From NCBI GenBank assembly GCA_949283695.1, contig CASDTX010000025.1, positions 1 to 64,000 of the forward strand: a DNA stretch of 64,000 bases. Reading direction: 5' to 3'. The DNA comes from an uncultured Eubacteriales bacterium (lineage in GTDB: Bacteria > Bacillota > Clostridia > Lachnospirales > Lachnospiraceae). The notes under the pieces are model-generated. The model had not been told where the DNA came from and ran no database searches. It saw only the letters and a list, made by a program, of their open reading frames with translations. Numbering within the stretch: position 1 is the first letter of the stretch; each line of letters begins with the position of its first letter. Shown here piece by piece: positions 1 through 64,000 of the stretch. The position numbers and the translations under genes were made by a program.

Positions 1-6
1 AGAATT

Positions 7-80
7 GGCCCAGTGGCTCAGTTGGTTAGAGCGCCGCCCTGTCACGGCGGAGGTCGAGAGTTCGAGTCTCTTCTGGGTCG
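7..80 (+). tRNA. tRNA-Asp (GTC)
   Basis: Full cloverleaf: the acceptor arm GGCCCAG pairs with CTGGGTC (one G-U), the D arm contains GCTCAGTTGGTTAGAGC, the anticodon loop is CTGTCAC with anticodon GTC, and the T arm has TTCGAGT. The discriminator base is G80. The 3' CCA is not encoded. It lies 40 bases before a tRNA-Leu, so the two are probably one transcript. Confidence 0.97.
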
Positions 81-120
81 TTTCTCACATCAGAAGATGT
101 GAGATAACAATTTGGCATTT

Positions 121-206
121 GCCGGTGTGGCGGAATTGGCAGACGCAAAGGACTTAAAATCCTTCGGAGAGTGATTTCCGTGCCGGTTCGAGTCCGGCCA
201 CCGGCA
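121..206 (+). tRNA. tRNA-Leu (TAA)
   Basis: Class II tRNA with a long variable arm. Acceptor GCCGGTG pairs with CACCGGC, the anticodon stem AAGGA/TCCTT encloses CTTAAAA, giving anticodon TAA, and the T loop is GTTCGAGTC. Discriminator A206. An insertion-sequence relic begins about 10 bases after its 3' end. Confidence 0.97.
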
Positions 207-216
207 TATTGAAAAG

Positions 217-389
217 AGGGTGTCGCAAAATTATCTGATGAGATGATGGAGCGGTGCCCTCGCTTCATGCTGTGAAAAAATCCAGACAGAATCTTCCGGC
301 TTGAAGATTCTGTCTGGATTTTTGCGTGAAGCTTATTGAGATTATAGCCCATACACAGCAAAAGAATCTCCAGTTTCACTTTGGTTTTT
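217..389 (-). pseudogene. IS1182-like element relic (transposase C-terminus plus terminal end)
   Basis: Read on the minus strand, the sequence encodes a transposase tail with the segment KVKLEILLLCMGYNLNKLHAKI, typical of the C-terminus of IS1182-family (DDE) transposases. It runs towards a terminal sequence whose plus-strand form starts GAGGGTGTCGCAAAA (217-231), resembling the ends of that family. The catalytic part of the gene is absent. The open frame carries on through the tRNA genes only because it lacks stops and is not a real protein there. The break lies at about 385-392, where an ABC transporter fragment begins on the plus strand. I infer an old insertion followed by a deletion. The family assignment is from recognition only. 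Confidence 0.7.
276..323. terminator. Perfect 20-bp stem-loop inside the IS relic
   Basis: Arms 276-295 and 304-323 (AAAAATCCAGACAGAATCTT and its complement) are perfectly paired around an 8-base loop, and each is flanked by an A or T run. It can act as an intrinsic terminator in either direction, including for the tRNA pair upstream. Confidence 0.7.
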
Positions 390-683
390 GCAGAGGATTT
401 AGCGGCAGTCTGCAATCAGCTTGCCATTATGAAAAAAGGGAATTTCTTATATGCCGGGAGCATGAAAGAATTGGTCCGGCAGGCAAAAGGCCATGTCTGG
501 ATCTGTTGTCTCCAGGATGAAATGCAGGTACGGGAAGTGGAAAAAAAGTATCATATCTCGTCCAAACAGCTGTCTGAACATGGTGTTCAGATGAGACTGA
601 TTAGTGAAAAAATGCCAAATATAGACTGTGTTCCTGCGGGGCCGACACTGGAAGATGCGTACATTTATAAATGTGAAGACTAA
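390..683 (+). pseudogene. Truncated ABC transporter ATP-binding protein (C-terminal remnant)
   Basis: The fragment keeps only what follows the H-loop of an ABC ATPase: AEDLAAVCNQLAIMKKGNFLYAG aligns by eye with VEDVHQICRELAVLRKGRLFYAG of the intact ATPase at 3567-4445, and both end in a TLEDAY(I/V)Y motif. Walker A, signature and Walker B are missing, and there is no start codon with a ribosome site. The upstream part has been replaced by the IS relic. After the stop at 683 a ribosome site (GAGGAGG) and ATG at 716 open only a 25-codon frame, perhaps the start of a lost permease. Confidence 0.8.
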
Positions 684-909
684 TCAGGTATTGAACAGCG
701 AAGAGGAGGTGCCGGATGAGTAGGCCGGTGCGCGGATCGCAGGGATTGCGGTGTGCTGATATTCAGATAGATATGGCAAGGGTTCTATGATATACTATGT
801 ACGAAAAGAATCAAAAAATACATGAGGACGAAGAGTGTCTCTTTTGCAGGTATAAGAATTCCAAGAAAGTAGAGAACGTTCATTTTATTATATGTTGGGA
901 GGCGGATGC

Positions 910-1707
910 ATGCCATTATTTGACAACGAAAATAGAATCTTACAGATCCAAACAGAAAAAGAGGAAATTTTTAAGCATCTGGAAAATCCGCTGATCAGTC
1001 AGCCGTTTACCGAAGATTTTGCCAAGAGGTTTGCGTGGAGCACGAACGCAATCGAAGGGAATACGCTTTCCCTGGAAGAAACAATTGCATTGATCGATTA
1101 TGATGAAGTAAGGTCAAATCATACCTATTCAGAATATACAGATGCGAAAAACGCCTACTATGCAATTAAGAAAATGCTGCTTCCGTTTGCGAAGACAGTC
1201 ATTGATGAAGCGTGGATTAAAAAGGCGAATGGCTATATCAGACATATGCAGGGAGAGTATAGAGATACTATGGTCTATATTGGGAATCTGTCGGAAGCTG
1301 TATATTATCCCCCCGATCCGCAGGATGTTCCGGAGCTTATGAAAAACTGGCTGAGGGGAACAAATATAGAAGCGGTGAATGTGAAAGAGATTTTTGAAAA
1401 AATTGCAGCTAATCATGTCTGGTTTGAGCGGATTCATCCTTTTTCAGATGGGAATGGCAGAACCGGGAGGATGATCATTAATCAGCAGCTGATCAATAAC
1501 GGCTTACTGCCTATCTCGATCCAGCCGACTGGAAAATACAGAGAAGCATTCAGAAGATATGACAAAAGAAAAGACCTTTCAGAAATGGTATACGTTTTGT
1601 TGAAAAGTGAACTGGAATCTTTCGGCAGAGTCCGCAGTCTGGTTTTGAAACTTTATAAAGACCGGGAGAAACAGAAGAAAGAAATGAAACATATTCAAGG
1701 CATATAG
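910..1707 (+). CDS. Fic family protein (putative AMP transferase)
   Basis: Predicted to transfer AMP or another nucleotide part to hydroxyl groups of target proteins. The Fic core motif HPFSDGNGRTGR is intact at residues 176-187, including the catalytic His and the phosphate-binding Asn and Arg. Residues 44-51 (STNAIEGN) match the self-inhibitory (S/T)xxxE(G/N) helix; its position before the core makes this a class II Fic protein that needs no separate antitoxin. I chose ATG 910 because GGGAGGCGG sits 5 to 12 bases before it; ATG 892 is in frame but has no such site. It is a single gene between decayed sequences. The target protein cannot be told from sequence. Confidence 0.9.
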   Translation: MPLFDNENRILQIQTEKEEIFKHLENPLISQPFTEDFAKRFAWSTNAIEGNTLSLEETIALIDYDEVRSNHTYSEYTDAKNAYYAIKKMLLPFAKTVIDEAWIKKANGYIRHMQGEYRDTMVYIGNLSEAVYYPPDPQDVPELMKNWLRGTNIEAVNVKEIFEKIAANHVWFERIHPFSDGNGRTGRMIINQQLINNGLLPISIQPTGKYREAFRRYDKRKDLSEMVYVLLKSELESFGRVRSLVLKLYKDREKQKKEMKHIQGI

Positions 1708-1784
1708 AATAGATATTCTGTAAATAATAGGCTGACTTGCGGATGGGTATGTAGTTTCATTTTATAAAAAGGAGGTCGTAGATT

Positions 1785-2057
1785 ATGAAGCGGAAGTTTA
1801 TCATAGCGATTGCAGCCCTTACGGCAGTTCTATTTTGCGGGTGTGAAGTGTCGGTTTAAATGAGCAAACTTCAGATGCTCAGGACTGTAATACAGTAACC
1901 CAGGCTGATCAGCAGGAAGTAAAATCAGATCAGGCTTGATGAAAGCGGGAATTACTGGATTGCTGTAGTGGATGATGAGAATAATTATTACGATATTACA
2001 GATGAAATAGATTATTTGGTTGAAAGTGATGGAGATGCGCTTCTTTACTTAATTTGA
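1785..2057 (+). pseudogene. Decayed small lipoprotein gene
   Basis: A strong ribosome site (AAGGAGG) precedes ATG 1785, which opens a lipoprotein signal peptide (MKRKFIIAIAALTAVLFCGC) that stops at 1857. The reading continues in two other frames: NEQTSDAQDCNTVTQADQQ from about 1859 and LDESGNYWIAVVDDENNYY up to the stop at 2057. At least two frameshifts are therefore needed to rebuild one secreted protein of about 90 residues. Function unknown. Sequencing error is possible but less likely with two separate breaks. Confidence 0.6.
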
Positions 2058-2107
2058 GGAATGTCCTGGGGAGTGCTCCTGTGAAATATGACCCTTGTGA
2101 AATATGA

Positions 2108-2150
2108 TTGACATTATGTAGTTTTATTGATACAATATATAAAACTACAT
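2108..2150 (+). promoter_or_regulatory. blaI promoter with overlapping BlaI-type operator
   Basis: TTGACA (2108-2113) and TACAAT (2131-2136) are 17 bases apart. An 11-bp perfect inverted repeat, ATGTAGTTTTA (2116-2126) and TAAAACTACAT (2140-2150), covers the spacer and the region just after the -10. BlaI/MecI repressors bind TACA/TGTA-type dyads, so self-repression is the likely reading. Confidence 0.8.
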
Positions 2151-2175
2151 AGCATCAATCAAAAAGGAATAAAAT

Positions 2176-2565
2176 ATGAATCAGCAGATGTCTATTTCAG
2201 AATCAGAATGGCGAGTTATGAAAATTATTTGGAACAATGCACCGCAGACGCTTCCAGAAATACTGGAAGGGCTGAGGGACACGCAGTGGAGCAAGACTAC
2301 CATCCAGACGTATCTTGCGCGCCTGGTGAAAAAGGGGGCGTTAGTTACGAAGCGTCAGGGGAAAGGGTATTTATATTATCCGACGGTGTCGGAGAGTGAC
2401 TGTCAGCTCGCAGAGAGCCGCCATTTTTTAAGCAGGGTGTATGACGGTTCCCTTTCTAAGATGGTCATGGGATTTGTTAAGAGCGGGAATCTTTCAGCGG
2501 AGGAGCTTCACGAACTGAAAAATTTGATTTCCGAACAGGAGACAACAGATGCAGATCCTCGGTAA
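2176..2565 (+). CDS. BlaI/MecI family transcriptional repressor
   Basis: This 129-residue protein has the BlaI/MecI layout: an N-terminal winged helix (residues about 5-70, with TLPEILEGL, WSKTTIQTYLARLVKKGAL and GKGYLYYP) and a C-terminal helical dimer part. Family members sit on TACA/TGTA dyads and are removed when the partner protease senses an antibiotic or cell-wall signal. The dyad over its own promoter and a second dyad before the ABC transporter (3539-3550) suggest that it controls both. It overlaps blaR by 17 bases. No beta-lactamase or penicillin-binding protein gene is nearby, so the signal may differ from the classical one. Confidence 0.93.
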   Translation: MNQQMSISESEWRVMKIIWNNAPQTLPEILEGLRDTQWSKTTIQTYLARLVKKGALVTKRQGKGYLYYPTVSESDCQLAESRHFLSRVYDGSLSKMVMGFVKSGNLSAEELHELKNLISEQETTDADPR

Positions 2566-3514
2566 TCTCTTTTATGCAATGATATTTGTGTCCGCCGTTG
2601 GAAGCATATACTGTGTTCTTTCTCTTTTTGCGAATCATATCCTTCGCTGTATGCTTCCGCTGTGGTTCTGTGTATGCGGGATGCTCCTTTTTTGCGTTCC
2701 GGTTCTGTCTTGGCAGGTTGTTCTCGTGTCTCCGGAAAAGCAGGAATGGCTGGACGGATTTTACACGGTCTGCCGGATTTGGAGCTGTGGGTGCGGTTTT
2801 TTGCTTGTTTCTGATCTGATACGGCTTGTCCTGGCGAAGAGGGCGGTGAAAAACTACCGGATCTGTAAAGAGGAACGAATCCATAATCTGTGCCGGCAGT
2901 CAGGAGAGGACATCGGGTTAAAGAAGATGCCGGAACTGTATTGGGGAACATTGAACCATCCGATCTGCGTTACCGGAATCGTGCGTCCGGCAATTATTAT
3001 GAATGAAGAGATTCTGGCGCAGTTATCAGAGTCCGAAGTATCTGCAGTATTGTGCCATGAACTGACCCATATTAAGCGGAAACATTTTCTCCTGCAGCGG
3101 ATCTATACTTATGTTTGTATCCTGAACTGGATGAATCCTTTTGTGTGGATTGCGAGAGGAGAGTGTTCGCTGCATTTTGAGACGGATTGTGACTATCATG
3201 TCTTAAGACTTTCTCGCGGAAAGATCACAGCAGCAGACTATGCATCTGCTGTGATCCGGCTGATGGAGTTATCTGCGTTTTCGGCAGCGGGATCCAGGAA
3301 AGGGATGGGTGCACTCAGCTTTCTGCAGACAAAGCGGAGAATTCAAAGGATTACAGCGGGAAGCTCAAAGCGAAAGGAACGGATAACAGGAGTGCTGCTG
3401 GCGATCCTTTGTGTGATTACACTTGGAATATCGATACAGTTCAGCAGAGGGTATTTTTATCCCTATCCGGCTTATCAAACAGGAACCGAGTACAGTGCGG
3501 GTTACAGTACGTAA
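2549..3514 (+). CDS. BlaR1/M56 family membrane metallopeptidase
   Basis: This 321-residue integral membrane protease has HELTH at residues 170-174, the zinc site of peptidase family M56, with a further acidic ligand candidate in FETDCD at 210-215. Hydrophobic segments lie at about 10-30, 35-60, 75-98 and 185-200, and the last at about 282-305. The extracellular penicillin-sensor domain of classical BlaR1 (about 250 extra residues) is absent; only about 17 residues follow the last membrane segment. It presumably cleaves or triggers loss of the BlaI partner encoded just upstream. What it senses without a sensor domain is unknown; the adjacent ABC transporter could feed it the signal. Confidence 0.88.
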   Translation: MQILGNLFYAMIFVSAVGSIYCVLSLFANHILRCMLPLWFCVCGMLLFCVPVLSWQVVLVSPEKQEWLDGFYTVCRIWSCGCGFLLVSDLIRLVLAKRAVKNYRICKEERIHNLCRQSGEDIGLKKMPELYWGTLNHPICVTGIVRPAIIMNEEILAQLSESEVSAVLCHELTHIKRKHFLLQRIYTYVCILNWMNPFVWIARGECSLHFETDCDYHVLRLSRGKITAADYASAVIRLMELSAFSAAGSRKGMGALSFLQTKRRIQRITAGSSKRKERITGVLLAILCVITLGISIQFSRGYFYPYPAYQTGTEYSAGYST

Positions 3515-3517
3515 CCC
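3499..3517 (+). terminator. Stem-loop at the end of blaR
   Basis: GGGTTAC (3499-3505) pairs with GTAACCC (3511-3517) around 5 bases and includes the blaR stop codon. It is followed by an AT-rich stretch rather than a clean T run, so it is probably only a weak terminator or attenuator before the ABC genes. Confidence 0.4.
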
Positions 3518-3538
3518 GTATTATTAAAAGTTTTATAT

Positions 3539-3550
3539 CTACAAATGTAG
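3539..3550 (+). promoter_or_regulatory. Second BlaI-type operator before the ABC transporter
   Basis: CTACAAATGTAG is a perfect 12-bp TACA/TGTA dyad 17 bases before ATG 3567, inside an AT-rich flank (TTTTATAT on the left, TTAAAA on the right) like that of the blaI operator. It suggests that the ABC genes are repressed by the same BlaI. Confidence 0.6.
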
Positions 3551-3566
3551 TTAAAAGGAGGCGCTT

Positions 3567-4445
3567 ATGCAGGCAAATATTGAAATCAGCCATCTCACGA
3601 AGGAGTATAAGGGAGGCATTTTCGCACTAAAGGATGTGAGCTTTACTGTCGGAAACGGTGTCTTCGGATTATTGGGACATAACGGTGCCGGGAAAACCAC
3701 GCTTATGAAGGCCCTTGTCACTATATTGGCTCCATCATCAGGATCTGTCCGTGTATGCGGCTTTGATACGGTCAGTCAGGGGGCGGAGGTCCGGGCGCGG
3801 ATCGGATATCTGCCCCAGGAGCTTGTAATGTATCCTTCACTTTCGGTATTTGACTTTGTGAATTATATGGCTGAACTAAAAGGGATCCATGACAGACGTG
3901 CGGTCAGAGTAGTGTTGGAGCAGGTGAAAATGCTGGATTATTCCGGGCGAAAGATAGGACAGCTTTCCGGCGGCATGAAACGGAGAGTCGGCATCGCCCA
4001 GGCGCTGATCGGCAGTCCGCAGATTCTTGTGGTCGATGAGCCTACAGCAGGGCTGGATCCGGAGGAACGGGTACGGTTTCGCAGTCTGTTGTCACAGTAT
4101 GCAAGAAATGGACGGACGGTTTTGCTCTCTACTCATATTGTGGAAGATGTTCACCAGATCTGCAGGGAGCTGGCTGTACTGCGGAAGGGACGGCTGTTTT
4201 ATGCGGGGACTTCTGACGATCTGCTGGAAAAGGTACGCGGGAAAGTAAAAATACTCCGCCTGGAACATGAAAACCAGCTGGCGGATATTCAGAGGAAATC
4301 CGTGGTCTTATCCACTACTTACGAAAGCTGCGGGCTGACGGTGCGGATTATGGATGAGAACCGGAACTTCCAAGGGGCAGAGACAGCCGCAGCAACCTTG
4401 GAAGACGCATATGTGTATTGTATGGGAGGGAAAGCTCTTGGATAA
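3567..4445 (+). CDS. ABC transporter ATP-binding protein
   Basis: This 292-residue ATPase carries Walker A GHNGAGKT at 38-45, the signature LSGGM at 133-137, Walker B ILVVDE at 153-158 and an H-loop His in STHIVED. The rest is an accessory tail ending in a TLEDAYVY motif shared with the truncated ATPase at 390-683. It powers the export system built from the next two membrane proteins; its stop overlaps the TTG start of the permease by 8 bases. AAAGGAGG precedes ATG 3567. The tail and the BlaI/BlaR neighbours fit a peptide or antimicrobial exporter, but the substrate is not shown by sequence. Confidence 0.92.
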   Translation: MQANIEISHLTKEYKGGIFALKDVSFTVGNGVFGLLGHNGAGKTTLMKALVTILAPSSGSVRVCGFDTVSQGAEVRARIGYLPQELVMYPSLSVFDFVNYMAELKGIHDRRAVRVVLEQVKMLDYSGRKIGQLSGGMKRRVGIAQALIGSPQILVVDEPTAGLDPEERVRFRSLLSQYARNGRTVLLSTHIVEDVHQICRELAVLRKGRLFYAGTSDDLLEKVRGKVKILRLEHENQLADIQRKSVVLSTTYESCGLTVRIMDENRNFQGAETAAATLEDAYVYCMGGKALG

Positions 4446-5199
4446 AGTACTTGCAGTCATTCACTATGAGTATAAAATGCAGCTTCGGCGGCCGGCAGTC
4501 TGGGGGATGGTTCTTGCTGCGACAGTACTTTCTATGCTGGACAATTTTCCCTCAGCCGGGAACCTGTCTCGTTTGGAATTTCTTAAGGATCCGGCGTATT
4601 TTGTTTACCGGGTGATGAGCCTGGACTGTTTGATTTTGCTGTTTGGACTCATGTTCCTGCTGGCAGGACGCTTCCCGCTGGATAGGAAAACAGGTATGAG
4701 CTCTCTGCTGATCGTGTCTGCCTTGCGGAAAGGGCAGTATGTGTCAGGGAAACTGACGGCGGGATTTCTCTGTACATTGTCAATGGTCGGAATCTTTCTT
4801 GCCCTGAACACGATGATTTATTTCCTGGCAGCTCCGTTTGAACTGTCGTTTCTGGAATGTATGATCCCGCTGATAAAGGCCGTTATTATTTCCGGCCTGC
4901 CGAGCAGTCTGTTTGTCAGCTTCGGTTCTGTTGCTTTGCCGGCAGTAATGGATCTGCGGCTGTTCTATATCCTTGCAGCGATGGTCTTTGGATTGAATGC
5001 GGCGTATGTAGGATCGGCAGATACGATGCCGTTTTATTTAATGACATCGGGTGACCTTGTCCGTCTGATCTGGATGCATCCGAACTGGCCGTTTGTTGAT
5101 CTGACAAGTGTTCTGGCAAATGGGGGCTTTCTTGTGGGATGCAGCCTGATTTTCGGAGTGATGCTGCTGCTTAAGCGCAAGTTTTGGAGGGGAGAATGA
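4438..5199 (+). CDS. ABC-2 type permease subunit
   Basis: The 253-residue protein has about six hydrophobic segments (near 20-36, 60-80, 102-125, 140-175, 180-200 and 228-246) and no enzymatic motif. The only start with a suitable ribosome site (GGGAGGG, 4424-4430) is TTG 4438, giving MDKVLAVIHYEYKMQ; the in-frame ATG 4354 lies inside the ATPase gene. A basic, amphipathic N-terminus before the first membrane helix is usual for ABC-2 permeases. It probably forms a heteromeric channel with the product at 5196-5831. Confidence 0.8.
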   Translation: MDKVLAVIHYEYKMQLRRPAVWGMVLAATVLSMLDNFPSAGNLSRLEFLKDPAYFVYRVMSLDCLILLFGLMFLLAGRFPLDRKTGMSSLLIVSALRKGQYVSGKLTAGFLCTLSMVGIFLALNTMIYFLAAPFELSFLECMIPLIKAVIISGLPSSLFVSFGSVALPAVMDLRLFYILAAMVFGLNAAYVGSADTMPFYLMTSGDLVRLIWMHPNWPFVDLTSVLANGGFLVGCSLIFGVMLLLKRKFWRGE

Positions 5200-5831
5200 T
5201 CGGGCGTATGAGAAACGAGATGAAACTCATGGGGAGGAACTTCTTCCTCGTATCTTCGGCGGTCACGTTTGCCGCGGTTGGAATTGCTGCTGCAGGAGAA
5301 CTTCTTGTTTTTGATCCGCTCTGCTATGAAGTTCTGTTCCCATTTTTCACGGCGGTGGTTGTGGGCGAATGGGGAAAGACGCGAGCCGACCGTAATTTTG
5401 ACATCATTGCGTCGCAAAGCAGATGTCTGTTCCGCTGGGTCCTGCTGCGTTATATAACAGGCTTTGCTCTGGCCGGCGGTTTTGCCGTACTTTGTATGGC
5501 GGGGGCCTCGATTGTACGGTATGAGCTTCCGCTCTGGGAACTGCTGGCAATCTATGTTCCGCCCGCATTTTTCCTGTCGTCGCTGTGCGCACTGGCAGGA
5601 ATAAAATGCAGGCAGGAGCATACTGCAACCCTGATCTGCGGCAGTGTTTGGCTCATTTTTCTTCTAATCCGCAGCCTGTTGAGGGTCCCGGGCGTGGAAT
5701 ACATTTATCTGTTCATCCGGTATGCCGGAGATCAAAACGGAATCTGGCTGTGGAACAAAGCTGTGATTACCGCCGCGGCTCTGCTGCTGTGGGGCATCAT
5801 ATACTGGCTATGCAAAGATTTCAGTACATAA
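5196..5831 (+). CDS. Membrane protein, probable second ABC permease subunit
   Basis: This 211-residue protein has about six membrane segments, an N-terminal basic stretch (MIGRMRNEMKLMGRN) and no recognised family motif. ATG 5196 overlaps the stop of the preceding permease (ATGA) and is preceded by GGAGGGGAG. Size, topology and translational coupling argue for a partner permease of the ATPase at 3567. I do not recognise a named family. The operon ends here; no strong terminator is seen before the convergent LysR gene. Confidence 0.65.
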   Translation: MIGRMRNEMKLMGRNFFLVSSAVTFAAVGIAAAGELLVFDPLCYEVLFPFFTAVVVGEWGKTRADRNFDIIASQSRCLFRWVLLRYITGFALAGGFAVLCMAGASIVRYELPLWELLAIYVPPAFFLSSLCALAGIKCRQEHTATLICGSVWLIFLLIRSLLRVPGVEYIYLFIRYAGDQNGIWLWNKAVITAAALLLWGIIYWLCKDFST

Positions 5832-5869
5832 GAATGAGGGGATGTTTCCGGCATATCTTAATGATCGGG

Positions 5870-6778
5870 TCAGGATTTCATATCGAGCGAAAGCTCTGCA
5901 AATATTTCCTGCAGCTGCTGCAAAAACTTTTCCGCAGCCTTAGAAAATATCTGATATCGTTTCCAGACGATGAAAGCAGGCGCATTTAATGTAGGAGACA
6001 GAGGGCGGAAGCAGAGACTGCTCCCTTCGGTGTGGATTAATTTATCTAAGGTAAGCGCATATCCCAGGCCTTCGTCTACAAGCAGGGAAGCATTAAAAAC
6101 AAGATTGTAAGTGGCCACAATATTTAATTTAGAGAGTTCCCTGTGCATCCAATTCAAAATATACGGATTATCTGATTTTTGATGAGATACGATCAGCGGT
6201 TTGTCCCACAGATCTTCGGGCCGGACAGACGCCTTCTGAGCCAGAGGGCAGTCCCGGCGCATCAGAACCCCCCATTTGTCTTTGATCGGGATGGGGATGG
6301 ACTCGTATTTTAGAGGATCAACGCTGCTGTATATAAGCCCGAAATCGATCAGTCCTTTATCCAGATATTCAAGAACATATTCTGCATTGCCGCTTGAGAT
6401 GTGGTAATGGATCTCGGGATAGCGTTCTTGAATTTTTTTGGCTGCTTTTGCCATGAGACGGACAATATCCGTCTCCCCTGTTCCGATATAGATATCGCCT
6501 ACGATTGTTTCGTCAGAATGTACGATTTCCTGTTCGGTTTTCTTGACAAGTGAGAGGATCTCCTCTGCCCGTTTGCGCAGAATCATCCCTTCTTCGGTTA
6601 ATGTCAGCTTGCGGGAGCCTTTCGTTCCGCGAATGAAAAGCTGCTTGCCCAGTTCTTCTTCCATGGCTTTGAGCTGAGTGGACAGTGTGGGCTGAGAGAG
6701 GTGCAGAGACTCTGCTGCTCCGGAAATGCTCTGTTCCCTTGCCACTGCTAAAAAATACTGCAGAACTCGAAGTTCCAT
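5870..6778 (-). CDS. LysR family transcriptional regulator
   Basis: This 302-residue LysR protein has a DNA-binding winged helix at residues 1-65 (AAESLHLSQPTLSTQLKAMEEELG) and an effector-binding domain from about 90 (VGDIYIGTGETDIVRLMAKAA) to the end. It is transcribed away from the 71-residue protein and DUF3737 genes, the classical arrangement for a LysR activator of a divergent operon. GAATTCCTCC-type sequence gives a ribosome site before the start. The effector is unknown. Confidence 0.93.
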   Translation of the reverse strand: MELRVLQYFLAVAREQSISGAAESLHLSQPTLSTQLKAMEEELGKQLFIRGTKGSRKLTLTEEGMILRKRAEEILSLVKKTEQEIVHSDETIVGDIYIGTGETDIVRLMAKAAKKIQERYPEIHYHISSGNAEYVLEYLDKGLIDFGLIYSSVDPLKYESIPIPIKDKWGVLMRRDCPLAQKASVRPEDLWDKPLIVSHQKSDNPYILNWMHRELSKLNIVATYNLVFNASLLVDEGLGYALTLDKLIHTEGSSLCFRPLSPTLNAPAFIVWKRYQIFSKAAEKFLQQLQEIFAELSLDMKS

Positions 6779-6884
6779 TCTGAATTCCTCCTTATCATGC
6801 TGTGATTATCGGTAGTGTCAGTGTAGTCAGTGTATCATGCACGAAGATAGGTTTCAACTATGGAATTGTATAAAATATAAATAT

Positions 6885-6913
6885 TTGCTATTCGATAAAG
6901 GTACGGCTATACT
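6885..6913 (+). promoter_or_regulatory. Promoter of the small protein/DUF3737 operon
   Basis: TTGCTA (6885-6890) and TATACT (6908-6913) are 17 bases apart. The AT-rich stretch just upstream (6856-6884) is where the divergent LysR regulator would be expected to bind. Confidence 0.6.
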
Positions 6914-6977
6914 GTAGATAAAGAACGATGATCAGGACTGATGGCGATGGAGAACTGAGGAAAGCGAGGAAACGACA

Positions 6978-7193
6978 GTGATCAAGAATTTTTCTGTTCA
7001 GGCAATCACTCAGAATTTAAAAGATGCCGGATGCGGTCCGGAAATGATAACAGAGTTCTTTGCTAAAAGCGGAAAGAAAGAAGAGCAGCTCAAACTGCTT
7101 GAAAAGCAGAGGACAGAACTTCTGGATCGGGTCCATAAAGAAGAGAAACGGATTGACTGTCTGGATTATCTTGTTTATCAAATGAAGAGATGA
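6978..7193 (+). CDS. Small helical protein of unknown function (71 residues)
   Basis: The sequence is short and almost wholly helical, with a charged second half (LLEKQRTELLDRVHKEEKRIDCLDYL) that looks like the C-terminal dimer helix of MerR-type regulators without their DNA-binding domain. The first half (IKNFSVQAITQNLKDAGCGPEMITEFF) could be a small helical fold. GAGGAAACGACAG precedes the ATG. It is co-directional with the DUF3737 gene, 89 bases downstream. A role as a small partner protein of the LysR regulator or of DUF3737 is only a guess. Confidence 0.7.
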   Translation: MIKNFSVQAITQNLKDAGCGPEMITEFFAKSGKKEEQLKLLEKQRTELLDRVHKEEKRIDCLDYLVYQMKR

Positions 7194-7282
7194 GGCAGAA
7201 GCTGCGGTCAGCACGGAGTGCGGCTATACAGATCGCGGAGCTGAAGGTTGGAAAGATTAGAGGAAGAAATGGAGGAAGTTCA

Positions 7283-8161
7283 ATGAAGATCATTCAAGGT
7301 CAGACATTTGATATGGAACGTGCTCTTTACGGGAGCCGCGCAGTAACAGTAAGGGAGTGCCGGTTTGACGGCCCGGCGGATGGAGAGAGCGCATTGAAGG
7401 AAAGTACAGATGTGCAGGCGGATCACTGCTTTTTTAACCTGCGGTATCCGTTCTGGCATGATAAGAACCTGCGGATCTCTGATTCGGAGATGACGGAATT
7501 GTGCCGGGCGGCACTGTGGTACTCCGAAGACATCACGATAACGGATACCAAGCTGCATGGAACCAAAGCACTGCGGGAGTGCAGCAGAGTGAACATGCAG
7601 CGCTGCGAGGTCATTTCTCCGGAATTCGGATGGTCCGTGCACGGTCTTGATATGGAAGACAGCACGGTGCAGAGTGAGTATTTTATGATGCGTTCGGACC
7701 ATCTGCATTTCAGAAATGTTCAGATGAAAGGGAAATATTCGTTCCAGTACATTGAGGATTCTGTCTTTGAGAATTGTATGTTTGATACCAAAGATGCATT
7801 CTGGCATGCGAAAAATATTGTAGTGCGGGACAGTGTAGTCAAGGGAGAGTACCTGGCATGGTATTGTGAGAATGTTACCTTTGAACGCTGCAAGATCATA
7901 GGAACGCAGCCGCTTTGCTACTGCAAAAACTTAAAACTCATTGACTGCGAAATGGAAGGAGCGGATTTCGCCTTCGAAAAGAGCGGAGTGCAGGCTGCAA
8001 TCCTTACACCGGTCATCAGCATCAAGAATCCTTATGCCGGACAGATTGTGGTCCCCGCGGTGGGCGAGATCATCCGGGATGATGAACAGGCGAAAGGGGA
8101 GATTATCATAAGCGGGCAGAACGTGGAGAAGGGCACAGATTGTAAGTGTGCCTGCGCATAG
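7283..8161 (+). CDS. DUF3737 family protein (right-handed beta-helix-like)
   Basis: The 292-residue protein matches the DUF3737 pattern: serial short repeats of the type F.NC.F......WH.KN...RDS, with paired aromatic and Cys positions (for example FWHDKNLRISDSEM and FWHAKNIVVRDSVV). This spacing suggests a parallel beta-helix of about 20-residue turns. There is no signal peptide, so it is cytosolic. ATG 7283 has GGAGG 8 bases upstream; an in-frame start at 7190 would add 31 residues without such a site. The biochemical function of the family is not known to me. Confidence 0.85.
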   Translation: MKIIQGQTFDMERALYGSRAVTVRECRFDGPADGESALKESTDVQADHCFFNLRYPFWHDKNLRISDSEMTELCRAALWYSEDITITDTKLHGTKALRECSRVNMQRCEVISPEFGWSVHGLDMEDSTVQSEYFMMRSDHLHFRNVQMKGKYSFQYIEDSVFENCMFDTKDAFWHAKNIVVRDSVVKGEYLAWYCENVTFERCKIIGTQPLCYCKNLKLIDCEMEGADFAFEKSGVQAAILTPVISIKNPYAGQIVVPAVGEIIRDDEQAKGEIIISGQNVEKGTDCKCACA

Positions 8162-8171
8162 CAGCCCGCCG

Positions 8172-8231
8172 GAAATAAGAAAGGAACCGATTTGAGATGA
8201 CTTGATTTCAAATCGGTTCCTTTCTTATTTC
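8172..8231. terminator. Bidirectional terminator between DUF3737 and glycosyltransferase genes
   Basis: A perfect 24-bp inverted repeat (8172-8195 with 8208-8231) has purine-rich AAATAAGAAAGGAA on one arm and T-rich TTCCTTTCTTATTT on the other. The two convergent genes end on either side, so it can stop transcription from both. Confidence 0.85.
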
Positions 8232-9169
8232 TATGAGGGGGAAGGGAAGCCTCCTTTTTTCTTGACGATATAGATGGGGCGCCTCTTACTCTCCATATAA
8301 TCTTTCGACATGTACTGCCCCAGGATTGAGAGAAACAGCATCTGGATTCCGTTGAGCGCCAGGATCAGGCAGACAAGCAGCAGAACAGCGGAAGACCGGT
8401 GCCCGGCAGTCAGGGCGGCAATCCCGGTGAATACGGCGGCAAGGATCAGGATCAAGGCAGTGGTTCCGGCCAGTGTGACGGGGGCTGAGGAAAATGACAG
8501 GATGCCGTCGCAGGCATAGCGGAACAGAGCGCGCAGACTCCATTTCGTCTCACCGGCAGTACGCGCGGCATTGTGGTAGGGAATCCATTTCGTGTCAAAT
8601 CCGACGAAAGAGAAAATCCCTTTCATGTACCGGTTATATTCTTTCAGTTCCAGGATGGAGTCTGCCATGGCCCGGTTTATCATGCGGAAATCCCCTTTCC
8701 CGTCGCCCATATCGAGGCGGCAGATTCTGCCGATCAGGTGATAGAAGGAACGGGAGAGAAAGGTGCGCAGCCGGTTCTCCCCGGTCCGGTCTTCCCGGAG
8801 TCCGGCGCAGCAGTCATAGCCTTCGGTCTTTACTACGCGGTACATCTCTTTTAGAAGCTCCGGCGGGTGCTGAAGGTCCGCATCCATGAAGACGCAGTAG
8901 TCGCCGGAAGCATTCTGCAGGCCGGCGTACATGGCGGCTTCCTTTCCGAAATTCCGTGAGAAAGAGATGTACCGGCACCGGCTGTCCATATAGGCAAAAC
9001 GCTGCAGAAGATCCGGAGTGTGGTCCTGGCTTCCGTCGTCTATGAACAGGAATTCACAGTCCGCTTCTGTGATTTCTTCCACCGCGTCTGATACCGCCCG
9101 GTAAAATGCGGGCAGCGCTTGCTCTTCGTTGTAACAGGGAACGATAATACTGATCAGATCTTGCTTCAT
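8231..9169 (-). CDS. GT2 glycosyltransferase (polyprenyl-phosphate sugar transferase, GtrB/DPM1-like)
   Basis: Predicted to move a sugar from a nucleotide donor to undecaprenyl phosphate on the inner membrane face. The N-terminal GT-A domain starts ISIIVPCYNEEQALPAF, carries the DDG motif (FLFIDDGSQDHT) and a DxD-type metal site in FMDADLQHP, and is followed by two C-terminal membrane helices (about 230-255 and 260-290). About 312 residues is usual for this class. I chose the start at 9169 (MKQDLISI) because AGGAGG lies just before it. It follows the YfhO-GtrA gene by one base; GtrA-type flippases commonly act with such enzymes. Confidence 0.9.
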   Translation of the reverse strand: MKQDLISIIVPCYNEEQALPAFYRAVSDAVEEITEADCEFLFIDDGSQDHTPDLLQRFAYMDSRCRYISFSRNFGKEAAMYAGLQNASGDYCVFMDADLQHPPELLKEMYRVVKTEGYDCCAGLREDRTGENRLRTFLSRSFYHLIGRICRLDMGDGKGDFRMINRAMADSILELKEYNRYMKGIFSFVGFDTKWIPYHNAARTAGETKWSLRALFRYACDGILSFSSAPVTLAGTTALILILAAVFTGIAALTAGHRSSAVLLLVCLILALNGIQMLFLSILGQYMSKDYMESKRRPIYIVKKKGGFPSPS

Positions 9170-9170
9170 G

Positions 9171-12074
9171 TCAAACCTCCTTTTTAAAAACACCATATTT
9201 ACAGAGAATATAATTGCCTGTCACAGTGACTGCACTGACCAGAAGCTTTGCCGGGAGCGGGAGGATCCGGACCTTGCTTATGAGAAGCCACAGCAGGATA
9301 TTTTCTGCCAGCAGAGTGAGGAAGCGCAGGCTGGCGAAAGAAAGGAATTCAGTCTTAACGTGTTTGTCTGAATGAAAGACCCATCTGCGGTTCAGTGTGT
9401 AGGCGGTCAGTACCGCTCCGATCCAGGCGAAACTGTTGGCGGCCAGATAGGGAACGTGCAGGAAGAGGAATCCTCCGAATAATACATAATTGACGGCGGT
9501 TGTCAGTCCGCCTGTAATCAGGTATGTGATGAATTCTTTCCTTCCGTGATCGATTCTTCCCCTGAGGGCCAGAATGAGATAGAGCACATATCCGGCTGCG
9601 GAGATGATGCTGATGATGCAGCCGGCTTCTTTCCCGGGCGGGGAAAAGCGGATCTCAATCTGGTGCGTCCCTTTGGTCAGCGGTGTTCCGGCGAACGCTT
9701 CATTCACGGTTACGAGCCTGGACGGTTCCCCATCCACGAGGATCTCAAGTCCATTCTGGAGTGGGATGGAAGTGGCCAGATAGCCGTCGTTTTCCGCCGT
9801 TACTGTGCCGGACAGGACCGATTCTGACGGTGTCTGCGTCAGCGGTGTATCGTTCTTTGGTGTCTGTTCCAGCGGCGTATCGTTCTTTGGTGTCTGCGTC
9901 AGCGGCGTAGCGTTCTTTGAGGTCAGCAGACTCCGGCTGTATCGATGCCACTGGGGATCTGAGATTTGATAATGCCCTTTGGAGAAGGTGACCGAGATCT
10001 TGGACACGCCTTCTTCCTCCCTGGAAGAGAACGCATATTCAAAGCGGCTGTTTTCATTGGGATAAGGAGCAAACGTACCGGATAACTTGTTCCGGATCCC
10101 GTTCATATCAATGACTGCGGCGCTGTGCGTCAGGCTCTTGATCTGAAAGGAAAGCAGTACGATATCCCCCGGGCTTGGGTTATGAATCATAAGATCCAGA
10201 GTACAGGTCTTGTCCGCCGTGATCTCCCAGGTGCTGCCGGCCTTCTCGATCTGCAGTCCGTCAGGGAGCGGGCCGGAAGAAAGTTCGGGAGTATAAGTAC
10301 GCATGAGTGTGGAGAGCGTATCAGTGGCTTCCTCTGTGGGTGCCCGGTTCGTAACAGAGGCGCTGTCTGTATCGTGGACGATGGTTTTTCTCGTGATGAG
10401 ATCCAGCTTTTCATAAGAATCCAGCTTCTGGAACTGAGTCTCAGGGACGGTATCGCCAGTAAAATACGCCATGGGAAGAACGTTCTTATTCTCTGCGAGG
10501 ACTGTATCCCCGGACTGAAAGATGACTTCGTAGCCCGCGGGCACGGCGTCTTCACTGGTCTCCAGATACCGAACGCCAAGGAGGGTCTGCAGGAACGGAT
10601 TTTCCGAGGAGAGCAGGGCAATGCGGTTGTTAATCCGAATTGGTGTCTTAAGTGTGCTGTAATAAAGATCAGAATAGTTCTGATTGGTTACGGAGGAGTA
10701 CATGGTGCTTCGCGTGACACCGTTTTTTGGCAGTTCGTTTCCGCTGTTAAGCGGCTCCAGCATACTGTCGAAATGATAGAGCGGCTCCATGTGTACGGCA
10801 TCCAGTTCTTCAGAAGTAAATCCGGCAGCTGTCTCAGACTGGCTGACCCAGTTCTCGGTTCCTGCGGTTGTAAGGCAGAGTCCGATGGGAGCGATCAGCA
10901 GCGCAAGCGGCAGACACGGCGCCGGATGAGAGTGCCGCCGTGCCAGCACATACAGGAAGAGAATACATGCATCTGCGATGATCCAGAAGAACTGCGGCTG
11001 ACGGAACCAGAGCAGGGCGACCGGAAAGATTGCGGCGAAGGGCCAGAGGGGGAGCCTGCCCTGTGTTTCTTTGAAGCAGCGGACGCAGTGGAGGACAATC
11101 AGCGGGAGGAAGGGGATCAGGATCTTCGGCCGGGCGTAGAGGGTGCCGTTCAATAACCAGGAGAAGCATCCGAACAATCCGAAGAGCAGGAAGAGGATGC
11201 TGTCCTGCCGGAACTCCTTTCGCATCAGCCCGCCCAGTATGGCATACAGACAGAGAAAGGTAAGTCCTACGCCGTATTCGTGAAAGAGCAGGTTGTTCAG
11301 CACCGGATTTGGGGCGAACAGCTCCACAAGTTTCCAGATCGTAAAGCTGCCGCCGGTTCTTCCATGCTCCAGCAATACGAGGGCTGTCGGGAGCAGGAGG
11401 GCTGCGCTGATCCCTGCGGCCAAAGCCGCGGAAGGAATATATTTCTTAAGGAAAGAGCCTTTCCAGAAACAACGGCCTTCTCTGCGGTACCAGTACCATC
11501 CGACAGCCGCGAAAGCGGAGATCGAGAAGTAGAAACTGCTCAGGCAGATGAGACTTAAGCAGGCGGGAAGAAGCCGGAATCGCCTTTTTCGCACACATAA
11601 GAGTGCCAGCAGAAGGAAAGGCAGGTAATTGACGAACATGACCTGGCGGTGCATATGAAAGAGACAGCCGGCGGTCATGAACAACACGCTTCCGACCAAT
11701 GCGGCAAAAGAGCTGAAATGTTCGCTGCGGAGCCAAACGTAGCAGAGCAGGGCCGATGTGAGATATACGGCAAGCATATAGCAGATGAGGATCTTGAGCA
11801 TCGGGACCTGAGGCAGCAGACAGCCGATCAGGATATCCGGGCGAAGGAAGCCGTAATAGGCGAACTGATACCCGCTGCTTCCTCCGCCGAGCCGGATCCA
11901 CGAAGGGAGGAGCGTGCGCTGTTCCAGGCAGGCATCACGGATCGTTTCCGCCAGAGTGACATGCTGGCTTAACCAGTCTGTATGTGAGCCGAATACAGAG
12001 CCTGAAGGGACCATGACAAAAATCAGTATGAGAAACAGGAATATAAGTGAGAGTGGGTATAATAATTTCTTCAT
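9171..12074 (-). CDS. YfhO-family membrane protein fused to a GtrA domain
   Basis: This 967-residue protein joins two units. Residues 1 to about 830 resemble YfhO: about a dozen N-terminal membrane helices in a GT-C-like arrangement, a large extracytoplasmic part (about 400-790), and a further helix near 820 (ISIISAAGYVLYLILAL). YfhO proteins glycosylate wall polymers using lipid-linked sugars. The last 130 residues (ITYLITGGLTTAVNYVLFGGFLFL and onward, ending YILCKYGVFKK) are a GtrA domain with four helices, thought to flip or position polyprenyl-sugar. With the GT2 gene just downstream this gives donor synthesis, flipping and transfer in one two-gene operon. The acceptor is unknown. Confidence 0.85.
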   Translation of the reverse strand: MKKLLYPLSLIFLFLILIFVMVPSGSVFGSHTDWLSQHVTLAETIRDACLEQRTLLPSWIRLGGGSSGYQFAYYGFLRPDILIGCLLPQVPMLKILICYMLAVYLTSALLCYVWLRSEHFSSFAALVGSVLFMTAGCLFHMHRQVMFVNYLPFLLLALLCVRKRRFRLLPACLSLICLSSFYFSISAFAAVGWYWYRREGRCFWKGSFLKKYIPSAALAAGISAALLLPTALVLLEHGRTGGSFTIWKLVELFAPNPVLNNLLFHEYGVGLTFLCLYAILGGLMRKEFRQDSILFLLFGLFGCFSWLLNGTLYARPKILIPFLPLIVLHCVRCFKETQGRLPLWPFAAIFPVALLWFRQPQFFWIIADACILFLYVLARRHSHPAPCLPLALLIAPIGLCLTTAGTENWVSQSETAAGFTSEELDAVHMEPLYHFDSMLEPLNSGNELPKNGVTRSTMYSSVTNQNYSDLYYSTLKTPIRINNRIALLSSENPFLQTLLGVRYLETSEDAVPAGYEVIFQSGDTVLAENKNVLPMAYFTGDTVPETQFQKLDSYEKLDLITRKTIVHDTDSASVTNRAPTEEATDTLSTLMRTYTPELSSGPLPDGLQIEKAGSTWEITADKTCTLDLMIHNPSPGDIVLLSFQIKSLTHSAAVIDMNGIRNKLSGTFAPYPNENSRFEYAFSSREEEGVSKISVTFSKGHYQISDPQWHRYSRSLLTSKNATPLTQTPKNDTPLEQTPKNDTPLTQTPSESVLSGTVTAENDGYLATSIPLQNGLEILVDGEPSRLVTVNEAFAGTPLTKGTHQIEIRFSPPGKEAGCIISIISAAGYVLYLILALRGRIDHGRKEFITYLITGGLTTAVNYVLFGGFLFLHVPYLAANSFAWIGAVLTAYTLNRRWVFHSDKHVKTEFLSFASLRFLTLLAENILLWLLISKVRILPLPAKLLVSAVTVTGNYILCKYGVFKKEV
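9831..9920 (-). repeat. Three 30-bp tandem repeats within the YfhO-GtrA gene
   Basis: Units at 9831-9860, 9861-9890 and 9891-9920 differ at only a few bases and encode the decapeptide pattern TPLTQTPKND three times in the extracytoplasmic part. Being in multiples of three codons, copy changes would keep the frame. It probably forms a flexible Thr/Pro linker. Confidence 0.9.
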
Positions 12075-12136
12075 CAGGAAAAACGCCTCCTACATTTTGC
12101 TGCAGTCGATTGACAGTGATCAGTGTAAGGGATCGT

Positions 12137-12176
12137 TCTTAAGTATTGCCCGAAAAGAATCTAAAGATTTCTTAAG
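12137..12176 (+). promoter_or_regulatory. Possible response-regulator binding repeats
   Basis: TCTTAAG (12137-12143), TCTAAAG (12160-12166) and TCTTAAG (12170-12176) occur in the region between the divergent YfhO-GtrA and response regulator genes. The last two are 10 bases apart, the usual half-site spacing for OmpR-type regulators. A TATAAT at 12204-12209 may be the -10 of the two-component genes. Confidence 0.35.
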
Positions 12177-12275
12177 AAGAAGAGTATATTTTTTTAAATT
12201 ATGTATAATGGAAGAAATCCACACGCAAACGCAGCATGACAGGCATTCTGTAATAAGAAGGAAGGGGAAGGCTTT

Positions 12276-13064
12276 ATGAACGAGGGTCCTATGGCAGGAG
12301 CAGAAGAGAGGAAGCAAGCGGCATCAGCCCGTATCCTTGTCGTAGATGATAATCCCGAGATCCGGGAAATACTGGGGATTCTGCTGGGCGGGGAGGGGTA
12401 TGATATAGATGAGGCGAAGAACGGTTCAGAGGCGGTTGCGAAGACGGAGAAGGACGAGCTGGACCTCATTATATTAGATATTATGATGCCTGGCATGAAT
12501 GGTTATCAGACATGCAGAGAGATCCGCAAGAACAGCAATGCGCCCATATTATTCTTAAGTGCCCGAACGAAAGAGGGGGATAAGATGCTCGGTTTCTCGA
12601 GCGGCGGAGATGACTACCTGGCCAAACCATTCTCCTATAATGAGCTGGTCAGCCGCGCAAAAGCACTGATTCGCCGCTATCAAGTATATAAAGGGAAGGA
12701 AGAACCGCGGGCAGAGGAAAAATCAGAGCGTGATGCCGATCATGCGGGCCGGGAAGCAGAAGCGGATCTGCTCAGATATCATGGACTGGAGATTCATGAA
12801 CAGGAAGAGCTGGTCTTGAAAGAGGGGGAAGTCATAGATCTTACGGATACAGAGTACGCGCTTCTGCATCTGCTGATTAAGAACCGGAGACAGATATTCT
12901 CAGCCCAGCGGATCTATGAAGCAGTGTGGGGAGAGCCGTATTATTATGGCGCGAATAACACGGTCATGGTCCATATCAGGAATCTCCGGAGAAAGATTGA
13001 ACCGGATCCGAAGAATCCGACAATGATCAAGACACTGTGGGGGAGGGGGTACCGGTGTGATTAA
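12276..13064 (+). CDS. OmpR-family response regulator
   Basis: Receiver domain at residues 18-135 with the acidic pair DD (24-25), phosphorylated Asp68 in IILDIMMPG and the conserved Lys in DYLAKPFS, then a charged linker (about 136-165) and a winged-helix effector domain (about 165-262, with LTDTEYALLHLLIKN and NTVMVHIRNLRRKIE). It overlaps the sensor kinase gene by 8 bases, so the pair is translated together. GGAAGGGG precedes ATG 12276. Targets are unknown; the divergent YfhO-GtrA operon is the nearest candidate. Confidence 0.95.
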   Translation: MNEGPMAGAEERKQAASARILVVDDNPEIREILGILLGGEGYDIDEAKNGSEAVAKTEKDELDLIILDIMMPGMNGYQTCREIRKNSNAPILFLSARTKEGDKMLGFSSGGDDYLAKPFSYNELVSRAKALIRRYQVYKGKEEPRAEEKSERDADHAGREAEADLLRYHGLEIHEQEELVLKEGEVIDLTDTEYALLHLLIKNRRQIFSAQRIYEAVWGEPYYYGANNTVMVHIRNLRRKIEPDPKNPTMIKTLWGRGYRCD

Positions 13065-14442
13065 GATTTCCAGATGGAAAATACGGACGAAGCTGACGGT
13101 GCTGATTCTTGTGATGGGAGTCTTAAGTCTGAGTCTGTACTGGTTCTTATGGGATCATCAGGAGACGGCGGTGGATTTCCTGGAGAACACCGGCCTGGTG
13201 ACATGGTATGATGAAGAACAGTTCTGCTCAGATGTGATAGAAGCCGCCAGATATTATACCGTGCCGGAATCAGAAGAGGACGAGGCCGGACAGAAGGCGA
13301 TCCAGCCCTTTTTGGAGCAGTTTGCAGATACTTATATGGGCATTTATATCTATGGCTGGGATGACGGGCTGTATCGCTGCGGAAAGCCTGCAGAAGTGTA
13401 CAGCCGTTTTACGTTTGAATGGATCGGCAGGATGGACCGGGGCGTGGAAAGGTTTGGCCATATCAATGCGGAGTTTGTGAATGGGGAATATGATGTGATG
13501 TATTTATCCATGCACAGAATGCTGTTTGTCTATCCCTATGTGGCTGTATCGGCAATCTTCTGCGTTGCATTATTCCTCAGCGCGATACTGATCTTCATCA
13601 GCCGCATCATCATACGGATCTCCCGGGTAGAGGATTCGATCATACAGATGGCCCAGGGGGATCTGAGTCATCCGGTTCCGCCCTGCGGGGAAGATGAAGT
13701 AGGGATTGTGGCAGGAGAGCTGGACATCCTGCGCAGGACTCTGGATGAGAATATCCGCAGGGAAAATGAAAGCAGACAGGCAAATCAGGACTTGATTACT
13801 GCGTTATCTCACGATCTTCGCACGCCGCTGACTGTATTGAACGGTTATCTTGAAGTGCTGAAACTTCACCGCATACCCAAGGAGGCGGAAAAAGAATTTA
13901 TCGAGAGATGTCTTTGCAAGACAGCAGATATTAAAGCGCTCACGGATCGGATGTTCGAGTATGCCCTTGTGTATGAGGAGACAGAGACTCCGGAATTCAG
14001 GATGCTCCCTGCATCTGTAATTAGAGACTGTCTGGAGGAGAATTGTGACTTCCTTCGTCTGGCCGGCTTCCCGGTTGAGACAGAGTTTTCCGTGAAGGAG
14101 GGTGAGCTCTTCGGAGATGAGATGATGATTAAGCGGATCTTCAGCAACCTGTTCTCCAATATTCTGAAATACGGGGATAAGAAACGGCCGGTTATGGTCA
14201 GGGAAGAGGCAGACAAAGGCCGGTTCCGAATCACAATCAACAACGAAGTGAGGAAGGAGAAAGAGGAGATCGAGAGCAGTCAGATCGGACTTGCGAGTGT
14301 GAGGAAGATGACTTCCCTGCACCGCGGAGAAGTCTATACGTTTATGGAAGAAAATATATATACTGTTCAGATTATGCTGCCACAGATTACGCTGCCCTCT
14401 TTACGCGCGGAAGAAAAAGGTGTACAATTTCTGCGTATTTGA
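13057..14442 (+). CDS. Sensor histidine kinase
   Basis: 461-residue membrane kinase. Helix 1 lies at about 14-32, an extracytoplasmic sensor at about 33-158, helix 2 at about 160-186 and a HAMP linker at about 187-240. Phosphorylated His252 sits in ALSHDLRTPLT and the ATP-binding N box in FSNLFSNILKYGDK. The ATPase domain is degenerate: no DxGxG G1 box is visible, and QIGLASVRKM replaces the usual GxGLGL box. It starts at GTG 13057 within the end of the regulator gene. It may act mainly as a phosphatase or be a divergent kinase; the signal is unknown. Confidence 0.92.
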   Translation: MIKISRWKIRTKLTVLILVMGVLSLSLYWFLWDHQETAVDFLENTGLVTWYDEEQFCSDVIEAARYYTVPESEEDEAGQKAIQPFLEQFADTYMGIYIYGWDDGLYRCGKPAEVYSRFTFEWIGRMDRGVERFGHINAEFVNGEYDVMYLSMHRMLFVYPYVAVSAIFCVALFLSAILIFISRIIIRISRVEDSIIQMAQGDLSHPVPPCGEDEVGIVAGELDILRRTLDENIRRENESRQANQDLITALSHDLRTPLTVLNGYLEVLKLHRIPKEAEKEFIERCLCKTADIKALTDRMFEYALVYEETETPEFRMLPASVIRDCLEENCDFLRLAGFPVETEFSVKEGELFGDEMMIKRIFSNLFSNILKYGDKKRPVMVREEADKGRFRITINNEVRKEKEEIESSQIGLASVRKMTSLHRGEVYTFMEENIYTVQIMLPQITLPSLRAEEKGVQFLRI

Positions 14443-14455
14443 GAGGAGAAGGAAA

Positions 14456-15172
14456 ATGAGTATCAGACATATTTTATTTGACTTAGATGGGACACTGCTC
14501 CCCATGGTGCAGGATGAGTTTGTGAAGTTCTATATGCCGCTTCTGGCTAAGGCCTATCTGGCAGAAGGGGTACAGATTGATCCGAAAGACTTTATCGCTT
14601 CTGTGTGGACAGGGTATAAAGCAATGGTAAAAAACGACGGAAGCAGGACGAACCGGGAGGCTTTCTGGAGCTGTATTGACGAACAGCTGCCGATTGGGGC
14701 GAGCGAGTCGGAGCGGATTGCCCTTGATTTTTATAATGGAGACTTTAATCAGGCGATATGTGTGACCTGGCCGAATCCGCTGGCAGATCAGGTCGTGAAG
14801 AAGGCGAAGGAGAGAGGGATGGAGACGTATCTGGCTACGAATCCGGTATTTCCGCGCTGCGCGACAAGGAACCGCATCCGATGGGCCGGCCTGGACGCGG
14901 AGGATTTCCGGATCATTACGACCTATGAAGACTGCAGGTTCTGTAAGCCCAATCCGAAATATTTTGAGGGAATTCTGGAAGCATTCTCCCTGGATCCGGA
15001 GGAGTGTCTGATGGTGGGAAATGATGTCGAGGAGGACCTGGCGATCCGAACTCTGGGAGTGAAAACTTATCTTGTGACAGATACCATGGAGAATAAGAAG
15101 AATCTGCCGGTTACATCTGAATTTGCCGGATCTATGGAAGAACTGCTGGCATTCATCGGCGGATTATCCTAA
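14456..15172 (+). CDS. HAD-family hydrolase
   Basis: Predicted phosphatase acting on a small cytosolic phosphate ester. Motif I is FDLDGT (Asp9 and Asp11), motif III is the Lys in FCKPNPKYF, and motif IV is MVGNDVEEDL, in the usual HAD order. The cap is a helical insertion after motif I. About 238 residues is normal for the phosphoglycolate phosphatase-like group. ATG 14456 has AGGAGAAGG just upstream; the in-frame ATG 14420 lies inside the kinase gene. Substrate unknown. Confidence 0.9.
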   Translation: MSIRHILFDLDGTLLPMVQDEFVKFYMPLLAKAYLAEGVQIDPKDFIASVWTGYKAMVKNDGSRTNREAFWSCIDEQLPIGASESERIALDFYNGDFNQAICVTWPNPLADQVVKKAKERGMETYLATNPVFPRCATRNRIRWAGLDAEDFRIITTYEDCRFCKPNPKYFEGILEAFSLDPEECLMVGNDVEEDLAIRTLGVKTYLVTDTMENKKNLPVTSEFAGSMEELLAFIGGLS

Positions 15173-15284
15173 GACGGCAGCTTTTGCCCGCAGTTTATTC
15201 CCGCAGGCAGTGAGCCAGGCGAACATGCTTGTATCGCGTGTTTTCGCTGCCAGACGAACATGGACGAAGATATGGACAAAGAGA

Positions 15285-15312
15285 AGGGGCAGGTGCCGCA
15301 GCGCCTGCCCCT
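15285..15312. terminator. Terminator between HAD and surface protein genes
   Basis: AGGGGCAGGTGC pairs with GCGCCTGCCCCT around a 4-base loop (one G-U), followed by CTTT on the plus strand. It lies between two convergent genes. Confidence 0.75.
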
Positions 15313-15354
15313 CTTTCTGCCCAAGTCTGTTTCTGATGCTCATCAGCCAGTTCG

Positions 15355-17328
15355 TTATCTTCTGTGTCTTCTCACTGCCCCGGCACCGATTCCTGCGGCT
15401 GCTGCAGCTGCCAGAAGAATCAGATACAGGTAAGGTGCAGTTTCATCTCCGGTCTTCGGAACCGATTCATCCGTTCCGGTAACCGTAGCTTTGAACTTAA
15501 CAGATTTCACATCGACCGTACCGTCAGCTGCCCATTTGCCATCCTTGTATACCTGCCGTTCAAAGACGACTTCAAGGATGTAGTTTCCGGCCTTCTCGGC
15601 TTTCACGGCTGCAGTGTAGGGAGCTTTCTCCCATACGCCTTCGCCTAAGCCTCTCCATTTGATCGGGACATACCGTACGTCACCTTCCAGCGGATCTGTG
15701 ATGTTCATGCCGCCGCCTGCGGCAGTGAATGTAATCTCTTTTCCGACTTTTATGATCTGTCCGGCTTTGATGCCCTTGATCTGGTTCTCGTCTGCGCTGG
15801 TCTTTATGATCTCACGCAGGGTGCTGACTTTCAGCGGCGGGCTTATCTCGCTTGCCCCGGTTGTCTCGGTCTCCGCCACTCTGGTTACGATCTCATATTC
15901 TGTGCCGGCTTTCAGATCCAGGAATTTCCCGTCTGTCTTCCATGTGGTTCCGCCGTCAATGGAATACTCCTGCCCTTTGATTGTCTCAACTTCCAGTACC
16001 GTCTGGCTTCTCCATTTGAGCTTCGGTGCTTCCGGCGCCTTTGCCGCCGGCTTTTCCGTAGAGACTGTCAGCGGATCACTGATCTCTCCTGGCAGTGTCT
16101 CGTCCGTTCCGGCGATCCGTGTGACGATCGTGTATTCTGTTCCGGGCTTCAGGCCGGTGAATACACCTTCTGCCTGCCAGTTCCAAGCCTGATCTTCAGC
16201 AGGTGTTCCCTCGCAGAGTGCATATTCCTGACCTTCTTTGGTGTAAACTTCGATCGTGTCTGTAGTTCTGGCTTTCAGCTCCGGTGCATCCGGCGCAGCC
16301 GGTGGGATCTGAGCTTCGGGCTCGGTTACTACGGTGAGAACCTCGCCGGGCTCTCCCGCCGGTTCGGTTTCCGTTGCGGCAATTCTGGAAACAATGGTGT
16401 ACGCGGTCTCTGGCGTCAAATTCTCAAAAGTAATTGTTTCGGTACCCTGTTTCCACTCCGCATCTTCGGGAAGCGCATCTCCTGTATAGATCGCATATTC
16501 CTGTCCCTCAACCGCCTTTACAGTAATACTGGTGCTGTCTGCGGCAATTAGTTCAGGAATCAGCGGTTTCGCAGGCTCTGCCGGTTCTTCCGGATCAGTT
16601 ACAGGCTCTTCGGGCTCTGCCGGCTCTTCCGGATCGGTCACAGGCTCTTCGGGCTCCACCGGTTCTTCCGGATCAGTTACAGGCTCTTCAGGTTCCACCG
16701 GTTCTTCCGGCTCTGTGATTGTCTCACCAAGTGTTGCGGCTTCTACAGCCGGCCCGGGGGCGGTGACGGCGCCGTCACCAAATCTGAGTCTTCCGATTAC
16801 CATGTAGCTTTGTCCGGGCTCAAGCCCTTCCATGTTTCCGGATGAAGTCCAGTTCTCCTGGCCCTGAACGGAACATTCAAGCACGAACTCATTTGTTTCA
16901 AGCCTTTCGAACTGAATTCCATTTTCGGTTGTCCCTGTTATTTTCGGAATTCTTGCATCGGAAATTTTCACACAATCGGTGTAAATGATTTCCTCTCCGA
17001 TCCTGACTGCACAGCGGTAAACAATTCCTGTCAAGTCTTCTGCGGTAACCGTGTGTTCATATGCCGGACCGTCAGCGCCCAATATATCTGTCCAGATATA
17101 TTGGACGGCCTCTGCCTCCTGCATCTGTGGAACACCTTGCTGCCACTGGTAGGAAACGCCTTCCGAAGGCTGTACCGCTACTTCGAATACTGCCATAGCG
17201 TTCTCTGCAGAAACAGCATCCTGCGGCTGTTTCTCAATTACTGCCTGTGCTGCAAATGCTGTTGTACTCGTCCCCAGTATCATTACTGTTCCCAACAGCC
17301 ATGCCACGAATTTCTTTGCTTTCTTCAT
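15355..17328 (-). CDS. Sortase-anchored surface protein with fibronectin-like repeats
   Basis: 657 residues. A signal peptide (MKKAKKFVAWLLGTVMILG, cut near AFA-AQA) is followed by an N-terminal module and a P/E-rich stalk of 13-residue repeats (PEEPVEPEEPVTD) near 215-260. Then come three repeats of about 90 residues, each with a GQEYA/SI..G core and a (K/T)PGTEYTIVTRIA strand, resembling fibronectin type III folds. A final module (ILEVVFERQVYKDGKW) precedes the wall signal: VPKTG, a hydrophobic helix and RRHRR. VPKTG is a variant of the LPXTG sortase motif. ATG 17328 has GGAGGGAG upstream. Ligand unknown. Confidence 0.88.
   Translation of the reverse strand: MKKAKKFVAWLLGTVMILGTSTTAFAAQAVIEKQPQDAVSAENAMAVFEVAVQPSEGVSYQWQQGVPQMQEAEAVQYIWTDILGADGPAYEHTVTAEDLTGIVYRCAVRIGEEIIYTDCVKISDARIPKITGTTENGIQFERLETNEFVLECSVQGQENWTSSGNMEGLEPGQSYMVIGRLRFGDGAVTAPGPAVEAATLGETITEPEEPVEPEEPVTDPEEPVEPEEPVTDPEEPAEPEEPVTDPEEPAEPAKPLIPELIAADSTSITVKAVEGQEYAIYTGDALPEDAEWKQGTETITFENLTPETAYTIVSRIAATETEPAGEPGEVLTVVTEPEAQIPPAAPDAPELKARTTDTIEVYTKEGQEYALCEGTPAEDQAWNWQAEGVFTGLKPGTEYTIVTRIAGTDETLPGEISDPLTVSTEKPAAKAPEAPKLKWRSQTVLEVETIKGQEYSIDGGTTWKTDGKFLDLKAGTEYEIVTRVAETETTGASEISPPLKVSTLREIIKTSADENQIKGIKAGQIIKVGKEITFTAAGGGMNITDPLEGDVRYVPIKWRGLGEGVWEKAPYTAAVKAEKAGNYILEVVFERQVYKDGKWAADGTVDVKSVKFKATVTGTDESVPKTGDETAPYLYLILLAAAAAAGIGAGAVRRHRR
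16574..16718 (-). repeat. 39-bp tandem repeats encoding a Pro-Glu stalk
   Basis: About 3.7 copies of a 39-bp unit encode PEEP(V/A)EPEEPVTD within the surface protein. Unit length keeps the frame, so copy number can vary without loss of the protein. Confidence 0.85.
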
Positions 17329-17420
17329 CTTACTCCCTCCTTTCATGACATTTAAATTTTCATTTAAATGTTATTATTGTTTTGCATGTTCCGTTCATTA
17401 ATTGCTTTTATCTTACTTTT

Positions 17421-17449
17421 AGTATACTATCATTCAATTGTATTTACAA
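17421..17449 (-). promoter_or_regulatory. Promoter of the surface protein gene
   Basis: On the minus strand TTGTAA (17449-17444) and TATACT (17426-17421) are 17 bases apart. Downstream, an inverted repeat CATTTAAAT/ATTTAAATG at 17349-17370 lies in the 5' leader and may bind a regulator. Confidence 0.65.
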
Positions 17450-17516
17450 TATACTGGACATCTTTTTATAGGTAAAACGTAAGTATCGAAGCTAACAAGA
17501 TTATTAAGAAAATATA

Positions 17517-17560
17517 TTGACAAAAAAGAATAGTATGATATACTTTGAAAGTCAAAGTAT
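17517..17560 (+). promoter_or_regulatory. fab operon promoter with FabT-type operator
   Basis: TTGACA (17517-17522) and TATACT (17539-17544) are 16 bases apart. A perfect 9-bp dyad, ATACTTTGA-AAG-TCAAAGTAT (17540-17560), overlaps the -10. Its TTTGA-N3-TCAAA core is the pattern bound by FabT, the MarR-type fatty-acid synthesis repressor of Firmicutes. A MarR protein is encoded at the far end of this operon (28182-28634). An everted TCAAA/TTTGA pair follows at about 17569-17583. Confidence 0.85.
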
Positions 17561-17600
17561 TTAAGGCTCAAAGTAATTTTGACAGATTTGGAGAACAGAA

Positions 17601-18563
17601 ATGGTAGGAAAGATATACGGAACCGGTTCTTACGTGCCGCCTCGTGTGATGGACAATGACGATCTTGCGAAGATCGTAGACACGAATGACGAATGGATAC
17701 GGGAGAGAACCGGAATAGGAAGAAGACATATCATTGAAGAAGAGACGACTTCCTATATGGCGGGACAGGCGGCGATGAAAGCTGTAGAGATGAGCGGGAT
17801 CGATCCGGCAGAGATTGATCTGATTCTGCTTGCCACATCTTCTTCTGAGACAGTGTTTCCGTGCGCGGCGTGCGAAGTGCAGAAGGCGATCGGCGCTGTG
17901 AATGCGGCGGGATATGATATGAATGCGGCATGTACGGGATTCGTTCTGGCGTTCAATACGGCGCAGGCATACATAAGTGCCGGATTTTGCCGTACGGCGC
18001 TTGTGATCGGGGCCGACAGCATGAGCAATCTGGTAGACTGGACAGACAGAGGCACTTGCATTCTCTTCGGAGACGGCGCAGGAGCAGTTCTGCTGCGGGC
18101 TGAGGAAGGCGAACCGGTATATATGGAAGCTCACTCAGACGGCGCGAAGGGTGCCGCGCTCACAGGATTAAGCAGACACCGCAAGGGCTGGACCGGGGCG
18201 CAGGAAGATAAAGAGTCTTACATCCACATGGACGGCCAGGGAGTATTTAAGTTCGCGGTGCGCAAGGTTCCGGAGATCATCGAGGAAGTGCTTGCCAAGG
18301 CAGATATGAGCCTGGATGAGATCGACTATTTCGTCCTCCATCAGGCAAACCGCAGGATTATCGAGGCTGTTGCCAAGCGGCTTAAGACAGATATTTCCAA
18401 ATTCCCGATGAATCTGGAGGAATACGCCAATACATCTGCAGCCACAGTCCCTATCCTTCTGGATGAGATGAATCGAAAGGGGATGTTCCGGAAAGGACAG
18501 AAAATCATGCTTTCCGGTTTCGGCGCAGGCCTCACGTGGGCGGCAAGCCTGTTCCAGTGGTAG
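17601..18563 (+). CDS. fabH: 3-oxoacyl-ACP synthase III
   Basis: Starts fatty-acid chains by condensing an acyl-CoA primer with malonyl-ACP. The catalytic Cys is C111 in NAACTGF, the His is in VLHQANRR (about residue 247) and the Asn in [10 protein letters not shown] (about 276), the complete FabH triad; GFGAG is near the end. 320 residues is the standard length. It is the first gene of the operon, directly after the FabT-type operator, so its expression should respond to acyl chain supply. Confidence 0.97.
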
Positions 18564-18660
18564 AGCAGGAAAAGGGCACAGCCCGGAGCTGATTCAGGTA
18601 ATTCCCGGCGAAAGCCGGATTACAGATAAATTTTTTAACAAAGAAAGGAAAAAGAAGACC

Positions 18661-18885
18661 ATGTTAGAGAAGATCAAAGAAATCGTAGCAGAATCATTAA
18701 ACGCTGACGCAGCAGAACTGACAGAGGAGACATCTTTCAAAGATGATCTTGGCGCTGATTCTCTGGACCTGTTTGAGATGGTAATGGCATTCGAGGAAGA
18801 GTTCGAAGTTGAGATCCCGTCAGAAGATCTGGAGCAGATTGCAACGATCGGCGATGTTGTAAAATATCTGGAAGCACATAAATAA
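18661..18885 (+). CDS. acpP: Acyl carrier protein
   Basis: 74-residue acidic four-helix protein that carries growing acyl chains. The phosphopantetheine attachment Ser is S34 in [10 protein letters not shown], with an acidic helix 2 ([15 protein letters not shown]) for partner binding. GAAAGGAAAAAGAAGA precedes the ATG. It sits 97 bases after fabH, in the usual place for a clostridial fab operon. Confidence 0.97.
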
Positions 18886-18979
18886 GAATACACGATAAAA
18901 ACAGCCTGCATCCACGGATTTCGCATTTGACAGCGTGGAACAGGCTTGAAAATATTTTTAGAAAGAAAGGTTGTAGAGT

Positions 18980-19918
18980 ATGAAAACAAAGGTAACCGAA
19001 TTATTAGGAATTGAATATCCGATCATTCAGGGAGGAATGGCATGGGTTGCTGAGTATCATCTCGCAGCCGCCGTATCCGAAGCCGGCGGCCTCGGGCTGA
19101 TCGGTGCAGCGAGTGCGCCGGCTGACTGGGTGCGTGATCAGATCCGGGAAGCGAAGAAGCTGACGGACAAACCGTTTGGAGTAAACATCATGCTTATGAG
19201 TCCGTATGCGGACGATGTGGCAAAGGTGATCGTGGAGGAAGGCGTGAAGGTTGTTACCACAGGCGCCGGGTCTCCGGAGAAATATATGAAGATGTGGAAA
19301 GAAGCCGGAGTAAAGGTAATCCCGGTAGTCGCATCCGTGGCACTTGCGAAACGTATGGAGAGATGCGGAGCAGATGCACTGGTGGCTGAGGGAACAGAGG
19401 CCGGCGGACATATCGGTGAGAATACAACCATGGTACTTGTACCGCAGGTTGTGGATGCGGTGAGTGTTCCGGTGATTGCGGCAGGCGGTATTGCCGACGG
19501 AAGAGGAATCGCGGCGGCATTCATGCTGGGCGCACAGGGCGTGCAGATGGGAACTCACTTTGTGGTTACGAATGAATCTCAGGTTCATGAAAATTATAAA
19601 GATATGATTATCAAGGCTAGGGATATTGACTCAAGAGTAACAGGGCGTACGACAGGACATCCGGTCAGAGCTTTGAGAAACCAGATGACAAAAGAGTATC
19701 TGGACAAGGAGCAGGCAGGCGCTTCTTTCGAAGAACTGGAGCTGCTGACGCTGGGCGGATTAAGAAGAGCTGTCGTGGACGGAGATGTGAAGACAGGAAG
19801 CGTGATGGCAGGACAGATCGCAGGTATGGTTAAGGAGAAAATGTCATGTCATGACCTGATCCAGAAACTGGTGAAAGAGACGGACGACCTGATCGGAGGA
19901 AATGGATTCTATGAGTAA
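18980..19918 (+). CDS. fabK: Enoyl-ACP reductase II (FMN-dependent)
   Basis: Reduces trans-2-enoyl-ACP in the last step of each elongation round. It is a TIM-barrel flavoprotein of the 2-nitropropane dioxygenase superfamily: QGGMAWVAE at 14-22, the EGTEAGGHIGE loop near 140, and FMN-phosphate motifs AAGGIADGRG and LGAQGVQMGTHF. 312 residues is typical for FabK. No FabI or FabL is seen in the operon, so this is the probable main enoyl reductase. Its stop overlaps the fabD start. Confidence 0.95.
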   Translation: MKTKVTELLGIEYPIIQGGMAWVAEYHLAAAVSEAGGLGLIGAASAPADWVRDQIREAKKLTDKPFGVNIMLMSPYADDVAKVIVEEGVKVVTTGAGSPEKYMKMWKEAGVKVIPVVASVALAKRMERCGADALVAEGTEAGGHIGENTTMVLVPQVVDAVSVPVIAAGGIADGRGIAAAFMLGAQGVQMGTHFVVTNESQVHENYKDMIIKARDIDSRVTGRTTGHPVRALRNQMTKEYLDKEQAGASFEELELLTLGGLRRAVVDGDVKTGSVMAGQIAGMVKEKMSCHDLIQKLVKETDDLIGGNGFYE

Positions 19919-20831
19919 GATCGCATTTATGTTTCCGGGACAGGGAGCGCAGAAAGCCGGAATGGGCAAAGATTTTTATGAGCAGAGTGAAACAGCAAGA
20001 CAGGTGATCGACAAGGCATCTGAGCTGCTGGATATAGATATGAAAGAGCTGTGTTTTGAGGAAAACGACCGTCTGGATCAGACCGAGTATACACAGGCAG
20101 CTCTTGTGACAGTATGTATGGCAATGGAGCATGTGTTAAGAGAACGCGGACTGAAGGCAGATGTTGCTGCTGGTTTAAGCCTTGGTGAATACTGCGCCAT
20201 CGCTTCCGCGGGCGGCATGAGCACGGAGGACGCGATCACGACGGTGAGAAAGCGCGGCATCCTCATGCAGAACGCAGTGCCGGGAGGCAAGGGCTCCATG
20301 GCGGCCGTTCTGGGACTGGCAGGCGATGTGATTGAGAAAGCAATCGAAGGAATTGACGGCGTAAGCATTGCCAACTACAACTGCCCGGGACAGATTGTTA
20401 TCACAGGATGGAAAGAAAGTGTGGAGAAAGCTTCTGAGGTACTGAAAGAGGCCGGAGCAAAGAGAGTACTTCCGCTGAATGTAAGCGGACCCTTCCACTC
20501 TCCGATGCTGACAGAAGCCGGAGAAGAGCTTGGCAGAGTTCTGGAAAATGTAGCGTTATCTCCGCTTACGATCCCGTATGTGACAAATGTGACGGCAGAG
20601 TATGTGACAGATATTACAGAGACAAAGGCACTTCTCGCGAAACAGGTGGCATCTTCCGTAAGATGGCAGCAGAGTGTGGAGAACATGATCGCAGACGGCG
20701 TGGATACTTTCGTAGAGATCGGACCGGGCAAGACTCTGGCTGGCTTTATGCGCAAGATCAGCCGTGACGTGAAGGTTTACAATGTAGGCACATGGGAAGA
20801 TGTAGACAAGGTGGTAAGTGAATTATGTTAA
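19911..20831 (+). CDS. fabD: Malonyl-CoA:ACP transacylase
   Basis: Moves malonyl groups from CoA to ACP. The active-site Ser is S90 in GLSLGEY, the N-terminal motif is FMFPGQGAQ, the catalytic His is in GPFHSPM (about residue 199) and the terminal signature is [12 protein letters not shown]. 306 residues from ATG 19911, which has CGGAGG 10 bases upstream and overlaps the fabK stop. The in-frame start at 19902 is too close to that site. Confidence 0.96.
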
Positions 20832-21565
20832 ATGGAAAAGTCGCAGTAGTGACAGGCGCTTCCAGAGGGATTGGAAGAGCGGTAGCTGTCAAACTGGCAG
20901 GGGAAGGCGCGACAGTCGTGATCAACTATAATGGTTCGAAAGAGCGCGCAGAGGCGGTAAAGGCTGAGATTGAAGCGGCAGGCGGCAAGGCAGAGATCAA
21001 GCAGTGCAATGTATCAGATTACAGTGCCTGTGAGGAGATGTTCAGAGAAATCGTCGCAGAACTCGGAAGCGTGGATATCCTTGTAAATAACGCAGGCATC
21101 ACGAAAGACGGGCTTCTGATGAAGATGTCGGAAGAAGACTACGATGCAGTTCTTGACACCAACCTGAAGGGAACCTTCAACTGCATCCGCTTTGTGGCAA
21201 GGCAGATGATCAAGCAGAGAGGCGGACGCATCATCAATATGTCATCAGTATCCGGTGTCCTTGGAAACGCAGGGCAGGCAAACTATTCTGCATCCAAGGC
21301 AGGTGTGATCGGACTGACGAAGTCAGCGGCAAGAGAGCTTGCCAGCCGCGGCATCACGGTAAACGCGATCGCGCCGGGATTCATCAATACAGAGATGACG
21401 GAAGTGCTCTCGGATAAAGTGAAAGAAGGCGCAGTGGCACAGATTCCGCTGGGCAGATTCGGGGAAACAGAAGATATTGCGAATGCAGTGGCGTTCCTGG
21501 CATCTGAGGGGGCGCGGTACATTACCGGCCAGGTGCTCAACGTAGACGGCGGAATGGCAATGTGA
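20825..21565 (+). CDS. fabG: 3-oxoacyl-ACP reductase
   Basis: NADPH-dependent reduction of 3-oxoacyl-ACP. Short-chain dehydrogenase fold with the cofactor motif TGASRGIG at 10-17, NNAG at 88-91, and the catalytic set S141, Y154 and K158 (YSASK). 246 residues, standard. It overlaps fabD by 7 bases, so the two are translationally coupled. Confidence 0.97.
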
Positions 21566-21646
21566 GTTAAGTGAGACCTGCATCCTGAGAAAGAAAAGCG
21601 GAATCGAACCAGGCAGGTCGGATTCGATATCAGAAAGGTTAATGAT

Positions 21647-22885
21647 ATGAAGAGAAGAGTTGTAGTTACAGGCCTTGGAGCTGTGACACCGATCGGAAAT
21701 ACGGTGGAAGAGTTCTGGGCAGGCATTAAAGAAGGGAAGGTCGGCATCGGTCCGATCACGAAGTTTGACGCATCAGAGTTTAAGGTGCAGATCGCAGCGG
21801 AAGTGAAAGGATTCGTGGCGAAAGAGCGCATGGATTTCAAAGCGGCGAAGAGAATGGAGCTTTTCTCCCAGTACGCAGTGGCTGCGGCGAAGGAAGCGTT
21901 CGAGGATGCAGGGCTGGATCTGGCGAAAGAAGATCCCTACAGATGCGGCGTGATCGTAGGATCTGGCATCGGAAGTCTGCAGTGCGTGGAGACAAATTAT
22001 GAGAAAATCCTTACAAAGGGACCGAACAAGGTGAATCCGCTGATGGTTCCGCTGATGATCTCCAACATGGCAGCAGGGAATATTTCAATTCAGCTGGGAC
22101 TGAAAGGAAAATGTACAAACGTAGTGACGGCCTGCGCTTCTGGTACACACTGTATCGGCGACGCATTCCGTGCCATCGAATATGGCGACGCAGACGTGAT
22201 GGTGGCAGGCGGTACAGAGGCTTCTGTATGCCCCACCGGCATCGCAGGATTTACAGCGCTGACTGCACTGTCTACGACGAATGACCCGGAGCATGCTTCC
22301 CGGCCGTTCGATAAGGACAGAGACGGATTCGTTCTCGGCGAGGGAGCCGGAATCGTTGTTCTGGAAGAGCTGGAGCACGCGAAGGCAAGAGGCGCGAAGA
22401 TCTATGCGGAACTTGTGGGTTATGGCGCTACGGGAGACGCGTACCATATTACCTCCCCTGCTGAGGATGGCAAGGGAGCCGGAATGGCGATGAAGCTTGC
22501 AATGCAGGAAGCTGGTGTCGCTCCGGAACAGATCGACTATATCAATGCGCATGGAACAAGCACGCACCACAATGACCTGTTCGAGACGAAGGCGATCAAG
22601 TTCGCTCTCGGAGATGCGGCAAAGGATGTTGTTGTAAACTCTACCAAATCCATGATCGGGCATCTGCTCGGCGCAGCAGGCGGTGTGGAATTCGTTGTCT
22701 GCGTGAAGAGTATTGAGGATGGATTCATCCATCAGACAGTCGGAACAGAGAATGTAGATCCGGAGTGTGATCTGAACTATGCGGTCGGATCACCGGTAGA
22801 GAAAGAGATCAACTATGTGCTCACGAATTCTCTTGGGTTCGGCGGACATAACGCGACGCTGCTGTTGAAGAAGTATGAAGGGTAA
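21647..22885 (+). CDS. fabF: 3-oxoacyl-ACP synthase II
   Basis: Elongating condensing enzyme. The active-site Cys is C163 in TACASGTHCIGDA, the two His are in INAHGTSTHHND and SMIGHLLGAAG, and the GFGGHNA loop is near the C-terminus. 412 residues is the normal length. It belongs to the single fab transcript; no fabB is present in the window. Confidence 0.97.
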   Translation: MKRRVVVTGLGAVTPIGNTVEEFWAGIKEGKVGIGPITKFDASEFKVQIAAEVKGFVAKERMDFKAAKRMELFSQYAVAAAKEAFEDAGLDLAKEDPYRCGVIVGSGIGSLQCVETNYEKILTKGPNKVNPLMVPLMISNMAAGNISIQLGLKGKCTNVVTACASGTHCIGDAFRAIEYGDADVMVAGGTEASVCPTGIAGFTALTALSTTNDPEHASRPFDKDRDGFVLGEGAGIVVLEELEHAKARGAKIYAELVGYGATGDAYHITSPAEDGKGAGMAMKLAMQEAGVAPEQIDYINAHGTSTHHNDLFETKAIKFALGDAAKDVVVNSTKSMIGHLLGAAGGVEFVVCVKSIEDGFIHQTVGTENVDPECDLNYAVGSPVEKEINYVLTNSLGFGGHNATLLLKKYEG

Positions 22886-22897
22886 GAGGTGTGCGAG

Positions 22898-23410
22898 ATG
22901 AAAGTAGAGCAGGTATTAGAACTGATCAAAGCTGTATCTGATTCAGAACTCACAGAATTTAAATATGAAGAAGATGGCGTGAAGCTTTCCCTTAAGAAGA
23001 CCAGTGATAAGATCGTGCAGGTGCAGGCTCCCGCGGCTCCGATGATGCCGCCGGTGATGCAGGGAGCAGTGCCGATGGCTCCGGTCGCGCCCGCTGCGGC
23101 AGCTCCGGCAGCTCCGGCTGCGGCACAGGAAGCAGCACCGGCAGAGAGCGCCGGAAGTGCCGCTGAGGCTCCGGCAGGAAATCTCGTGAAGTCTCCTCTT
23201 GTAGGGACATTTTACGCGGCTCCGGCTGAGGACGCAGAGCCATTTGTCAAAGTAGGCGACAGTGTAAAAGAAGGACAGGTTCTGGCGATTGTTGAAGCCA
23301 TGAAGCTGATGAATGAAATTGAGAGTGACTTCACAGGAACTGTGAAAGAGATCCTTGTGGAGAACGGACAGGCAGTAGAGTATGGACAGCCGCTCTTTGT
23401 GATCGGTTAA
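22898..23410 (+). CDS. accB: Acetyl-CoA carboxylase biotin carboxyl carrier protein
   Basis: Carries carboxybiotin between AccC and the carboxyltransferase. Biotin is attached to K136 in VEAMKLMNE, within an 80-residue C-terminal biotinyl domain. An Ala/Pro-rich flexible linker spans about 44-92 and the N-terminal part is a short helical region. I chose ATG 22898 with AGAGGTG upstream; GTG 22889 would add three residues. It follows fabF by 12 bases. Confidence 0.95.
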
Positions 23411-23422
23411 TCTTCCTATCTG

Positions 23423-23475
23423 ACACGCGGGATACTCTGTAAAGGCAGCATGGAGCAGAGCAGAGGCCCGCGTGT
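23423..23475 (+). other. Stem-loop between accB and fabZ
   Basis: ACACGCGGG (23423-23431) and CCCGCGTGT (23467-23475) pair around a 35-base loop that itself contains CTCTG/CAGAG. There is no T run, so it is more likely an mRNA stability or processing element than a terminator. Confidence 0.5.
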
Positions 23476-23514
23476 TGTGCGGAACGCAGATTATCAAGAA
23501 AGGTGCATGGAATT

Positions 23515-23946
23515 ATGAATAGTTTGAATGTGGAACAGATTCAGGAAATCATCCCTCACAGACATCCCTTCCTCCTTCTCGACAGAATCGAGGATTATGA
23601 ACCGGGACAGTATGCAGTCGGATATAAAGCAGTAACATATCGGGAAGACTTCTTCCGCGGACATTTCCCGCAGAAGGCAGTGATGCCGGGCGTGTTGATC
23701 CTTGAGGCGCTTGCTCAGACCGGAGCGGTGGCAATCCTGAGCATGCCGGAGAATCAGGGGAAGATCGCGTTCTTCGGAGGAGTGCAGAAGTGCCGTTTCA
23801 AAGGAATGGTGCTTCCGGGAGATACGCTGAAGCTTGAGACGAAGATTATCAAGAGCAAAGGACCGGTCGGGGTCGGACAGGCGACAGCATATGTTGACGG
23901 AAAGGTAGTTGTCAGCGCGGAACTGACATTCATGGTAGGGGAGTAA
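23515..23946 (+). CDS. fabZ: 3-hydroxyacyl-ACP dehydratase
   Basis: Removes water from 3-hydroxyacyl-ACP. Hot-dog fold with the motif [13 protein letters not shown] at 13-25, catalytic H50 in FRGHFP and E64 in [11 protein letters not shown]. 143 residues from ATG 23515, which has AAGAAAGG at a good distance; GTG 23503 is in frame but lies on that site. No fabA is visible, so how unsaturated chains are made is not shown here. Confidence 0.96.
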
Positions 23947-23953
23947 AGGGAAG

Positions 23954-25288
23954 ATGATTGGAAAAGTATTGATCGCAAACCGCGGAGAGATTGCCGTGCG
24001 CATCATCCGGGCCTGCCGTGAAATGGGAATTGAGACGGTGGCGGTTTATTCTGAGGCAGACCGGGAGGCGCTGCACACACAGCTTGCCGATGAGGCAGTC
24101 TGTATCGGGCCTGCCCCATCCTCTGAAAGTTATCTGAATATGCAGAATATTATCAGCGCAACGCTTGTGTCAGGGGCGGATGCCATCCACCCGGGATTCG
24201 GTTTTCTCTCAGAGAACAGCCGGTTCGCGGAACTGTGCGAGCAGTGCAATATCACATTTATCGGGCCGAAGTCCAGTGTGATCCAGAGTCTGGGAAATAA
24301 ATCCGAGGCGAGAAATACGATGATCAACGCGGGCGTTCCGGTGATTCCGGGGAGCAAGGAGCCGATTTATGATGCAGAAGAAGGCGCCAGGGTGGCAGAT
24401 GAAATCGGGTATCCGGTGATTGTGAAGGCAGCTCTCGGCGGCGGCGGAAAGGGAATGCGTGTGGCTGAGACACCGGAAGAGTTCGCGAACAGCTTCCAGA
24501 CAGCGCAGAAAGAGGCGCAGATGGCCTTCGGGGACAATACCATGTATATCGAGCATTTCGTGCAGCATCCGCGGCACATCGAATTCCAGATACTGGCAGA
24601 TGAGCACGGCAGCGTGATCCACCTGGGAGAGCGTGACTGTTCGATTCAGAGAAATCACCAGAAAATGATCGAAGAATCCCCGTCAATCGCTCTGACGCCG
24701 GAACTTCGTGAGAAGATGGGGGAAGCCGCTGTAAAAGCGGCGAAAGCAGCCCACTATACCAATGCCGGAACCATCGAATTCCTGCTGGAGAAGAACGGGA
24801 ACTTTTACTTTATGGAGATGAATACCCGGATCCAGGTAGAACATCCGGTAACAGAATGGGTAACCGGAATTGACCTGATCAAGGAACAGATCCGTATTGC
24901 AGACGGGCGTCCGCTGAGTTATAAGCAGGAAGATGTACACATCACAGGCCATGCCATTGAGTGCAGAATCAATGCAGAGAACCCGGAGAAAAACTTCCGG
25001 CCGTCGCCGGGAACGATCACAGATATGTATCTTCCGGGAGGCAAGGGCGTGCGGATCGACGCGGCTATCTACAGCGGCTATACAGTGCCGCCGTACTACG
25101 ATTCCATGCTGGCGAAGCTGATTGTTCATGCCAAGAATCGAAACGAAGCAATCCGTAAGATGCAAAGCGCGCTGGGCGAGGTCATTATCGAGGGAATCGA
25201 TACGAATGTGGATTATCAGTATGAAATACTGAATCATCCGGATTTTATAAAAGGCGATATTGATATTGAATTTATTGAAAAAATGTGA
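23954..25288 (+). CDS. accC: Acetyl-CoA carboxylase biotin carboxylase subunit
   Basis: ATP-dependent carboxylation of biotin on AccB. ATP-grasp enzyme: the N-terminal motif [14 protein letters not shown], the glycine-rich ATP loop [13 protein letters not shown] near 157-169, and the catalytic region [18 protein letters not shown] near 283-300. 444 residues is standard. It starts 8 bases after the fabZ stop and is separated from accDA by a palindromic hairpin. Confidence 0.97.
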
Positions 25289-25312
25289 ATTTTCTGATAA
25301 TTTTGCTCAAAA

Positions 25313-25344
25313 GTGCCGGAGAGTTCTGCAGAACTCTCCGGCAC
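25313..25344 (+). other. 32-bp perfect palindrome between accC and accDA
   Basis: The stretch begins GTGCCGGAGAGTTC, is symmetrical about TGCA at its centre, and ends GAACTCTCCGGCAC. As RNA it would form a very stable hairpin. It is followed by an A-rich stretch (ACAAAAAAAA) rather than T, so on the plus strand it is more likely a processing or attenuation element than a strong terminator. Confidence 0.7.
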
Positions 25345-25388
25345 CGGACACAAAAAAAACACCTGTCACGATCCAGGAGGTAACTTAG

Positions 25389-27083
25389 ATGAATTTAAAA
25401 GATATGTTCAAGAAAACGAACGGCCGGCCGCATTATATCTCGCTGAAGAGTACACGGCCGGAGGTCCCGGAAGGGCTCCTAAGAAAATGTAATAAATGTG
25501 GTGCCGCCATTATAGCAGAGGATGTGAAAAAGGGATATTATATCTGTCCGAAATGTCACGGCTATTTCAGAGTTCACGCTTACAGGCGTGTTGAGATGCT
25601 GGCGGATGAGGGTTCCTTCGAAGAATGGGATAGAGAGATGGAATTTGTCAATCCTCTGGATTTCAAAGGCTATGAGGAGAAGGTGTCCGGTCTGAAAGAG
25701 CGCACGCATCTGAACGAAGCGGTCGTGACGGGTAAGATTTCAATCGATGGAAATCCTGCGGTAATCGGTGTTTGTGACGGAAGATTCATGATGGCAAGCA
25801 TGGGGCATATCGTGGGAGAAAAGATTGCCAGGGCAGTGGAGCGCGCCACGCAGGAGAAACTGCCGGTGATCATCTTCACCTGCTCCGGCGGGGCCAGGAT
25901 GCAGGAGGGGATCGTCTCTCTGATGCAGATGGCCAAGACTTCGGCTGCGCTGAAGCGGCACAGTGACGCGGGACAGCTCTATATCTCTGTCCTGACAGAT
26001 CCTACGACCGGCGGCGTGACGGCAAGTTTCGCTATGCTGGGTGATATCATTCTGGCTGAACCGAAAGCGCTGGTCGGATTCGCGGGACCGCGTGTCATCG
26101 AGCAGACCATCGGGCAGAAGCTGCCGAAGGGCTTCCAGAGATCCGAATTCCTTCTGGATCACGGCTTTGTTGACCGGATCGTGGAACGCGAGGAGATGAA
26201 AGAGGTTCTGGCGCAGATTCTTCAGATGCACAGAAAGAAAGGAACCGTGGATCTGAAGCAGGAGACAGAAGCTGAGGCAGAGACTGGAGTTCAGCAGGAA
26301 GAGCTGTCGGCCTGGGAGCGTGTCCAGATCTCCAGAAAGAAAGACCGTCCGGTGGGAACGGATTATATTCGTACCCTGTTTACAGACTTCATGGAATTTC
26401 ACGGGGACAGATATTTTAAAGACGACCATGCCATTGTGGGCGGAATCGCATACTTTAACGGCATGCCGGTAACTGTGATTGCCCAGGCGAAAGGGAAGAC
26501 GACCAAGGAAAATCTGGACCGCAACTTCTCCATGCCGTCTCCGGACGGATACCGCAAGGCACTGCGTCTGATGAAGCAGGCAGAGAAGTTCGGAAGACCG
26601 GTGATTTGCTTCGTGGATACTCCGGGAGCGTTCTGCGGTCTGGAGGCAGAAGAACGGGGTCAGGGTGAGGCGATCGCCAGAAATCTCTTTGAGCTGTCTG
26701 CGCTAAAGGTTCCGGTGCTGTCTGTAGTGATCGGCGAGGGCGGCAGCGGCGGCGCTCTGGCAATGGCAGTGGCCGACGAAGTATGGATGCTGGAGAACTC
26801 AGTCTACTCGGTACTGTCTCCGGAAGGATTCGCAAGTATTCTCTGGAAGGACAGCAAGCGGGCCAGTGAGGCTGCGGAAGTCATGAAACTGACTGCGCAG
26901 GATCTGAAGAGCCTGGGGATGATCGAGCAGGTGATCGCGGAACCGGAAGTGTTCGATGAAGAGCACATGGAGTCCGTGTGCGGACAGCTGGAGGAGAAGA
27001 TCAGCAGATTCCTTGGCGCATATACAAAGCTTGCGCCGGAGGAACTTACAGAGAAGAGATACCAGCGGTTCCGCAGAATATAG
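25389..27083 (+). CDS. accDA: Fused acetyl-CoA carboxyltransferase (beta-alpha)
   Basis: Transfers the carboxyl group from biotin to acetyl-CoA, making malonyl-CoA. One 564-residue chain contains AccD first, with a zinc ribbon C34/C37/C53/C56 (CNKCG...CPKCH) and a crotonase-like core (SGGARMQEG), and AccA from about residue 310 ([12 protein letters not shown], then IAQAKGK and [11 protein letters not shown]). The two are separate genes in most bacteria; fusion fixes their ratio. AGGAGG precedes ATG 25389. No frameshift is visible at the join, where a short Glu/Gln linker (about 288-305) lies. Confidence 0.95.
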
Positions 27084-27095
27084 ACGAGGAAGAAT

Positions 27096-28148
27096 ATGAA
27101 AAATCTGAAAATCGGTGACAAGCTCACCAAACTTCCGCTGATACAGGGCGGAATGGGCGTTGGGGTCAGCCTTGGAAGGCTGGCCGGAAGTGTAGCTTTA
27201 GAGGGCGGTGTTGGGATTATCTCTACCGCGCAGATCGGATACCGGGAGGCGGATTTCGATCAGGATCCGGCCGCGGCGAATCTGCGGGCAATTGAAAGTG
27301 AGATGAAGAAGGCGAGAGCGATCTCGCCGGACGGCATCATCGGGTATAATGTCATGACAGCGCTGAAGGAACATGCCGCACATGTAAAAGCAGCGGTAAA
27401 AGCAGGGGCAGATATTATCATTTCGGGAGCTGGGCTTCCCACGGAACTCCCGGAACTGGTAAGCGGCAGCAGCACGAAGATCGCCCCCATCGTCTCTACG
27501 AACCGTTCGGCGCAGGTGATCTTGAAATACTGGGATAAAAAGTATAAGCGGACAGCAGACCTGGTAGTGATCGAGGGCCCGGAAGCCGGAGGACATCTTG
27601 GCTTCCGCAGGGAAGAACTTGCAGATTATACGCAGGAAGCGTACGCAGAGGAGATTCGTAAGATCATAGCGACTGTAAGATCTTACGCAGAGAAATATGG
27701 GACAGAGATTCCGGTTGTTGTGGCAGGCGGAATCTATGACAGCACGGATGTGAAGCGTATCATGGAACTGGGGGCAGATGGGGTACAGGTGGCGACCCGG
27801 TTTGTCACAACCGTGGAATGCGATGCGGATATCCGTTATAAAGAGGCTTATATCCAGGCGTCAGAAGAAGATATCCGGATCGTGAAAAGCCCGGTTGGAA
27901 TGCCGGGGCGGGCGATCATGAACGATCTCATGCGGCGCGTGATGAGCGGAGAGAAGATTCCCCACAGTCCGTGTCACAGATGCCTGGCGAAATGCAGTCC
28001 GGCAGAGATTCCGTATTGTATCACGGATGGATTGATAGAAGCCGTGAAAGGAAACGTAGAGAAAGGCCTTCTGTTCTGCGGGGCGAAAGCATACCGCGCA
28101 GAGCGGATCGAGACGGTCAGGGAAGTAATGGAAGCGTTGTTTGCATGA
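27096..28148 (+). CDS. Nitronate monooxygenase/FabK-like flavoprotein
   Basis: 350-residue TIM-barrel FMN protein of the 2-nitropropane dioxygenase superfamily: IQGGMGVGVSLGRL at the start, VIEGPEAGGHLGF near 160-172, and VVAGGIYDSTDV and LGADGVQVATRF for FMN binding. It is only distantly like the FabK at 18980 and has a C-terminal Cys cluster, CHRCLAKCSPAEIPYC (about 292-307), which could bind a metal or Fe-S cluster. It is placed between accDA and the fabT gene, so it belongs to the fatty-acid operon. It may be a second enoyl reductase or a detoxifying enzyme; its substrate is not clear. Confidence 0.8.
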   Translation: MKNLKIGDKLTKLPLIQGGMGVGVSLGRLAGSVALEGGVGIISTAQIGYREADFDQDPAAANLRAIESEMKKARAISPDGIIGYNVMTALKEHAAHVKAAVKAGADIIISGAGLPTELPELVSGSSTKIAPIVSTNRSAQVILKYWDKKYKRTADLVVIEGPEAGGHLGFRREELADYTQEAYAEEIRKIIATVRSYAEKYGTEIPVVVAGGIYDSTDVKRIMELGADGVQVATRFVTTVECDADIRYKEAYIQASEEDIRIVKSPVGMPGRAIMNDLMRRVMSGEKIPHSPCHRCLAKCSPAEIPYCITDGLIEAVKGNVEKGLLFCGAKAYRAERIETVREVMEALFA

Positions 28149-28181
28149 GTATCACCTTGTCTGAGAGAAAGGAGAAACCGG

Positions 28182-28634
28182 ATGGACGTACATGAGACCA
28201 TCAATGATATTCTGGTCAATCTATTTAACGAAATATGGAAACTGGAAGAGGATGCGATCATAACTGAAGAGTTTAAGGATATCACCAACAATGATATGCA
28301 TATCATAGAGGCAATCGGTCTGTCCGGCAAGAATACCATGTCCGCGGTGGCGAAGAAAATGGGGATTACGGCAGGATCGCTGACCACAGCTGTCAACGGA
28401 CTTGTGAATAAGAAATACGCAGTACGCTTAAGAAGCAGCCAGGACCGCAGGGTGGTCTTTGTCCAGCTGACAGAAAAGGGCATCCGCGCGTATGAGCATC
28501 ACAGAGAATACCACCGTCAGATGACGGAAGCAGTGATCAATAAACTGGATGAAAACGAGATCCCGGTACTGGTAAAAACACTGAACGGACTGTCTGATTT
28601 CTTCAGAGGATATAAAGGTGAGAGCGACAGCTGA
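28182..28634 (+). CDS. fabT: MarR-family regulator, probable FabT
   Basis: 150-residue winged-helix dimer protein with the DNA-binding part MSAVAKKMGITAGSLTTAVNGLVNKKY at about 53-79 and the wing RSSQDRRVVFVQLTEKG. In streptococci FabT, helped by acyl-ACP, represses fab genes at TTTGA-N3-TCAAA. Exactly such a dyad lies over the promoter at 17540-17560, 10.6 kb upstream. This gene is the last of the operon instead of near the front. AAGGAG precedes ATG 28182. The FabT name is inferred from context and operator. Confidence 0.85.
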   Translation: MDVHETINDILVNLFNEIWKLEEDAIITEEFKDITNNDMHIIEAIGLSGKNTMSAVAKKMGITAGSLTTAVNGLVNKKYAVRLRSSQDRRVVFVQLTEKGIRAYEHHREYHRQMTEAVINKLDENEIPVLVKTLNGLSDFFRGYKGESDS

Positions 28635-28688
28635 GCCCGCAGTTATAACGGTTCAGTCCGGAACCTTGCAAAAAAATATATGAAAAAT

Positions 28689-28717
28689 TTGACGTTTCAA
28701 AAAAAATGAGGTATAAT
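28689..28717 (+). promoter_or_regulatory. Strong promoter of the DUF6465 gene
   Basis: TTGACG (28689-28694) and TATAAT (28712-28717) are 17 bases apart. The transcript would have a leader of about 95 bases ending in AGGAGGGAAC. The -35 overlaps TTTGA-N4-TCAAA, one base off the FabT spacing, so FabT control is only a weak possibility. Confidence 0.8.
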
Positions 28718-28819
28718 CTCGCTGGAACTTTTATAAATGAGTTGAATACAAAATAGTATCACGGGTCATCCGTGGTGCGGAAAAATACTTGGGTGTATTA
28801 GTTTTAGGAGGGAACAAGT

Positions 28820-29296
28820 ATGGCAGTAAAGAAAACAAATTCAACCGCAAAAGCAGAAGCTGCTAAGAAAGAGACAGCAGCAAAAACTGTAAAAGCAGAA
28901 CCGGCAAAGGCTGCAAAACCGGAGACGGCGAAAGCAATTGAGACAAAGAAAGATACAACAAAGAAGCTTGAGACAAAAGCGGCAGTTTTAGTAGATACAC
29001 CAGTGGAAAAGGCAGAAGAGAAAAAAGAAACTGTAAAGAAAGCTCCGGCTAAGAAAGCAGCAGCGAAGAAGCCGGCAGCAGCAAAGAAAGCAGAGCTGAA
29101 AACAGAGATCGTTCTTCAGTACGCTGAGATCGAGTGCTCTGAGACAGAGATCATGCAGAAGGTAAAAGAGAACTGGACAAAGGTGCTTAAGAACAAGGTC
29201 GGCGATATGAAAGACGTAAAAGTTTACTTGAAGCCGGAAGAGAGAAAAGCATACTATGTTGTCAATGGCAACGTAACAGGCTCTGTGGATTTATAA
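28820..29296 (+). CDS. Lys/Ala-rich protein with DUF6465-type C-terminal domain
   Basis: 158 residues. The first 92 are low-complexity Ala/Lys/Glu/Pro with histone H1-like runs (KKAPAKKAAAKKPAAAKKA at about 73-91). The last 65 (TEIVLQYAEIECSETEIMQKVKENW and onward) form a compact domain that I assign to DUF6465, common in Lachnospiraceae. The tail suggests nucleic-acid or polyanion binding, and the strong promoter and ribosome site suggest high expression. There is no signal peptide. The function is not known. Confidence 0.75.
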   Translation: MAVKKTNSTAKAEAAKKETAAKTVKAEPAKAAKPETAKAIETKKDTTKKLETKAAVLVDTPVEKAEEKKETVKKAPAKKAAAKKPAAAKKAELKTEIVLQYAEIECSETEIMQKVKENWTKVLKNKVGDMKDVKVYLKPEERKAYYVVNGNVTGSVDL

Positions 29297-29319
29297 GCAG
29301 ATCAAAAGGAAAACAGAGG

Positions 29320-29358
29320 AATCCCCCTGAATCGGTCATGACCGGTGAAGGGGGATTT
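29320..29358 (+). terminator. Terminator after the DUF6465 gene
   Basis: AATCCCCCT and AGGGGGATT form the outer stem and CGGTCATGACCG the inner part; TTTCT follows. It lies 24 bases after the stop codon. Confidence 0.85.
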
Positions 29359-29445
29359 CTGCATGAAACATCCACATGAGTATGGGAATTTATCTGCAGC
29401 CGTGTTACAATGAGGAACAGAGAAGAAGAAACGGAGATGACTTTG

Positions 29446-30078
29446 ATGAACGAAACAGAGACAGAGAAGGAAACAGGGATGGGACTGCAGAAGGAAAGAC
29501 TCAGGCAGCAGATCCGGTTTATTGTAGAGGCGGATAAAGTGAAGAACATCTTCCGGCAGACGTATCTGGCTGACGGAGCGCGCAGGGAAAACGACGCGGA
29601 ACACTCCTGGCATCTGGCGCTGGCAGCGGTGCTTCTGCAAGAGCATATGAAAGAGGAAGCAGACCTGACCAAAGTACTGATCATGGTGCTGATTCATGAT
29701 CTGGTTGAGATCGATGCGGGAGATACGTATGCCTATGACGAGGCAGGAGCGGCGACGAAGCGGGAGCGCGAGCTGAAGGCGGCGGACCGGATCTTCGGTC
29801 TGCTCCCGGAGGACCAGGGCGCATATTTCCGCAGTCTTTGGGATGAATTTGAGGAATATGAGACAGCGGATGCGAAGTTTGCCCATCTGTTGGATAACTT
29901 CCAGCCGCTCCTTCTGAACGATGCCTCAGACGGCAAGAGCTGGGCGGAGCATGGCGTGCATAAGTCTCAGGTATGCAAACGCAACGAGCGAATACCGGAG
30001 ACCTCAGAGATCGTGTGGGAGAAGATGCAGGAGATCATGGATCAGCACATCCGAAAGGGAAATCTGCAGGCAGATTGA
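29446..30078 (+). CDS. HD-domain phosphohydrolase (YfbR/HDDC2-like)
   Basis: Metal-dependent phosphohydrolase, probably acting on nucleoside monophosphates. Metal ligands are visible as H in ENDAEHSWHLA, the HD pair in LIHDLVEIDAGDTYAYD and the later Asp in AHLLDNFQPL, the HD-superfamily pattern. About 210 residues. The start is uncertain: ATG 29446 has GGAG 10 bases upstream, while ATG 29410 lacks a site. A Glu/Thr-rich N-terminus precedes the domain. Confidence 0.8.
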   Translation: MNETETEKETGMGLQKERLRQQIRFIVEADKVKNIFRQTYLADGARRENDAEHSWHLALAAVLLQEHMKEEADLTKVLIMVLIHDLVEIDAGDTYAYDEAGAATKRERELKAADRIFGLLPEDQGAYFRSLWDEFEEYETADAKFAHLLDNFQPLLLNDASDGKSWAEHGVHKSQVCKRNERIPETSEIVWEKMQEIMDQHIRKGNLQAD

Positions 30079-30176
30079 ACGGACTGCTGCCGAAGGGCTA
30101 AGAAGGGAAAGCAGGGCAGATCATAGCCCTGTGTACATGGACACGAGGGATCCATGAGAAGAGAGGAGGAGCCGGA

Positions 30177-30902
30177 ATGTATGAAAAGGAAATAGAAAGA
30201 CTGCAGGAGATCATTGACGGCAGCAGCCGAATCGTATTTTTCGGAGGTGCCGGAGTATCCACAGAGAGCGGGATACCGGATTTCCGCAGCGCTGACGGGA
30301 TCTATCACCAGACATATAAATATTCCCCGGAGCAGGTGGTAAGCCACAGTTTCTTCCTGCGCTGCCCGGAAGCATTTTATGAATTCTATAAGGACAAGAT
30401 GATGCTGCTGGACGCAAAGCCCAACCCGGCGCATCTGAAGCTGGCAGAGCTGGAGAAGGCGGGGAAGCTCTCCGCTGTGGTAACGCAGAATATTGACGGG
30501 CTGCATCAGGCGGCAGGAAGCCGGCGAGTCTATGAACTCCACGGAAGCATTCACAGGAATTACTGCATGGACTGCGGGAAGTTCTATGATGCAGACTACG
30601 TAAAGAAGTCTGAGGGAGTTCCCCGCTGTACGTGCGGCGGGATGATCAAACCGGACGTGGTCCTCTATGAAGAGGGACTGGATGAGGGCACCATCCATGG
30701 CGCTGTCCATGCCATTTCTCAGGCAGATACGCTGATCATCGGGGGCACATCTCTGGTAGTATATCCGGCGGCAGGATTCATCGATTATTTCCGCGGCAGA
30801 CACCTGGTGGTGATTAATAAGTCGGAGACGGGGAAACCCGTACGGGCAGAGCTTTCCATCAGTGCGCCCATCGGGGAAGTGCTGGGACAAATCCGGGTTT
30901 AG
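30177..30902 (+). CDS. NAD-dependent protein deacylase (sirtuin)
   Basis: Removes acyl groups from protein lysines using NAD+. Sir2 motifs: GGAGVSTESGIPDFR at 23-37, TQNIDGLH at 103-110, catalytic H122 in LHGSIHRNYC and the structural zinc Cys C130, C133, C151 and C153. 241 residues, typical of the CobB/SrtN group. GAGGAGG precedes ATG 30177. It is probably a single-gene unit with its own terminator at 30929. Confidence 0.95.
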   Translation: MYEKEIERLQEIIDGSSRIVFFGGAGVSTESGIPDFRSADGIYHQTYKYSPEQVVSHSFFLRCPEAFYEFYKDKMMLLDAKPNPAHLKLAELEKAGKLSAVVTQNIDGLHQAAGSRRVYELHGSIHRNYCMDCGKFYDADYVKKSEGVPRCTCGGMIKPDVVLYEEGLDEGTIHGAVHAISQADTLIIGGTSLVVYPAAGFIDYFRGRHLVVINKSETGKPVRAELSISAPIGEVLGQIRV

Positions 30903-30928
30903 AGCCGGTATCTCAGAAGGAAAACGAA

Positions 30929-30965
30929 TCAGGGGATCGAACTGCAGTGCGGTTCGATCCCCTGA
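30929..30965. terminator. Stem-loop after the sirtuin gene
   Basis: TCAGGGGATCGAAC (30929-30942) pairs perfectly with GTTCGATCCCCTGA (30952-30965), followed by GTGCTTTCC. It separates the convergent sirtuin and methyltransferase genes. Confidence 0.75.
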
Positions 30966-31003
30966 GTGCTTTCCTGAGGTATGCTGCCCCTTGTATACGG
31001 ATA

Positions 31004-31870
31004 CTACCCGGGAATCCGTTCCCAGCGGCCGGAAGCTCCGCAGGGCAGGACCAGGCCGGTTTCTGTCACCGGAAGTCCGATCTCCTGTGATTCCACATGT
31101 CCGTGCCATGGTTTGAGCTCTGTTGCCAGCATGTAAGTGAGTACGGCAGGAGCAAGTCCTGTGGTGTACGAGTTTACCAGGAAAAACAGGGCGTCTCTGG
31201 ACAGAATCTTTGGACAGAGCTTAAGGAGCGGATGGATCATATCTTCGATCTTCCAGATTTCCCCTTTGGGGCCTCTGCCGTAGGACGGCGGATCCATGAT
31301 AATGGCATCGTAGGTGTTGCCGCGGCGGATCTCCCGCTCTACGAATTTCAGGCAGTCATCTACCAGCCAGCGGATGGGAGCATCCTTTAAACCGGAGGAG
31401 ACTGCGTTTTCTTTGGCCCAGTTTACCATGCCCTTGGAGGCATCTACATGGGTCACCTGCGCCCCGGCTGCCGCAGCGGCCAGCGTGGCCCCGCCTGTGT
31501 AGGCGAACAGATTCAGTACTTTCACCGGCCGGCCGGCGTTTCGGATCTTCTCGGAGAACCAATCCCAGTTCGCTGCCTGCTCCGGGAACAGGCCGGTATG
31601 TTTGAAGCTGAACGGCTTCAGATTAAAGGTGAGAGATCCGTAATGGATCTGCCACTGCTGGGGCAGGCTGAAGAATTCCCATTCACCGCCGCCCTTTTTG
31701 CTGCGGTGGTAGTGGCCGTTCATTTCCTTCCATCCCCGATGGTGTTTCGGAGTATCCCAGATGACCTGGGGATCCGGACGGACGAGGAGATAGTCCCCCC
31801 AGCGTTCCAGCTTCTCTCCCTTGGAACAGTCTATGACTTCATAATCTTTCCAGTTGTCTGCAATCCACAT
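31004..31870 (-). CDS. Class I SAM-dependent methyltransferase (rRNA methylase-like)
   Basis: 288 residues. SAM motif I is VLNLFAYTGGATLAAAAAGA near 130-149, the acidic loop is THVDASKGMVNWAKEN, and the catalytic motif is IIMDPPSYGRG near 200-210, a DPPS form typical of base methylases of the RlmI/RlmK group. The N-terminal part (KLERWGDYLLVRPDPQ) lacks a full PUA domain. I start at ATG 31870 because AAAGGA lies 8 bases before it; an ATG at 31894 is possible, and the open frame continues further upstream without support. The exact RNA target is not known. Confidence 0.85.
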   Translation of the reverse strand: MWIADNWKDYEVIDCSKGEKLERWGDYLLVRPDPQVIWDTPKHHRGWKEMNGHYHRSKKGGGEWEFFSLPQQWQIHYGSLTFNLKPFSFKHTGLFPEQAANWDWFSEKIRNAGRPVKVLNLFAYTGGATLAAAAAGAQVTHVDASKGMVNWAKENAVSSGLKDAPIRWLVDDCLKFVEREIRRGNTYDAIIMDPPSYGRGPKGEIWKIEDMIHPLLKLCPKILSRDALFFLVNSYTTGLAPAVLTYMLATELKPWHGHVESQEIGLPVTETGLVLPCGASGRWERIPG

Positions 31871-31978
31871 AAGTGTAATCCTTTCTGTGCTCATCCTGAG
31901 ATCCAGGTGTATATGAGCCGTGTGATCTATCCATCTGATTATAGCATAGATGTCCGGAGCGTGGGAAAATAAATGCCA

Positions 31979-32008
31979 TTGGACGGATCTGGACCTGTGT
32001 GCTATACT
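31979..32008 (+). promoter_or_regulatory. Promoter of the selenium cluster
   Basis: TTGGAC (31979-31984) and TATACT (32003-32008) are 18 bases apart, about 77 bases before the yedF start. Confidence 0.6.
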
Positions 32009-32084
32009 GACTAGGCAGAGGTAAACCGTGTACAGGCGGTCTGCTTGAACGAAAAGCAGCAGGTACAGAAGGGAGAGAAGTGGA

Positions 32085-32735
32085 ATGATTACGGTAAATG
32101 CGATGGGAGATATCTGTCCGATTCCTGTAGTTAAGACGAAGAAAGCTCTGAGCAGTATGAGCGGTCCGGGGGAGATCGAAGTCCTCGTGGACAATGAGAC
32201 CGCAGTGAAAAATGTCACGAAGATGGCGAGAAGCACCGGAGCACAGACAGAACAGGAGCAGCTGGGGGAACGGCAGTACCGAGTATTGATTACTGTGGGA
32301 GAAGAGACGGTAAAAGCTATGAATCCGGACGGCGCCGGCAGTGAGCAGGCTTCCGGCGAGACAAGTGCCGCTGCTGCGGGATCCGGCTGCCCGGGCTGTG
32401 TCAGCACGGTTGTGGCAGTGGGATCAGACCGGATGGGAGAAGGAAGTGAGGAACTGGGGAGGATCCTGATGAAAAGTTTCCTCTTCGCGGTGACCCAGCT
32501 TGATGAACTGCCGGACAAGATGCTCTTCTATAACGGCGGTGCTAAGCTGACTGTAGAAGGATCCGAGAGCCTGGAGGATCTGAAGAGTCTGGAGGAGCAG
32601 GGCGTGGAGATCATGACCTGCGGTACCTGCCTTGACTATTACGGCCTGAAGGAGAAGCTGGCAGTAGGCGGCGTGACCAACATGTACAGTATTGTGGAGA
32701 CACTGCAGAGTGCGGTGAATGTGATCCGTCCGTAG
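32085..32735 (+). CDS. yedF: Selenium metabolism protein YedF (TusA-like plus DsrE-like)
   Basis: 216 residues. The N-terminal TusA-like domain has the CPIP motif (GDICPIPVVKTKKAL, Cys at about 12), able to carry S or Se as a persulfide or perselenide. A Gly/Ala/Ser linker with CPGC (about 105) is followed by a DsrE-like domain (VVAVGSDRMGEGSEELG to the end) with MTCGTCLDYYG. This layout is that of the YedF family found beside selD. It is the first gene of the cluster, 12 bases before selD. The role as a selenium delivery protein comes from context and family. Confidence 0.9.
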   Translation: MITVNAMGDICPIPVVKTKKALSSMSGPGEIEVLVDNETAVKNVTKMARSTGAQTEQEQLGERQYRVLITVGEETVKAMNPDGAGSEQASGETSAAAAGSGCPGCVSTVVAVGSDRMGEGSEELGRILMKSFLFAVTQLDELPDKMLFYNGGAKLTVEGSESLEDLKSLEEQGVEIMTCGTCLDYYGLKEKLAVGGVTNMYSIVETLQSAVNVIRP

Positions 32736-32747
32736 GAGGTGAAAGCA

Positions 32748-33791
32748 GTGAGCGCAGAGATACACCTGACGCAGTTCGCGAAGCACGGCGGCTGTGCGGC
32801 GAAGATCGGGCCGGACACGCTTTCCCGTGTTCTGGGGAAGCTTCCGAAGTTCAGTGATCCGGACCTGCTGGTTGGATTTGAGACGTCGGATGATGCCGCC
32901 GTTTACAGAATCAATGATGAGACAGCGGTGATTCAGACGCTGGATTTCTTTACTCCGGTGGTGGACGACCCGTACACATTCGGACAGGTTGCCGCGGCCA
33001 ATGCACTCAGCGACGTATATGCCATGGGCGGTGAGCCGAAGATCGCGTTGAATATCGTGTGTTTCCCGGAAGATCTGGATCCGGAGGTGCTGGGAGAGAT
33101 CTTGAGAGGCGGAGCAGAGAAAGTCAGAGAGGCGGAGGCTGTGCTGGTGGGCGGGCATTCGATCCAGGACGATGTCCCCAAGTACGGACTTTCCGTAACC
33201 GGCATGGTGCATCCGGACAAGATTTACAAGAATTTCGGCTGCCGCAAAGGGGATCTTCTGATCCTGACCAAACAGATCGGAAGCGGGATCGTCAATACCG
33301 CTGTGAAAGCGCAGATGGCGTCAGCGGAGGCAGAGAGAGAAGCGGTGCGTGTGATGACCACACTGAACAGAAAGGCAAAGAATATTGCCGCCAATTATAC
33401 CATTCACGCATGTACCGATGTGACTGGTTTCGGACTTCTGGGACATTGCTCGGAGATGGCATCCGCCAGCGGAGCAGTGATCGAGCTCCATGTTCAGGAT
33501 ATCGCTTTCATGCGGGGAGCGAAAGAGTACGCGCAGATGGGCCTGATTCCCGGCGGAGCGTACCGGAATCAGCGGCACGCGGCAGAACTTCTTGACGCGG
33601 GAGATGTGGAGGAAGTTTATGTGGATCTGGTCAGTGATCCGCAGACATCCGGAGGCCTGCTTCTGGCGGTTCCGGAGCAGGAGGCGGGCAGCCTTGTGAA
33701 AGACCTTGTGCGGGCCGAGCTGGGAACCGAGGTCTCTGTGGTCGGAAGAATAACGGCCGACGGAGGTCAGGGCCGCATTTGTCTGAAATAG
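32748..33791 (+). CDS. selD: Selenide, water dikinase
   Basis: Makes selenophosphate from selenide and ATP, the donor for Se in proteins, tRNA and cofactors. C16 and K19 (GGCAAK) match the catalytic Cys-x-x-Lys; it is a Cys, not a Sec, form. The AIR-synthase-like ATP fold follows (FFTPVVDDPYTFGQVAAANALSDVYAMGG at about 66-94, and ACTDVTGFGLLGHCSE). 347 residues, the usual length. GTG 32748 has AGGAGG 8 bases upstream. Confidence 0.96.
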   Translation: MSAEIHLTQFAKHGGCAAKIGPDTLSRVLGKLPKFSDPDLLVGFETSDDAAVYRINDETAVIQTLDFFTPVVDDPYTFGQVAAANALSDVYAMGGEPKIALNIVCFPEDLDPEVLGEILRGGAEKVREAEAVLVGGHSIQDDVPKYGLSVTGMVHPDKIYKNFGCRKGDLLILTKQIGSGIVNTAVKAQMASAEAEREAVRVMTTLNRKAKNIAANYTIHACTDVTGFGLLGHCSEMASASGAVIELHVQDIAFMRGAKEYAQMGLIPGGAYRNQRHAAELLDAGDVEEVYVDLVSDPQTSGGLLLAVPEQEAGSLVKDLVRAELGTEVSVVGRITADGGQGRICLK

Positions 33792-33822
33792 AAGGAGCGA
33801 GAAAGCAGAGGAAATCAGGAGA

Positions 33823-34749
33823 ATGAATTTAAAACAGCTTGAGATCTTTGTACGGGTGGCGGAGACGAAGAATTTCTCAGCGGCAGCCCGCCAGCTCTAC
33901 CTTACCCAGCCAACGGTCAGCGCCCATATCGCCGCTCTGGAGAGAGAACTGAATACGTGCCTTCTGGTCAGAAATACAAAGGGGGTTGCGTTATCGGAGA
34001 CGGGGAAAGAACTCTACGCCTACGCAGAACAGATGCTGGATCTGGAACAGCAGATCCGGCTGCGGTTCGGGCTGGAGGGCGGACAGAAGGGGTGTGTGCT
34101 GCGTATTGCGGCTTCCACAGTACCTTCTCAGTACCTCCTTCCGGAGATGATGGCGCAGTTCCGCGTCCGTTATCCTGGGGAAAAGCTGAAAGTACTGGAG
34201 ACGGACAGCGCGGGCGTGGTGGATCTGATTCTTTCTCATAAGGCGGATATCGGATTCACTGGAACCGTGCTGGATAAAGGAAACTGTACGTATATCCCGT
34301 TCTACCGGGATGAACTGGTTCTGATCGCGCCCGCATCGGCAAAGTATCAAGAGATGAGAAATCAGAAAGAGCTGTCCTGGATCCGGGAAGAACCATTTAT
34401 CCTCCGGGAGGAAGGATCCGGAACGAGGAAAGAAGCGGAAAAAATGCTTGCCCGTATAGGAATTGCAGCAGAAGACCTCTGTGTCGCGGCAGTTATGGAG
34501 AATCCGGAGACGATTAAGCGTTCGGTGGCATGCGGGATAGGGATTTCGATTCTGTCCCGGCTGGCTGCCGCGCAGGAGGCCGACAGAGGAGATCTCATTA
34601 CATTTCCTCTGGGTGAGGCCGGCGGAGAGCGGGACATCCATCTGGTCTATGATGCAGGATATCCGCAGCTTCCGGCGGCGGAGCGGTTTGTCGAAGAAGT
34701 GAGAGACATGTACCGTCTGGGCAAAGCACCATCAGAACAAGTGTACTGA
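33823..34749 (+). CDS. Selenium-associated LysR family regulator
   Basis: 308 residues. Winged helix at 1-60 (FSAAARQLYLTQPTVSAHIAALERELN) and an effector domain from about 92 (VLRIAASTVPSQYLLPEMMAQF). It lies 31 bases after selD on the same strand, and LysR proteins of this kind are repeatedly found in selD/yedF clusters. It probably senses selenium or sulfur status and controls the genes on both sides; the ligand is not known. A terminator follows at 34833. Confidence 0.9.
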   Translation: MNLKQLEIFVRVAETKNFSAAARQLYLTQPTVSAHIAALERELNTCLLVRNTKGVALSETGKELYAYAEQMLDLEQQIRLRFGLEGGQKGCVLRIAASTVPSQYLLPEMMAQFRVRYPGEKLKVLETDSAGVVDLILSHKADIGFTGTVLDKGNCTYIPFYRDELVLIAPASAKYQEMRNQKELSWIREEPFILREEGSGTRKEAEKMLARIGIAAEDLCVAAVMENPETIKRSVACGIGISILSRLAAAQEADRGDLITFPLGEAGGERDIHLVYDAGYPQLPAAERFVEEVRDMYRLGKAPSEQVY

Positions 34750-34832
34750 CGGGGACTTGGAAACAGTGATGACGGACAGAAATTGGGAATAAGGATCAAG
34801 AACAAAGGTCAAGAACGAAGTCAAGAACAGGG

Positions 34833-34873
34833 GCTCTCTGGTTATGGAATTTATCTATAAACAGAGAGCTTTT
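34833..34873 (+). terminator. Terminator after the selenium LysR gene
   Basis: GCTCTCTG (34833-34840) pairs with CAGAGAGC (34862-34869), with TTAT/ATAA extending the inner stem, then TTTTATT. It splits the cluster into two transcription units. The rest of the 300-base gap holds a promoter at 34888-34917 and no gene. Confidence 0.8.
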
Positions 34874-34887
34874 ATTGAGGTTTTCAA

Positions 34888-34917
34888 TTAGACGAAACGT
34901 CAGGGGCGAACTATACT
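34888..34917 (+). promoter_or_regulatory. Promoter of the second selenium operon
   Basis: TTAGAC (34888-34893) and TATACT (34912-34917) are 18 bases apart. GACGAAACGTC, an imperfect dyad at 34891-34901, lies in the spacer and could be a regulator site. Confidence 0.55.
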
Positions 34918-35049
34918 TATTTACAGTGGGATCTACCGCAGATGCATGAGTATGGCATAGACGGACCGCTGCAGAGAAACCGGCGGGCCGAAGGACGGAC
35001 GTCAGACTGTATATGAAAATGCATAGGGAAATACAAGGAGGAAAGCAGC

Positions 35050-36186
35050 ATGATCTATATGGATAACGCAGCGACCACGCTGCAGAAGCCGGAAGAAGTG
35101 AAACAGGCGGTTCTTATGGCTATGGGAACCATCGGGAACGCCGGGAGAGGAGCGTCAGACGCAGCGCTTGCCGCTTCTCGTGTGGTCTATGGAACCAGGG
35201 AAAAGCTGGCTGATTTTTTTTATGCGGAAAGTCCGAACTGTATCGTATTTACCGCTAATTCCACAGAGAGTCTGAATATTGCGGTGAAAGGACTTTTTCA
35301 GCCGGGGGATCATGTGATTACAACCGTGCTGGAGCATAATTCTGTACTGCGGCCTCTGTATGAATGTCAGGAGCGAGGAGCTGTTCTAACCATTCTGGGA
35401 AGCGACGCCAGGGGGAATATTTCCTACAGGGAAATGGAGGACGCGGTCCGTGCGGAGACGAAAGCAATTGTCTGCACACATGCCTCGAATCTGACCGGGA
35501 ATATGATTGATCTGGAGAGAGTGGGGCAGATCGCACGAAAACATGATCTGCTTTTCGTGGTAGATGCGTCTCAGACGGCCGGCGTGTATCCGATTGACGT
35601 GCAGAAACTGGGAATTGATGTCCTTTGCTTCACCGGGCATAAGAGCCTGCTCGGGCCTCAGGGCACCGGCGGCATGTATGTGCGGCAGGGCGTCCGGATC
35701 CGGCCTCTCTTAAGCGGCGGAAGTGGTGTGGATACCTATAACCCTCATCATCCGTCCCAGATGCCGACAGCGCTGGAAGCCGGCACACTGAATGGACATG
35801 GGATCGCAGGACTGGGAGCTGCTGTGGATTATCTGGAGGCGACGGGCCTGGACAAGATCCGGGAGATGGAACTGGCTTTCATGCGGCGGTTTTATGAAGG
35901 AATATCCGCGATTCCGGGTGTGAAGGTATACGGAGATTTCAGTACGGATCAGAGAGCTCCGATTGTTTCGTTTAATCTTCTGGACTATGATTCTTCGGAT
36001 GTAAGCGATGAACTGGATATGAAGTACGGCATTGTGACCCGTCCGGGAGCACACTGTGCGCCGCTGATGCATCAGGCTCTGGGAACCGTGGAACAGGGTG
36101 CGGTGCGGTTTAGTTTTTCCCACTACAATACACTGGAAGAAGTGGACGCTGCCATAAAGGCAGTAAAAGAACTGGCGAGTGAATAA
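35050..36186 (+). CDS. Class V aminotransferase: cysteine desulfurase/selenocysteine lyase-like
   Basis: PLP enzyme of 378 residues, expected to release S or Se from Cys or Sec. K198 in FTGHKSLLGPQGTGG binds PLP, VVDASQTAG gives the PLP Asp, and the persulfide Cys lies in RPGAHCAPLMH (about 335). This Cys-loop form is typical of the desulfurase subfamily found with selenium genes. AAGGAGG precedes the ATG. It probably supplies Se or S to SelD, YedF and the TusA-like protein of this cluster. Confidence 0.88.
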   Translation: MIYMDNAATTLQKPEEVKQAVLMAMGTIGNAGRGASDAALAASRVVYGTREKLADFFYAESPNCIVFTANSTESLNIAVKGLFQPGDHVITTVLEHNSVLRPLYECQERGAVLTILGSDARGNISYREMEDAVRAETKAIVCTHASNLTGNMIDLERVGQIARKHDLLFVVDASQTAGVYPIDVQKLGIDVLCFTGHKSLLGPQGTGGMYVRQGVRIRPLLSGGSGVDTYNPHHPSQMPTALEAGTLNGHGIAGLGAAVDYLEATGLDKIREMELAFMRRFYEGISAIPGVKVYGDFSTDQRAPIVSFNLLDYDSSDVSDELDMKYGIVTRPGAHCAPLMHQALGTVEQGAVRFSFSHYNTLEEVDAAIKAVKELASE

Positions 36187-36952
36187 GGAATGAGACATTC
36201 AGCCAGTACAAAAGAAATGGGAGGGAAAACACATGAATTTATCTGACTCAAAGAAGAAGCTGGCATTAGCCGGGATTCTGTGCGGGCTTGTGGCCGCATG
36301 TCTGGCTTATTTTGGGAATCCGGCGAATATGGCATTTTGTATCGCATGCTTTATTCGTGATACTGCGGGAGCGATGGGACTTCATTCTGCTGAGGCAGTC
36401 CAGTATGCCAGACCGGAAATCATAGGGCTGGTCCTGGGTTCATTTATAATCTCAGTGATAACAAAGGAATACCGTGCAATGGCAGGCTCCTCTCCGATGA
36501 TACGGTTCGTACTTGGAATGATCCTTGCCATCGGATCTCTGGTATTTCTCGGATGCCCGCTGCGTATGATAATACGTATGTCTGCGGGAGACTTAAATGC
36601 CTGGGTAGCATTAATTGGATTCCTGCTGGGAGTAGGTACGGGAGTCATTGTACTTAAGAAAGGATTCAGCCTGGGACGGGCACATGCGGTAAACCGAATG
36701 AACGGAACGGTGCTGCCGGTCCTGATGCTTGGAATTCTGATCCTGGCACTGGCGACAACCCTGCTGAAGAGCAGTCAGAGCGGACCGGGAAGCATGCATG
36801 CACCAGTGGTGATTTCTTTAATCGGCGGACTGGCGTTCGGTGCGTTTGCGCAGAAATCAAGAATGTGTTTTGCAGGAAGCGTACGTGATGTCATCTTAAT
36901 GAAGAATTTTGATTTACTTACAATTATCGGAAGTTTCTTTGCAGTGATGTTA

Positions 36953-36957
36953 ATTTA
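36953..36957. repeat. Target-site duplication, left copy
   Basis: ATTTA directly before the left IS end; the same five bases follow the right end at 38592-38596. Confidence 0.9.
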
Positions 36958-38591
36958 CCTGAATTATTCACCGCTCTGCGGTCAAAGCAGCTTAAAGCCA
37001 CATAGTTACTGTAATTGAGCTGTCTATTGCAATTCATCTGTTAAGTGAATAGAAAAAGGGCATCCATTTGTGGTAAAATTAAGGTGTTCAACGTCTTAAT
37101 AATCTCACAAAGGAGCCCTTTATGGATATTTTAAACACCTTATCACTGAAAAGCAATAGACAAATTAAAATAAATTTTGACGGAGGCGATTTATCCTCCG
37201 ATGCAGGACTTCTTCTGATCCAAGAATTCGCTGCAAAGATCGGCTTTTTAAAACTGATCAAAAAGAAATTTAAAACCAATGATAAGTCGGTCCGCTTCCA
37301 CAAAGATGACGAAAATCTGATGCAGATGATTTATCAGGTTATCTCTGCATATTTCGAAGATGACTGCGCGGATGAATTAACTCTGGATCCTGTTTTCAAT
37401 GCCATTCTTGAGAAAGACCGTCTGGCATCACAGCCGACGTTGTCTCGATTTTTCAACCGCATGGATGAAGATACCCTCCTACAGTTTGATGACATTGATA
37501 AAAGCCTCAGGGATATCATCTATTCTATAAAGTATCCGGAGCATGTGCTTCTCGACTTGGACAGTACACTGTTTGGCACTTACGGCAGCCAGGAAGGGGA
37601 AGGCTTCAATTTCCATTATCAGGCACATGGCTATCACCCGTTACTGTGCTATGACGGACTGACCGGAGATCTGCTCAAAGCAGAACTGCGTGACGGAACA
37701 CTTCATTGCAGCAATGATGCAGATAAATTTATGGAACCCCTTTTTCAGGAATACATGGAAAGAGGGATAAAAACGTATCTTCGCGGCGACAGCGGATTCT
37801 CATGTCCCAAGCTTTATAAAACCTGTGAGATGAATGGCTGTTCCTATGCCATCCGCTTAAAACAGAATGCTTCACTCATTGCCCTTGCTTCGGATAAAGA
37901 GGAAGACTTGTACCGAGCAACCAAAGAGGACCAGATCCGTTACGCAGTCACTTATGGTGAATTCATGTATCAGGCTGGTTCATGGGAATATCCAAGACGT
38001 GTGGTTTTCAAAATCGAGAAACCATACGGGCAGTTGACACACATGTACACCTTTATTGTTACAAACATGGATATGGAACCCTATCAGATCATCCGTTTTT
38101 ACTGTGGCCGGGGCAAGATGGAAAACTTTATCAAGGAAGGCAAAAATGGATTTGACTTTGCTGCTGTCAGCAGCCATTCCAAAGTAGTAAATGCTAACCG
38201 AATGCGGATTCATATGCTTGCGTACAACCTATTCAATTGGTTCAGACGGCTGGTACTTCCTCCAAACATGCGAAAGCAGCAGGTTGATACCATTCGTTTA
38301 AAGCTGATGAAGATTGCTGCGCGAGCAGTCCGTTCAGCAAGATATATCACATTCAAACTGTGCAGTAGCTGTCCATATAAAAAGGAATTCTACAAGACAT
38401 TGGAGAACATCCAGGGATTAACTGTACAGTTGGAATAGCAACTATGGATGTACCTTGACAGTTCAAAATGACTCAATCGAATTTCGCAGGGATAGTTTAC
38501 CCATTTTTGCAGATCATTCGGTTGCTTTCGGAAGAACTGGAACAAGGTTTAGTGATTATGAGCATTTTTATTTGTTCATGAATAATTCAGG
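36958..38591 (+). mobile_element. IS1380-family insertion sequence, complete
   Basis: 1634 bp, bounded by a perfect 13-bp inverted repeat CCTGAATTATTCA (36958-36970 and 38579-38591) and flanked by ATTTA on both sides. It carries one transposase gene (37122-38438), and the non-coding ends are 151 and 153 bases. Intact ends, intact gene and matching target duplication indicate a recent insertion, able to move or excise. Confidence 0.93.
37122..38438 (+). CDS. IS1380-family transposase
   Basis: DDE transposase of 438 residues. The N-terminal motif FDGGDLSSDAGLLLIQEF is characteristic of IS1380. The catalytic acids are visible as Asp in LLDLDSTLFG (about 143), Asp in RGDSGFSCPKLY (about 223) and Glu in ENFIKEGKNGFDF (about 333), followed by the Y/R-rich DDE C-terminal region (AYNLFNWFRRLVLP). 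AAAGGAGC precedes ATG 37122. No frameshift is seen, so it should be active. Confidence 0.93.
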   Translation: MDILNTLSLKSNRQIKINFDGGDLSSDAGLLLIQEFAAKIGFLKLIKKKFKTNDKSVRFHKDDENLMQMIYQVISAYFEDDCADELTLDPVFNAILEKDRLASQPTLSRFFNRMDEDTLLQFDDIDKSLRDIIYSIKYPEHVLLDLDSTLFGTYGSQEGEGFNFHYQAHGYHPLLCYDGLTGDLLKAELRDGTLHCSNDADKFMEPLFQEYMERGIKTYLRGDSGFSCPKLYKTCEMNGCSYAIRLKQNASLIALASDKEEDLYRATKEDQIRYAVTYGEFMYQAGSWEYPRRVVFKIEKPYGQLTHMYTFIVTNMDMEPYQIIRFYCGRGKMENFIKEGKNGFDFAAVSSHSKVVNANRMRIHMLAYNLFNWFRRLVLPPNMRKQQVDTIRLKLMKIAARAVRSARYITFKLCSSCPYKKEFYKTLENIQGLTVQLE

Positions 38592-38596
38592 ATTTA
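38592..38596. repeat. Target-site duplication, right copy
   Basis: ATTTA directly after the right IS end, matching 36953-36957. Confidence 0.9.
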
Positions 38597-39022
38597 TAAT
38601 ATTGCAGCAGGAAATTTCGTACTGGCATTTGACACGCCGGGAATCATTGCTCATTCAGATCATCTCTGGAGTATACTGGGCATGTATGCAGTAGGATTCG
38701 CCGCGGTTCTGGCGGGCGGCTGTCCGCTGCGTCAGTTGATTCTTGCAGGACAGGGATCGGCGGATTCGGCAGTGACTGTGCTGGGGATGTTTGTCGGAGC
38801 GGCATTGTCACATAATTTCGGGCTGGCAGGCAGCGGTACGGCGCTGAATGCAGAGACTCAGGAGGTTGTGGCAGGAAGTGTGCCCGTGAACGGAAAAGCA
38901 GCGGTGATTATCTGTATCATCATCTGTTTTGCCATCGCATTTGGCAATAAGAGAAGTGAAGGGAAATAGAACAAACAATAAGAAGTGAAAATAGTGATAG
39001 AAAGAAAGGAGCAGAGCTGATA

Positions 39023-39232
39023 ATGAGAGAGGTAGACGCAAGAGGCTTATCCTGTCCGGAGCCGGTTATGCTGACGGCAGAAGCGCTGAAAGAGGAAAAA
39101 GGAGCGGTACGGGTACTGGTTTCAGAGCCGCACCAGAGAATGAATGTCGAGAAATGCGTGAAGGACTGCGGGAGAACCTATGTTTCGGTTGAGACAGAAG
39201 ACGGGTTCGCTGTGGAGATTGAGCCAGTATGA
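39023..39232 (+). CDS. TusA-family sulfur/selenium carrier
   Basis: 69-residue protein with the TusA fold and the active Cys in GLSCPEPVM (C11, CPxP motif). TusA proteins carry sulfur as persulfide; here, in a selD/yedE cluster, selenium is equally possible. GAAAGGAGC precedes ATG 39023. It is downstream of the IS insertion, so its expression may be reduced or depend on read-through from the IS. Confidence 0.9.
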   Translation: MREVDARGLSCPEPVMLTAEALKEEKGAVRVLVSEPHQRMNVEKCVKDCGRTYVSVETEDGFAVEIEPV

Positions 39233-39270
39233 AATCGTAGGTTCTTTTGTCGGGAAGGAATTACGTCATA

Positions 39271-39507
39271 ATGAGAAAAAAGGAATTAAAGCTAGTGATT
39301 ACGTTTCATACGACTGCTGATGCCATGGCCATGGAGAAAGCCTGCCGGGAGAAGGACAGCCCCGGCAGGCTGATCCCTGTGCCGCGGGCGATTTCCGCCG
39401 GATGCGGCCTGGCCTGGTGCGCACCTCTGGAAGAGAGAGAGGCGCTGCAGGCAGTGATGAAAGAGCGGGGAATCGGGGAGGAAGGCCTCCACGAGTGCAT
39501 GGTATAG
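39271..39507 (+). CDS. DUF3343 putative Se/S carrier protein
   Basis: 78 residues matching DUF3343: LVITFHTTADAMAMEKACRE, the IPVPRAISAGCGLAW motif with the candidate carrier Cys, and an LHEC(M/x) end. Family members lie next to selenium genes and are thought to deliver selenium or sulfur. ATG 39271 has GGAAGGA about 12 bases before it; an upstream in-frame start at 39247 is less likely. Last gene of the cluster. Confidence 0.85.
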   Translation: MRKKELKLVITFHTTADAMAMEKACREKDSPGRLIPVPRAISAGCGLAWCAPLEEREALQAVMKERGIGEEGLHECMV

Positions 39508-39655
39508 AGAAGTAATACAAAGCATTATCACAGTTCCAACACAAAAGGTTCACACTATTTTGTTACCCTCACCAATATGCCGGCTTTTTTGATTGGCAAG
39601 GAAGCGCGGACCGGGAGGAAATCCGGCCGCAGAGGCAAAATTATTTCAGGAGGGT

Positions 39656-40663
39656 ATGACCGTGATCGAAGTGAGGAATCTGGTAAAGAAATACGGGGAC
39701 CATATAGCCGTAGACCACCTGAGCTTCCAGTTGGAAGCAGGGCGGATCTACGGTTTTTTGGGCCCTAACGGAGCCGGGAAATCTACGACTATGAACATAA
39801 TGACCGGGTATCTGGGCGCCACAGAGGGCGAAGTGCTTATCAACGGGCACGATATACTGAAAGAACCGGAAGCTGCAAAGCGCCAGATCGGATATCTGCC
39901 GGAGATACCGCCGCTCTATATGGATATGACAGTAAGAGAGTATCTGGAGTTCGCGGCGGAACTGAAAGGGATACCGGCAAAGAAAAGGAAGGATGAAGTG
40001 ACGGAGATTGAGAAGATGGTGAAGATCCGGGATGTGGAGCATCGTCTGATCAAGAATCTGTCTAAGGGATACAGGCAGAGAGTCGGACTTGCACAGGCGG
40101 TGATGGGGTTCCCGGAGATTATGATTCTCGATGAGCCGAGCGTGGGGCTGGACCCGAAGCAGATCATTGAAATCCGTGAACTGATCCGGAAGCTGGCGAA
40201 GAACCATACGGTGATCTTGAGTTCTCACATTCTGGCAGAGGTACAGGAAGTATGCGACTACATCCTGATCATTTCAAAAGGCAGGCTTGTGGCCAGCGAT
40301 ACGCCGGAAAATCTGGAACTGATGCTGGGCAGCCGCGGAGGAGTTGAGATTGAGACAGAGGCTTCCCCGTCGGACATCAGGCTGATCCTGAAGCCTGTGC
40401 CGGGAATCGAATCCATTGAGATCCAGCGGGATGGGGAACATCCGGCCAGAGTGTATATCCGGACAAAGCAGGGAGAAGATATCCGGGAGCGGGTATTCCG
40501 CGCGTTCGCGGCTGCGGGCATCCCGCTTCTGACACTGAAAACATCGGGAACGAGCCTGGAGGATGTCTTCATGGAGCTGACGCAGAAGGAAAGTGTCCCA
40601 GATGCGTTGATTCGTCAGACAGTGAAACGGAAGGAGGCAGAAGAGCATGCTGGCAGTCTATAA
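39656..40663 (+). CDS. ABC transporter ATP-binding protein (Gld-type)
   Basis: 335 residues with Walker A GPNGAGKST near 36-44, signature NLSKGYRQRVGLAQ (LSKGY in place of LSGGQ), Walker B IMILDEPSVGLD and the H-loop in LSSHI. A C-terminal domain of about 100 residues ends TSLEDVFMELT. It is followed by a six-helix permease, a GldG-like protein and a DUF4340 protein, the usual four-gene exporter set. ATG 39656 has CAGGAGGG upstream; the longer frame from 39593 has no site. Substrate unknown. Confidence 0.93.
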   Translation: MTVIEVRNLVKKYGDHIAVDHLSFQLEAGRIYGFLGPNGAGKSTTMNIMTGYLGATEGEVLINGHDILKEPEAAKRQIGYLPEIPPLYMDMTVREYLEFAAELKGIPAKKRKDEVTEIEKMVKIRDVEHRLIKNLSKGYRQRVGLAQAVMGFPEIMILDEPSVGLDPKQIIEIRELIRKLAKNHTVILSSHILAEVQEVCDYILIISKGRLVASDTPENLELMLGSRGGVEIETEASPSDIRLILKPVPGIESIEIQRDGEHPARVYIRTKQGEDIRERVFRAFAAAGIPLLTLKTSGTSLEDVFMELTQKESVPDALIRQTVKRKEAEEHAGSL

Positions 40664-41513
40664 AAGGGAACTGCGGTCGTACTTTCAGTCCATGGTTGGA
40701 TGTGTGTTTGTGGCGTTCTTGATCGCGTTTACCGGAATCTATTTTATGGCATATAACATGAACGCAGGATATCCGTATTTCTCATATACGCTTTCCGGTT
40801 CTTTGATCGTATTCCTGGTGGGGATTCCGCTGATTACTATGCGGAGTTTCTCAGAAGAACGGAGGAACCGGACGGACCAGATGCTTTTGACAGCTCCTGT
40901 GAGTCTGGGGAAGGTTGTGCTGGGAAAGTATCTGGCTATGGTCACGGTGATTGCCATACCGAATGTGATTTTCTGCGCATTTCCGCTGATTATTAAATCT
41001 CAGGGGACGGCATACCTTGCAGTGGATTACATTTCCATCGGCGTTTTCTTCCTGCTGGGATGCGTATATGCTGCCATCGGAATGTTCTTGTCGGCACTTA
41101 CAGAGAGCCAGATCATTGCGTTTATCAGTACGTTTGGTATTCTGCTGGTGCTGTATCTGTGGGACGGGATCATGTCCATGCTTCCGAGCACGGCTGTAAG
41201 CGGTCTTGTGCTTATCCTTATCCTCGTGATTCTGGCAGCAGTCTATATCTGGAATATGACGGAAAATATCGTACTGGCCGGCGGTGTCGGGGGAATCGGG
41301 GCAGCGGCGGCACTGATTGTATATTTGGTAAAGTCTGAGCTATATGAGAACCTGCTTTCCGGTCTTCTGGGACGGCTGGCGCTTGCCAATGTATTTACAG
41401 ATATTACAAACAACAGTGTGGTAGACATAACCGGAATTGCGCTGTATCTGTCGGTGATCGCGGTATTCGTGTTCCTGACCGTACAGGCCATTCAGAAGAG
41501 ACGCTGGAGTTAG
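40647..41513 (+). CDS. ABC-2 permease (GldF-like)
   Basis: 288 residues with six membrane segments, typical of GldF-type permeases: MLAVYKRELRSYFQSMVG before helix 1, then MRSFSEERRNRTDQMLLTAPVS between helices 2 and 3, a motif common to this group. It overlaps the ATPase gene by 17 bases. It forms the membrane channel of the exporter. Confidence 0.9.
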   Translation: MLAVYKRELRSYFQSMVGCVFVAFLIAFTGIYFMAYNMNAGYPYFSYTLSGSLIVFLVGIPLITMRSFSEERRNRTDQMLLTAPVSLGKVVLGKYLAMVTVIAIPNVIFCAFPLIIKSQGTAYLAVDYISIGVFFLLGCVYAAIGMFLSALTESQIIAFISTFGILLVLYLWDGIMSMLPSTAVSGLVLILILVILAAVYIWNMTENIVLAGGVGGIGAAAALIVYLVKSELYENLLSGLLGRLALANVFTDITNNSVVDITGIALYLSVIAVFVFLTVQAIQKRRWS

Positions 41514-41525
41514 GAGGGCCGGAGT

Positions 41526-43016
41526 GTGAAAAAATTAGCGATGAATACAGGAACAATAAAGAATCGGTTTCGTACGGCGGGGACCAGGCACGGAGCGTAC
41601 AGTGTAGGAATGACAGTACTTGTGATCGCAGTGGCGGTGGTATTCAATCTGATCGTAGGACAGATCCCTGAAGCCTACCGCAATCTGGACGTCAGCAGTA
41701 CGAAGATCTACGAGATCTCGGATACGACAACAGAGCTTCTGGACGGCCTGGACAAAGACGTGGAGATGAAAGTGCTGGCAGTGAAAGATGAAACCGACGA
41801 CCGGATTGTGACCTTTCTCAGTAAATACGAAGCGCTGTCCGGCAGAATCCATGTGGAGTGGATCGATCCGGTTCTGCATCCGTCGGCACTGACAGAATAT
41901 GATACTTCGGAAAACACGATTGTTGTATCCTGCCCGGATACCGGGAAATCAACCATAATATCGTTCGGCGATATTCTGGTTATGGATGAGTATTCGTATT
42001 ACTATTATGGAACTGCTTCTTATACAGAGTTTGACGGAGAGGGGCAGCTGACCAGCGCGGTCAACTATGTGACGAACGAGACGGGACAGCAGATCTACCA
42101 GACCACAGGCCACGGGGAAAGCACCCTGTCTGCAACAGTTGCTGATCTGATGGATAAGAATAACTACGCAGTCTCAGAAACGAATCTGCTTATGACAGAC
42201 TCTGTGCCGGAAGACTGCGATCTGCTGCTCATGTATATGCCGGCGGCAGACCTTTCTGAGAGCGAAGTACAGATGCTGACGGATTATCTGTCAGGCGGGG
42301 GAAGCGTGATGGTACTGCTGGGGGATACGTCTGCCGGAGATCTTCCGAATCTGGAAGAACTTCTGGAAGTGTATGGAATGAGCCAGGCAGACGGGTATAT
42401 CGCGGATCCGGCCAGGTGTTATCAGAACAACCCATACTACATCTTCCCTGAGCTGTCAGTATCCGGAGATCTGGCCGACGGTATGTCTTCAGGAATGGTT
42501 CTGCTGACTTATGCGCGCGGCCTGAATCTGACAGATCCGGCGCGGGATACCATTGCTGTGACACAGTTCATGTCTTCTTCGGAGCAGGCTTATGCCGTGA
42601 CCGAGAATACGCAGGTACCAGGCACATATGTGCTCGGCGCTGTGGCTGCAGAGACAATCAGCAGCGAGGAGGAAGATGCGGAAGAGGCAGTCTCTGAAGA
42701 GGATTCCGAGGACGGCAGTGCTTCCTCGGAAGATGAGACAAAGGAAAGCCGGCTGACCGTCATTTCGGCAGGAAGCCTGATCGATCAGCAGATTACAGAT
42801 ACGTTTACACAGCTTGAAAATACGCAGATCTTTATGAATGCGGTGACTGCCAACTTTGACGGTGTTCAGAATCTGTCGATTGCTGCAAAGAGCCTGAGCG
42901 TGGAATACAATACCGTGCAGCATGCAGGAGCATTCAGTTTCCTGATGATATTCGGCATTCCGGCGGCAATTCTGATCGGAGGTTTTGTGGTATGGTTCAG
43001 AAGGAGGAAGGCGTGA
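41526..43016 (+). CDS. GldG-family ABC auxiliary protein
   Basis: 496 residues. Helix 1 at about 25-45, then an extracytoplasmic domain of the ABC_transp_aux type (LDVSSTKIYEISDTTTELLDGL, TTGHGESTLSATVADLMDKNNYAV and LSGGGSVMVLLGD), an acidic Glu/Asp/Ser stretch at about 380-410, and a C-terminal helix at 472-490 followed by RRRKA. This layout is that of GldG. Starts at GTG 41526 with AGGAGGG upstream. It may assemble with the permease to handle a surface polymer. Confidence 0.85.
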   Translation: MKKLAMNTGTIKNRFRTAGTRHGAYSVGMTVLVIAVAVVFNLIVGQIPEAYRNLDVSSTKIYEISDTTTELLDGLDKDVEMKVLAVKDETDDRIVTFLSKYEALSGRIHVEWIDPVLHPSALTEYDTSENTIVVSCPDTGKSTIISFGDILVMDEYSYYYYGTASYTEFDGEGQLTSAVNYVTNETGQQIYQTTGHGESTLSATVADLMDKNNYAVSETNLLMTDSVPEDCDLLLMYMPAADLSESEVQMLTDYLSGGGSVMVLLGDTSAGDLPNLEELLEVYGMSQADGYIADPARCYQNNPYYIFPELSVSGDLADGMSSGMVLLTYARGLNLTDPARDTIAVTQFMSSSEQAYAVTENTQVPGTYVLGAVAAETISSEEEDAEEAVSEEDSEDGSASSEDETKESRLTVISAGSLIDQQITDTFTQLENTQIFMNAVTANFDGVQNLSIAAKSLSVEYNTVQHAGAFSFLMIFGIPAAILIGGFVVWFRRRKA

Positions 43017-43960
43017 GAGACGAGATGGACGAAAAGAATTTGAAGACAGACGGAGAGAAGAAGAACAGAGGGATCTGTTTCCTTGCAGGTGCTCTTGCAG
43101 TTCTGCTGCTCCTGTATTTAGGACTCCGGATATGGAACCAAAAGCAGGAAGAGAAACAGCAGGAGAAGGCGGAGGCAGATATTATCCATGTGACAGAGAC
43201 GGATGCCGGAGAGATCGTTTCCCTGAAGTTCAATGTGGGAAATGGAGAAATGGAATTTACAAAGGAGGACGGAGCCTGGTATTATACGCCGGATCGGGAT
43301 TTTCCGCTGGTACAGAGCTATCCGGAAGATATGGCAGAGTCAGCCGGGAATATTGAGGCAGCCAGAGAGCTTACGGACGGTGACACCATGGAGGACTACG
43401 GGCTGGATGAACCGTCCTATACCTTAGAATACACAGACGCAGACGGCAATCAGACAGAAGTATATTTCGGAAATATGACCGGGGATTCTTATTACGTGAC
43501 TGTCGGAGATACAGGAAGCGTGTATACCGTGGACAGTGCGGTAATCGATTCCTTCAATTATACGCTGGATGAGATGGCACAGCTGGATGAATATCCGAAC
43601 ATCGGAAGCGGCAATCTGCTAAGAGAAGTCATTACGCAGAATGGAGAAACAACGATCTACGACAGCGAGAACAGCGACCAGGAAGAAGAGATTGCGGCAG
43701 TGGCCGGCGGGCTCGGCGCGGTGACGCTGTCAGAAGCGGCAGACTATTCAGTGGAAGAGGAAGACCTGGCCGGATTCGGCCTGGATGAAGCATCCAGGAT
43801 TACTGTAGAGGCAACATATACAACAGACGAGGAAGAACAGGTGCTGACCCTGTATATCGGCGGAGAAGACGGCGATGGAAACAGATATGTAATGATCAAT
43901 GATTCCAGGATTGTATACCTGATATCGGCTGCGATTTGTGAGAATATTCTGAATACTTAA
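43013..43960 (+). CDS. DUF4340 domain membrane-anchored protein
   Basis: 315 residues. One N-terminal helix (about 20-40) after a charged start, then two DUF4340-like halves (GEMEFTKEDGAWYYTPDRDFPL and onward; YGLDEPSYTLEYTDADG and FGLDEASRITVEATYT), a beta-rich extracytoplasmic protein. It starts at GTG 43013, overlapping the stop of the previous gene, with AAGGAGGAAGG upstream. Genes of this family follow GldG genes. Function unknown. Confidence 0.85.
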   Translation: MRDEMDEKNLKTDGEKKNRGICFLAGALAVLLLLYLGLRIWNQKQEEKQQEKAEADIIHVTETDAGEIVSLKFNVGNGEMEFTKEDGAWYYTPDRDFPLVQSYPEDMAESAGNIEAARELTDGDTMEDYGLDEPSYTLEYTDADGNQTEVYFGNMTGDSYYVTVGDTGSVYTVDSAVIDSFNYTLDEMAQLDEYPNIGSGNLLREVITQNGETTIYDSENSDQEEEIAAVAGGLGAVTLSEAADYSVEEEDLAGFGLDEASRITVEATYTTDEEEQVLTLYIGGEDGDGNRYVMINDSRIVYLISAAICENILNT

Positions 43961-44082
43961 CTCAAAAGCCTCCGGCACCTTTGCGGTGAATATTCTGAAT
44001 ATTTTATACTTATTTTATTGACTTTGCTGAGGAAACAGAGGAAAATATACCCCATAGCATGATAGATAAAAGGTGGATGAAA

Positions 44083-44490
44083 ATGAAAGAAAAACTGATG
44101 CGTTTTATGCAGGGTAGGTATGGTGTTGACCAGCTCTCGAAGGTTCTTCTTATCGCAGGCCTGGCCGTTGTGTTTGGATCGGCGCTTGTGGGCGAGGGGC
44201 TGATCAGTGTCTTGTTCTACATATTGGGCTGGGTGCTGGTGATTTACTGTTATTTCAGAACCTTTTCCCGGAATGTGGCGAAGCGCTACGCAGAGAACCA
44301 GGCGTTTCTGACCAAAACGTACGGGATCCGCAGCTTTTTCCAGAAGCAGAAGAATATCTGGCAGCAGCGCAGGTATTATCATATCTATACGTGTCCGTCC
44401 TGTAAACAGAAGATCCGTATTCCCCGGGGCAAAGGGAAGATTGAGATCCGCTGTCCGAAGTGCGGCGCTACATTTATTAAAAAGAGCTGA
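44083..44490 (+). CDS. Small membrane protein with C-terminal zinc ribbon
   Basis: 135 residues. Two membrane segments (about 20-38 and 42-60) are followed by a basic region and a zinc ribbon CPSCKQK...CPKCG (about 105-130). No named family is recognised beyond the zinc ribbon. I start at ATG 44083 with AAAGGTGG upstream; starts at 44059 and 44077 are in frame. Stands alone. Confidence 0.65.
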   Translation: MKEKLMRFMQGRYGVDQLSKVLLIAGLAVVFGSALVGEGLISVLFYILGWVLVIYCYFRTFSRNVAKRYAENQAFLTKTYGIRSFFQKQKNIWQQRRYYHIYTCPSCKQKIRIPRGKGKIEIRCPKCGATFIKKS

Positions 44491-44493
44491 CAG

Positions 44494-44538
44494 CAGCGTC
44501 GGCGGGCAAAGAGCGTGCTTCCTTGTCTGCCGACGCTG
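44494..44538 (+). terminator. Stem-loop after the zinc-ribbon gene
   Basis: CAGCGTCGGCGGGCAAAG pairs with CTTGTCTGCCGACGCTG, with G-U pairs and one bulge. A second hairpin (CGTGTA/TACACG) follows at about 44540-44575. No T run, so efficiency is uncertain. Confidence 0.5.
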
Positions 44539-44618
44539 TCCGTGTACAAGAGGCGTGCTGTCTCGTATACACGGATACTGGTGATATTTCTTAGTATGGG
44601 ATACAGGAGGATATTTTT

Positions 44619-46502
44619 ATGCTGAAATTTCGTTTTCAGGGTCTGCCTGACGAGTACCGCCCCGGACTGGAAGCATTGCGCGGTGAACTTGGGATCTGCG
44701 AATGCGAGGACGGTGTGACGGTCTGTGTCAGGCAGGGGGACGGAGTCTCCCTTTGCAGGGATGGAGATGGCTGGTCCCTTTCTTGTGCAGGGAAATCAGA
44801 GTTTTTCAGGGGGCTGACGCTTTTATGCCGTTATGCAGGTGAAGGGAACGTGGATATTACGGAAAAGCCCAGATTTGACCGGTGCGGACTGATGGCAGAC
44901 TGTTCCCGGAATGCGGTTCTGAAGCCGGAGTCTGTAAAATACCTGATGCGCCGTATGGCGCTGGCAGGTATGAACTGGATGATGCTTTATACCGAGGATA
45001 CCTATGCAGTACCGGACCGTCCGTATTTTGGATACTTGCGGGGCCGTTATACGTTCGAAGAACTGAAGGATATGGATGACTATGCGGATATGCTTGGGAT
45101 CGAGATGATTCCATGCATTCAGACACTGGCCCATCTGGAGCGGGCGCTTCAGTGGCCGGTGATGGAGGCATACCGGGATACCGCGGATGTGCTGCTGACC
45201 GGGGAGAACGAACCGGAAACGTATGCATTTCTGAGAGAATGTATCCAGGCTGCCAGCGCGCCGTTCCGTTCCAGCCGCATTCACATCGGTATGGATGAGG
45301 CTTACTGGATGGGAAGGGGAAACTATCTGAATAAATACGGCTATGATTCCAAAGTAAAGCTTATGCGCACCCATCTGAAGCTGGTGAAGGAGATCCTGGA
45401 TGAAGAAGGACTGGAAGCGATCATGTGGAGCGATATGCATTTCACAGCTGCCAGGGACGAAGGTGTCTATCACCCGGAGAGTATGCTTACGCAGGAGATC
45501 CTGGATGCCGCGCCGGAAGACATCGGCCTGATCTTTTGGGATTATTATCATGAGGAGCCGGCTCCTTATGCGAATATGCTGCAGAAGCATTCACAGTTTC
45601 GGGCGAAGACGATATTTGCCGGCGGTATCTGGACCTGGTCTGGTCCGGCCGCGGACTACCGCAAGACGCTTGCGTCTGCACTGCCCGCCCTTGAAGAGTG
45701 CGTGAAGGCAGGAGTCAAAGATGTGTTTGCTGCAGCATGGCTGGACGACGGCGCGGAGTGCAGTCTCTATGCACTGCTGTATGGACTCACAATATATGGA
45801 GAGTATAATTATACCGGCCGCTGGGACGCGGATGAAGCGGCGCGCAGATTCCGGGCGTCTTCCGGCTTAGACGCACAGGCGTTTCTTGCCATGTCTGAGC
45901 TGAACCAGCTGCCGGGTATGACCCTTCAGCCGGGCAGTATGTCTAATTCAGGACGGGTTCTTCTCTACGAAGATCCGCTGCTGCCTTTATTCGAAGCGGA
46001 CCTGCCGCATAATGAAGACTATGTTCCTTATTTTGAAGAGCTGGTCGTTCGGTTCACCTCTTTTGCAGAAGAGAATGAGCCGGTGAGACTGCAGATGAAG
46101 GCATATGCCTGTATGGCCCGGGCACTGGCTCTTAAGTGCCGCTGGCGTATGGCTGCGGCTCCCGCGGTGCGGAAGAATGACCGGGAGGCAGCTGCAGAAC
46201 TGGTATCGTTGGCAGAAGAGAATCTGGAAGTGCTGAGAGATCTGCGCCAGGCATGGTATGAGCAGTGGATGGCTGTGAATAAACCGTTCGGATTCGAAGT
46301 GCTGGATATCCGTCTGGGCGGAGTGAGCGCCCGTTTCGAGACGGCGAGAGAGCGGATGGGCGAATTTGCCCGCGGGGAACTGGAAGACATTCCTGAGCTG
46401 AGGGAACAAAAACTGCCCTTTCAGACAGACGATGCGGGACGGTATGTGTATCGGAACTTGTGGGCGCATATGGTAACTGCCAGCCGTATGGGGCAGGAAT
46501 AG
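44619..46502 (+). CDS. GH20 beta-N-acetylhexosaminidase
   Basis: 627 residues. Removes terminal N-acetylhexosamine from glycans. The GH20 catalytic pair is D226-E227 in IHIGMDEAYWMG, in the TIM barrel that starts near RCGLMADCSRN (88-98) and contains MIPCIQTLAHLE. An N-terminal domain (1-85) and an alpha-helical C-terminal extension (about 440-627) flank it. There is no signal peptide, so it acts inside the cell on imported sugars. AGGAGG precedes ATG 44619. No sugar transporter lies next to it. Confidence 0.85.
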   Translation: MLKFRFQGLPDEYRPGLEALRGELGICECEDGVTVCVRQGDGVSLCRDGDGWSLSCAGKSEFFRGLTLLCRYAGEGNVDITEKPRFDRCGLMADCSRNAVLKPESVKYLMRRMALAGMNWMMLYTEDTYAVPDRPYFGYLRGRYTFEELKDMDDYADMLGIEMIPCIQTLAHLERALQWPVMEAYRDTADVLLTGENEPETYAFLRECIQAASAPFRSSRIHIGMDEAYWMGRGNYLNKYGYDSKVKLMRTHLKLVKEILDEEGLEAIMWSDMHFTAARDEGVYHPESMLTQEILDAAPEDIGLIFWDYYHEEPAPYANMLQKHSQFRAKTIFAGGIWTWSGPAADYRKTLASALPALEECVKAGVKDVFAAAWLDDGAECSLYALLYGLTIYGEYNYTGRWDADEAARRFRASSGLDAQAFLAMSELNQLPGMTLQPGSMSNSGRVLLYEDPLLPLFEADLPHNEDYVPYFEELVVRFTSFAEENEPVRLQMKAYACMARALALKCRWRMAAAPAVRKNDREAAAELVSLAEENLEVLRDLRQAWYEQWMAVNKPFGFEVLDIRLGGVSARFETARERMGEFARGELEDIPELREQKLPFQTDDAGRYVYRNLWAHMVTASRMGQE

Positions 46503-46556
46503 AAGGATGATCCAGGAATAGAAGAATGACTTAGCAACAGAAGAATGAGCATTCAG

Positions 46557-46597
46557 AAGGGGATGACGCTTTTCGTGGGAATTGCGTCATCCCCTTT
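46557..46597. terminator. Terminator between hexosaminidase and DegV genes
   Basis: AAGGGGATGACGC (46557-46569) pairs perfectly with GCGTCATCCCCTT (46584-46596), between convergent genes; TT follows on the plus strand. Confidence 0.8.
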
Positions 46598-46676
46598 GAG
46601 TTATGTGAATCTGACACAGATCCGTGAATATTTGTATTGCTGCCGGTTCGATGCCCCTATGCTGCATCGGGAAAGT

Positions 46677-47549
46677 TTACTCGCTGCGGACAGCGCCGAT
46701 GCCAAGACCGCCCGGACCGACATGGGTGCCGATGCTGGCTGTCAGTGGGAAATAGACCAGTTCCATATCTGGGAAATGTGTTCTCATTTCCGCTTTGAAC
46801 GCTTCCAGTTTCTCTGGGTCCATCGTGGTATTGGCGATTCCGACTTTCAGTTTTCCCTGCTCCCTCAGCGGCGCAAGGCGTGTGGCAATATCATCCTTTA
46901 CTGCGTCCAGCATGGTTCGGAACGCGGACTTCATCCCCCGGGCTTTTGCATAGGAATCGAGCTTGTCTCCCTGAATTGTGAGCACAGGCTTCAGCTTCAG
47001 AATCGAGCCCAGAGCAGCTGCGGCTGCAGTGATCCGGCCGCCTTTCTTTAAGTATTCTAATGTATCAACTGCAATATAGATGGTCGCATCCAGCGCTTCC
47101 TTTTCGAGGATTTGTTTGATTTCAGCGGCAGACTTTCCGCTGTCCGCCAGCTGCTTTGCCTGCAGTGCGGAGACGGCTTGCGTAACGGAAATACGGTGAT
47201 TGTCGACTACGAAGACCCTGCCTTTGTATGGCTTTTCCTCCGCCAGAATGAGCGCGGTCTGGCAGGTATTGCTTAATCCGGACGACATCGGGATGAACAC
47301 GACTTCATCGTGAGACGCAAGCAGACGGTCCCACATGGAGGTGACATCTCCCGGAGAAGGCTGAGAGGTAGAGATCACAGCACCTTCTGCCTGGCGTCTG
47401 TAGAACTCCTCCAGTGTAATATCGATTCCTTCGTAATATGTGATTTCGTTAATGATGACAGGCATGGGGAGCACATGGATTCCATAGTTCTTTCCTTCTG
47501 ACGGCATAATCCCGCAGTTGCTGTCTGTCATAATGGCGGTTCCCGGCAT
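46677..47549 (-). CDS. DegV family fatty-acid-binding protein
   Basis: 290 residues. N-terminal TDSNCG (about 8-13), the GIDITLEEFYRR segment, ISTSQPSPGD near 58-67, and the IPMSSGLSNTCQTA loop all match DegV. These proteins bind fatty acids and, in Gram-positive bacteria, can serve as FakB subunits that present fatty acid to FakA kinase. GGAGGGATATC lies before the ATG. Whether it works with the fab genes of this window is not shown; no fakA is near. Confidence 0.92.
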   Translation of the reverse strand: MPGTAIMTDSNCGIMPSEGKNYGIHVLPMPVIINEITYYEGIDITLEEFYRRQAEGAVISTSQPSPGDVTSMWDRLLASHDEVVFIPMSSGLSNTCQTALILAEEKPYKGRVFVVDNHRISVTQAVSALQAKQLADSGKSAAEIKQILEKEALDATIYIAVDTLEYLKKGGRITAAAAALGSILKLKPVLTIQGDKLDSYAKARGMKSAFRTMLDAVKDDIATRLAPLREQGKLKVGIANTTMDPEKLEAFKAEMRTHFPDMELVYFPLTASIGTHVGPGGLGIGAVRSE

Positions 47550-47602
47550 GATATCCCTCCTGTTCCGTTCATTTATTGACCGTTATTATAACAAGTGTTA
47601 AA

Positions 47603-47631
47603 ATTATAGCAAAATGCATGCACAATCACAA
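47603..47631 (-). promoter_or_regulatory. Promoter of the DegV gene
   Basis: On the minus strand TTGTGA (47631-47626) and TATAAT (47608-47603) are 17 bases apart. Confidence 0.7.
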
Positions 47632-47687
47632 TGAACAATAATCGGGAATTGTAAGGTATTTATACAGAAGGGAGAAAGTGTCAGGTA

Positions 47688-48296
47688 ATGGAAGATAAAC
47701 GAATTGTGAAAACGAAACGCAGCCTAAAAGGCGCGATGATCGCAATGCTTGCAAAAGAAGATTTTGAACATATCTCGATCACAGAATTATGCCGCAGGGC
47801 TGATGTGAGCCGAATTACATTTTATTCTCATTACAGTGATAAATACGCACTTCTTGACGCGATCTTTGACGATATGCTTGCGATCGGAACAGAAGATTAC
47901 TACAGAAGACAGAGAGAGAATAACCCGGCCGGCCGGCTTGCAGCCGGCTATGTGAATATGCTGGACAGTATTCTGCAGCTCTACTATGAACGCTTCGAGT
48001 TCTTTCAGCATACGAATCCCGAGAAGAATCCCTATCTGGCGTCCAGACTGTACAGTATTATCCTTGACACCGTGGAGATGCACACTCTGCACGTGGAGCG
48101 GCATCACAGGCTGAAATACTCCCCGAAGAAAATTGCCGGATTCGTATGTTTCGGAATGCTTGGATTTGTAAATGAATCACATAAGGAAAAAATACCCCTG
48201 GAACAGATCAAGAAAGAAGCAAGGGAGCTGCTCACGGAGCTTCTGCGGTCGGGTATTCTGGCAGAACATGAGAAAGCGCAAGAAATGGGGCAATAG
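47688..48296 (+). CDS. TetR/AcrR family regulator
   Basis: 202 residues. N-terminal helix-turn-helix at about 25-55 (ISITELCRRADVSRITFYSHYSDKYALL), then an all-helical ligand and dimer domain. Transcribed divergently from DegV with a 138-base gap, so it may control that gene and itself. The ligand is not known; a lipid-like ligand would fit the DegV neighbour but is a guess. Confidence 0.9.
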   Translation: MEDKRIVKTKRSLKGAMIAMLAKEDFEHISITELCRRADVSRITFYSHYSDKYALLDAIFDDMLAIGTEDYYRRQRENNPAGRLAAGYVNMLDSILQLYYERFEFFQHTNPEKNPYLASRLYSIILDTVEMHTLHVERHHRLKYSPKKIAGFVCFGMLGFVNESHKEKIPLEQIKKEARELLTELLRSGILAEHEKAQEMGQ

Positions 48297-48312
48297 AGAC
48301 AAACAGAGAAAA

Positions 48313-48339
48313 CTGCCAGCAGAACGCAGCTGCTGGCAG
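48313..48339 (-). terminator. Terminator of the enolase-superfamily gene
   Basis: CTGCCAGCAG (48313-48322) pairs with CTGCTGGCAG (48330-48339). On the minus strand it is followed by TTTTCTCTG, so it mainly serves the leftward gene. Confidence 0.75.
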
Positions 48340-48362
48340 ACAAATACGTTTACTTTCTGTTA

Positions 48363-49493
48363 TCAGAACGTCATCAGTGAGGCAGAGATGCCTGTCATGT
48401 CACAGCCGCCCAATTCCCGGATCGTCAGATCTGCAATTTCGTTCTCATCAAGTTCATATCCGAGGCCTGGTTTTACCGGAGCGTGCACGTAGCCGTCTTC
48501 GTCACAGCGGATAAGATCTTTCATTCCCTTATCAAACTGGTAGCCAAGGGGGACCGGAATTTCAAGATATTTGCAGTTATGGCTTGCCAGCATTACATGC
48601 AGATGCGCAGCCTGGATGGAAACCGGGCCATAGCTGTGGGACTCCAGATTTGTATCAAATACTTCGCTGATCACCGCCATGCGTCTGAGGGCGGAAATAC
48701 CGCCGGTAATATCACCGAAAGTGCGGATTGAGTCTACCGCATGTGTCTTCAGATAGTGTACCCAGCCTCTGATGCCTCCGGTATAGCTTTCCACCGCAGT
48801 AATCGGTATATTCAGTTTCGATTTCAGTTCAATGAGTCCCTGGATGTCTGAATCTGGAATCGGGGCTTCGTACCATTCGAAATTCAGTTCTTCAAGTACC
48901 TTTCCCAGCTTATACGCGTCAGCACGATTGTACCAGTTCATAGCGTCCAGCATGAGCGTGTAGTCCGGACCAAGAGCTTCGCGCAGGGCCCGGCACATCT
49001 CAATATCCCGCTGTAAATCTCCGATTCCATGTACTTTATAGGCCTTAAAGCCCTGTGCCTGACACTCTTTGGCCAGATCGATATATTCCTGATTGGTCTC
49101 GTAGCGCTGCGTACTGGCATAAGCTAAGATCTTGTCCCTTGTCGCACCAAGCAGTTTGTACACAGGCAGAGAATGGATCTTGCCAAGTAAGTCCCAAAGA
49201 GCGATATCAATTGCACTGGAGATGGGGCCGGGTTTTTCATACTTACTGGTAAGTGTCCATGTGATTTGCTCAACATTGTGCGGATCCTGTCCGACAATTA
49301 TTTTTTTGATTTTGGGCATGCGTTCTTCTAATCGTCCAATGCTCTCTATCATCCATGCCATACACTGCCCTTCAAGTCCTTCGTCGGTCTGAATGCGGAA
49401 TAGTACGCAGTTCGCTGCGAACGGCGGCCCCTCCCACCAGGTCAGAGGGCCGTAAGGTTCCAAAAGAGTACATTTTAGATCTGTAATTTTCAT
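48363..49493 (-). CDS. Mandelate racemase/muconate lactonizing enzyme family protein
   Basis: 376 residues, enolase superfamily. Catalytic K153 and H155 (KVH, a KxH motif), metal ligands D183 (LMLDAMN), E209 (WYEAP) and E235 (AVESY), and the D261-H286 dyad (FGDITGG, ESHSYGP) are all present, the mandelate racemase subgroup pattern. Such enzymes abstract a proton next to a carboxylate and mostly dehydrate acid sugars or hydroxy acids to 2-oxoacids. This fits the 2-oxoacid oxidation genes at 51794-54398. Substrate not known. GAGGAG lies before the start. Confidence 0.9.
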   Translation of the reverse strand: MKITDLKCTLLEPYGPLTWWEGPPFAANCVLFRIQTDEGLEGQCMAWMIESIGRLEERMPKIKKIIVGQDPHNVEQITWTLTSKYEKPGPISSAIDIALWDLLGKIHSLPVYKLLGATRDKILAYASTQRYETNQEYIDLAKECQAQGFKAYKVHGIGDLQRDIEMCRALREALGPDYTLMLDAMNWYNRADAYKLGKVLEELNFEWYEAPIPDSDIQGLIELKSKLNIPITAVESYTGGIRGWVHYLKTHAVDSIRTFGDITGGISALRRMAVISEVFDTNLESHSYGPVSIQAAHLHVMLASHNCKYLEIPVPLGYQFDKGMKDLIRCDEDGYVHAPVKPGLGYELDENEIADLTIRELGGCDMTGISASLMTF

Positions 49494-49514
49494 GAATTCT
49501 CCTCCTATCTGTTT

Positions 49515-49567
49515 TTTGGCGCCAAATAAGTTATTTGAATATTAGCATAACAAAATAGGAGTGTCAA
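49515..49567 (-). promoter_or_regulatory. Promoter and operator of the enolase-superfamily gene
   Basis: On the minus strand TTGACA (49567-49562) and TAATAT (49544-49539) are 17 bases apart. The 12-bp palindrome TTTGGCGCCAAA (49515-49526) lies just downstream, where a repressor such as the adjacent IclR protein would block transcription. Confidence 0.7.
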
Positions 49568-49604
49568 TTATATTTACAATAATATATAAAAATATTTACA
49601 TTAC

Positions 49605-50393
49605 TTATATCTTTGGGAGGGGGTGATATCCCATAAATAGTGATAAGCGCTGTGCGAAAATCTTTACTTCCCGGATTAAGTCCGCTTCTCCGGTATGATA
49701 AATTTCTTTTGATGTACTGAAGCTGACAGCCGCGATTACTTCACTGTTGTTGTCGTAGATCGGGGCAGCTACACACCACATATTGGCAGTGAATTCTCCC
49801 CGGTCTACGGAAAAACCGTCACGGACAATGTTCTGCAGCTCTTTCTGTAAATCCTGGTGCTTTACAATCGTAGATTCCGTGTATTTGGGGAGGTCATCCG
49901 CATTTAAGACAGAATCTTTTATGCTTTCCGGCGCGAAAGCAAGCAGAACTTTTCCGATTCCTGTTGCGTGAAGGGGAATCGGATATCCTTCCGGAAGCGG
50001 GATTAGTTCATTATTGGCAGACTTTGCTGCAAGCAGGATTCCTTTCCCGACGACGCTGATGATCCCCAGATGAATCGAGCAGTGATATTTGTTGCTGAGC
50101 GTTGGAATATTTTGCTCCAGTGCATGGACAACGGGGAAACTGTTGCGGTAAAGAGTTCCAAGCTCGTAGATATAACTTGTAATGCTGTATTTGGAATCTT
50201 CTGTTTTGGCGATATAGCCTCGTTTGGCCAGTGTATTCAGCAGATTATATGTGGTAACACGGTTGACTTCCAGCTGATTGCTGATCTCAGTTACCGTTTG
50301 AGGACGGCTGCAGCTTGACAGAAGTTCCAGAATATCCAGCGCCCGTTCTACAGAATTGATTGTTTTCACATTTATATTTTCTTGCGATTTCAT
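49605..50393 (-). CDS. IclR family transcriptional regulator
   Basis: 262 residues. N-terminal winged helix (about 12-70: SVERALDILELLSS, TVTEISNQLEVNRVTTYNLLNTLAKRGY) and the IclR effector domain (IHLGIISVVGKGILLAAKS, LPLHATGIGKVLLAF, RGEFTANMWCVAAPIYD). I start at ATG 50393 (MKSQEN), with GGGAGAAGTG upstream; the longer form from 50429 is less supported. It sits between the two arms of the catabolic module and probably senses its substrate or a 2-oxoacid. Confidence 0.93.
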   Translation of the reverse strand: MKSQENINVKTINSVERALDILELLSSCSRPQTVTEISNQLEVNRVTTYNLLNTLAKRGYIAKTEDSKYSITSYIYELGTLYRNSFPVVHALEQNIPTLSNKYHCSIHLGIISVVGKGILLAAKSANNELIPLPEGYPIPLHATGIGKVLLAFAPESIKDSVLNADDLPKYTESTIVKHQDLQKELQNIVRDGFSVDRGEFTANMWCVAAPIYDNNSEVIAAVSFSTSKEIYHTGEADLIREVKIFAQRLSLFMGYHPLPKI

Positions 50394-50524
50394 AATCACT
50401 TCTCCCTTCCTGAAATTACCAATATACATGTCACATTATAGAAATTACAATACTACAATATGGAAAAACCGTCAATCAGGAATGACAGCATATTTATTAG
50501 ACGGAGAAATAAAAAGATTATTAT

Positions 50525-50573
50525 GTGTAAAATATATTGACATTAGTGTAAATAATTGTTAATATCAGTGCAA
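50525..50573 (+). promoter_or_regulatory. Promoter of the transporter-Kor-Ptb-Buk operon with phased direct repeats
   Basis: TTGACA (50537-50542) and TAATAT (50560-50565) are 17 bases apart. The hexamers GTGTAA, GTGTAA and GTGCAA start at 50525, 50546 and 50568, 21 and 22 bases apart, which puts them on one face of the helix across the whole promoter. A regulator, perhaps the divergent IclR, could bind them. Confidence 0.75.
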
Positions 50574-50599
50574 ATAAACCATACGAAAGGAAGGAGAAC

Positions 50600-51775
50600 A
50601 TGGAAAACAAAAACAAACAAAAGCCGAATCTGAAACTATCGTACGAGTTAGCGTCTGTTTGGTTCGGGGCGCATGTAGGACCGGGCTTTGCAACAGGAGC
50701 CATGCTGTGCATGTATTTTACAAGCTGCGGATGGAATGCACTGTGGATGCCGATTGTCACGATGGCGTTGGAAGGAATCGTATTTTATTCTGCGATGGAA
50801 ATGGCAAGGACGCACAAAGCATTTACGTACAGAAAAGTAGTAGATGCGATCTTTCACCCGTTTCATAAGGTGTTGGGCCCGTTGATTGATTTTATTACCT
50901 GCTGGACTGGATTTTTGGGACTGGGCGTTACATTTGCGGCATGCGGATCGAGTTTGAACTCTCTGTTTGGCTGGCCGAAGATGATCGGAAATATTTTAAT
51001 GGCGGTAGCCAGCGTCCTGATCGCCCTTTATGGACAGAAGCTGGTGAGAAAAGTATCGGGCGGACTGTCTATCTGTCTGCTCGCAGTACTGTCGATTACC
51101 TGTATTGTTACGATTGTTTCCCAGTGGGATACGATTGCGGGATACATATCTTCCCGATATGTGCCGGAAGGAATTGATGGAAAACAGATTTTTATGTTTA
51201 TCATTTTATATTGTGCGTTTTGTTCCGGACATTCCAATCATGTAGTGGCATGCAGCGATGCGATTTCCAATGAAAAGGAGTCCCGATGGGCGGCTGTATT
51301 TGGAACATTGATGAATGGATGCATGATGACGCTGATTGTGCTGTCTATGCTGGCATATATTCCGGATGTTTTCGGCATGGATTCGCCCTTTGTCTACACG
51401 CTGGGACAGACATTCCCAAGCGGCGTGACGATTATTTATGCAGTGTTCCTGAATCTTGCGCTGATATCCTCCGGTGTCACCATAGTATTTGGTCTGGCAA
51501 AAAGAGCACAGGAATGGGTGCCTCAGAGCGTGAAGAAAGAGTCCACGCGGCTGCTGATCCCTTCAGTCCTGTTTTCAGTGGCAGGAATCCTGGTATCTTC
51601 TATGGGATTATATGGGATTTTTTCTGGTCCGTTTAAATATAACAATTACGTATATATATTCATTTTAGTGATTCCATATATTTTTATTGCACCCTTCCGA
51701 TACCGCAGAAAGCAAAAAGAACTGGATGAACAGAGCCTGGCAAAAGAGCCGGACGGACAGATTCAGCAGAACTAG
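50600..51775 (+). CDS. YkvI-like membrane transporter
   Basis: 391 residues with about ten membrane segments. The start (ASVWFGAHVGPGFATGAMLCMYF) has the unwound Gly-rich helix 1 of the APC/LeuT-type fold, and the overall pattern resembles the YkvI family. It probably takes up the acid metabolised by the downstream enzymes. First gene of the operon; AAGGAAGGAG precedes ATG 50600. The C-terminal tail is hydrophilic (about 368-391). Substrate not known. Confidence 0.75.
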   Translation: MENKNKQKPNLKLSYELASVWFGAHVGPGFATGAMLCMYFTSCGWNALWMPIVTMALEGIVFYSAMEMARTHKAFTYRKVVDAIFHPFHKVLGPLIDFITCWTGFLGLGVTFAACGSSLNSLFGWPKMIGNILMAVASVLIALYGQKLVRKVSGGLSICLLAVLSITCIVTIVSQWDTIAGYISSRYVPEGIDGKQIFMFIILYCAFCSGHSNHVVACSDAISNEKESRWAAVFGTLMNGCMMTLIVLSMLAYIPDVFGMDSPFVYTLGQTFPSGVTIIYAVFLNLALISSGVTIVFGLAKRAQEWVPQSVKKESTRLLIPSVLFSVAGILVSSMGLYGIFSGPFKYNNYVYIFILVIPYIFIAPFRYRRKQKELDEQSLAKEPDGQIQQN

Positions 51776-51793
51776 AAGGGACAGGATACGGCT

Positions 51794-52009
51794 ATGAGAA
51801 AAGTAATAATCATCGAAGAAAAATGTAAGAGCTGCGGATACTGTATCGCGGTATGTCCCAAGAGGATCCTGGAAGCAGGCGAACAGGTCAATCAGATGGG
51901 ATATCGGTACATTACAGTTACATCCGACCAGGAATGCATTTCCTGCAAGGCGTGCGCGACGATTTGTCCGGAGGCGGCAATCGAGCTGTGGAAGCAGCCG
52001 GAGATGTGA
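51794..52009 (+). CDS. 2-oxoacid:ferredoxin oxidoreductase, delta (4Fe-4S) subunit
   Basis: 71-residue ferredoxin-like subunit with two [4Fe-4S] motifs: C11/C14/C17/C21 (CKSCGYCIAVCP) and C48/C51/C54/C58 (CISCKACATICP). It takes electrons from the alpha-beta core. The four subunits lie in the order delta-alpha-beta-gamma (51794-54398), usual for Kor/Vor enzymes. KorD-type by context. Confidence 0.93.
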   Translation: MRKVIIIEEKCKSCGYCIAVCPKRILEAGEQVNQMGYRYITVTSDQECISCKACATICPEAAIELWKQPEM

Positions 52010-52048
52010 CGTCAGTTTGAAAAATATTTGCAGGCAGAAAGGAGTACT

Positions 52049-53122
52049 ATGAGACAGCGTGAATTTATGAAAGGATGCGAGGCAATCGCAGAAGCAGCGG
52101 TCAGAAGCGGCTGCCGCTTTTTCGCAGGCTATCCGATCACACCTCAGAATGAAGTGCCGGAATACTTCTCGTGGAGGCTTCCGCAGGTAGGGGGAAGCTT
52201 CGTACAGGCAGAAAGCGAGGTGGCTGCAATCAATATGGTTTACGGGGCGGCATCTACAGGAACACTGGCCATGACTTCCTCCTCCAGTCCGGGAATCAGT
52301 CTGAAGACAGAAGGAATTTCCTATCTGGCAGCGGCCCGGATACCGGCAGTGATTATGAATGTGCAGAGAGGCGGCCCCGGGATCGGCACGATCTCAGCGG
52401 CTCAGTCAGACTACTTTCAGGCAGTGAAAGCTCCGGGACATGGGGGATTCAACTGTATGGTATTCTCTCCCGCAACGGTCCAGGAAACGGTGGATTTGAT
52501 TCCAGTTGCGTTCGAGAAATCACAGAGAGACAGGAATCCGGTTCTTATGTTGATTGACGGCTGCATCGGGGCGATCATGGAACCTGTTGTGCTGCCCGAG
52601 ATGCGGGAGTTAGAGGATCAGAGGGACAAAGGCTGGGAACTGACCGGCTGCAGAGGCCGGGAAGGCAGATGCCTGAAACCATATGTTTTAAATATGGAAG
52701 AAGTAGAGATCCGCAGCCAGGAGAGAACCAAAATGTATGAGAAATGGGAAAAAGAAGATACATTGGTCGAGGAATTCGGTCTCCAGGATGCAGAAATTGT
52801 ATTGACTGGCTACGGTACAGCTGCCAGAATCGCGAAATCCGTGGTGAAGAAACTGCGGGAAAAGGGCAAGAAGGCAGGGATGATACGGCCGGTGACCGTA
52901 AGCCCATTCCCGAAAGCATCTTTCCGGAAGCTGTCCGGCGGTCCGGCGAAGCTGGTGATTGATATTGAGATGACCGATCCCGGACAGATGCTGGATGATG
53001 TACGGATTGCGGCCGAGGGAAGCGTTCCTGTGGAATTCCTGGGATATGCGAGCGGGATCGTTCCGACGGACAGCAGTATGCTTCAGAGGGTGGAAGCAAT
53101 CTTAGAAAGGAGGCATCTGTAG
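52049..53122 (+). CDS. 2-oxoacid:ferredoxin oxidoreductase, alpha subunit
   Basis: 357 residues. N-terminal pyrimidine-binding domain (GCRFFAGYPITPQNEVPEYF at about 21-40; MTSSSSPGISLKTEGISYLAA near 78-98; QRGGPGIGT) and a C-terminal transketolase-like domain (VLTGYGTAARIAKSVV). The YPITP motif and the size match the VorB/KorA group for branched-chain or other 2-oxoacids. ATG 52049 has GAAAGGAG upstream. Substrate choice among 2-oxoacids cannot be read from sequence. Confidence 0.92.
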   Translation: MRQREFMKGCEAIAEAAVRSGCRFFAGYPITPQNEVPEYFSWRLPQVGGSFVQAESEVAAINMVYGAASTGTLAMTSSSSPGISLKTEGISYLAAARIPAVIMNVQRGGPGIGTISAAQSDYFQAVKAPGHGGFNCMVFSPATVQETVDLIPVAFEKSQRDRNPVLMLIDGCIGAIMEPVVLPEMRELEDQRDKGWELTGCRGREGRCLKPYVLNMEEVEIRSQERTKMYEKWEKEDTLVEEFGLQDAEIVLTGYGTAARIAKSVVKKLREKGKKAGMIRPVTVSPFPKASFRKLSGGPAKLVIDIEMTDPGQMLDDVRIAAEGSVPVEFLGYASGIVPTDSSMLQRVEAILERRHL

Positions 53123-53123
53123 G

Positions 53124-53867
53124 ATGAAACAGATCGTAAAACATCCTGACGCAATCAGCAGGAAGCCCTCCGGATATTGTCCGGGGTGTATGCACTCCAC
53201 AGCTAATAAAATCATAGCAGAAGTTCTGGAAGAAATGCAGATGACAGAGAACGCGGTCGGAGTGTTCCCGGTAGGATGCGCAGTGCTGAGCGCTACCTAT
53301 TTTACTGCTGACCGGATTATTGCGGCACACGGGCGGGCAGCCGCGGTTGCCACAGGGATTAAGAGGAGCCGGCCGAAGATGCTGGTATTTACCTATCAGG
53401 GAGACGGCGATTTGAGTTCCATTGGCATGGCCGAGACGATACATGCAGCGAACCGCGGGGAAAATATTACGGTTATTTTTATCAACAACAGTATTTATGG
53501 AATGACAGGCGGTCAGATGTCCCCGACGACTCTGGAGGGACAGAAAGCGACGACCTGTATCTATGGACGGGATCCGGCGACGATGGGATATCCGATCAAA
53601 ATGTGCGAATTACTGAATCAGCTCCAGGCCCCCAAATATATTGCCCGTTTTTCGCTGGACTCAGTAGCGCATATCAATCAGGCGAAGAAAGGGATCCGGA
53701 AAGCGTTCGAGATGCAGTTAGGGCAAAAGGGCTACGCGTTCATCGAGCTTCTGACAAATTGCCCTACGAACTGGAAGATGACGCCGACAGATACATGGAA
53801 ATTCATGCAGGAAAAGACGATGAAAGAGTTCCCGATCGGGGAATTCAGAAACAGAATCGAGGGATAA
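53124..53867 (+). CDS. 2-oxoacid:ferredoxin oxidoreductase, beta subunit
   Basis: 247 residues, the TPP-binding half: CPGCMHST at about 19-26, GDGDLSSIGMAETIHAANRG near 94-113 and FINNSIYGMTGGQMSPT near 119-135 (Mg-TPP motif GDGD...NN). It follows alpha by one base, so the two are coupled. With alpha it makes acyl-CoA, CO2 and reduced ferredoxin from a 2-oxoacid. Confidence 0.94.
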   Translation: MKQIVKHPDAISRKPSGYCPGCMHSTANKIIAEVLEEMQMTENAVGVFPVGCAVLSATYFTADRIIAAHGRAAAVATGIKRSRPKMLVFTYQGDGDLSSIGMAETIHAANRGENITVIFINNSIYGMTGGQMSPTTLEGQKATTCIYGRDPATMGYPIKMCELLNQLQAPKYIARFSLDSVAHINQAKKGIRKAFEMQLGQKGYAFIELLTNCPTNWKMTPTDTWKFMQEKTMKEFPIGEFRNRIEG

Positions 53868-53870
53868 GCT

Positions 53871-54398
53871 ATGGAACGGAGAATATTGATTGCCGGATTC
53901 GGCGGGCAGGGAGTCATGCTGATGGGACAGTTAATGGGACATGCCGCCTGTATAGAAGATAAGGAAGTAATCTTCCTTCCTACATATGGAGCAGAACAGC
54001 GCGGCGGCACGGCGAACTGTACTGTCATTATCAGCGATGAACCGATAGGCTCGGCAAATGTGGACAAATTTGATATTGTTGTCGCGATGAATGAACCTTC
54101 TTTTGAAAAATATAAAAACGCATTAAATCCAGAAGGAACCCTGATTGTAAACAGTGACTTTGTCTCTTCTGTACAGGAGACGTACCGGCAGATTGCCGTG
54201 CCGGCGGAACAGCTGGCAGCTCAGGCGGGCTCACTGAAAACGATCAATATGATCATGCTGGGGGTGCTGGCAAAGGTCAGCGGCGTCATCACCCTGGAAG
54301 GGTTAAGCGGGGCGGTACAGAAGAAACTGGCGAAAAAAGCGGAAATGCTGGAATGGAACATCAAGGCGATTCAGAGCGGTTTCTCCTATGTTGACTGA
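53871..54398 (+). CDS. 2-oxoacid:ferredoxin oxidoreductase, gamma subunit
   Basis: 175 residues with GFGGQGVMLMGQLMG near the start and TYGAEQRGGTANCTVIIS near 42-59, the CoA-binding gamma domain of the family. It lies 3 bases after beta. It completes the four-subunit enzyme. Confidence 0.94.
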   Translation: MERRILIAGFGGQGVMLMGQLMGHAACIEDKEVIFLPTYGAEQRGGTANCTVIISDEPIGSANVDKFDIVVAMNEPSFEKYKNALNPEGTLIVNSDFVSSVQETYRQIAVPAEQLAAQAGSLKTINMIMLGVLAKVSGVITLEGLSGAVQKKLAKKAEMLEWNIKAIQSGFSYVD

Positions 54399-54412
54399 AA
54401 GAGGGATGTGAA

Positions 54413-55324
54413 ATGTATTACAAAAATTTTCAGGAGTTCAATCAAAAGATACTGAGGCATGGAAAGGCCATAAAGATGGCAGTGGTCTGCGCAGATGACG
54501 TACACAGTGTTGACGGGGCTATGCTTGGGGCAGCCAGCGGACTGATTGAACCCATCCTGATTGGAAACAGAAACAAGATTGAACCAATCTTAGAACAGCA
54601 TGGATATGAGCAAAGACCGCAGATAATCCATGCAGAAAGCAAAGAAGACGCGCTGGAGGCATTTGTGAAATTAAATCAGGAGTGTACGCTGGGAGCTGTC
54701 ATGAAAGGGCTGATCGAGACTCCCCTTCTGATGAAAACGATCCTGAAAAAGGAAAACGGACTGAGGACGGAAAGATACATGTCACATTTCGCTCTTTTTG
54801 AGATCCCCGGCTATCACAAATTGATGGGAATTACGGATATTGCGCTGGCGATTCAGCCTTCGTTTGAAGAGAAAATTTCTATTATAAAAAATGCAGTGGA
54901 TTACATGAATCAAATCGGAATCTCTCCGGTGAAGACAGCAGTTTTGACCGCCTTTGAAAAGGTAAATCCAAAGATGCAGGATACTGTGGACGCAGAAAAA
55001 CTGACGGAAATGTACCGGCAGGGAGAGTTCCCAAACGCGATCATTGAAGGTCCGATCTCTTATGACATCATGTGGTCGGACGAAGCGGCGCGCGTGAAAC
55101 AGACGGATTCGAAGATCGCAGGAGACACGGATCTGCTGGTGATGCCCAATCTGACAAGCGGCAATTTTCTCGCGAAAGCTTTGGGACTTACCATGGGGGC
55201 AAAATCTGCAGGGATCGTATTGGGCGCAAAAATCCCAATCGTCATGGTCTCACGGTCGTCAGATGAGGAAGTGAAGCTTCAGTCCATCGCGATGGCATGT
55301 GCTGCTGCGATGAAAGAGGGATAG
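54413..55324 (+). CDS. ptb: Phosphate butyryltransferase-like acyltransferase
   Basis: Converts acyl-CoA and phosphate to acyl-phosphate and CoA. 303 residues of the PTA/PTB family, with MGITDIALAIQPS near 142-154, VLTAFEKVNPKMQDTVDA near 181-198, and the terminal LVMPNLTSGNFLAKAL / SAGIVLGAKIPIVMVSRSSDEEVK signature. Next to butyrate kinase it forms the ATP-yielding end of the module; the natural acyl group may be branched or other short chain. Confidence 0.92.
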   Translation: MYYKNFQEFNQKILRHGKAIKMAVVCADDVHSVDGAMLGAASGLIEPILIGNRNKIEPILEQHGYEQRPQIIHAESKEDALEAFVKLNQECTLGAVMKGLIETPLLMKTILKKENGLRTERYMSHFALFEIPGYHKLMGITDIALAIQPSFEEKISIIKNAVDYMNQIGISPVKTAVLTAFEKVNPKMQDTVDAEKLTEMYRQGEFPNAIIEGPISYDIMWSDEAARVKQTDSKIAGDTDLLVMPNLTSGNFLAKALGLTMGAKSAGIVLGAKIPIVMVSRSSDEEVKLQSIAMACAAAMKEG

Positions 55325-55327
55325 AAT

Positions 55328-56404
55328 ATGAACAATAGGGAGAAAGAAAAAATTCTTGTGATTAATCCAGGGTCTACCAGTACTAAAATTGCGCTGTATG
55401 AGAATCAGAAACAAGTGCTGAACCATACCTTTCACTATACAGCCGAACAGCTTTCTGCATATAAAGGAATCATGGAACAATTTCCCATGCGGTGCAGAGA
55501 GATCGAGAACCTCCTGACAGAAGAAGGGGTTGACCTGGAAGATTTCTCTGCGGTAGCGGGAAGGGGCGGCGCACTGCCTCCCCTGAAAAGCGGAGCATAT
55601 GAAGTAAACAAAGGCATGCTCGATTATATGAGAAATCTGAAAGTTGGTACCCATGCTTCAAGTCTGGGGGCGTTTTTGGCGGATTATTTTGCAGGAAGAG
55701 CAGGGGTAAAAGCGTACATTTATGACGGGCCGACTGTATATGAGATGACAGAAGTGGCTCAGCTGACAGGAATAAAAGGACTTTACAGGAAAACCTCTGT
55801 CCATGTACTAAATATGAGAGCAGCTGTAAGGAAGGCGGCAGAATCCCTGCAAAAGGCGATCCAGGATGTAAACATGGTAGGCGTGCATCTGGGCGGCGGA
55901 ATCACATTGGCGGCCTTCCAGAAGGGACGCATGGTAGACGCACTGAATGATTCAGAAGGCCCTATGGCGCCGGAACGTGCCGGGCGGATGCCGTCTACGG
56001 ACTTCCTGAAATATTATTCCAGGAGCGGACTGGATATTGTGGAAATGGACAGGATTCTCCGGGGAGGCGGAGGACTGACCTCCTGGCTGAATACGAACAG
56101 TGCCCTGGAAGTAGAACGGAGGATTGAGGAAGGCGATCAAGAGGCAGCACTGGTCTATGATGCAATGTGTTACCAGGTGTCGAAATGTATCGGAGAAATG
56201 GCGGTAGCGCTTGACGGTGTGAAAGACGCGATCGTAATTACGGGCAGCATAGCCAACTCGCAATATGTCACAGAATCGATACGGAAAAGGGTAGAATTCA
56301 TTGCGCCGGTCATTCTTGTGCCGGGAGAGAATGAAATGGATGCGCTGGCAGCAGGCGTATCCAGGGTCCTGAGAGGTGAGGAGCAGGTCCACCTCTTTCA
56401 ATAA
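55328..56404 (+). CDS. buk: Butyrate kinase-like acid kinase
   Basis: Transfers phosphate from acyl-phosphate to ADP. 358 residues of the acetokinase fold, with ILVINPGSTSTKIALYEN near the start, RGGALPPLKSGAYEVN near 78-93, GVHLGGGITLAA near 188-199 and DAIVITGSIANSQYV near 302-316. It is 3 bases after ptb, completing acyl-CoA to acid with ATP gain. Last gene of the operon. Confidence 0.94.
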   Translation: MNNREKEKILVINPGSTSTKIALYENQKQVLNHTFHYTAEQLSAYKGIMEQFPMRCREIENLLTEEGVDLEDFSAVAGRGGALPPLKSGAYEVNKGMLDYMRNLKVGTHASSLGAFLADYFAGRAGVKAYIYDGPTVYEMTEVAQLTGIKGLYRKTSVHVLNMRAAVRKAAESLQKAIQDVNMVGVHLGGGITLAAFQKGRMVDALNDSEGPMAPERAGRMPSTDFLKYYSRSGLDIVEMDRILRGGGGLTSWLNTNSALEVERRIEEGDQEAALVYDAMCYQVSKCIGEMAVALDGVKDAIVITGSIANSQYVTESIRKRVEFIAPVILVPGENEMDALAAGVSRVLRGEEQVHLFQ

Positions 56405-56412
56405 AGCAGCAT

Positions 56413-56457
56413 AGCGTCAGTGTGCAGGGGCAGCACGGTCTCTTGTACACTGACGCT
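56413..56457 (+). terminator. Stem-loop after buk
   Basis: AGCGTCAGTGT (56413-56423) pairs perfectly with ACACTGACGCT (56447-56457). There is no T run after it, but it lies 9 bases past the buk stop codon. Confidence 0.55.
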
Positions 56458-56473
56458 GCCATTGATAAAACGA

Positions 56474-56506
56474 TAGCCGGGGAAAAGACTTCCCCGGCTA
56501 AAAAAA
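56474..56506 (-). terminator. Terminator of tRNA-Val
   Basis: TAGCCGGGGAA and TTCCCCGGCTA (outer arms within 56474-56500) form a strong hairpin. On the minus strand it follows the tRNA and leads into TCGTTTTATC; A/T-rich sequence lies on both sides, so it may work in both directions. Confidence 0.7.
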
Positions 56507-56510
56507 TAAA

Positions 56511-56584
56511 TGGAAGCAATGGGGCTCGAACCCATGACCTCTCGCGTGTGAGGCGAACGCTCATCCCAGCTGAGCTATGCTTCC
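56511..56584 (-). tRNA. tRNA-Val (CAC)
   Basis: On the minus strand acceptor GGAAGCA pairs with TGCTTCC, the D arm is GCTCAGCTGGGATGAGC, the anticodon loop CTCACAC gives CAC, and the T loop is GTTCGAGCC. Discriminator A. Length 74. Confidence 0.95.
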
Positions 56585-56651
56585 ATGCCAATTATTATAT
56601 CACTCCTGACAGAAAATGCAAGGCAAAAATGATTGCCTTGCATCTGAACGG

Positions 56652-58007
56652 TTATTCTGAATATTTGCGAAAGATATGCCGCAGCATGAATACAGCGCAT
56701 GTGGCGAGAACGAATTCTGCCACGGACTGGGCGGAGGCGAGTCCGTAGAGCGGGAAAAGCCAGTTTAAGATAAACAGCGCCGGAATTTCGAGCACGATCT
56801 TACGCATGACGGCAAAGACCAGTGCGTATTTTCCAAGGCCGAGGGCCTGGAATACGCCCACAGCGAGGAAATCCACGCACAGAAACATCAGTCCGACGGA
56901 GAATCCTTTCAAGAATCTTCCGCCATAAGCAATGATAGATTCATTCTGCATGAACAGGCTGATCAGCAGATCCGATCCGGTAAAGTACAGTATGGTTACC
57001 ACGGCCAGCACAGGGAGCATAATCTTCAGCGCGAAAAGGATGGTATCCTTCATCCGTTTCCGGTTGCCGGAGGCAAAGTTATAGCTGATCAGGGGCATGG
57101 TTCCCTGGGAGAATCCAAGTGTGACCTGCATGGGGACCATGTAAATCTTATAAGCGATTCCCATGGCAGCCACAGCGTCAGCTCCGTAGGCGGAGGTGAA
57201 ATTGTTGAGGATTGTCATACCGGTTACATTCAGCAGATTCTGGATCGACGCGGGAATGCCCACACCGCAGATTTCCATGATGATGCGCTTCTTCAAACGG
57301 AATCGGCGGGGATTGATGCAGACGAACGTATTTCCTCTCTTAATATAAAGAAGAATGAGGAAATACAGGCAGGCAGTGCAGTTCGACAGAAACGTCGCGA
57401 GCCCGGCACCGGCTGCGCCCATATTAAGCCCCCAGGGGAGGATGAAAAACGGATCCAGGATCATATTGAGAATACATCCGCTCATTGTGCCGATGCTGGC
57501 GTGCATGGCGGCTCCTTCTGAGCGGACCAGGTATGCCATGACGACGTTGAGGATGGCAGGTGCCGCACCTAAGAATACGGTCCAGAACATATAGCCCTGG
57601 GTGGCATCCCAGGTTGTCTGGTCTGTGCCGATCAGGGTGAGCAGCGGGGAGCGGAACAATGAGCAGAGAACTCCAAAGAGAACTCCGCAGACCAGGGAAC
57701 ACCAGAATCCGAAGGCTGAGCTTTCGGATACAGTGTCATAATCTTTTCTTCCGAGAGCCCGGCTCATCATACTGGATGTACCTACTCCGAACAGATTGTT
57801 GATTGCGTTGAAAGCGAGCATGACCGGAGCGGCCAGCGCCACAGCCGCATTCTCCACAGGGTTGTTCAGCATTCCGACGAAATATGTGTCGGCCATGTTA
57901 TAGATAACCATAACAAGGGAACTGAATACCATGGGGATTGAGAGTTTGGCTACGGCAGAAGGAATCGGCGTTTTTTCAAACAACAGTGTTTTTTCGTTTT
58001 CTTCCAT
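56652..58007 (-). CDS. MATE family efflux transporter
   Basis: 451 residues with about 12 membrane helices in two halves, each opening with a P(M/A)xxxxL-type helix (IPMVFSSLVMVIYNMADTYFVG; GIPASIQNLLNVTGMTILNNF). Expels cationic or drug-like compounds using a Na+ or H+ gradient. I start at ATG 58007 with AAGGAGG upstream; the longer frame to 58043 starts in that site region. No regulator is adjacent. Confidence 0.92.
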   Translation of the reverse strand: MEENEKTLLFEKTPIPSAVAKLSIPMVFSSLVMVIYNMADTYFVGMLNNPVENAAVALAAPVMLAFNAINNLFGVGTSSMMSRALGRKDYDTVSESSAFGFWCSLVCGVLFGVLCSLFRSPLLTLIGTDQTTWDATQGYMFWTVFLGAAPAILNVVMAYLVRSEGAAMHASIGTMSGCILNMILDPFFILPWGLNMGAAGAGLATFLSNCTACLYFLILLYIKRGNTFVCINPRRFRLKKRIIMEICGVGIPASIQNLLNVTGMTILNNFTSAYGADAVAAMGIAYKIYMVPMQVTLGFSQGTMPLISYNFASGNRKRMKDTILFALKIMLPVLAVVTILYFTGSDLLISLFMQNESIIAYGGRFLKGFSVGLMFLCVDFLAVGVFQALGLGKYALVFAVMRKIVLEIPALFILNWLFPLYGLASAQSVAEFVLATCAVFMLRHIFRKYSE

Positions 58008-58140
58008 AGAATTGATTTCCTCCTTTGACTTTCGGACTGTCATCTGTTTCGGACGGTCATCTGTGCAAGTAAAACCGCGCAGGAAGTTCGGAGCAGTGCG
58101 TCTGGATCGTCTGCACTGGAAAGCACTGAAATTCCTGCGG

Positions 58141-58174
58141 ATAGAAAAAATCCCGTAACCCTTCGGTTACGGGA
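58141..58174 (-). terminator. Terminator of tRNA-Leu (CAG)
   Basis: On the minus strand TCCCGTAACC-GAAG-GGTTACGGGA is followed by TTTTTTCTAT, a clear intrinsic terminator just after the tRNA. Confidence 0.9.
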
Positions 58175-58178
58175 TAGA

Positions 58179-58263
58179 TGCGGAAGAGGAGACTTGAACT
58201 CCCACAGGATAAAACTCCCACTAGAACCTGAATCTAGCGCGTCTGCCATTCCGCCACTTCCGC
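58179..58263 (-). tRNA. tRNA-Leu (CAG)
   Basis: On the minus strand acceptor GCGGAAG pairs with CTTCCGC; the anticodon stem CTAGA/TCTAG carries anticodon CAG; there is a long variable arm and T loop GTTCAAGTC. Discriminator A. Length 85. Confidence 0.95.
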
Positions 58264-58373
58264 TCGACAAAAAGTATTCTAGCACAAGAAAATTCATTTG
58301 TAAACCCCAAATTTCTTGTTTTAAATAAGTCAGACAAAGGAATGGAAAAATAAAAATAAACTGTATATTCTGT

Positions 58374-58470
58374 GTTACAGTTCACACCGTATCCAGAGAC
58401 AGGAAAATTCAGCGTCATACTTGCATGTAAGAGGTATTTTCCTGTCTCTGGATACGGATGCGAACTGTAA
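58374..58470. repeat. Long imperfect inverted repeat in an intergenic region
   Basis: The left arm (58374-58407) and the right arm (58436-58470) pair over about 34 bases, including an uninterrupted CCGTATCCAGAGACAGGAAAAT block, with one small mismatch zone (ACACC against GCATCC) and a 28-base loop. No T run and no gene lie inside it. It may be a palindromic repeat element or a structured RNA. The rest of the 343-base gap between tRNA-Leu and the acetyltransferase holds only a promoter. Confidence 0.8.
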
Positions 58471-58490
58471 CTATTCCGTACGGGAAATCC

Positions 58491-58519
58491 ATGACATGAG
58501 ACCAGAAGGGTGATATAAT
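58491..58519 (+). promoter_or_regulatory. Promoter of the GNAT gene
   Basis: ATGACA (58491-58496) and TATAAT (58514-58519) are 17 bases apart, 21 bases after the inverted repeat. Confidence 0.7.
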
Positions 58520-58606
58520 GGAGAAGCCCAGCGGCGGTGTGCAGAGCGCAGGATCAGTGCTGAAGGCAGAACAATCATAGAGATGAAGAGGGACAGGAGT
58601 TCATTT

Positions 58607-59089
58607 ATGAGGATCAGAGACTACAGACCAGAAGACTGCCGGGAGATGGCGGAACTTTTCTATCATACAGTCCACGCCGTCAATGCGGCGGATTATACGG
58701 AGGAGCAGCTGAATGCCTGGGCGGACGGAAATGTAGATATACAGGCCTGGGACCGGTCTTTTCGGGAGCACAGGACCTGCGTGGCGGTGGAAGAGACAGG
58801 GCGCGGGGAAATGATCGTGGGATTTGCCGATCTGGACAGTACGGGGTATCTGGACCGGCTGTATGTACACAAAGATTTCCAAAGGCAGGGGATTGCCGCT
58901 GCTTTATGCGACCGGCTGGAGAAGACCGTGGATGGGAAGCAGGTTGTCACCCATGCCTCGATCACGGCAAGGCCTTTTTTCGAGAAGAGAGGATACCGCA
59001 CAGTCAGAGAACAGCAGGTAGAGAGAAAAGGGATTCTGCTCACCAATTACGTTATGGCAAAGGAGGGCCGGAAGCCTATTGCTTTTTAA
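58607..59089 (+). CDS. GNAT family N-acetyltransferase
   Basis: 160 residues. The acetyl-CoA loop is LYVHKDFQRQGIAAALCDRLE near 86-106 (RQGIA pyrophosphate motif), after the strand GFADLDSTGYLDRLYV, and the C-terminal motif HASITARPFFEKRGYRTVREQ is typical of GNAT enzymes. Acceptor unknown. ATG 58607 has GACAGGAG 7 bases before it; ATG 58583 is also in frame. Confidence 0.9.
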   Translation: MRIRDYRPEDCREMAELFYHTVHAVNAADYTEEQLNAWADGNVDIQAWDRSFREHRTCVAVEETGRGEMIVGFADLDSTGYLDRLYVHKDFQRQGIAAALCDRLEKTVDGKQVVTHASITARPFFEKRGYRTVREQQVERKGILLTNYVMAKEGRKPIAF

Positions 59090-59123
59090 AAGAAATTGTG
59101 TGATAATACAACTTAATTAAATA

Positions 59124-59297
59124 GAATGACAGGTGTCAGATAAGGAACAGCAATTCCTTGATCTGGTGAAAAGGGAAACAGGTGAGAATCCTGTACGAAC
59201 TCGTCACTGTATTTAGGGAGCACGGCCATATGTCACTGGGAAACCGGGAAGGCGGCATGGTGCGATGATCTATAAGCCAGGAGACCTGCCTGTCATT
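59124..59297 (+). ncRNA. Cobalamin riboswitch
   Basis: The conserved core is clear: AAAAGGGAAACAGGTGAGAATCC, then TCACTGGGAAACCGGGAAGG, then AAGCCAGGAGACCTGCC, with closing stem AATGACAGG (59124-59132) and CCTGTCATT (59289-59297). It is followed at 59381-59410 by a terminator that would stop transcription when the corrinoid is bound. It controls the downstream CbiK/lipoprotein/ABC importer genes. Confidence 0.93.
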
Positions 59298-59380
59298 GTA
59301 CGGGAATTGATTCCAGACCACGAGTAATTGGTTGTACAGAAGAGAAGCGCTGAGGGAAACACTCTGGCTTTTATTTTGCA

Positions 59381-59410
59381 GTCCATTTACATTTATGTAA
59401 ATGGCTTTTT
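59381..59410 (+). terminator. Riboswitch expression-platform terminator
   Basis: CCATTTACAT pairs with ATGTAAATGG around a TT loop, followed by C and seven T. It lies between the riboswitch and the first gene, as expected for transcriptional control. Confidence 0.88.
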
Positions 59411-59493
59411 TTGTAGTACCTTAAGCTGCGGCAGCTGCGAATGGTTGTGGAGATTCCCCATATTTAATACAAAATCAAATGGAGGAAAACGAG

Positions 59494-60705
59494 ATGAGAA
59501 AGAAATTCGCAGCAACTTTATTTACGGCAATACTTATGGGGGCTGTTCTTCTTGCGGGATGCGGGGAGAAGACGCCGGATGCGGAAACAGGGACAGAAAC
59601 AGAAGAGAACTCCGGGAAAGATGAGGCAGAGATCAATCAGGAAGCGGCAGATAACGTAGCGGCTTTGATCGACGCGATCTATGTGCAGCAGAGAACAGAG
59701 GATACAGATGCACAGTGTACGGCAGCTAAGGAAGCCTGGGATGCTCTGACAGATGAGCAGAAAGCACTGGTAGAAGGCGAAGAAGCGTCTCCGGATTATT
59801 TCGGGTTAGACACTGGCGACGCATCAAAGGATGATCCCCGGAACCAGGATGAGATCGGGGAAAATGAGCTGCTGGTCGTCAGCTTCGGAACTTCCTATAA
59901 TGACAGCCGTACAGAAGACATTAAAGGGATAGAAGACGCCCTGCAGGAGGCCTATCCGGACTGGTCGGTGAGAAGAGCGTTTACGGCTCAGATTATCATC
60001 AATCATGTACAGGCCCGCGACGGTGAAAAGATTGACAATATGCAGCAGGCGTTAGAACGTGCCGTAGACAACGGAGTGAAAAATCTGATCGTACAGCCCA
60101 CTCATTTAATGCACGGCGCAGAGTACGACGAATTAATAGAGACATTAGACGAATATAGAGATGAGTTTGAGACTGTTAAGGTTGCAGAGCCGCTGCTTGG
60201 TGAAGTGGGGGCTGATGCGACGGTCATCAACGAGGACAAAAAGGCAGTTGCCGAGGCGATTACAGCAGAGGCAGTGAATGACGCGGGATATGACAGCCTG
60301 CAGGCGGCGAAAGAAGACGGGGTGGCATATGTATTTTTAGGACATGGCACATTCCATACAGCGAAAGTATCCTACACACAGATGCAGAATCAGATGGCAC
60401 AGCTTGGCTATGACAATGTATTTATCGGGACCGTAGAAGGAGATCCGGAAGAGACTTCCTGTGAAGCAGTGATCGAGGCAGTGGCGGAAGCCGGATATCA
60501 GAAAGTAATACTTCGGCCTCTGATGGTAGTAGCCGGCGATCATGCGAACAACGACATGGCCGGAGAGGAAGAAGATTCTTGGAAGAGCATGTTTGCCGCG
60601 TCCGGCAAGTTTGACAGTGTGGATGCACAGATAAAAGGACTCGGAAGCATCCCGGCAATTCAGGAACTTTATATCGCACATACAGCAGCAGTGATCAACG
60701 AGTAA
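59494..60705 (+). CDS. cbiK: Lipoprotein CbiK-type sirohydrochlorin cobaltochelatase
   Basis: 403 residues. A lipoprotein signal peptide (lipobox LLAGC, C23) is followed by a low-complexity acidic region and a short helical segment (about 45-105), then a CbiK domain from about 118 (ENELLVVSFGTSYNDSR) to the end. Metal-binding residues are visible as His in PTHLMHGAEYDE, GHGTFH and VVAGDHANNDM. CbiK inserts Co2+ into sirohydrochlorin inside the cell; a surface-anchored copy is unusual and may bind or exchange metal or tetrapyrrole. ATG 59494 has GGAGGAAAACG upstream. First gene under the riboswitch. Confidence 0.88.
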   Translation: MRKKFAATLFTAILMGAVLLAGCGEKTPDAETGTETEENSGKDEAEINQEAADNVAALIDAIYVQQRTEDTDAQCTAAKEAWDALTDEQKALVEGEEASPDYFGLDTGDASKDDPRNQDEIGENELLVVSFGTSYNDSRTEDIKGIEDALQEAYPDWSVRRAFTAQIIINHVQARDGEKIDNMQQALERAVDNGVKNLIVQPTHLMHGAEYDELIETLDEYRDEFETVKVAEPLLGEVGADATVINEDKKAVAEAITAEAVNDAGYDSLQAAKEDGVAYVFLGHGTFHTAKVSYTQMQNQMAQLGYDNVFIGTVEGDPEETSCEAVIEAVAEAGYQKVILRPLMVVAGDHANNDMAGEEEDSWKSMFAASGKFDSVDAQIKGLGSIPAIQELYIAHTAAVINE

Positions 60706-60727
60706 CAGAAAGGCATTGTAAGTTAGA

Positions 60728-61618
60728 ATGAAGAAAAAATTTGGTGTTTTATTATGTGCCGTACTGACAGCAGTTATGATGGCTGGCGGATGCGGCACAG
60801 GAAACAGCAGTACAGACGATGAAAAGTCCAAGGAAGAGACGCTCTCGGCAGAAGAAAGTCAGAGTTCAGAAGAAAAGTCATCGCTGGAGGACGGGGTATA
60901 TACCGTGGATTTTGATACAGACAGCAGTATGTTTCATGTGAGCGAAGCCTGTGACGGAAAGGGAACGCTGACTGTTACAGATGGAGAAATGATGCTTCAT
61001 ATTTCTCTTGCTTCCAAGAATATTACCAATCTGTTCCCAGGGCTGGCAGAAGATGCGGAGAAAGAAGGAGCGGAGCTTCTGCAGCCCACAATCGATACGG
61101 TTACATACTCTGACGGACTGTCAGAAGAAGTATATGGGTTTGATGTCCCTGTGCCGGCGTTGGACGAGGAATTTGATCTGGCGCTGATCGGAACGAAAGG
61201 AAAGTGGTATGACCATAAGGTCAGCGTTTCAAATCCGGTCAAGGAAGAAAGCAATGGCGGGCAGGCCGAGAATCCCAATGAACCGGCTTCTGTGGAACTG
61301 GAAGACGGCGAATATCAGATTGATGTGGCTTTGGAAGGCGGAAGCGGAAGAGCATCCGTATCTTCTCCGGCTGTGCTGATTGTAAAAGACGGAAAGGCGT
61401 ATGCCCGTATCGAGTGGAGCAGTTCGAATTATGATTATATGAAGATCGAAAGTACGACATATGATCCGGTAAATACAGAAGGAAACTCCGTATTTGAACT
61501 TCCGGTCAGTGTATTTGACGAGGCGATCCCTGTTATTGCAGACACCGTGGCAATGGGAACGCCGCATGAGATTGAATACACATTGACGTTTGATTATGAT
61601 TCAGTAGAAGAGGAATGA
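60728..61618 (+). CDS. Surface lipoprotein with two NEAT-like repeats
   Basis: 296 residues. Lipobox MAGGC (C22), an acidic Ser/Glu linker, then two related beta-rich repeats of about 110 residues: one starts LEDGVYTVDFDTDSSMFHV, the other LEDGEYQIDVALEGGSG, each followed by a VxDGxxxxxIxxxS strand pair. The pattern resembles NEAT or iron-transport-associated domains that bind heme at the cell surface. No heme ligand can be named with certainty. Between the chelatase and the SBP genes, it probably binds a tetrapyrrole. Confidence 0.7.
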   Translation: MKKKFGVLLCAVLTAVMMAGGCGTGNSSTDDEKSKEETLSAEESQSSEEKSSLEDGVYTVDFDTDSSMFHVSEACDGKGTLTVTDGEMMLHISLASKNITNLFPGLAEDAEKEGAELLQPTIDTVTYSDGLSEEVYGFDVPVPALDEEFDLALIGTKGKWYDHKVSVSNPVKEESNGGQAENPNEPASVELEDGEYQIDVALEGGSGRASVSSPAVLIVKDGKAYARIEWSSSNYDYMKIESTTYDPVNTEGNSVFELPVSVFDEAIPVIADTVAMGTPHEIEYTLTFDYDSVEEE

Positions 61619-62778
61619 AAAGAATGGCAAAGAAAAGATGGAGCTTTCCTTTCTTTATTCTGATGCTTATGGTTTTATCGGTATCCTGTGGAAAGACACA
61701 GGATACCGATGAATTGACGGCAGAACATGAAATCAGTCCGTTATTGACTTATGACTGTGAAATGGAACTGGATTATGCAGAAGAATTTACAGTAGATTCT
61801 TATGACGGCGGCTATTCTCTGATTACGATATCAGACGGCAGCCGCTTTTTGGTTGTGCCGGAGAAGGCTCAGGTGCCGGAGAAGCTTGCAGAGGATATCG
61901 TGGTTCTGCAGCAGCCGGTCGATGAGATCTATCTGGCGGCAACGGCTGTGATGGACATGTTTGTCTCCATGGATGCCTTGGAGTGTATTGGCTTCTCCGG
62001 CACGAAGGAAGATGGATGGTATATTGACGAGGCAAGGGAGGCAATGGCATCAGGAGAGATCCTATATGCAGGGAAATATAATATGCCGGATTATGAGCAG
62101 ATTTTAAATGCGGGATGCGGCCTTGCCATTGAATCTACAATGATTTTACATTCTCCGGAAGTGAAAGAAAAGTTAGAAGATTTTGGGATCCCGGTGCTCG
62201 TCGACCGATCCAGTTATGAGAATCATCCTCTGGGACGAACTGAGTGGGTGAAATTATACGGGGTACTGCTGGGGAAAGAACAGGAAGCAGAGGCTGCTTT
62301 CGACCTTCAAAAGGCTGCATTGGATTCTGTGATTGAAGAGGAAGGAACGGACAAAACAGTTGCATTTTTTTATATTACTTCGAATGGAACTGTAAACGTA
62401 CGCAAATCAAAGGATTATGTACCGAAGATGATCGAATTAGCCGGCGGAAACTATATCTTTGCAGATCTGGGGGATGATACGGCCTCCTCCTCTGTAAATA
62501 TGACAATGGAAGAATTCTATGCGGGAGCAAAAGATGCGGACTATTTGATCTATAATAGTACGATTGAGGGCGAGATCTATTCTGTGGAAGAACTGCTGCA
62601 GAAAAGCTCTGTTCTCAAGGATTTTAAGGCTGTGGCAGATGGAAATGTGTTCTGCACAACGCAGAATTTCTATCAGGAGTCCATGCAGGCAGGAGAGTTC
62701 ATCCTGGATATCCACGCAATGCTTATGACGGAGGAGAAAGCGGATGCAGCGTTTACCTATCTATACAGGCTGGAATAA
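61615..62778 (+). CDS. ABC transporter substrate-binding lipoprotein (BtuF/FhuD-like)
   Basis: 387 residues. Signal peptide with lipobox LSVSC (C25), then a two-lobed class III binding fold: ISDGSRFLVVPEKAQVPE, DEIYLAATAVMDMFVSMDALECIGFSG, GIPVLVDRSSYENHPLGRTEWVKLYGVLLGKEQEAEAAF, and MTMEEFYAGAKDADYLIYNSTI. This matches binding proteins for cobalamin, heme or siderophores. It overlaps the previous gene by 4 bases and the permease by 35. The riboswitch favours a corrinoid or cobalt-related ligand. Confidence 0.88.
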   Translation: MKRMAKKRWSFPFFILMLMVLSVSCGKTQDTDELTAEHEISPLLTYDCEMELDYAEEFTVDSYDGGYSLITISDGSRFLVVPEKAQVPEKLAEDIVVLQQPVDEIYLAATAVMDMFVSMDALECIGFSGTKEDGWYIDEAREAMASGEILYAGKYNMPDYEQILNAGCGLAIESTMILHSPEVKEKLEDFGIPVLVDRSSYENHPLGRTEWVKLYGVLLGKEQEAEAAFDLQKAALDSVIEEEGTDKTVAFFYITSNGTVNVRKSKDYVPKMIELAGGNYIFADLGDDTASSSVNMTMEEFYAGAKDADYLIYNSTIEGEIYSVEELLQKSSVLKDFKAVADGNVFCTTQNFYQESMQAGEFILDIHAMLMTEEKADAAFTYLYRLE

Positions 62779-63787
62779 GAGAAAGAAATATACGCTGCTT
62801 TTCGCAGGCCTTACGGTGCTGGCAGTTGTTTTGTTATTTTCCAATATCAGCATCGGAAGTGTCTCCGTTCCATTCACGGAAGTTCTGAAAAGTCTGACGG
62901 GAAAAAGCAGGGAATTAACATTTGACAATATTGTCTGGCAGATCCGGTTTCCACGGGCATTGGCAGCGGCGATCCTGGGCGGCGCGCTGGCATTGTCCGG
63001 CTATTTATTGCAGACCTTTTTTCATAATCCGATTGCCGGTCCCTTTGTGCTGGGGATTTCTTCGGGAGCGAAGCTGGCGGTAGCTCTGATTATGGTTTTT
63101 TTACTTAGAAACGCCATAGAAATCAGTTCTCTTCTGCTGATTTTGGCAGCATTTGCGGGAGCGATGCTTTCGATGGGGTTCGTACTGCTGATCTCAAGAA
63201 AGCTGCGTCAGACGGCAATGCTTGTGGTCAGCGGGATTATGATCGGATATATCTGCTCAGCGATTACTGATTTGGTTGTGACGTTTGCGGACGACTCCGA
63301 TATCGTCAATCTGCATAATTGGTCCATGGGCAGTTTCTCCGGAATTTCCTGGGACAATGTGGCAGTGATGGCGGTTGTCGTATTGCTGACTTCCGGCCTT
63401 GTCTTTCTGATGTCCAAGCCAATTGCGGCTTATCAGATGGGGGAAGTGTATGCGGAAAGTATGGGGGTCAACATTCGTTCTTTCCGCATTGCGCTGGTGC
63501 TGCTGTCCAGTGTCCTTTCTGCCTGTGTGACAGCATTTGCGGGTCCGGTGTCCTTCGTGGGGATTGCAGTTCCGCAGATTGTGAAAAGAATGTTCCATAC
63601 CATGAAGCCGATGATCCTGATCCCGGCCTGCTTTTTAGGGGGAGCGGCATGGTGTCTGTTCTGTGACCTTCTGGCGCGCACCCTGTTTGCGCCGACGGAA
63701 CTTTCGATCAGTACAGTGACAGCGATTTTCGGGGTGCCGGTAGTAATTTATGTAATGATACATCAGAAAAAGGAGAACCTGAATTAA
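62744..63787 (+). CDS. FecCD-family ABC permease
   Basis: 347 residues with about ten membrane helices, the BtuC/FecC/FhuB layout: RFPRALAAAILGGALALSGYLLQTFFHNPIAGPFVLGISSGAKLA near 65-110 (conserved L/GxxxxxxGxxxQ and NPLAxPxxLGxxxGA-type motif) and GPVSFVGIAVPQIVKRMF near 267-284 (ATPase contact). It overlaps the binding-protein gene by 35 bases; GGAGGAGAAAG precedes ATG 62744. Confidence 0.95.
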   Translation: MQRLPIYTGWNKRKKYTLLFAGLTVLAVVLLFSNISIGSVSVPFTEVLKSLTGKSRELTFDNIVWQIRFPRALAAAILGGALALSGYLLQTFFHNPIAGPFVLGISSGAKLAVALIMVFLLRNAIEISSLLLILAAFAGAMLSMGFVLLISRKLRQTAMLVVSGIMIGYICSAITDLVVTFADDSDIVNLHNWSMGSFSGISWDNVAVMAVVVLLTSGLVFLMSKPIAAYQMGEVYAESMGVNIRSFRIALVLLSSVLSACVTAFAGPVSFVGIAVPQIVKRMFHTMKPMILIPACFLGGAAWCLFCDLLARTLFAPTELSISTVTAIFGVPVVIYVMIHQKKENLN

Positions 63788-63788
63788 T

Positions 63789-64000
63789 ATGCAGAATTAC
63801 TTTTTTCGCACCAATAATATGACCGTCGGTTATGATGGGGTTCCTCTGATTAAAGAGATTGAAATCAAACTGAAACAAGGAGAAATTCTGACGCTGATTG
63901 GGCCGAATGGGGCAGGGAAGTCAACCATTCTAAAAAGCATCATGGGACAGCTGGCTCTGCTTGCCGGCACAGTTCTGGTCGAGGACTGCAGGCTGGACGG
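63789..64000 (+). CDS. ABC transporter ATP-binding protein (partial, runs off the window)
   Basis: The first 70 codons are present: MTVGYDGVPLIKEIEIKLKQGEIL, then Walker A LIGPNGAGKSTILK near 38-51. This is the N-terminus of a FecE/BtuD-type ATPase that powers the preceding permease. Starts one base after the permease stop; the rest lies beyond base 64000. Confidence 0.93.
   Translation, partial: MQNYFFRTNNMTVGYDGVPLIKEIEIKLKQGEILTLIGPNGAGKSTILKSIMGQLALLAGTVLVEDCRLD

Follow-up and report, generated by a model that had tools for sequence, protein, structure and literature searches.

Gene content and borders

The window (64,000 nucleotides of contig CASDTX010000025.1, from an uncultured member of the Lachnospiraceae) was found to contain a module of nine genes, all of whose reading frames are open. 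The genes previously named from the sequence alone, for an enolase-family enzyme, an IclR regulator, a protein in transporter position, Kor, Ptb and Buk, were confirmed at their positions; the one gap in that list is a two-cluster ferredoxin that had no entry of its own. The whole cassette, with genes on both strands, occupies 48297..56509, between a TetR gene and a tRNA-Val (cac) gene located with ARAGORN (56510..56585, minus strand), which forms the right border of the insert and lies outside the module. These borders are approximate, were set by comparison with the empty site in three relatives (L142, L147 and L148), and are slightly wider than the 48363-56404 of the sequence-only reading. 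The G+C content of the module (47.8%) is close to that of its flanks (50.8 and 49.0%), so composition gives no sign of a foreign origin.

The gene at 48363..49493 (minus strand) encodes an MR/MLE enzyme of the enolase superfamily, with both N- and C-terminal MR_MLE domains (PF13378, 147.2 bits; PF02746, 49.3 bits; both above gathering). Its nearest solved sequences were PDB 4jhm, 1rvk and 4hcd (E 3e-47 to 9e-47), and the printed alignments place a K-x-H motif on the second strand of all four proteins. In the window enzyme this motif is K153-x-H155, and H286 is also present. D183, E209 and E235 align with 1rvk and are kept in the relatives from genomes G026 and G564. In mandelate-racemase-type enzymes the columns of D183, E209 and E235 hold the metal ligands, and the motif on the second strand and a His-Asp dyad provide the catalytic residues; the corresponding residues of the window enzyme are putative. 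The metal-ligand columns do vary: that of E235 holds Gly in G127 and G103, that of D183 holds Glu in G221, and the printed alignment with 4jhm shows no Glu opposite E235 of the window enzyme. Of the His-Asp dyad only His286 is in its column; the usual Asp column is occupied by Phe259, with Asp261 two residues further on, and the chemistry may therefore differ. The enzyme scored under the cut-off of every NCBIfam equivalog for characterized acid-sugar dehydratases (best 129 of 650 bits), and its best neighbors there, all below cut-off, were arabinonate and galactonate dehydratases. We propose that it is a dehydratase, though it may instead be a racemase or an isomerase.

The genes on the plus strand begin with a membrane protein (50600..51775) that matched no Pfam or NCBIfam family and has distant relatives; it is a putative transporter, and we propose a carboxylate as its cargo. 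It is followed by a complete Kor/Vor enzyme, with the ferredoxin, alpha, beta and gamma subunits together. The two-cluster ferredoxin, or Kor delta (51794..52009), and the TPP-binding beta subunit (53124..53867) pass Pfam models only (PF00037 and others, and PF02775, above gathering), their NCBIfam scores being below cut-off (TIGR02179, 38.9 against 60.05 bits; TIGR02177, 117.8 against 261.9 bits). The alpha subunit (52049..53122) passes NF005507 (440.9 bits, cut-off 399) and the gamma subunit (53871..54398) passes TIGR02175 (94 bits, cut-off 81.1) and is above gathering for PF01558. The Ptb-like phosphotransacylase (54413..55324) is above gathering for PF01515 and so belongs to the wider PTA_PTB family, at a level below the strict phosphate butyryltransferase equivalog TIGR02706 (259.4 bits, cut-off 410.5). 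The last gene (55328..56404) encodes an acid kinase of the butyrate kinase family (TIGR02707, 396 bits, cut-off 289.1).

No aminotransferase or amino-acid dehydrogenase was found among the module genes by open reading frame, NCBIfam or Pfam analysis, and single seeds for ELFV dehydrogenase, class-I aminotransferase and threonine dehydratase gave no match within 5 kb of the window Kor. There is also no sugar-acid kinase or aldolase within the module, in agreement with the sequence-only reading.

Regulator and promoter regions

The IclR-family regulator gene (49605..50429, minus strand; PF01614 and PF09339 above gathering) lies between the two arms of the cassette. Each arm is preceded by a promoter-like site, TTGACA-17-TAATAT with a TG, at 49539..49567 on the minus strand for the enolase arm and at 50537..50565 on the plus strand for the transporter/Kor arm, although the consensus scan as a whole returned no more sites than it did in shuffles. 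Comparison of the two regions revealed an operator-like double box in each. The first, TGTAAATA-N14-TGTAAATA (49571..49600, minus strand), is upstream of the enolase -35 element, and the second, TGTAAATA-N14-TGCAAATA (50547..50576, plus strand), overlaps the promoter-like site of the other arm. The common pattern, TGYAAATA-N14-TGYAAATA, is post hoc, having been found after the fact; across the 2.9 Mb genome, which is 79% complete, it is matched exactly at these two places only, and a reversed control pattern is matched nowhere. Over 36 bases the two promoter regions are identical at 26, a level reached by 0/100 shuffle pairs, while the matches at 18 and 24 bases were equalled in 33/100 and 7/100 shuffles and are not beyond chance. 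The double box is absent from the G026, G001, G221, G564 and G329 loci described below. The IclR protein presumably binds both boxes. Separate control of the two arms had been named as grounds for abandoning the scheme, and an operator-like box common to both would speak against such separate control.

Presence and absence of the cassette

In three of the ten stretches fetched from relatives (L142, L147 and L148), the order DegV-TetR-tRNA-Val-MATE was observed with no module, TetR being followed directly by tRNA-Val where the window has 48297-56509. The nine genes thus look like a single presence/absence unit. A single insertion would most simply account for this arrangement, loss in the relatives being a formally possible alternative. 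A search for a copy of the tRNA-Val 3' end at the left end of the module found none; apart from the tRNA edge itself, all matches were 8 to 10 bases long.

Relatives of the enzyme and of the Kor loci

The enzyme subfamily is rare. Matches were found in 7/146 genomes of relatives at 1e-40, in 2/397 of the family at 1e-70 and, at 1e-60, in 5/392 of the order, 1/391 of the class and 1/109 of the phylum, each count including the window's own genome and the genome sets overlapping. A scan of genome contigs with this single protein returned one relative. In G026, another species of the same genus, a diverged copy of the enolase gene (46% identical) lies in a one-strand run with a Kor, in the order Fd-VorABC-ACD-GPH-GPH-ENO-OYE-tautomerase, with an ADP-forming acyl-CoA synthetase as the substitute for Ptb-Buk. 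Upstream of this run on the same contig lie a 2-hydroxyacid-dehydrogenase-like gene and one that visual inspection assigned to the class-II aldolases. In G329, of another genus, the C-terminal halves of a Buk gene and an enolase gene (81% identical) meet head to head, resembling a cassette of this kind that lacks everything between its ends. The stretches fetched around other relatives of the enzyme (G564, at ~42%, G127, G103, G597, G129, G076 and G091) had no Kor match. The empty site in three relatives, the common double box and the second enolase gene beside a Kor indicate that the genes of the module are not neighbors merely by accident.

Among 58 genomes of the genus, a hydroxy-acid dehydratase lies no more than 5 kb from each of the five Kor places (1e-50), and these dehydratases belong to three unrelated superfamilies (two enolase, two AcnX and one IlvD). 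In the family sample, the same was observed at 3/45 Kor places, a count that includes L115 and L098. At L115 (G245), the strand opposite to the Kor carries an enolase-family gene together with genes judged by eye to be of galactonate type, with no ATP-forming gene near, and we regarded this as a chance neighborhood; L098, where a distant enolase-family gene is near a Kor with no ATP-forming gene, was not taken as support. L110 (G221) was counted by its UxaA-type gene, its enolase-family gene being ~7 kb from the Kor, and was treated as no more than a lead, since the DapA-type gene there may encode an aldolase. ATP-forming or CoA-transferase genes were found within 5 kb at 26/50 Kor places. Six of these 26 have a hydroxy-acid dehydratase, eight have an amino-acid dehydrogenase, aminotransferase or threonine dehydratase, 12 have neither and none has both.

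These surroundings bear on a more ordinary explanation, that Kor, Ptb and Buk, with their own transporter, oxidize branched-chain or aromatic amino acids (or an imported 2-oxoacid), and that the enolase-family protein has an accessory role, such as racemizing a 2-hydroxy acid or an amino-acid derivative. Trios of this kind serve tyrosine and branched-chain oxidation (PMC13285125, PMC13290082). Loci L118 and L120 have Kor, Ptb, Buk and IclR genes with no dehydratase, and within 5 kb of the nearest relatives of the window Kor (L082-L089, alpha subunits 51-57% identical) no hydroxy-acid dehydratase was matched. However, the insert has no aminotransferase or amino-acid dehydrogenase, its enolase and Kor arms are linked by the common box, and an enolase gene accompanies a Kor again in G026. 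We consider this explanation rather unlikely, though one to keep in mind.

The Kor tree had no dedicated clade common to the window and G026. The window Kor was grouped with ten Lachnospiraceae Kors (100/95), and those of G026, G001 and G221 were grouped together (100/98) and joined by L117 of G245 (97/91). Since the window and G026 Kors are not sisters, either the pairing of enolase and Kor arose twice or partners were swapped.

A second alternative is the usual sugar-acid pathway, in which a 2-keto-3-deoxy acid is mainly cut by aldolases encoded elsewhere, and Kor, Ptb and Buk handle a side product or another 2-oxoacid. The arabinonate and galactonate dehydratases nearest the enzyme in NCBIfam fit this, as do the aldolase-like gene ~10 kb upstream of the Kor on the G026 contig and the DapA-type gene of the G221 cluster, of the same type as the aldolase GudL (PMC11775122). 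Neither an aldolase nor a kinase is present in the insert, however, or inside the Kor runs of G026 and G001. Ptb-Buk would also be an odd choice for acetyl-CoA. We regard this pathway as improbable.

Proposed pathway

Overall, we favor as the probable reading a catabolic cassette for uptake of a hydroxy acid, its dehydration, and its conversion by Kor and Ptb-Buk, with IclR acting on both arms. The transporter would import a 2,3-dihydroxy (or polyhydroxy) acid, from which the enolase-superfamily enzyme would abstract the proton at the alpha carbon and eliminate the hydroxyl at the beta carbon, leaving an enol that collapses into a 2-oxoacid. Kor, with its four subunits (51794-54398), would convert this to acyl-CoA and CO2 with reduction of ferredoxin, the Ptb-like and Buk-like enzymes would form acyl phosphate and then the acid and ATP, and the IclR regulator would control both arms through the double box. 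This scheme, proposed in the sequence-only reading, is supported in part by the behavior of the genes as a unit, the box, the recurrence beside Kor and another ATP-forming enzyme, and the analogous clusters with unrelated dehydratases. As to the substrate, our tentative guess, more readily wrong than right, is a 2,3-dihydroxy acid that is branched or fairly hydrophobic, for example 2,3-dihydroxyisovalerate (giving isobutyrate) or an aryl analogue, although a larger sugar acid may be used instead of a short dihydroxy acid. The guess is based on the Kor alpha subunit passing the VorB model and on a loop of the enzyme (residues 15-25, GPLTWWEGPPF), both of which are weak clues because VOR-type enzymes that prefer aryl substrates are known (PMC13285125).

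Among the most similar described systems is HpdDEFG-HpdJ-HpdK of Clostridium scatologenes, in which a VOR-related OFOR, a phosphotransacylase and an acid kinase likewise yield reduced ferredoxin and ATP; unlike the proposed cassette, it is fed by an amino acid (PMC13285125). The abstract of that report describes similar trios as widespread in anaerobic Firmicutes, with other amino acids suggested, and its main text does not use the terms dehydratase, hydroxy acid, enolase, sugar acid, IclR or racemase. The gut acetogens Blautia hydrogenotrophica and Intestinibacter bartlettii combine OFOR loci with homologs of Ptb and Buk, as in the cassette, but aminotransferases co-occur there and the loci are assigned to amino-acid oxidation (PMC13290082). 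The gut commensal Enterocloster clostridioformis resembles it in using acid-sugar dehydratases, in the gud/gar pathway for oxidized sugars, which, unlike the cassette, continues by an aldolase and a reductase; the main text of that report lacks the terms "ferredoxin" and "butyrate kinase" (PMC11775122). The combination had been put forward as undescribed, and our literature searches met no description of it; the Kor-Ptb-Buk half is of a kind known for amino-acid oxidation (PMC13285125 and PMC13290082), and the new part would be its feeding by a dehydratase.

It is possible, though we would put it somewhat short of even, that the Lachnospiraceae have an unrecognized class of cassettes in which interchangeable, unrelated dehydratases (enolase, IlvD/Edd, AcnX and perhaps GarD/UxaA) feed Kors and the ATP-forming steps that come next can likewise be exchanged (Ptb-Buk, ADP-forming synthetase or PduL-Buk), so that hydroxy and sugar acids would be shortened by one carbon by a non-aldolytic route. 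In anaerobic Firmicutes, Kor-Ptb-Buk clusters are interpreted as serving the fermentation of amino acids. Should dehydratases supply some of them, hydroxy acids may be the source of part of the branched or aryl acids made by these bacteria, and gene context would offer a direct way to test the substrate of one orphan enolase-superfamily branch.

Gene Content of the Cassette and Its Place among Known Pathways

Checks of the gene frames and family models bore out the genes and families named in the sequence-only reading. The nine genes (48297–56509) have a divergent two-arm layout. The minus strand holds an enolase-superfamily gene and IclR, and the plus-strand arm a membrane protein, ferredoxin, Kor alpha, beta and gamma (a 2-oxoacid:ferredoxin oxidoreductase, OFOR), Ptb (phosphotransacylase) and Buk (acid kinase), with intergenic gaps of 1 to 39 bases. 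We consider this a real, coherent cassette whose genes very likely form one pathway. By analogy, its reaction direction and ATP gain would follow those of the known OFOR-phosphotransacylase-kinase trio. For tyrosine, that trio is established in C. scatologenes; a role with further amino acids has been suggested (PMC13285125), and in gut acetogens the trio has been noted next to aminotransferases (PMC13290082). Searches of the open-access literature turned up no account of such a trio being fed by a hydroxy-acid dehydratase, whether from the enolase superfamily or another. The claim that the combination is undescribed holds, within that literature, for dehydratase feeding and not for the trio itself. 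Entry into the pathway via a dehydratase is the most likely reading, and we rate it somewhat better than an even chance.

Probable Insertion Site and Cassette Ends

The cassette sits exactly between TetR (stop 48296) and tRNA-Val (56510–56585). Among ten stretches fetched from relatives, three of the same genus (L142, L147 and L148, from genomes G033, G041 and G032) had the complete empty order, with DegV, TetR, tRNA-Val and MATE consecutive and ~100 bases or less between TetR and tRNA-Val. DegV adjoins the tRNA in L143, where a TetR match was absent, and in L149, a 2.2-kb contig end, a TetR fragment adjoins tRNA-Val in an odd order. Four stretches (L145, L146, L150 and L151, the last only 2.1 kb) held MATE without DegV, TetR or tRNA-Val. 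The tenth, L144 (G022, 3950–10480), carries a different insert at the same tRNA-Val, and the site seems to be an integration hotspot because this insert shows, by eye, a tRNA-end repeat as well as a short frame resembling an integrase. A repeat of that kind was looked for at the cassette and not found. Since enzyme matches at 1e-40 within the genus were confined to the window's own genome and G026, gain of the cassette would be simpler than many losses. Its G+C content is 47.8%, and that of the 5-kb flanks 50.8 and 49.0%.

In G329, a genome of another genus in the same family, the C-terminal halves of Buk (residues 173–358) and the enolase gene (189–376), each 81% identical to the window's, abut head to head (L020, L027, L035) in surroundings that differ from those in the window. 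This arrangement (L020, 9443–10567) is what loss of the cassette middle would be expected to leave, whether by deletion in nature or as an assembly artefact, and it places both cassette ends together in a second genus.

A Double Box Shared by Both Arms

Both upstream regions contain a direct double box, TGYAAATA-N14-TGYAAATA, with a 22-base period. One copy (49571–49600, minus strand) lies within the 111 bases upstream of the enolase gene, and the other (50547–50576, plus strand) within the 170 bases between IclR and the transporter gene. The best ungapped 36-base match between the two regions was 26, a value reached by 0 of 100 shuffled pairs; against the reverse complement it was also 26 (0/100). 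Shuffles scored as high in 2 of 100 cases at 41 bases (reverse 0), 7 at 24 bases (reverse 7) and 33 at 18 bases (reverse 6). The exact pattern occurs twice in the window (0.00 expected), and these two cassette sites are also its only exact matches in the genome (66 contigs, 79% complete), with 0 for the reversed control; as the pattern was derived from these two sites and one so long is rare by chance anyway, the weight rests on the shuffle test. Allowing up to two mismatches added two matches in the window, at 5897 and 17441. Each double box has next to it a promoter-like TTGACA-17-TAATAT site with TG, from a scan that gave 14 sites overall versus 12.5 in shuffles, i.e., no excess. In the transporter arm the box overlaps the promoter-like site, and in the enolase arm it sits upstream of the -35. 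We infer that IclR binds the double box.

The Enolase-Superfamily Enzyme and Its Recurrence with Kor

The window enzyme, a probable dehydratase that by sequence might also be a racemase, has K153-x-H155, D183, E209, E235 and H286. The usual dyad Asp column is F259, with D261 two residues on, both within a motif, RT[FL]GD[IF], common to the window, G026 and G564 enzymes; there are hints of a subfamily of its own. The loop at residues 15–25 reads GPLTWWEGPPF, and a hydrophobic pocket is weakly hinted at.

An enolase gene 46% identical to the window's recurs in G026, of the same genus, in a one-strand run that reads, in order, ferredoxin, Vor (Kor-type) alpha, beta and gamma, an ADP-forming acyl-CoA synthetase, two GPH symporters, the enolase gene itself, an OYE-type flavin reductase and a tautomerase-like protein. 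The alpha subunit falls under the VorB cut-off (343 of 399), and the synthetase covers in a single step the two reactions of Ptb and Buk. Further upstream lie dehydrogenase genes and a class-II aldolase (by eye), and a 2-hydroxyacid-dehydrogenase-like gene. No Kor match was found in the fetched stretches of the other enzyme relatives (G564, G127, G103, G129, G076, G091, G597); the G564 gene adjoins LacI and TRAP genes (by eye).

Kor Loci with Other Putative Dehydratases

The same logic appeared with other DEHYDRATASES. Kor alpha matched at 1e-50 in five places in four of 58 genus genomes, and a hydroxy-acid dehydratase lay within 5 kb at all five, versus 3 of 45 places (L098, L110, L115) in a family sample, a contrast that is a guide and not a test, given that the count seeds came from these very loci and that two AcnX loci are mutually similar. 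In that sample 33 of 250 genomes had a Kor match at 1e-60, and all 45 places outside the window's genome were fetched as 43 loci, of which L124 is a fragment and some stop at contig ends. An ATP-forming or CoA-transferase gene was near 26 of 50 Kor places; six of these had a dehydratase, eight an amino-acid enzyme, twelve neither and none both.

The enolase type stands beside Kor in the window and G026. In G001 the dehydratase is an IlvD-family protein, with ketopantoate-reductase-like and LarA-type racemase-like proteins, an ADP-forming synthetase and a window-transporter relative (21% identical); these genes and Kor (L047, 4779–15816) lie between pyrF and pyrE (by eye). In G020 and the window genome's second locus on contig C46 (L045, 6915–18600; considered together with L048 and L119), Kor is accompanied by AcnX, a BCCT transporter and an ADP-forming synthetase, and the locus also has a PhzF-like protein and an Xaa-Pro-dipeptidase-like amidohydrolase. 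The best NCBIfam neighbour of this AcnX, below cut-off, is cis-3-hydroxyproline dehydratase; L119 has a Kor closely related to the C46 one, but no AcnX match was found there. Speculatively, such loci might convert hydroxyproline or proline betaine via 5-amino-2-oxovalerate to GABA, with ATP.

A tree of 45 rows placed the window Kor in a group with ten Lachnospiraceae Kors (100/95), outside those ten. The G026, G001 and G221 Kors formed one group (100/98), joined by that of G245 L117 (97/91). This group, of which the window Kor is not a member, keeps company with organic-acid genes, as judged from the G221 and L117 neighbours. G221 has a one-strand cluster of an enolase-type gene (gluconate/galactonate dehydratase is its nearest family, with a score under the cut-off), TAXI-TRAP, a DapA-type and, by eye, a LacI-like gene, Buk, PduL-like, Kor, two GarD/UxaA-type genes and LarA-like; L117 has ketopantoate-reductase-like and CoA-transferase-like proteins and TAXI-TRAP.

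The Membrane Protein and Further Loci

The window membrane protein had no match among Pfam or NCBIfam models or solved structures (best E 0.22). At 1e-30, relatives turned up in 11 of 146 genomes, a count that takes in the window's own. Eleven stretches holding relatives of 25–29% identity were read by eye: the neighbours are 2-hydroxyacyl-CoA-dehydratase-like genes in L126 and L134, these with a CoA-transferase-like gene in L129, and CoA-lyase and CaiB-like genes in L125, while in L135 a Kor gamma match lies ~8 kb away. From the remaining six, no inference on the transporter was drawn. Carboxylate transport by this protein is a reasonable guess at most.

G245 has Kor at eight places at 1e-60 (L104, L106, L108, L113, L115, L116, L117, L118), whose neighbours differ, and is perhaps a specialist in 2-oxoacid oxidation. 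In L084 (G275, 1363–9754), Kor occurs with Buk, Ptb-like, fumarylacetoacetate-hydrolase-family and transaldolase-like (weak Pfam match) genes and a split transketolase (by eye), possibly another non-amino-acid supplier. On contig C38 of the window genome (L046, 6988–12291), a second pair of Ptb-like and Buk genes is accompanied by an OYE-type reductase.
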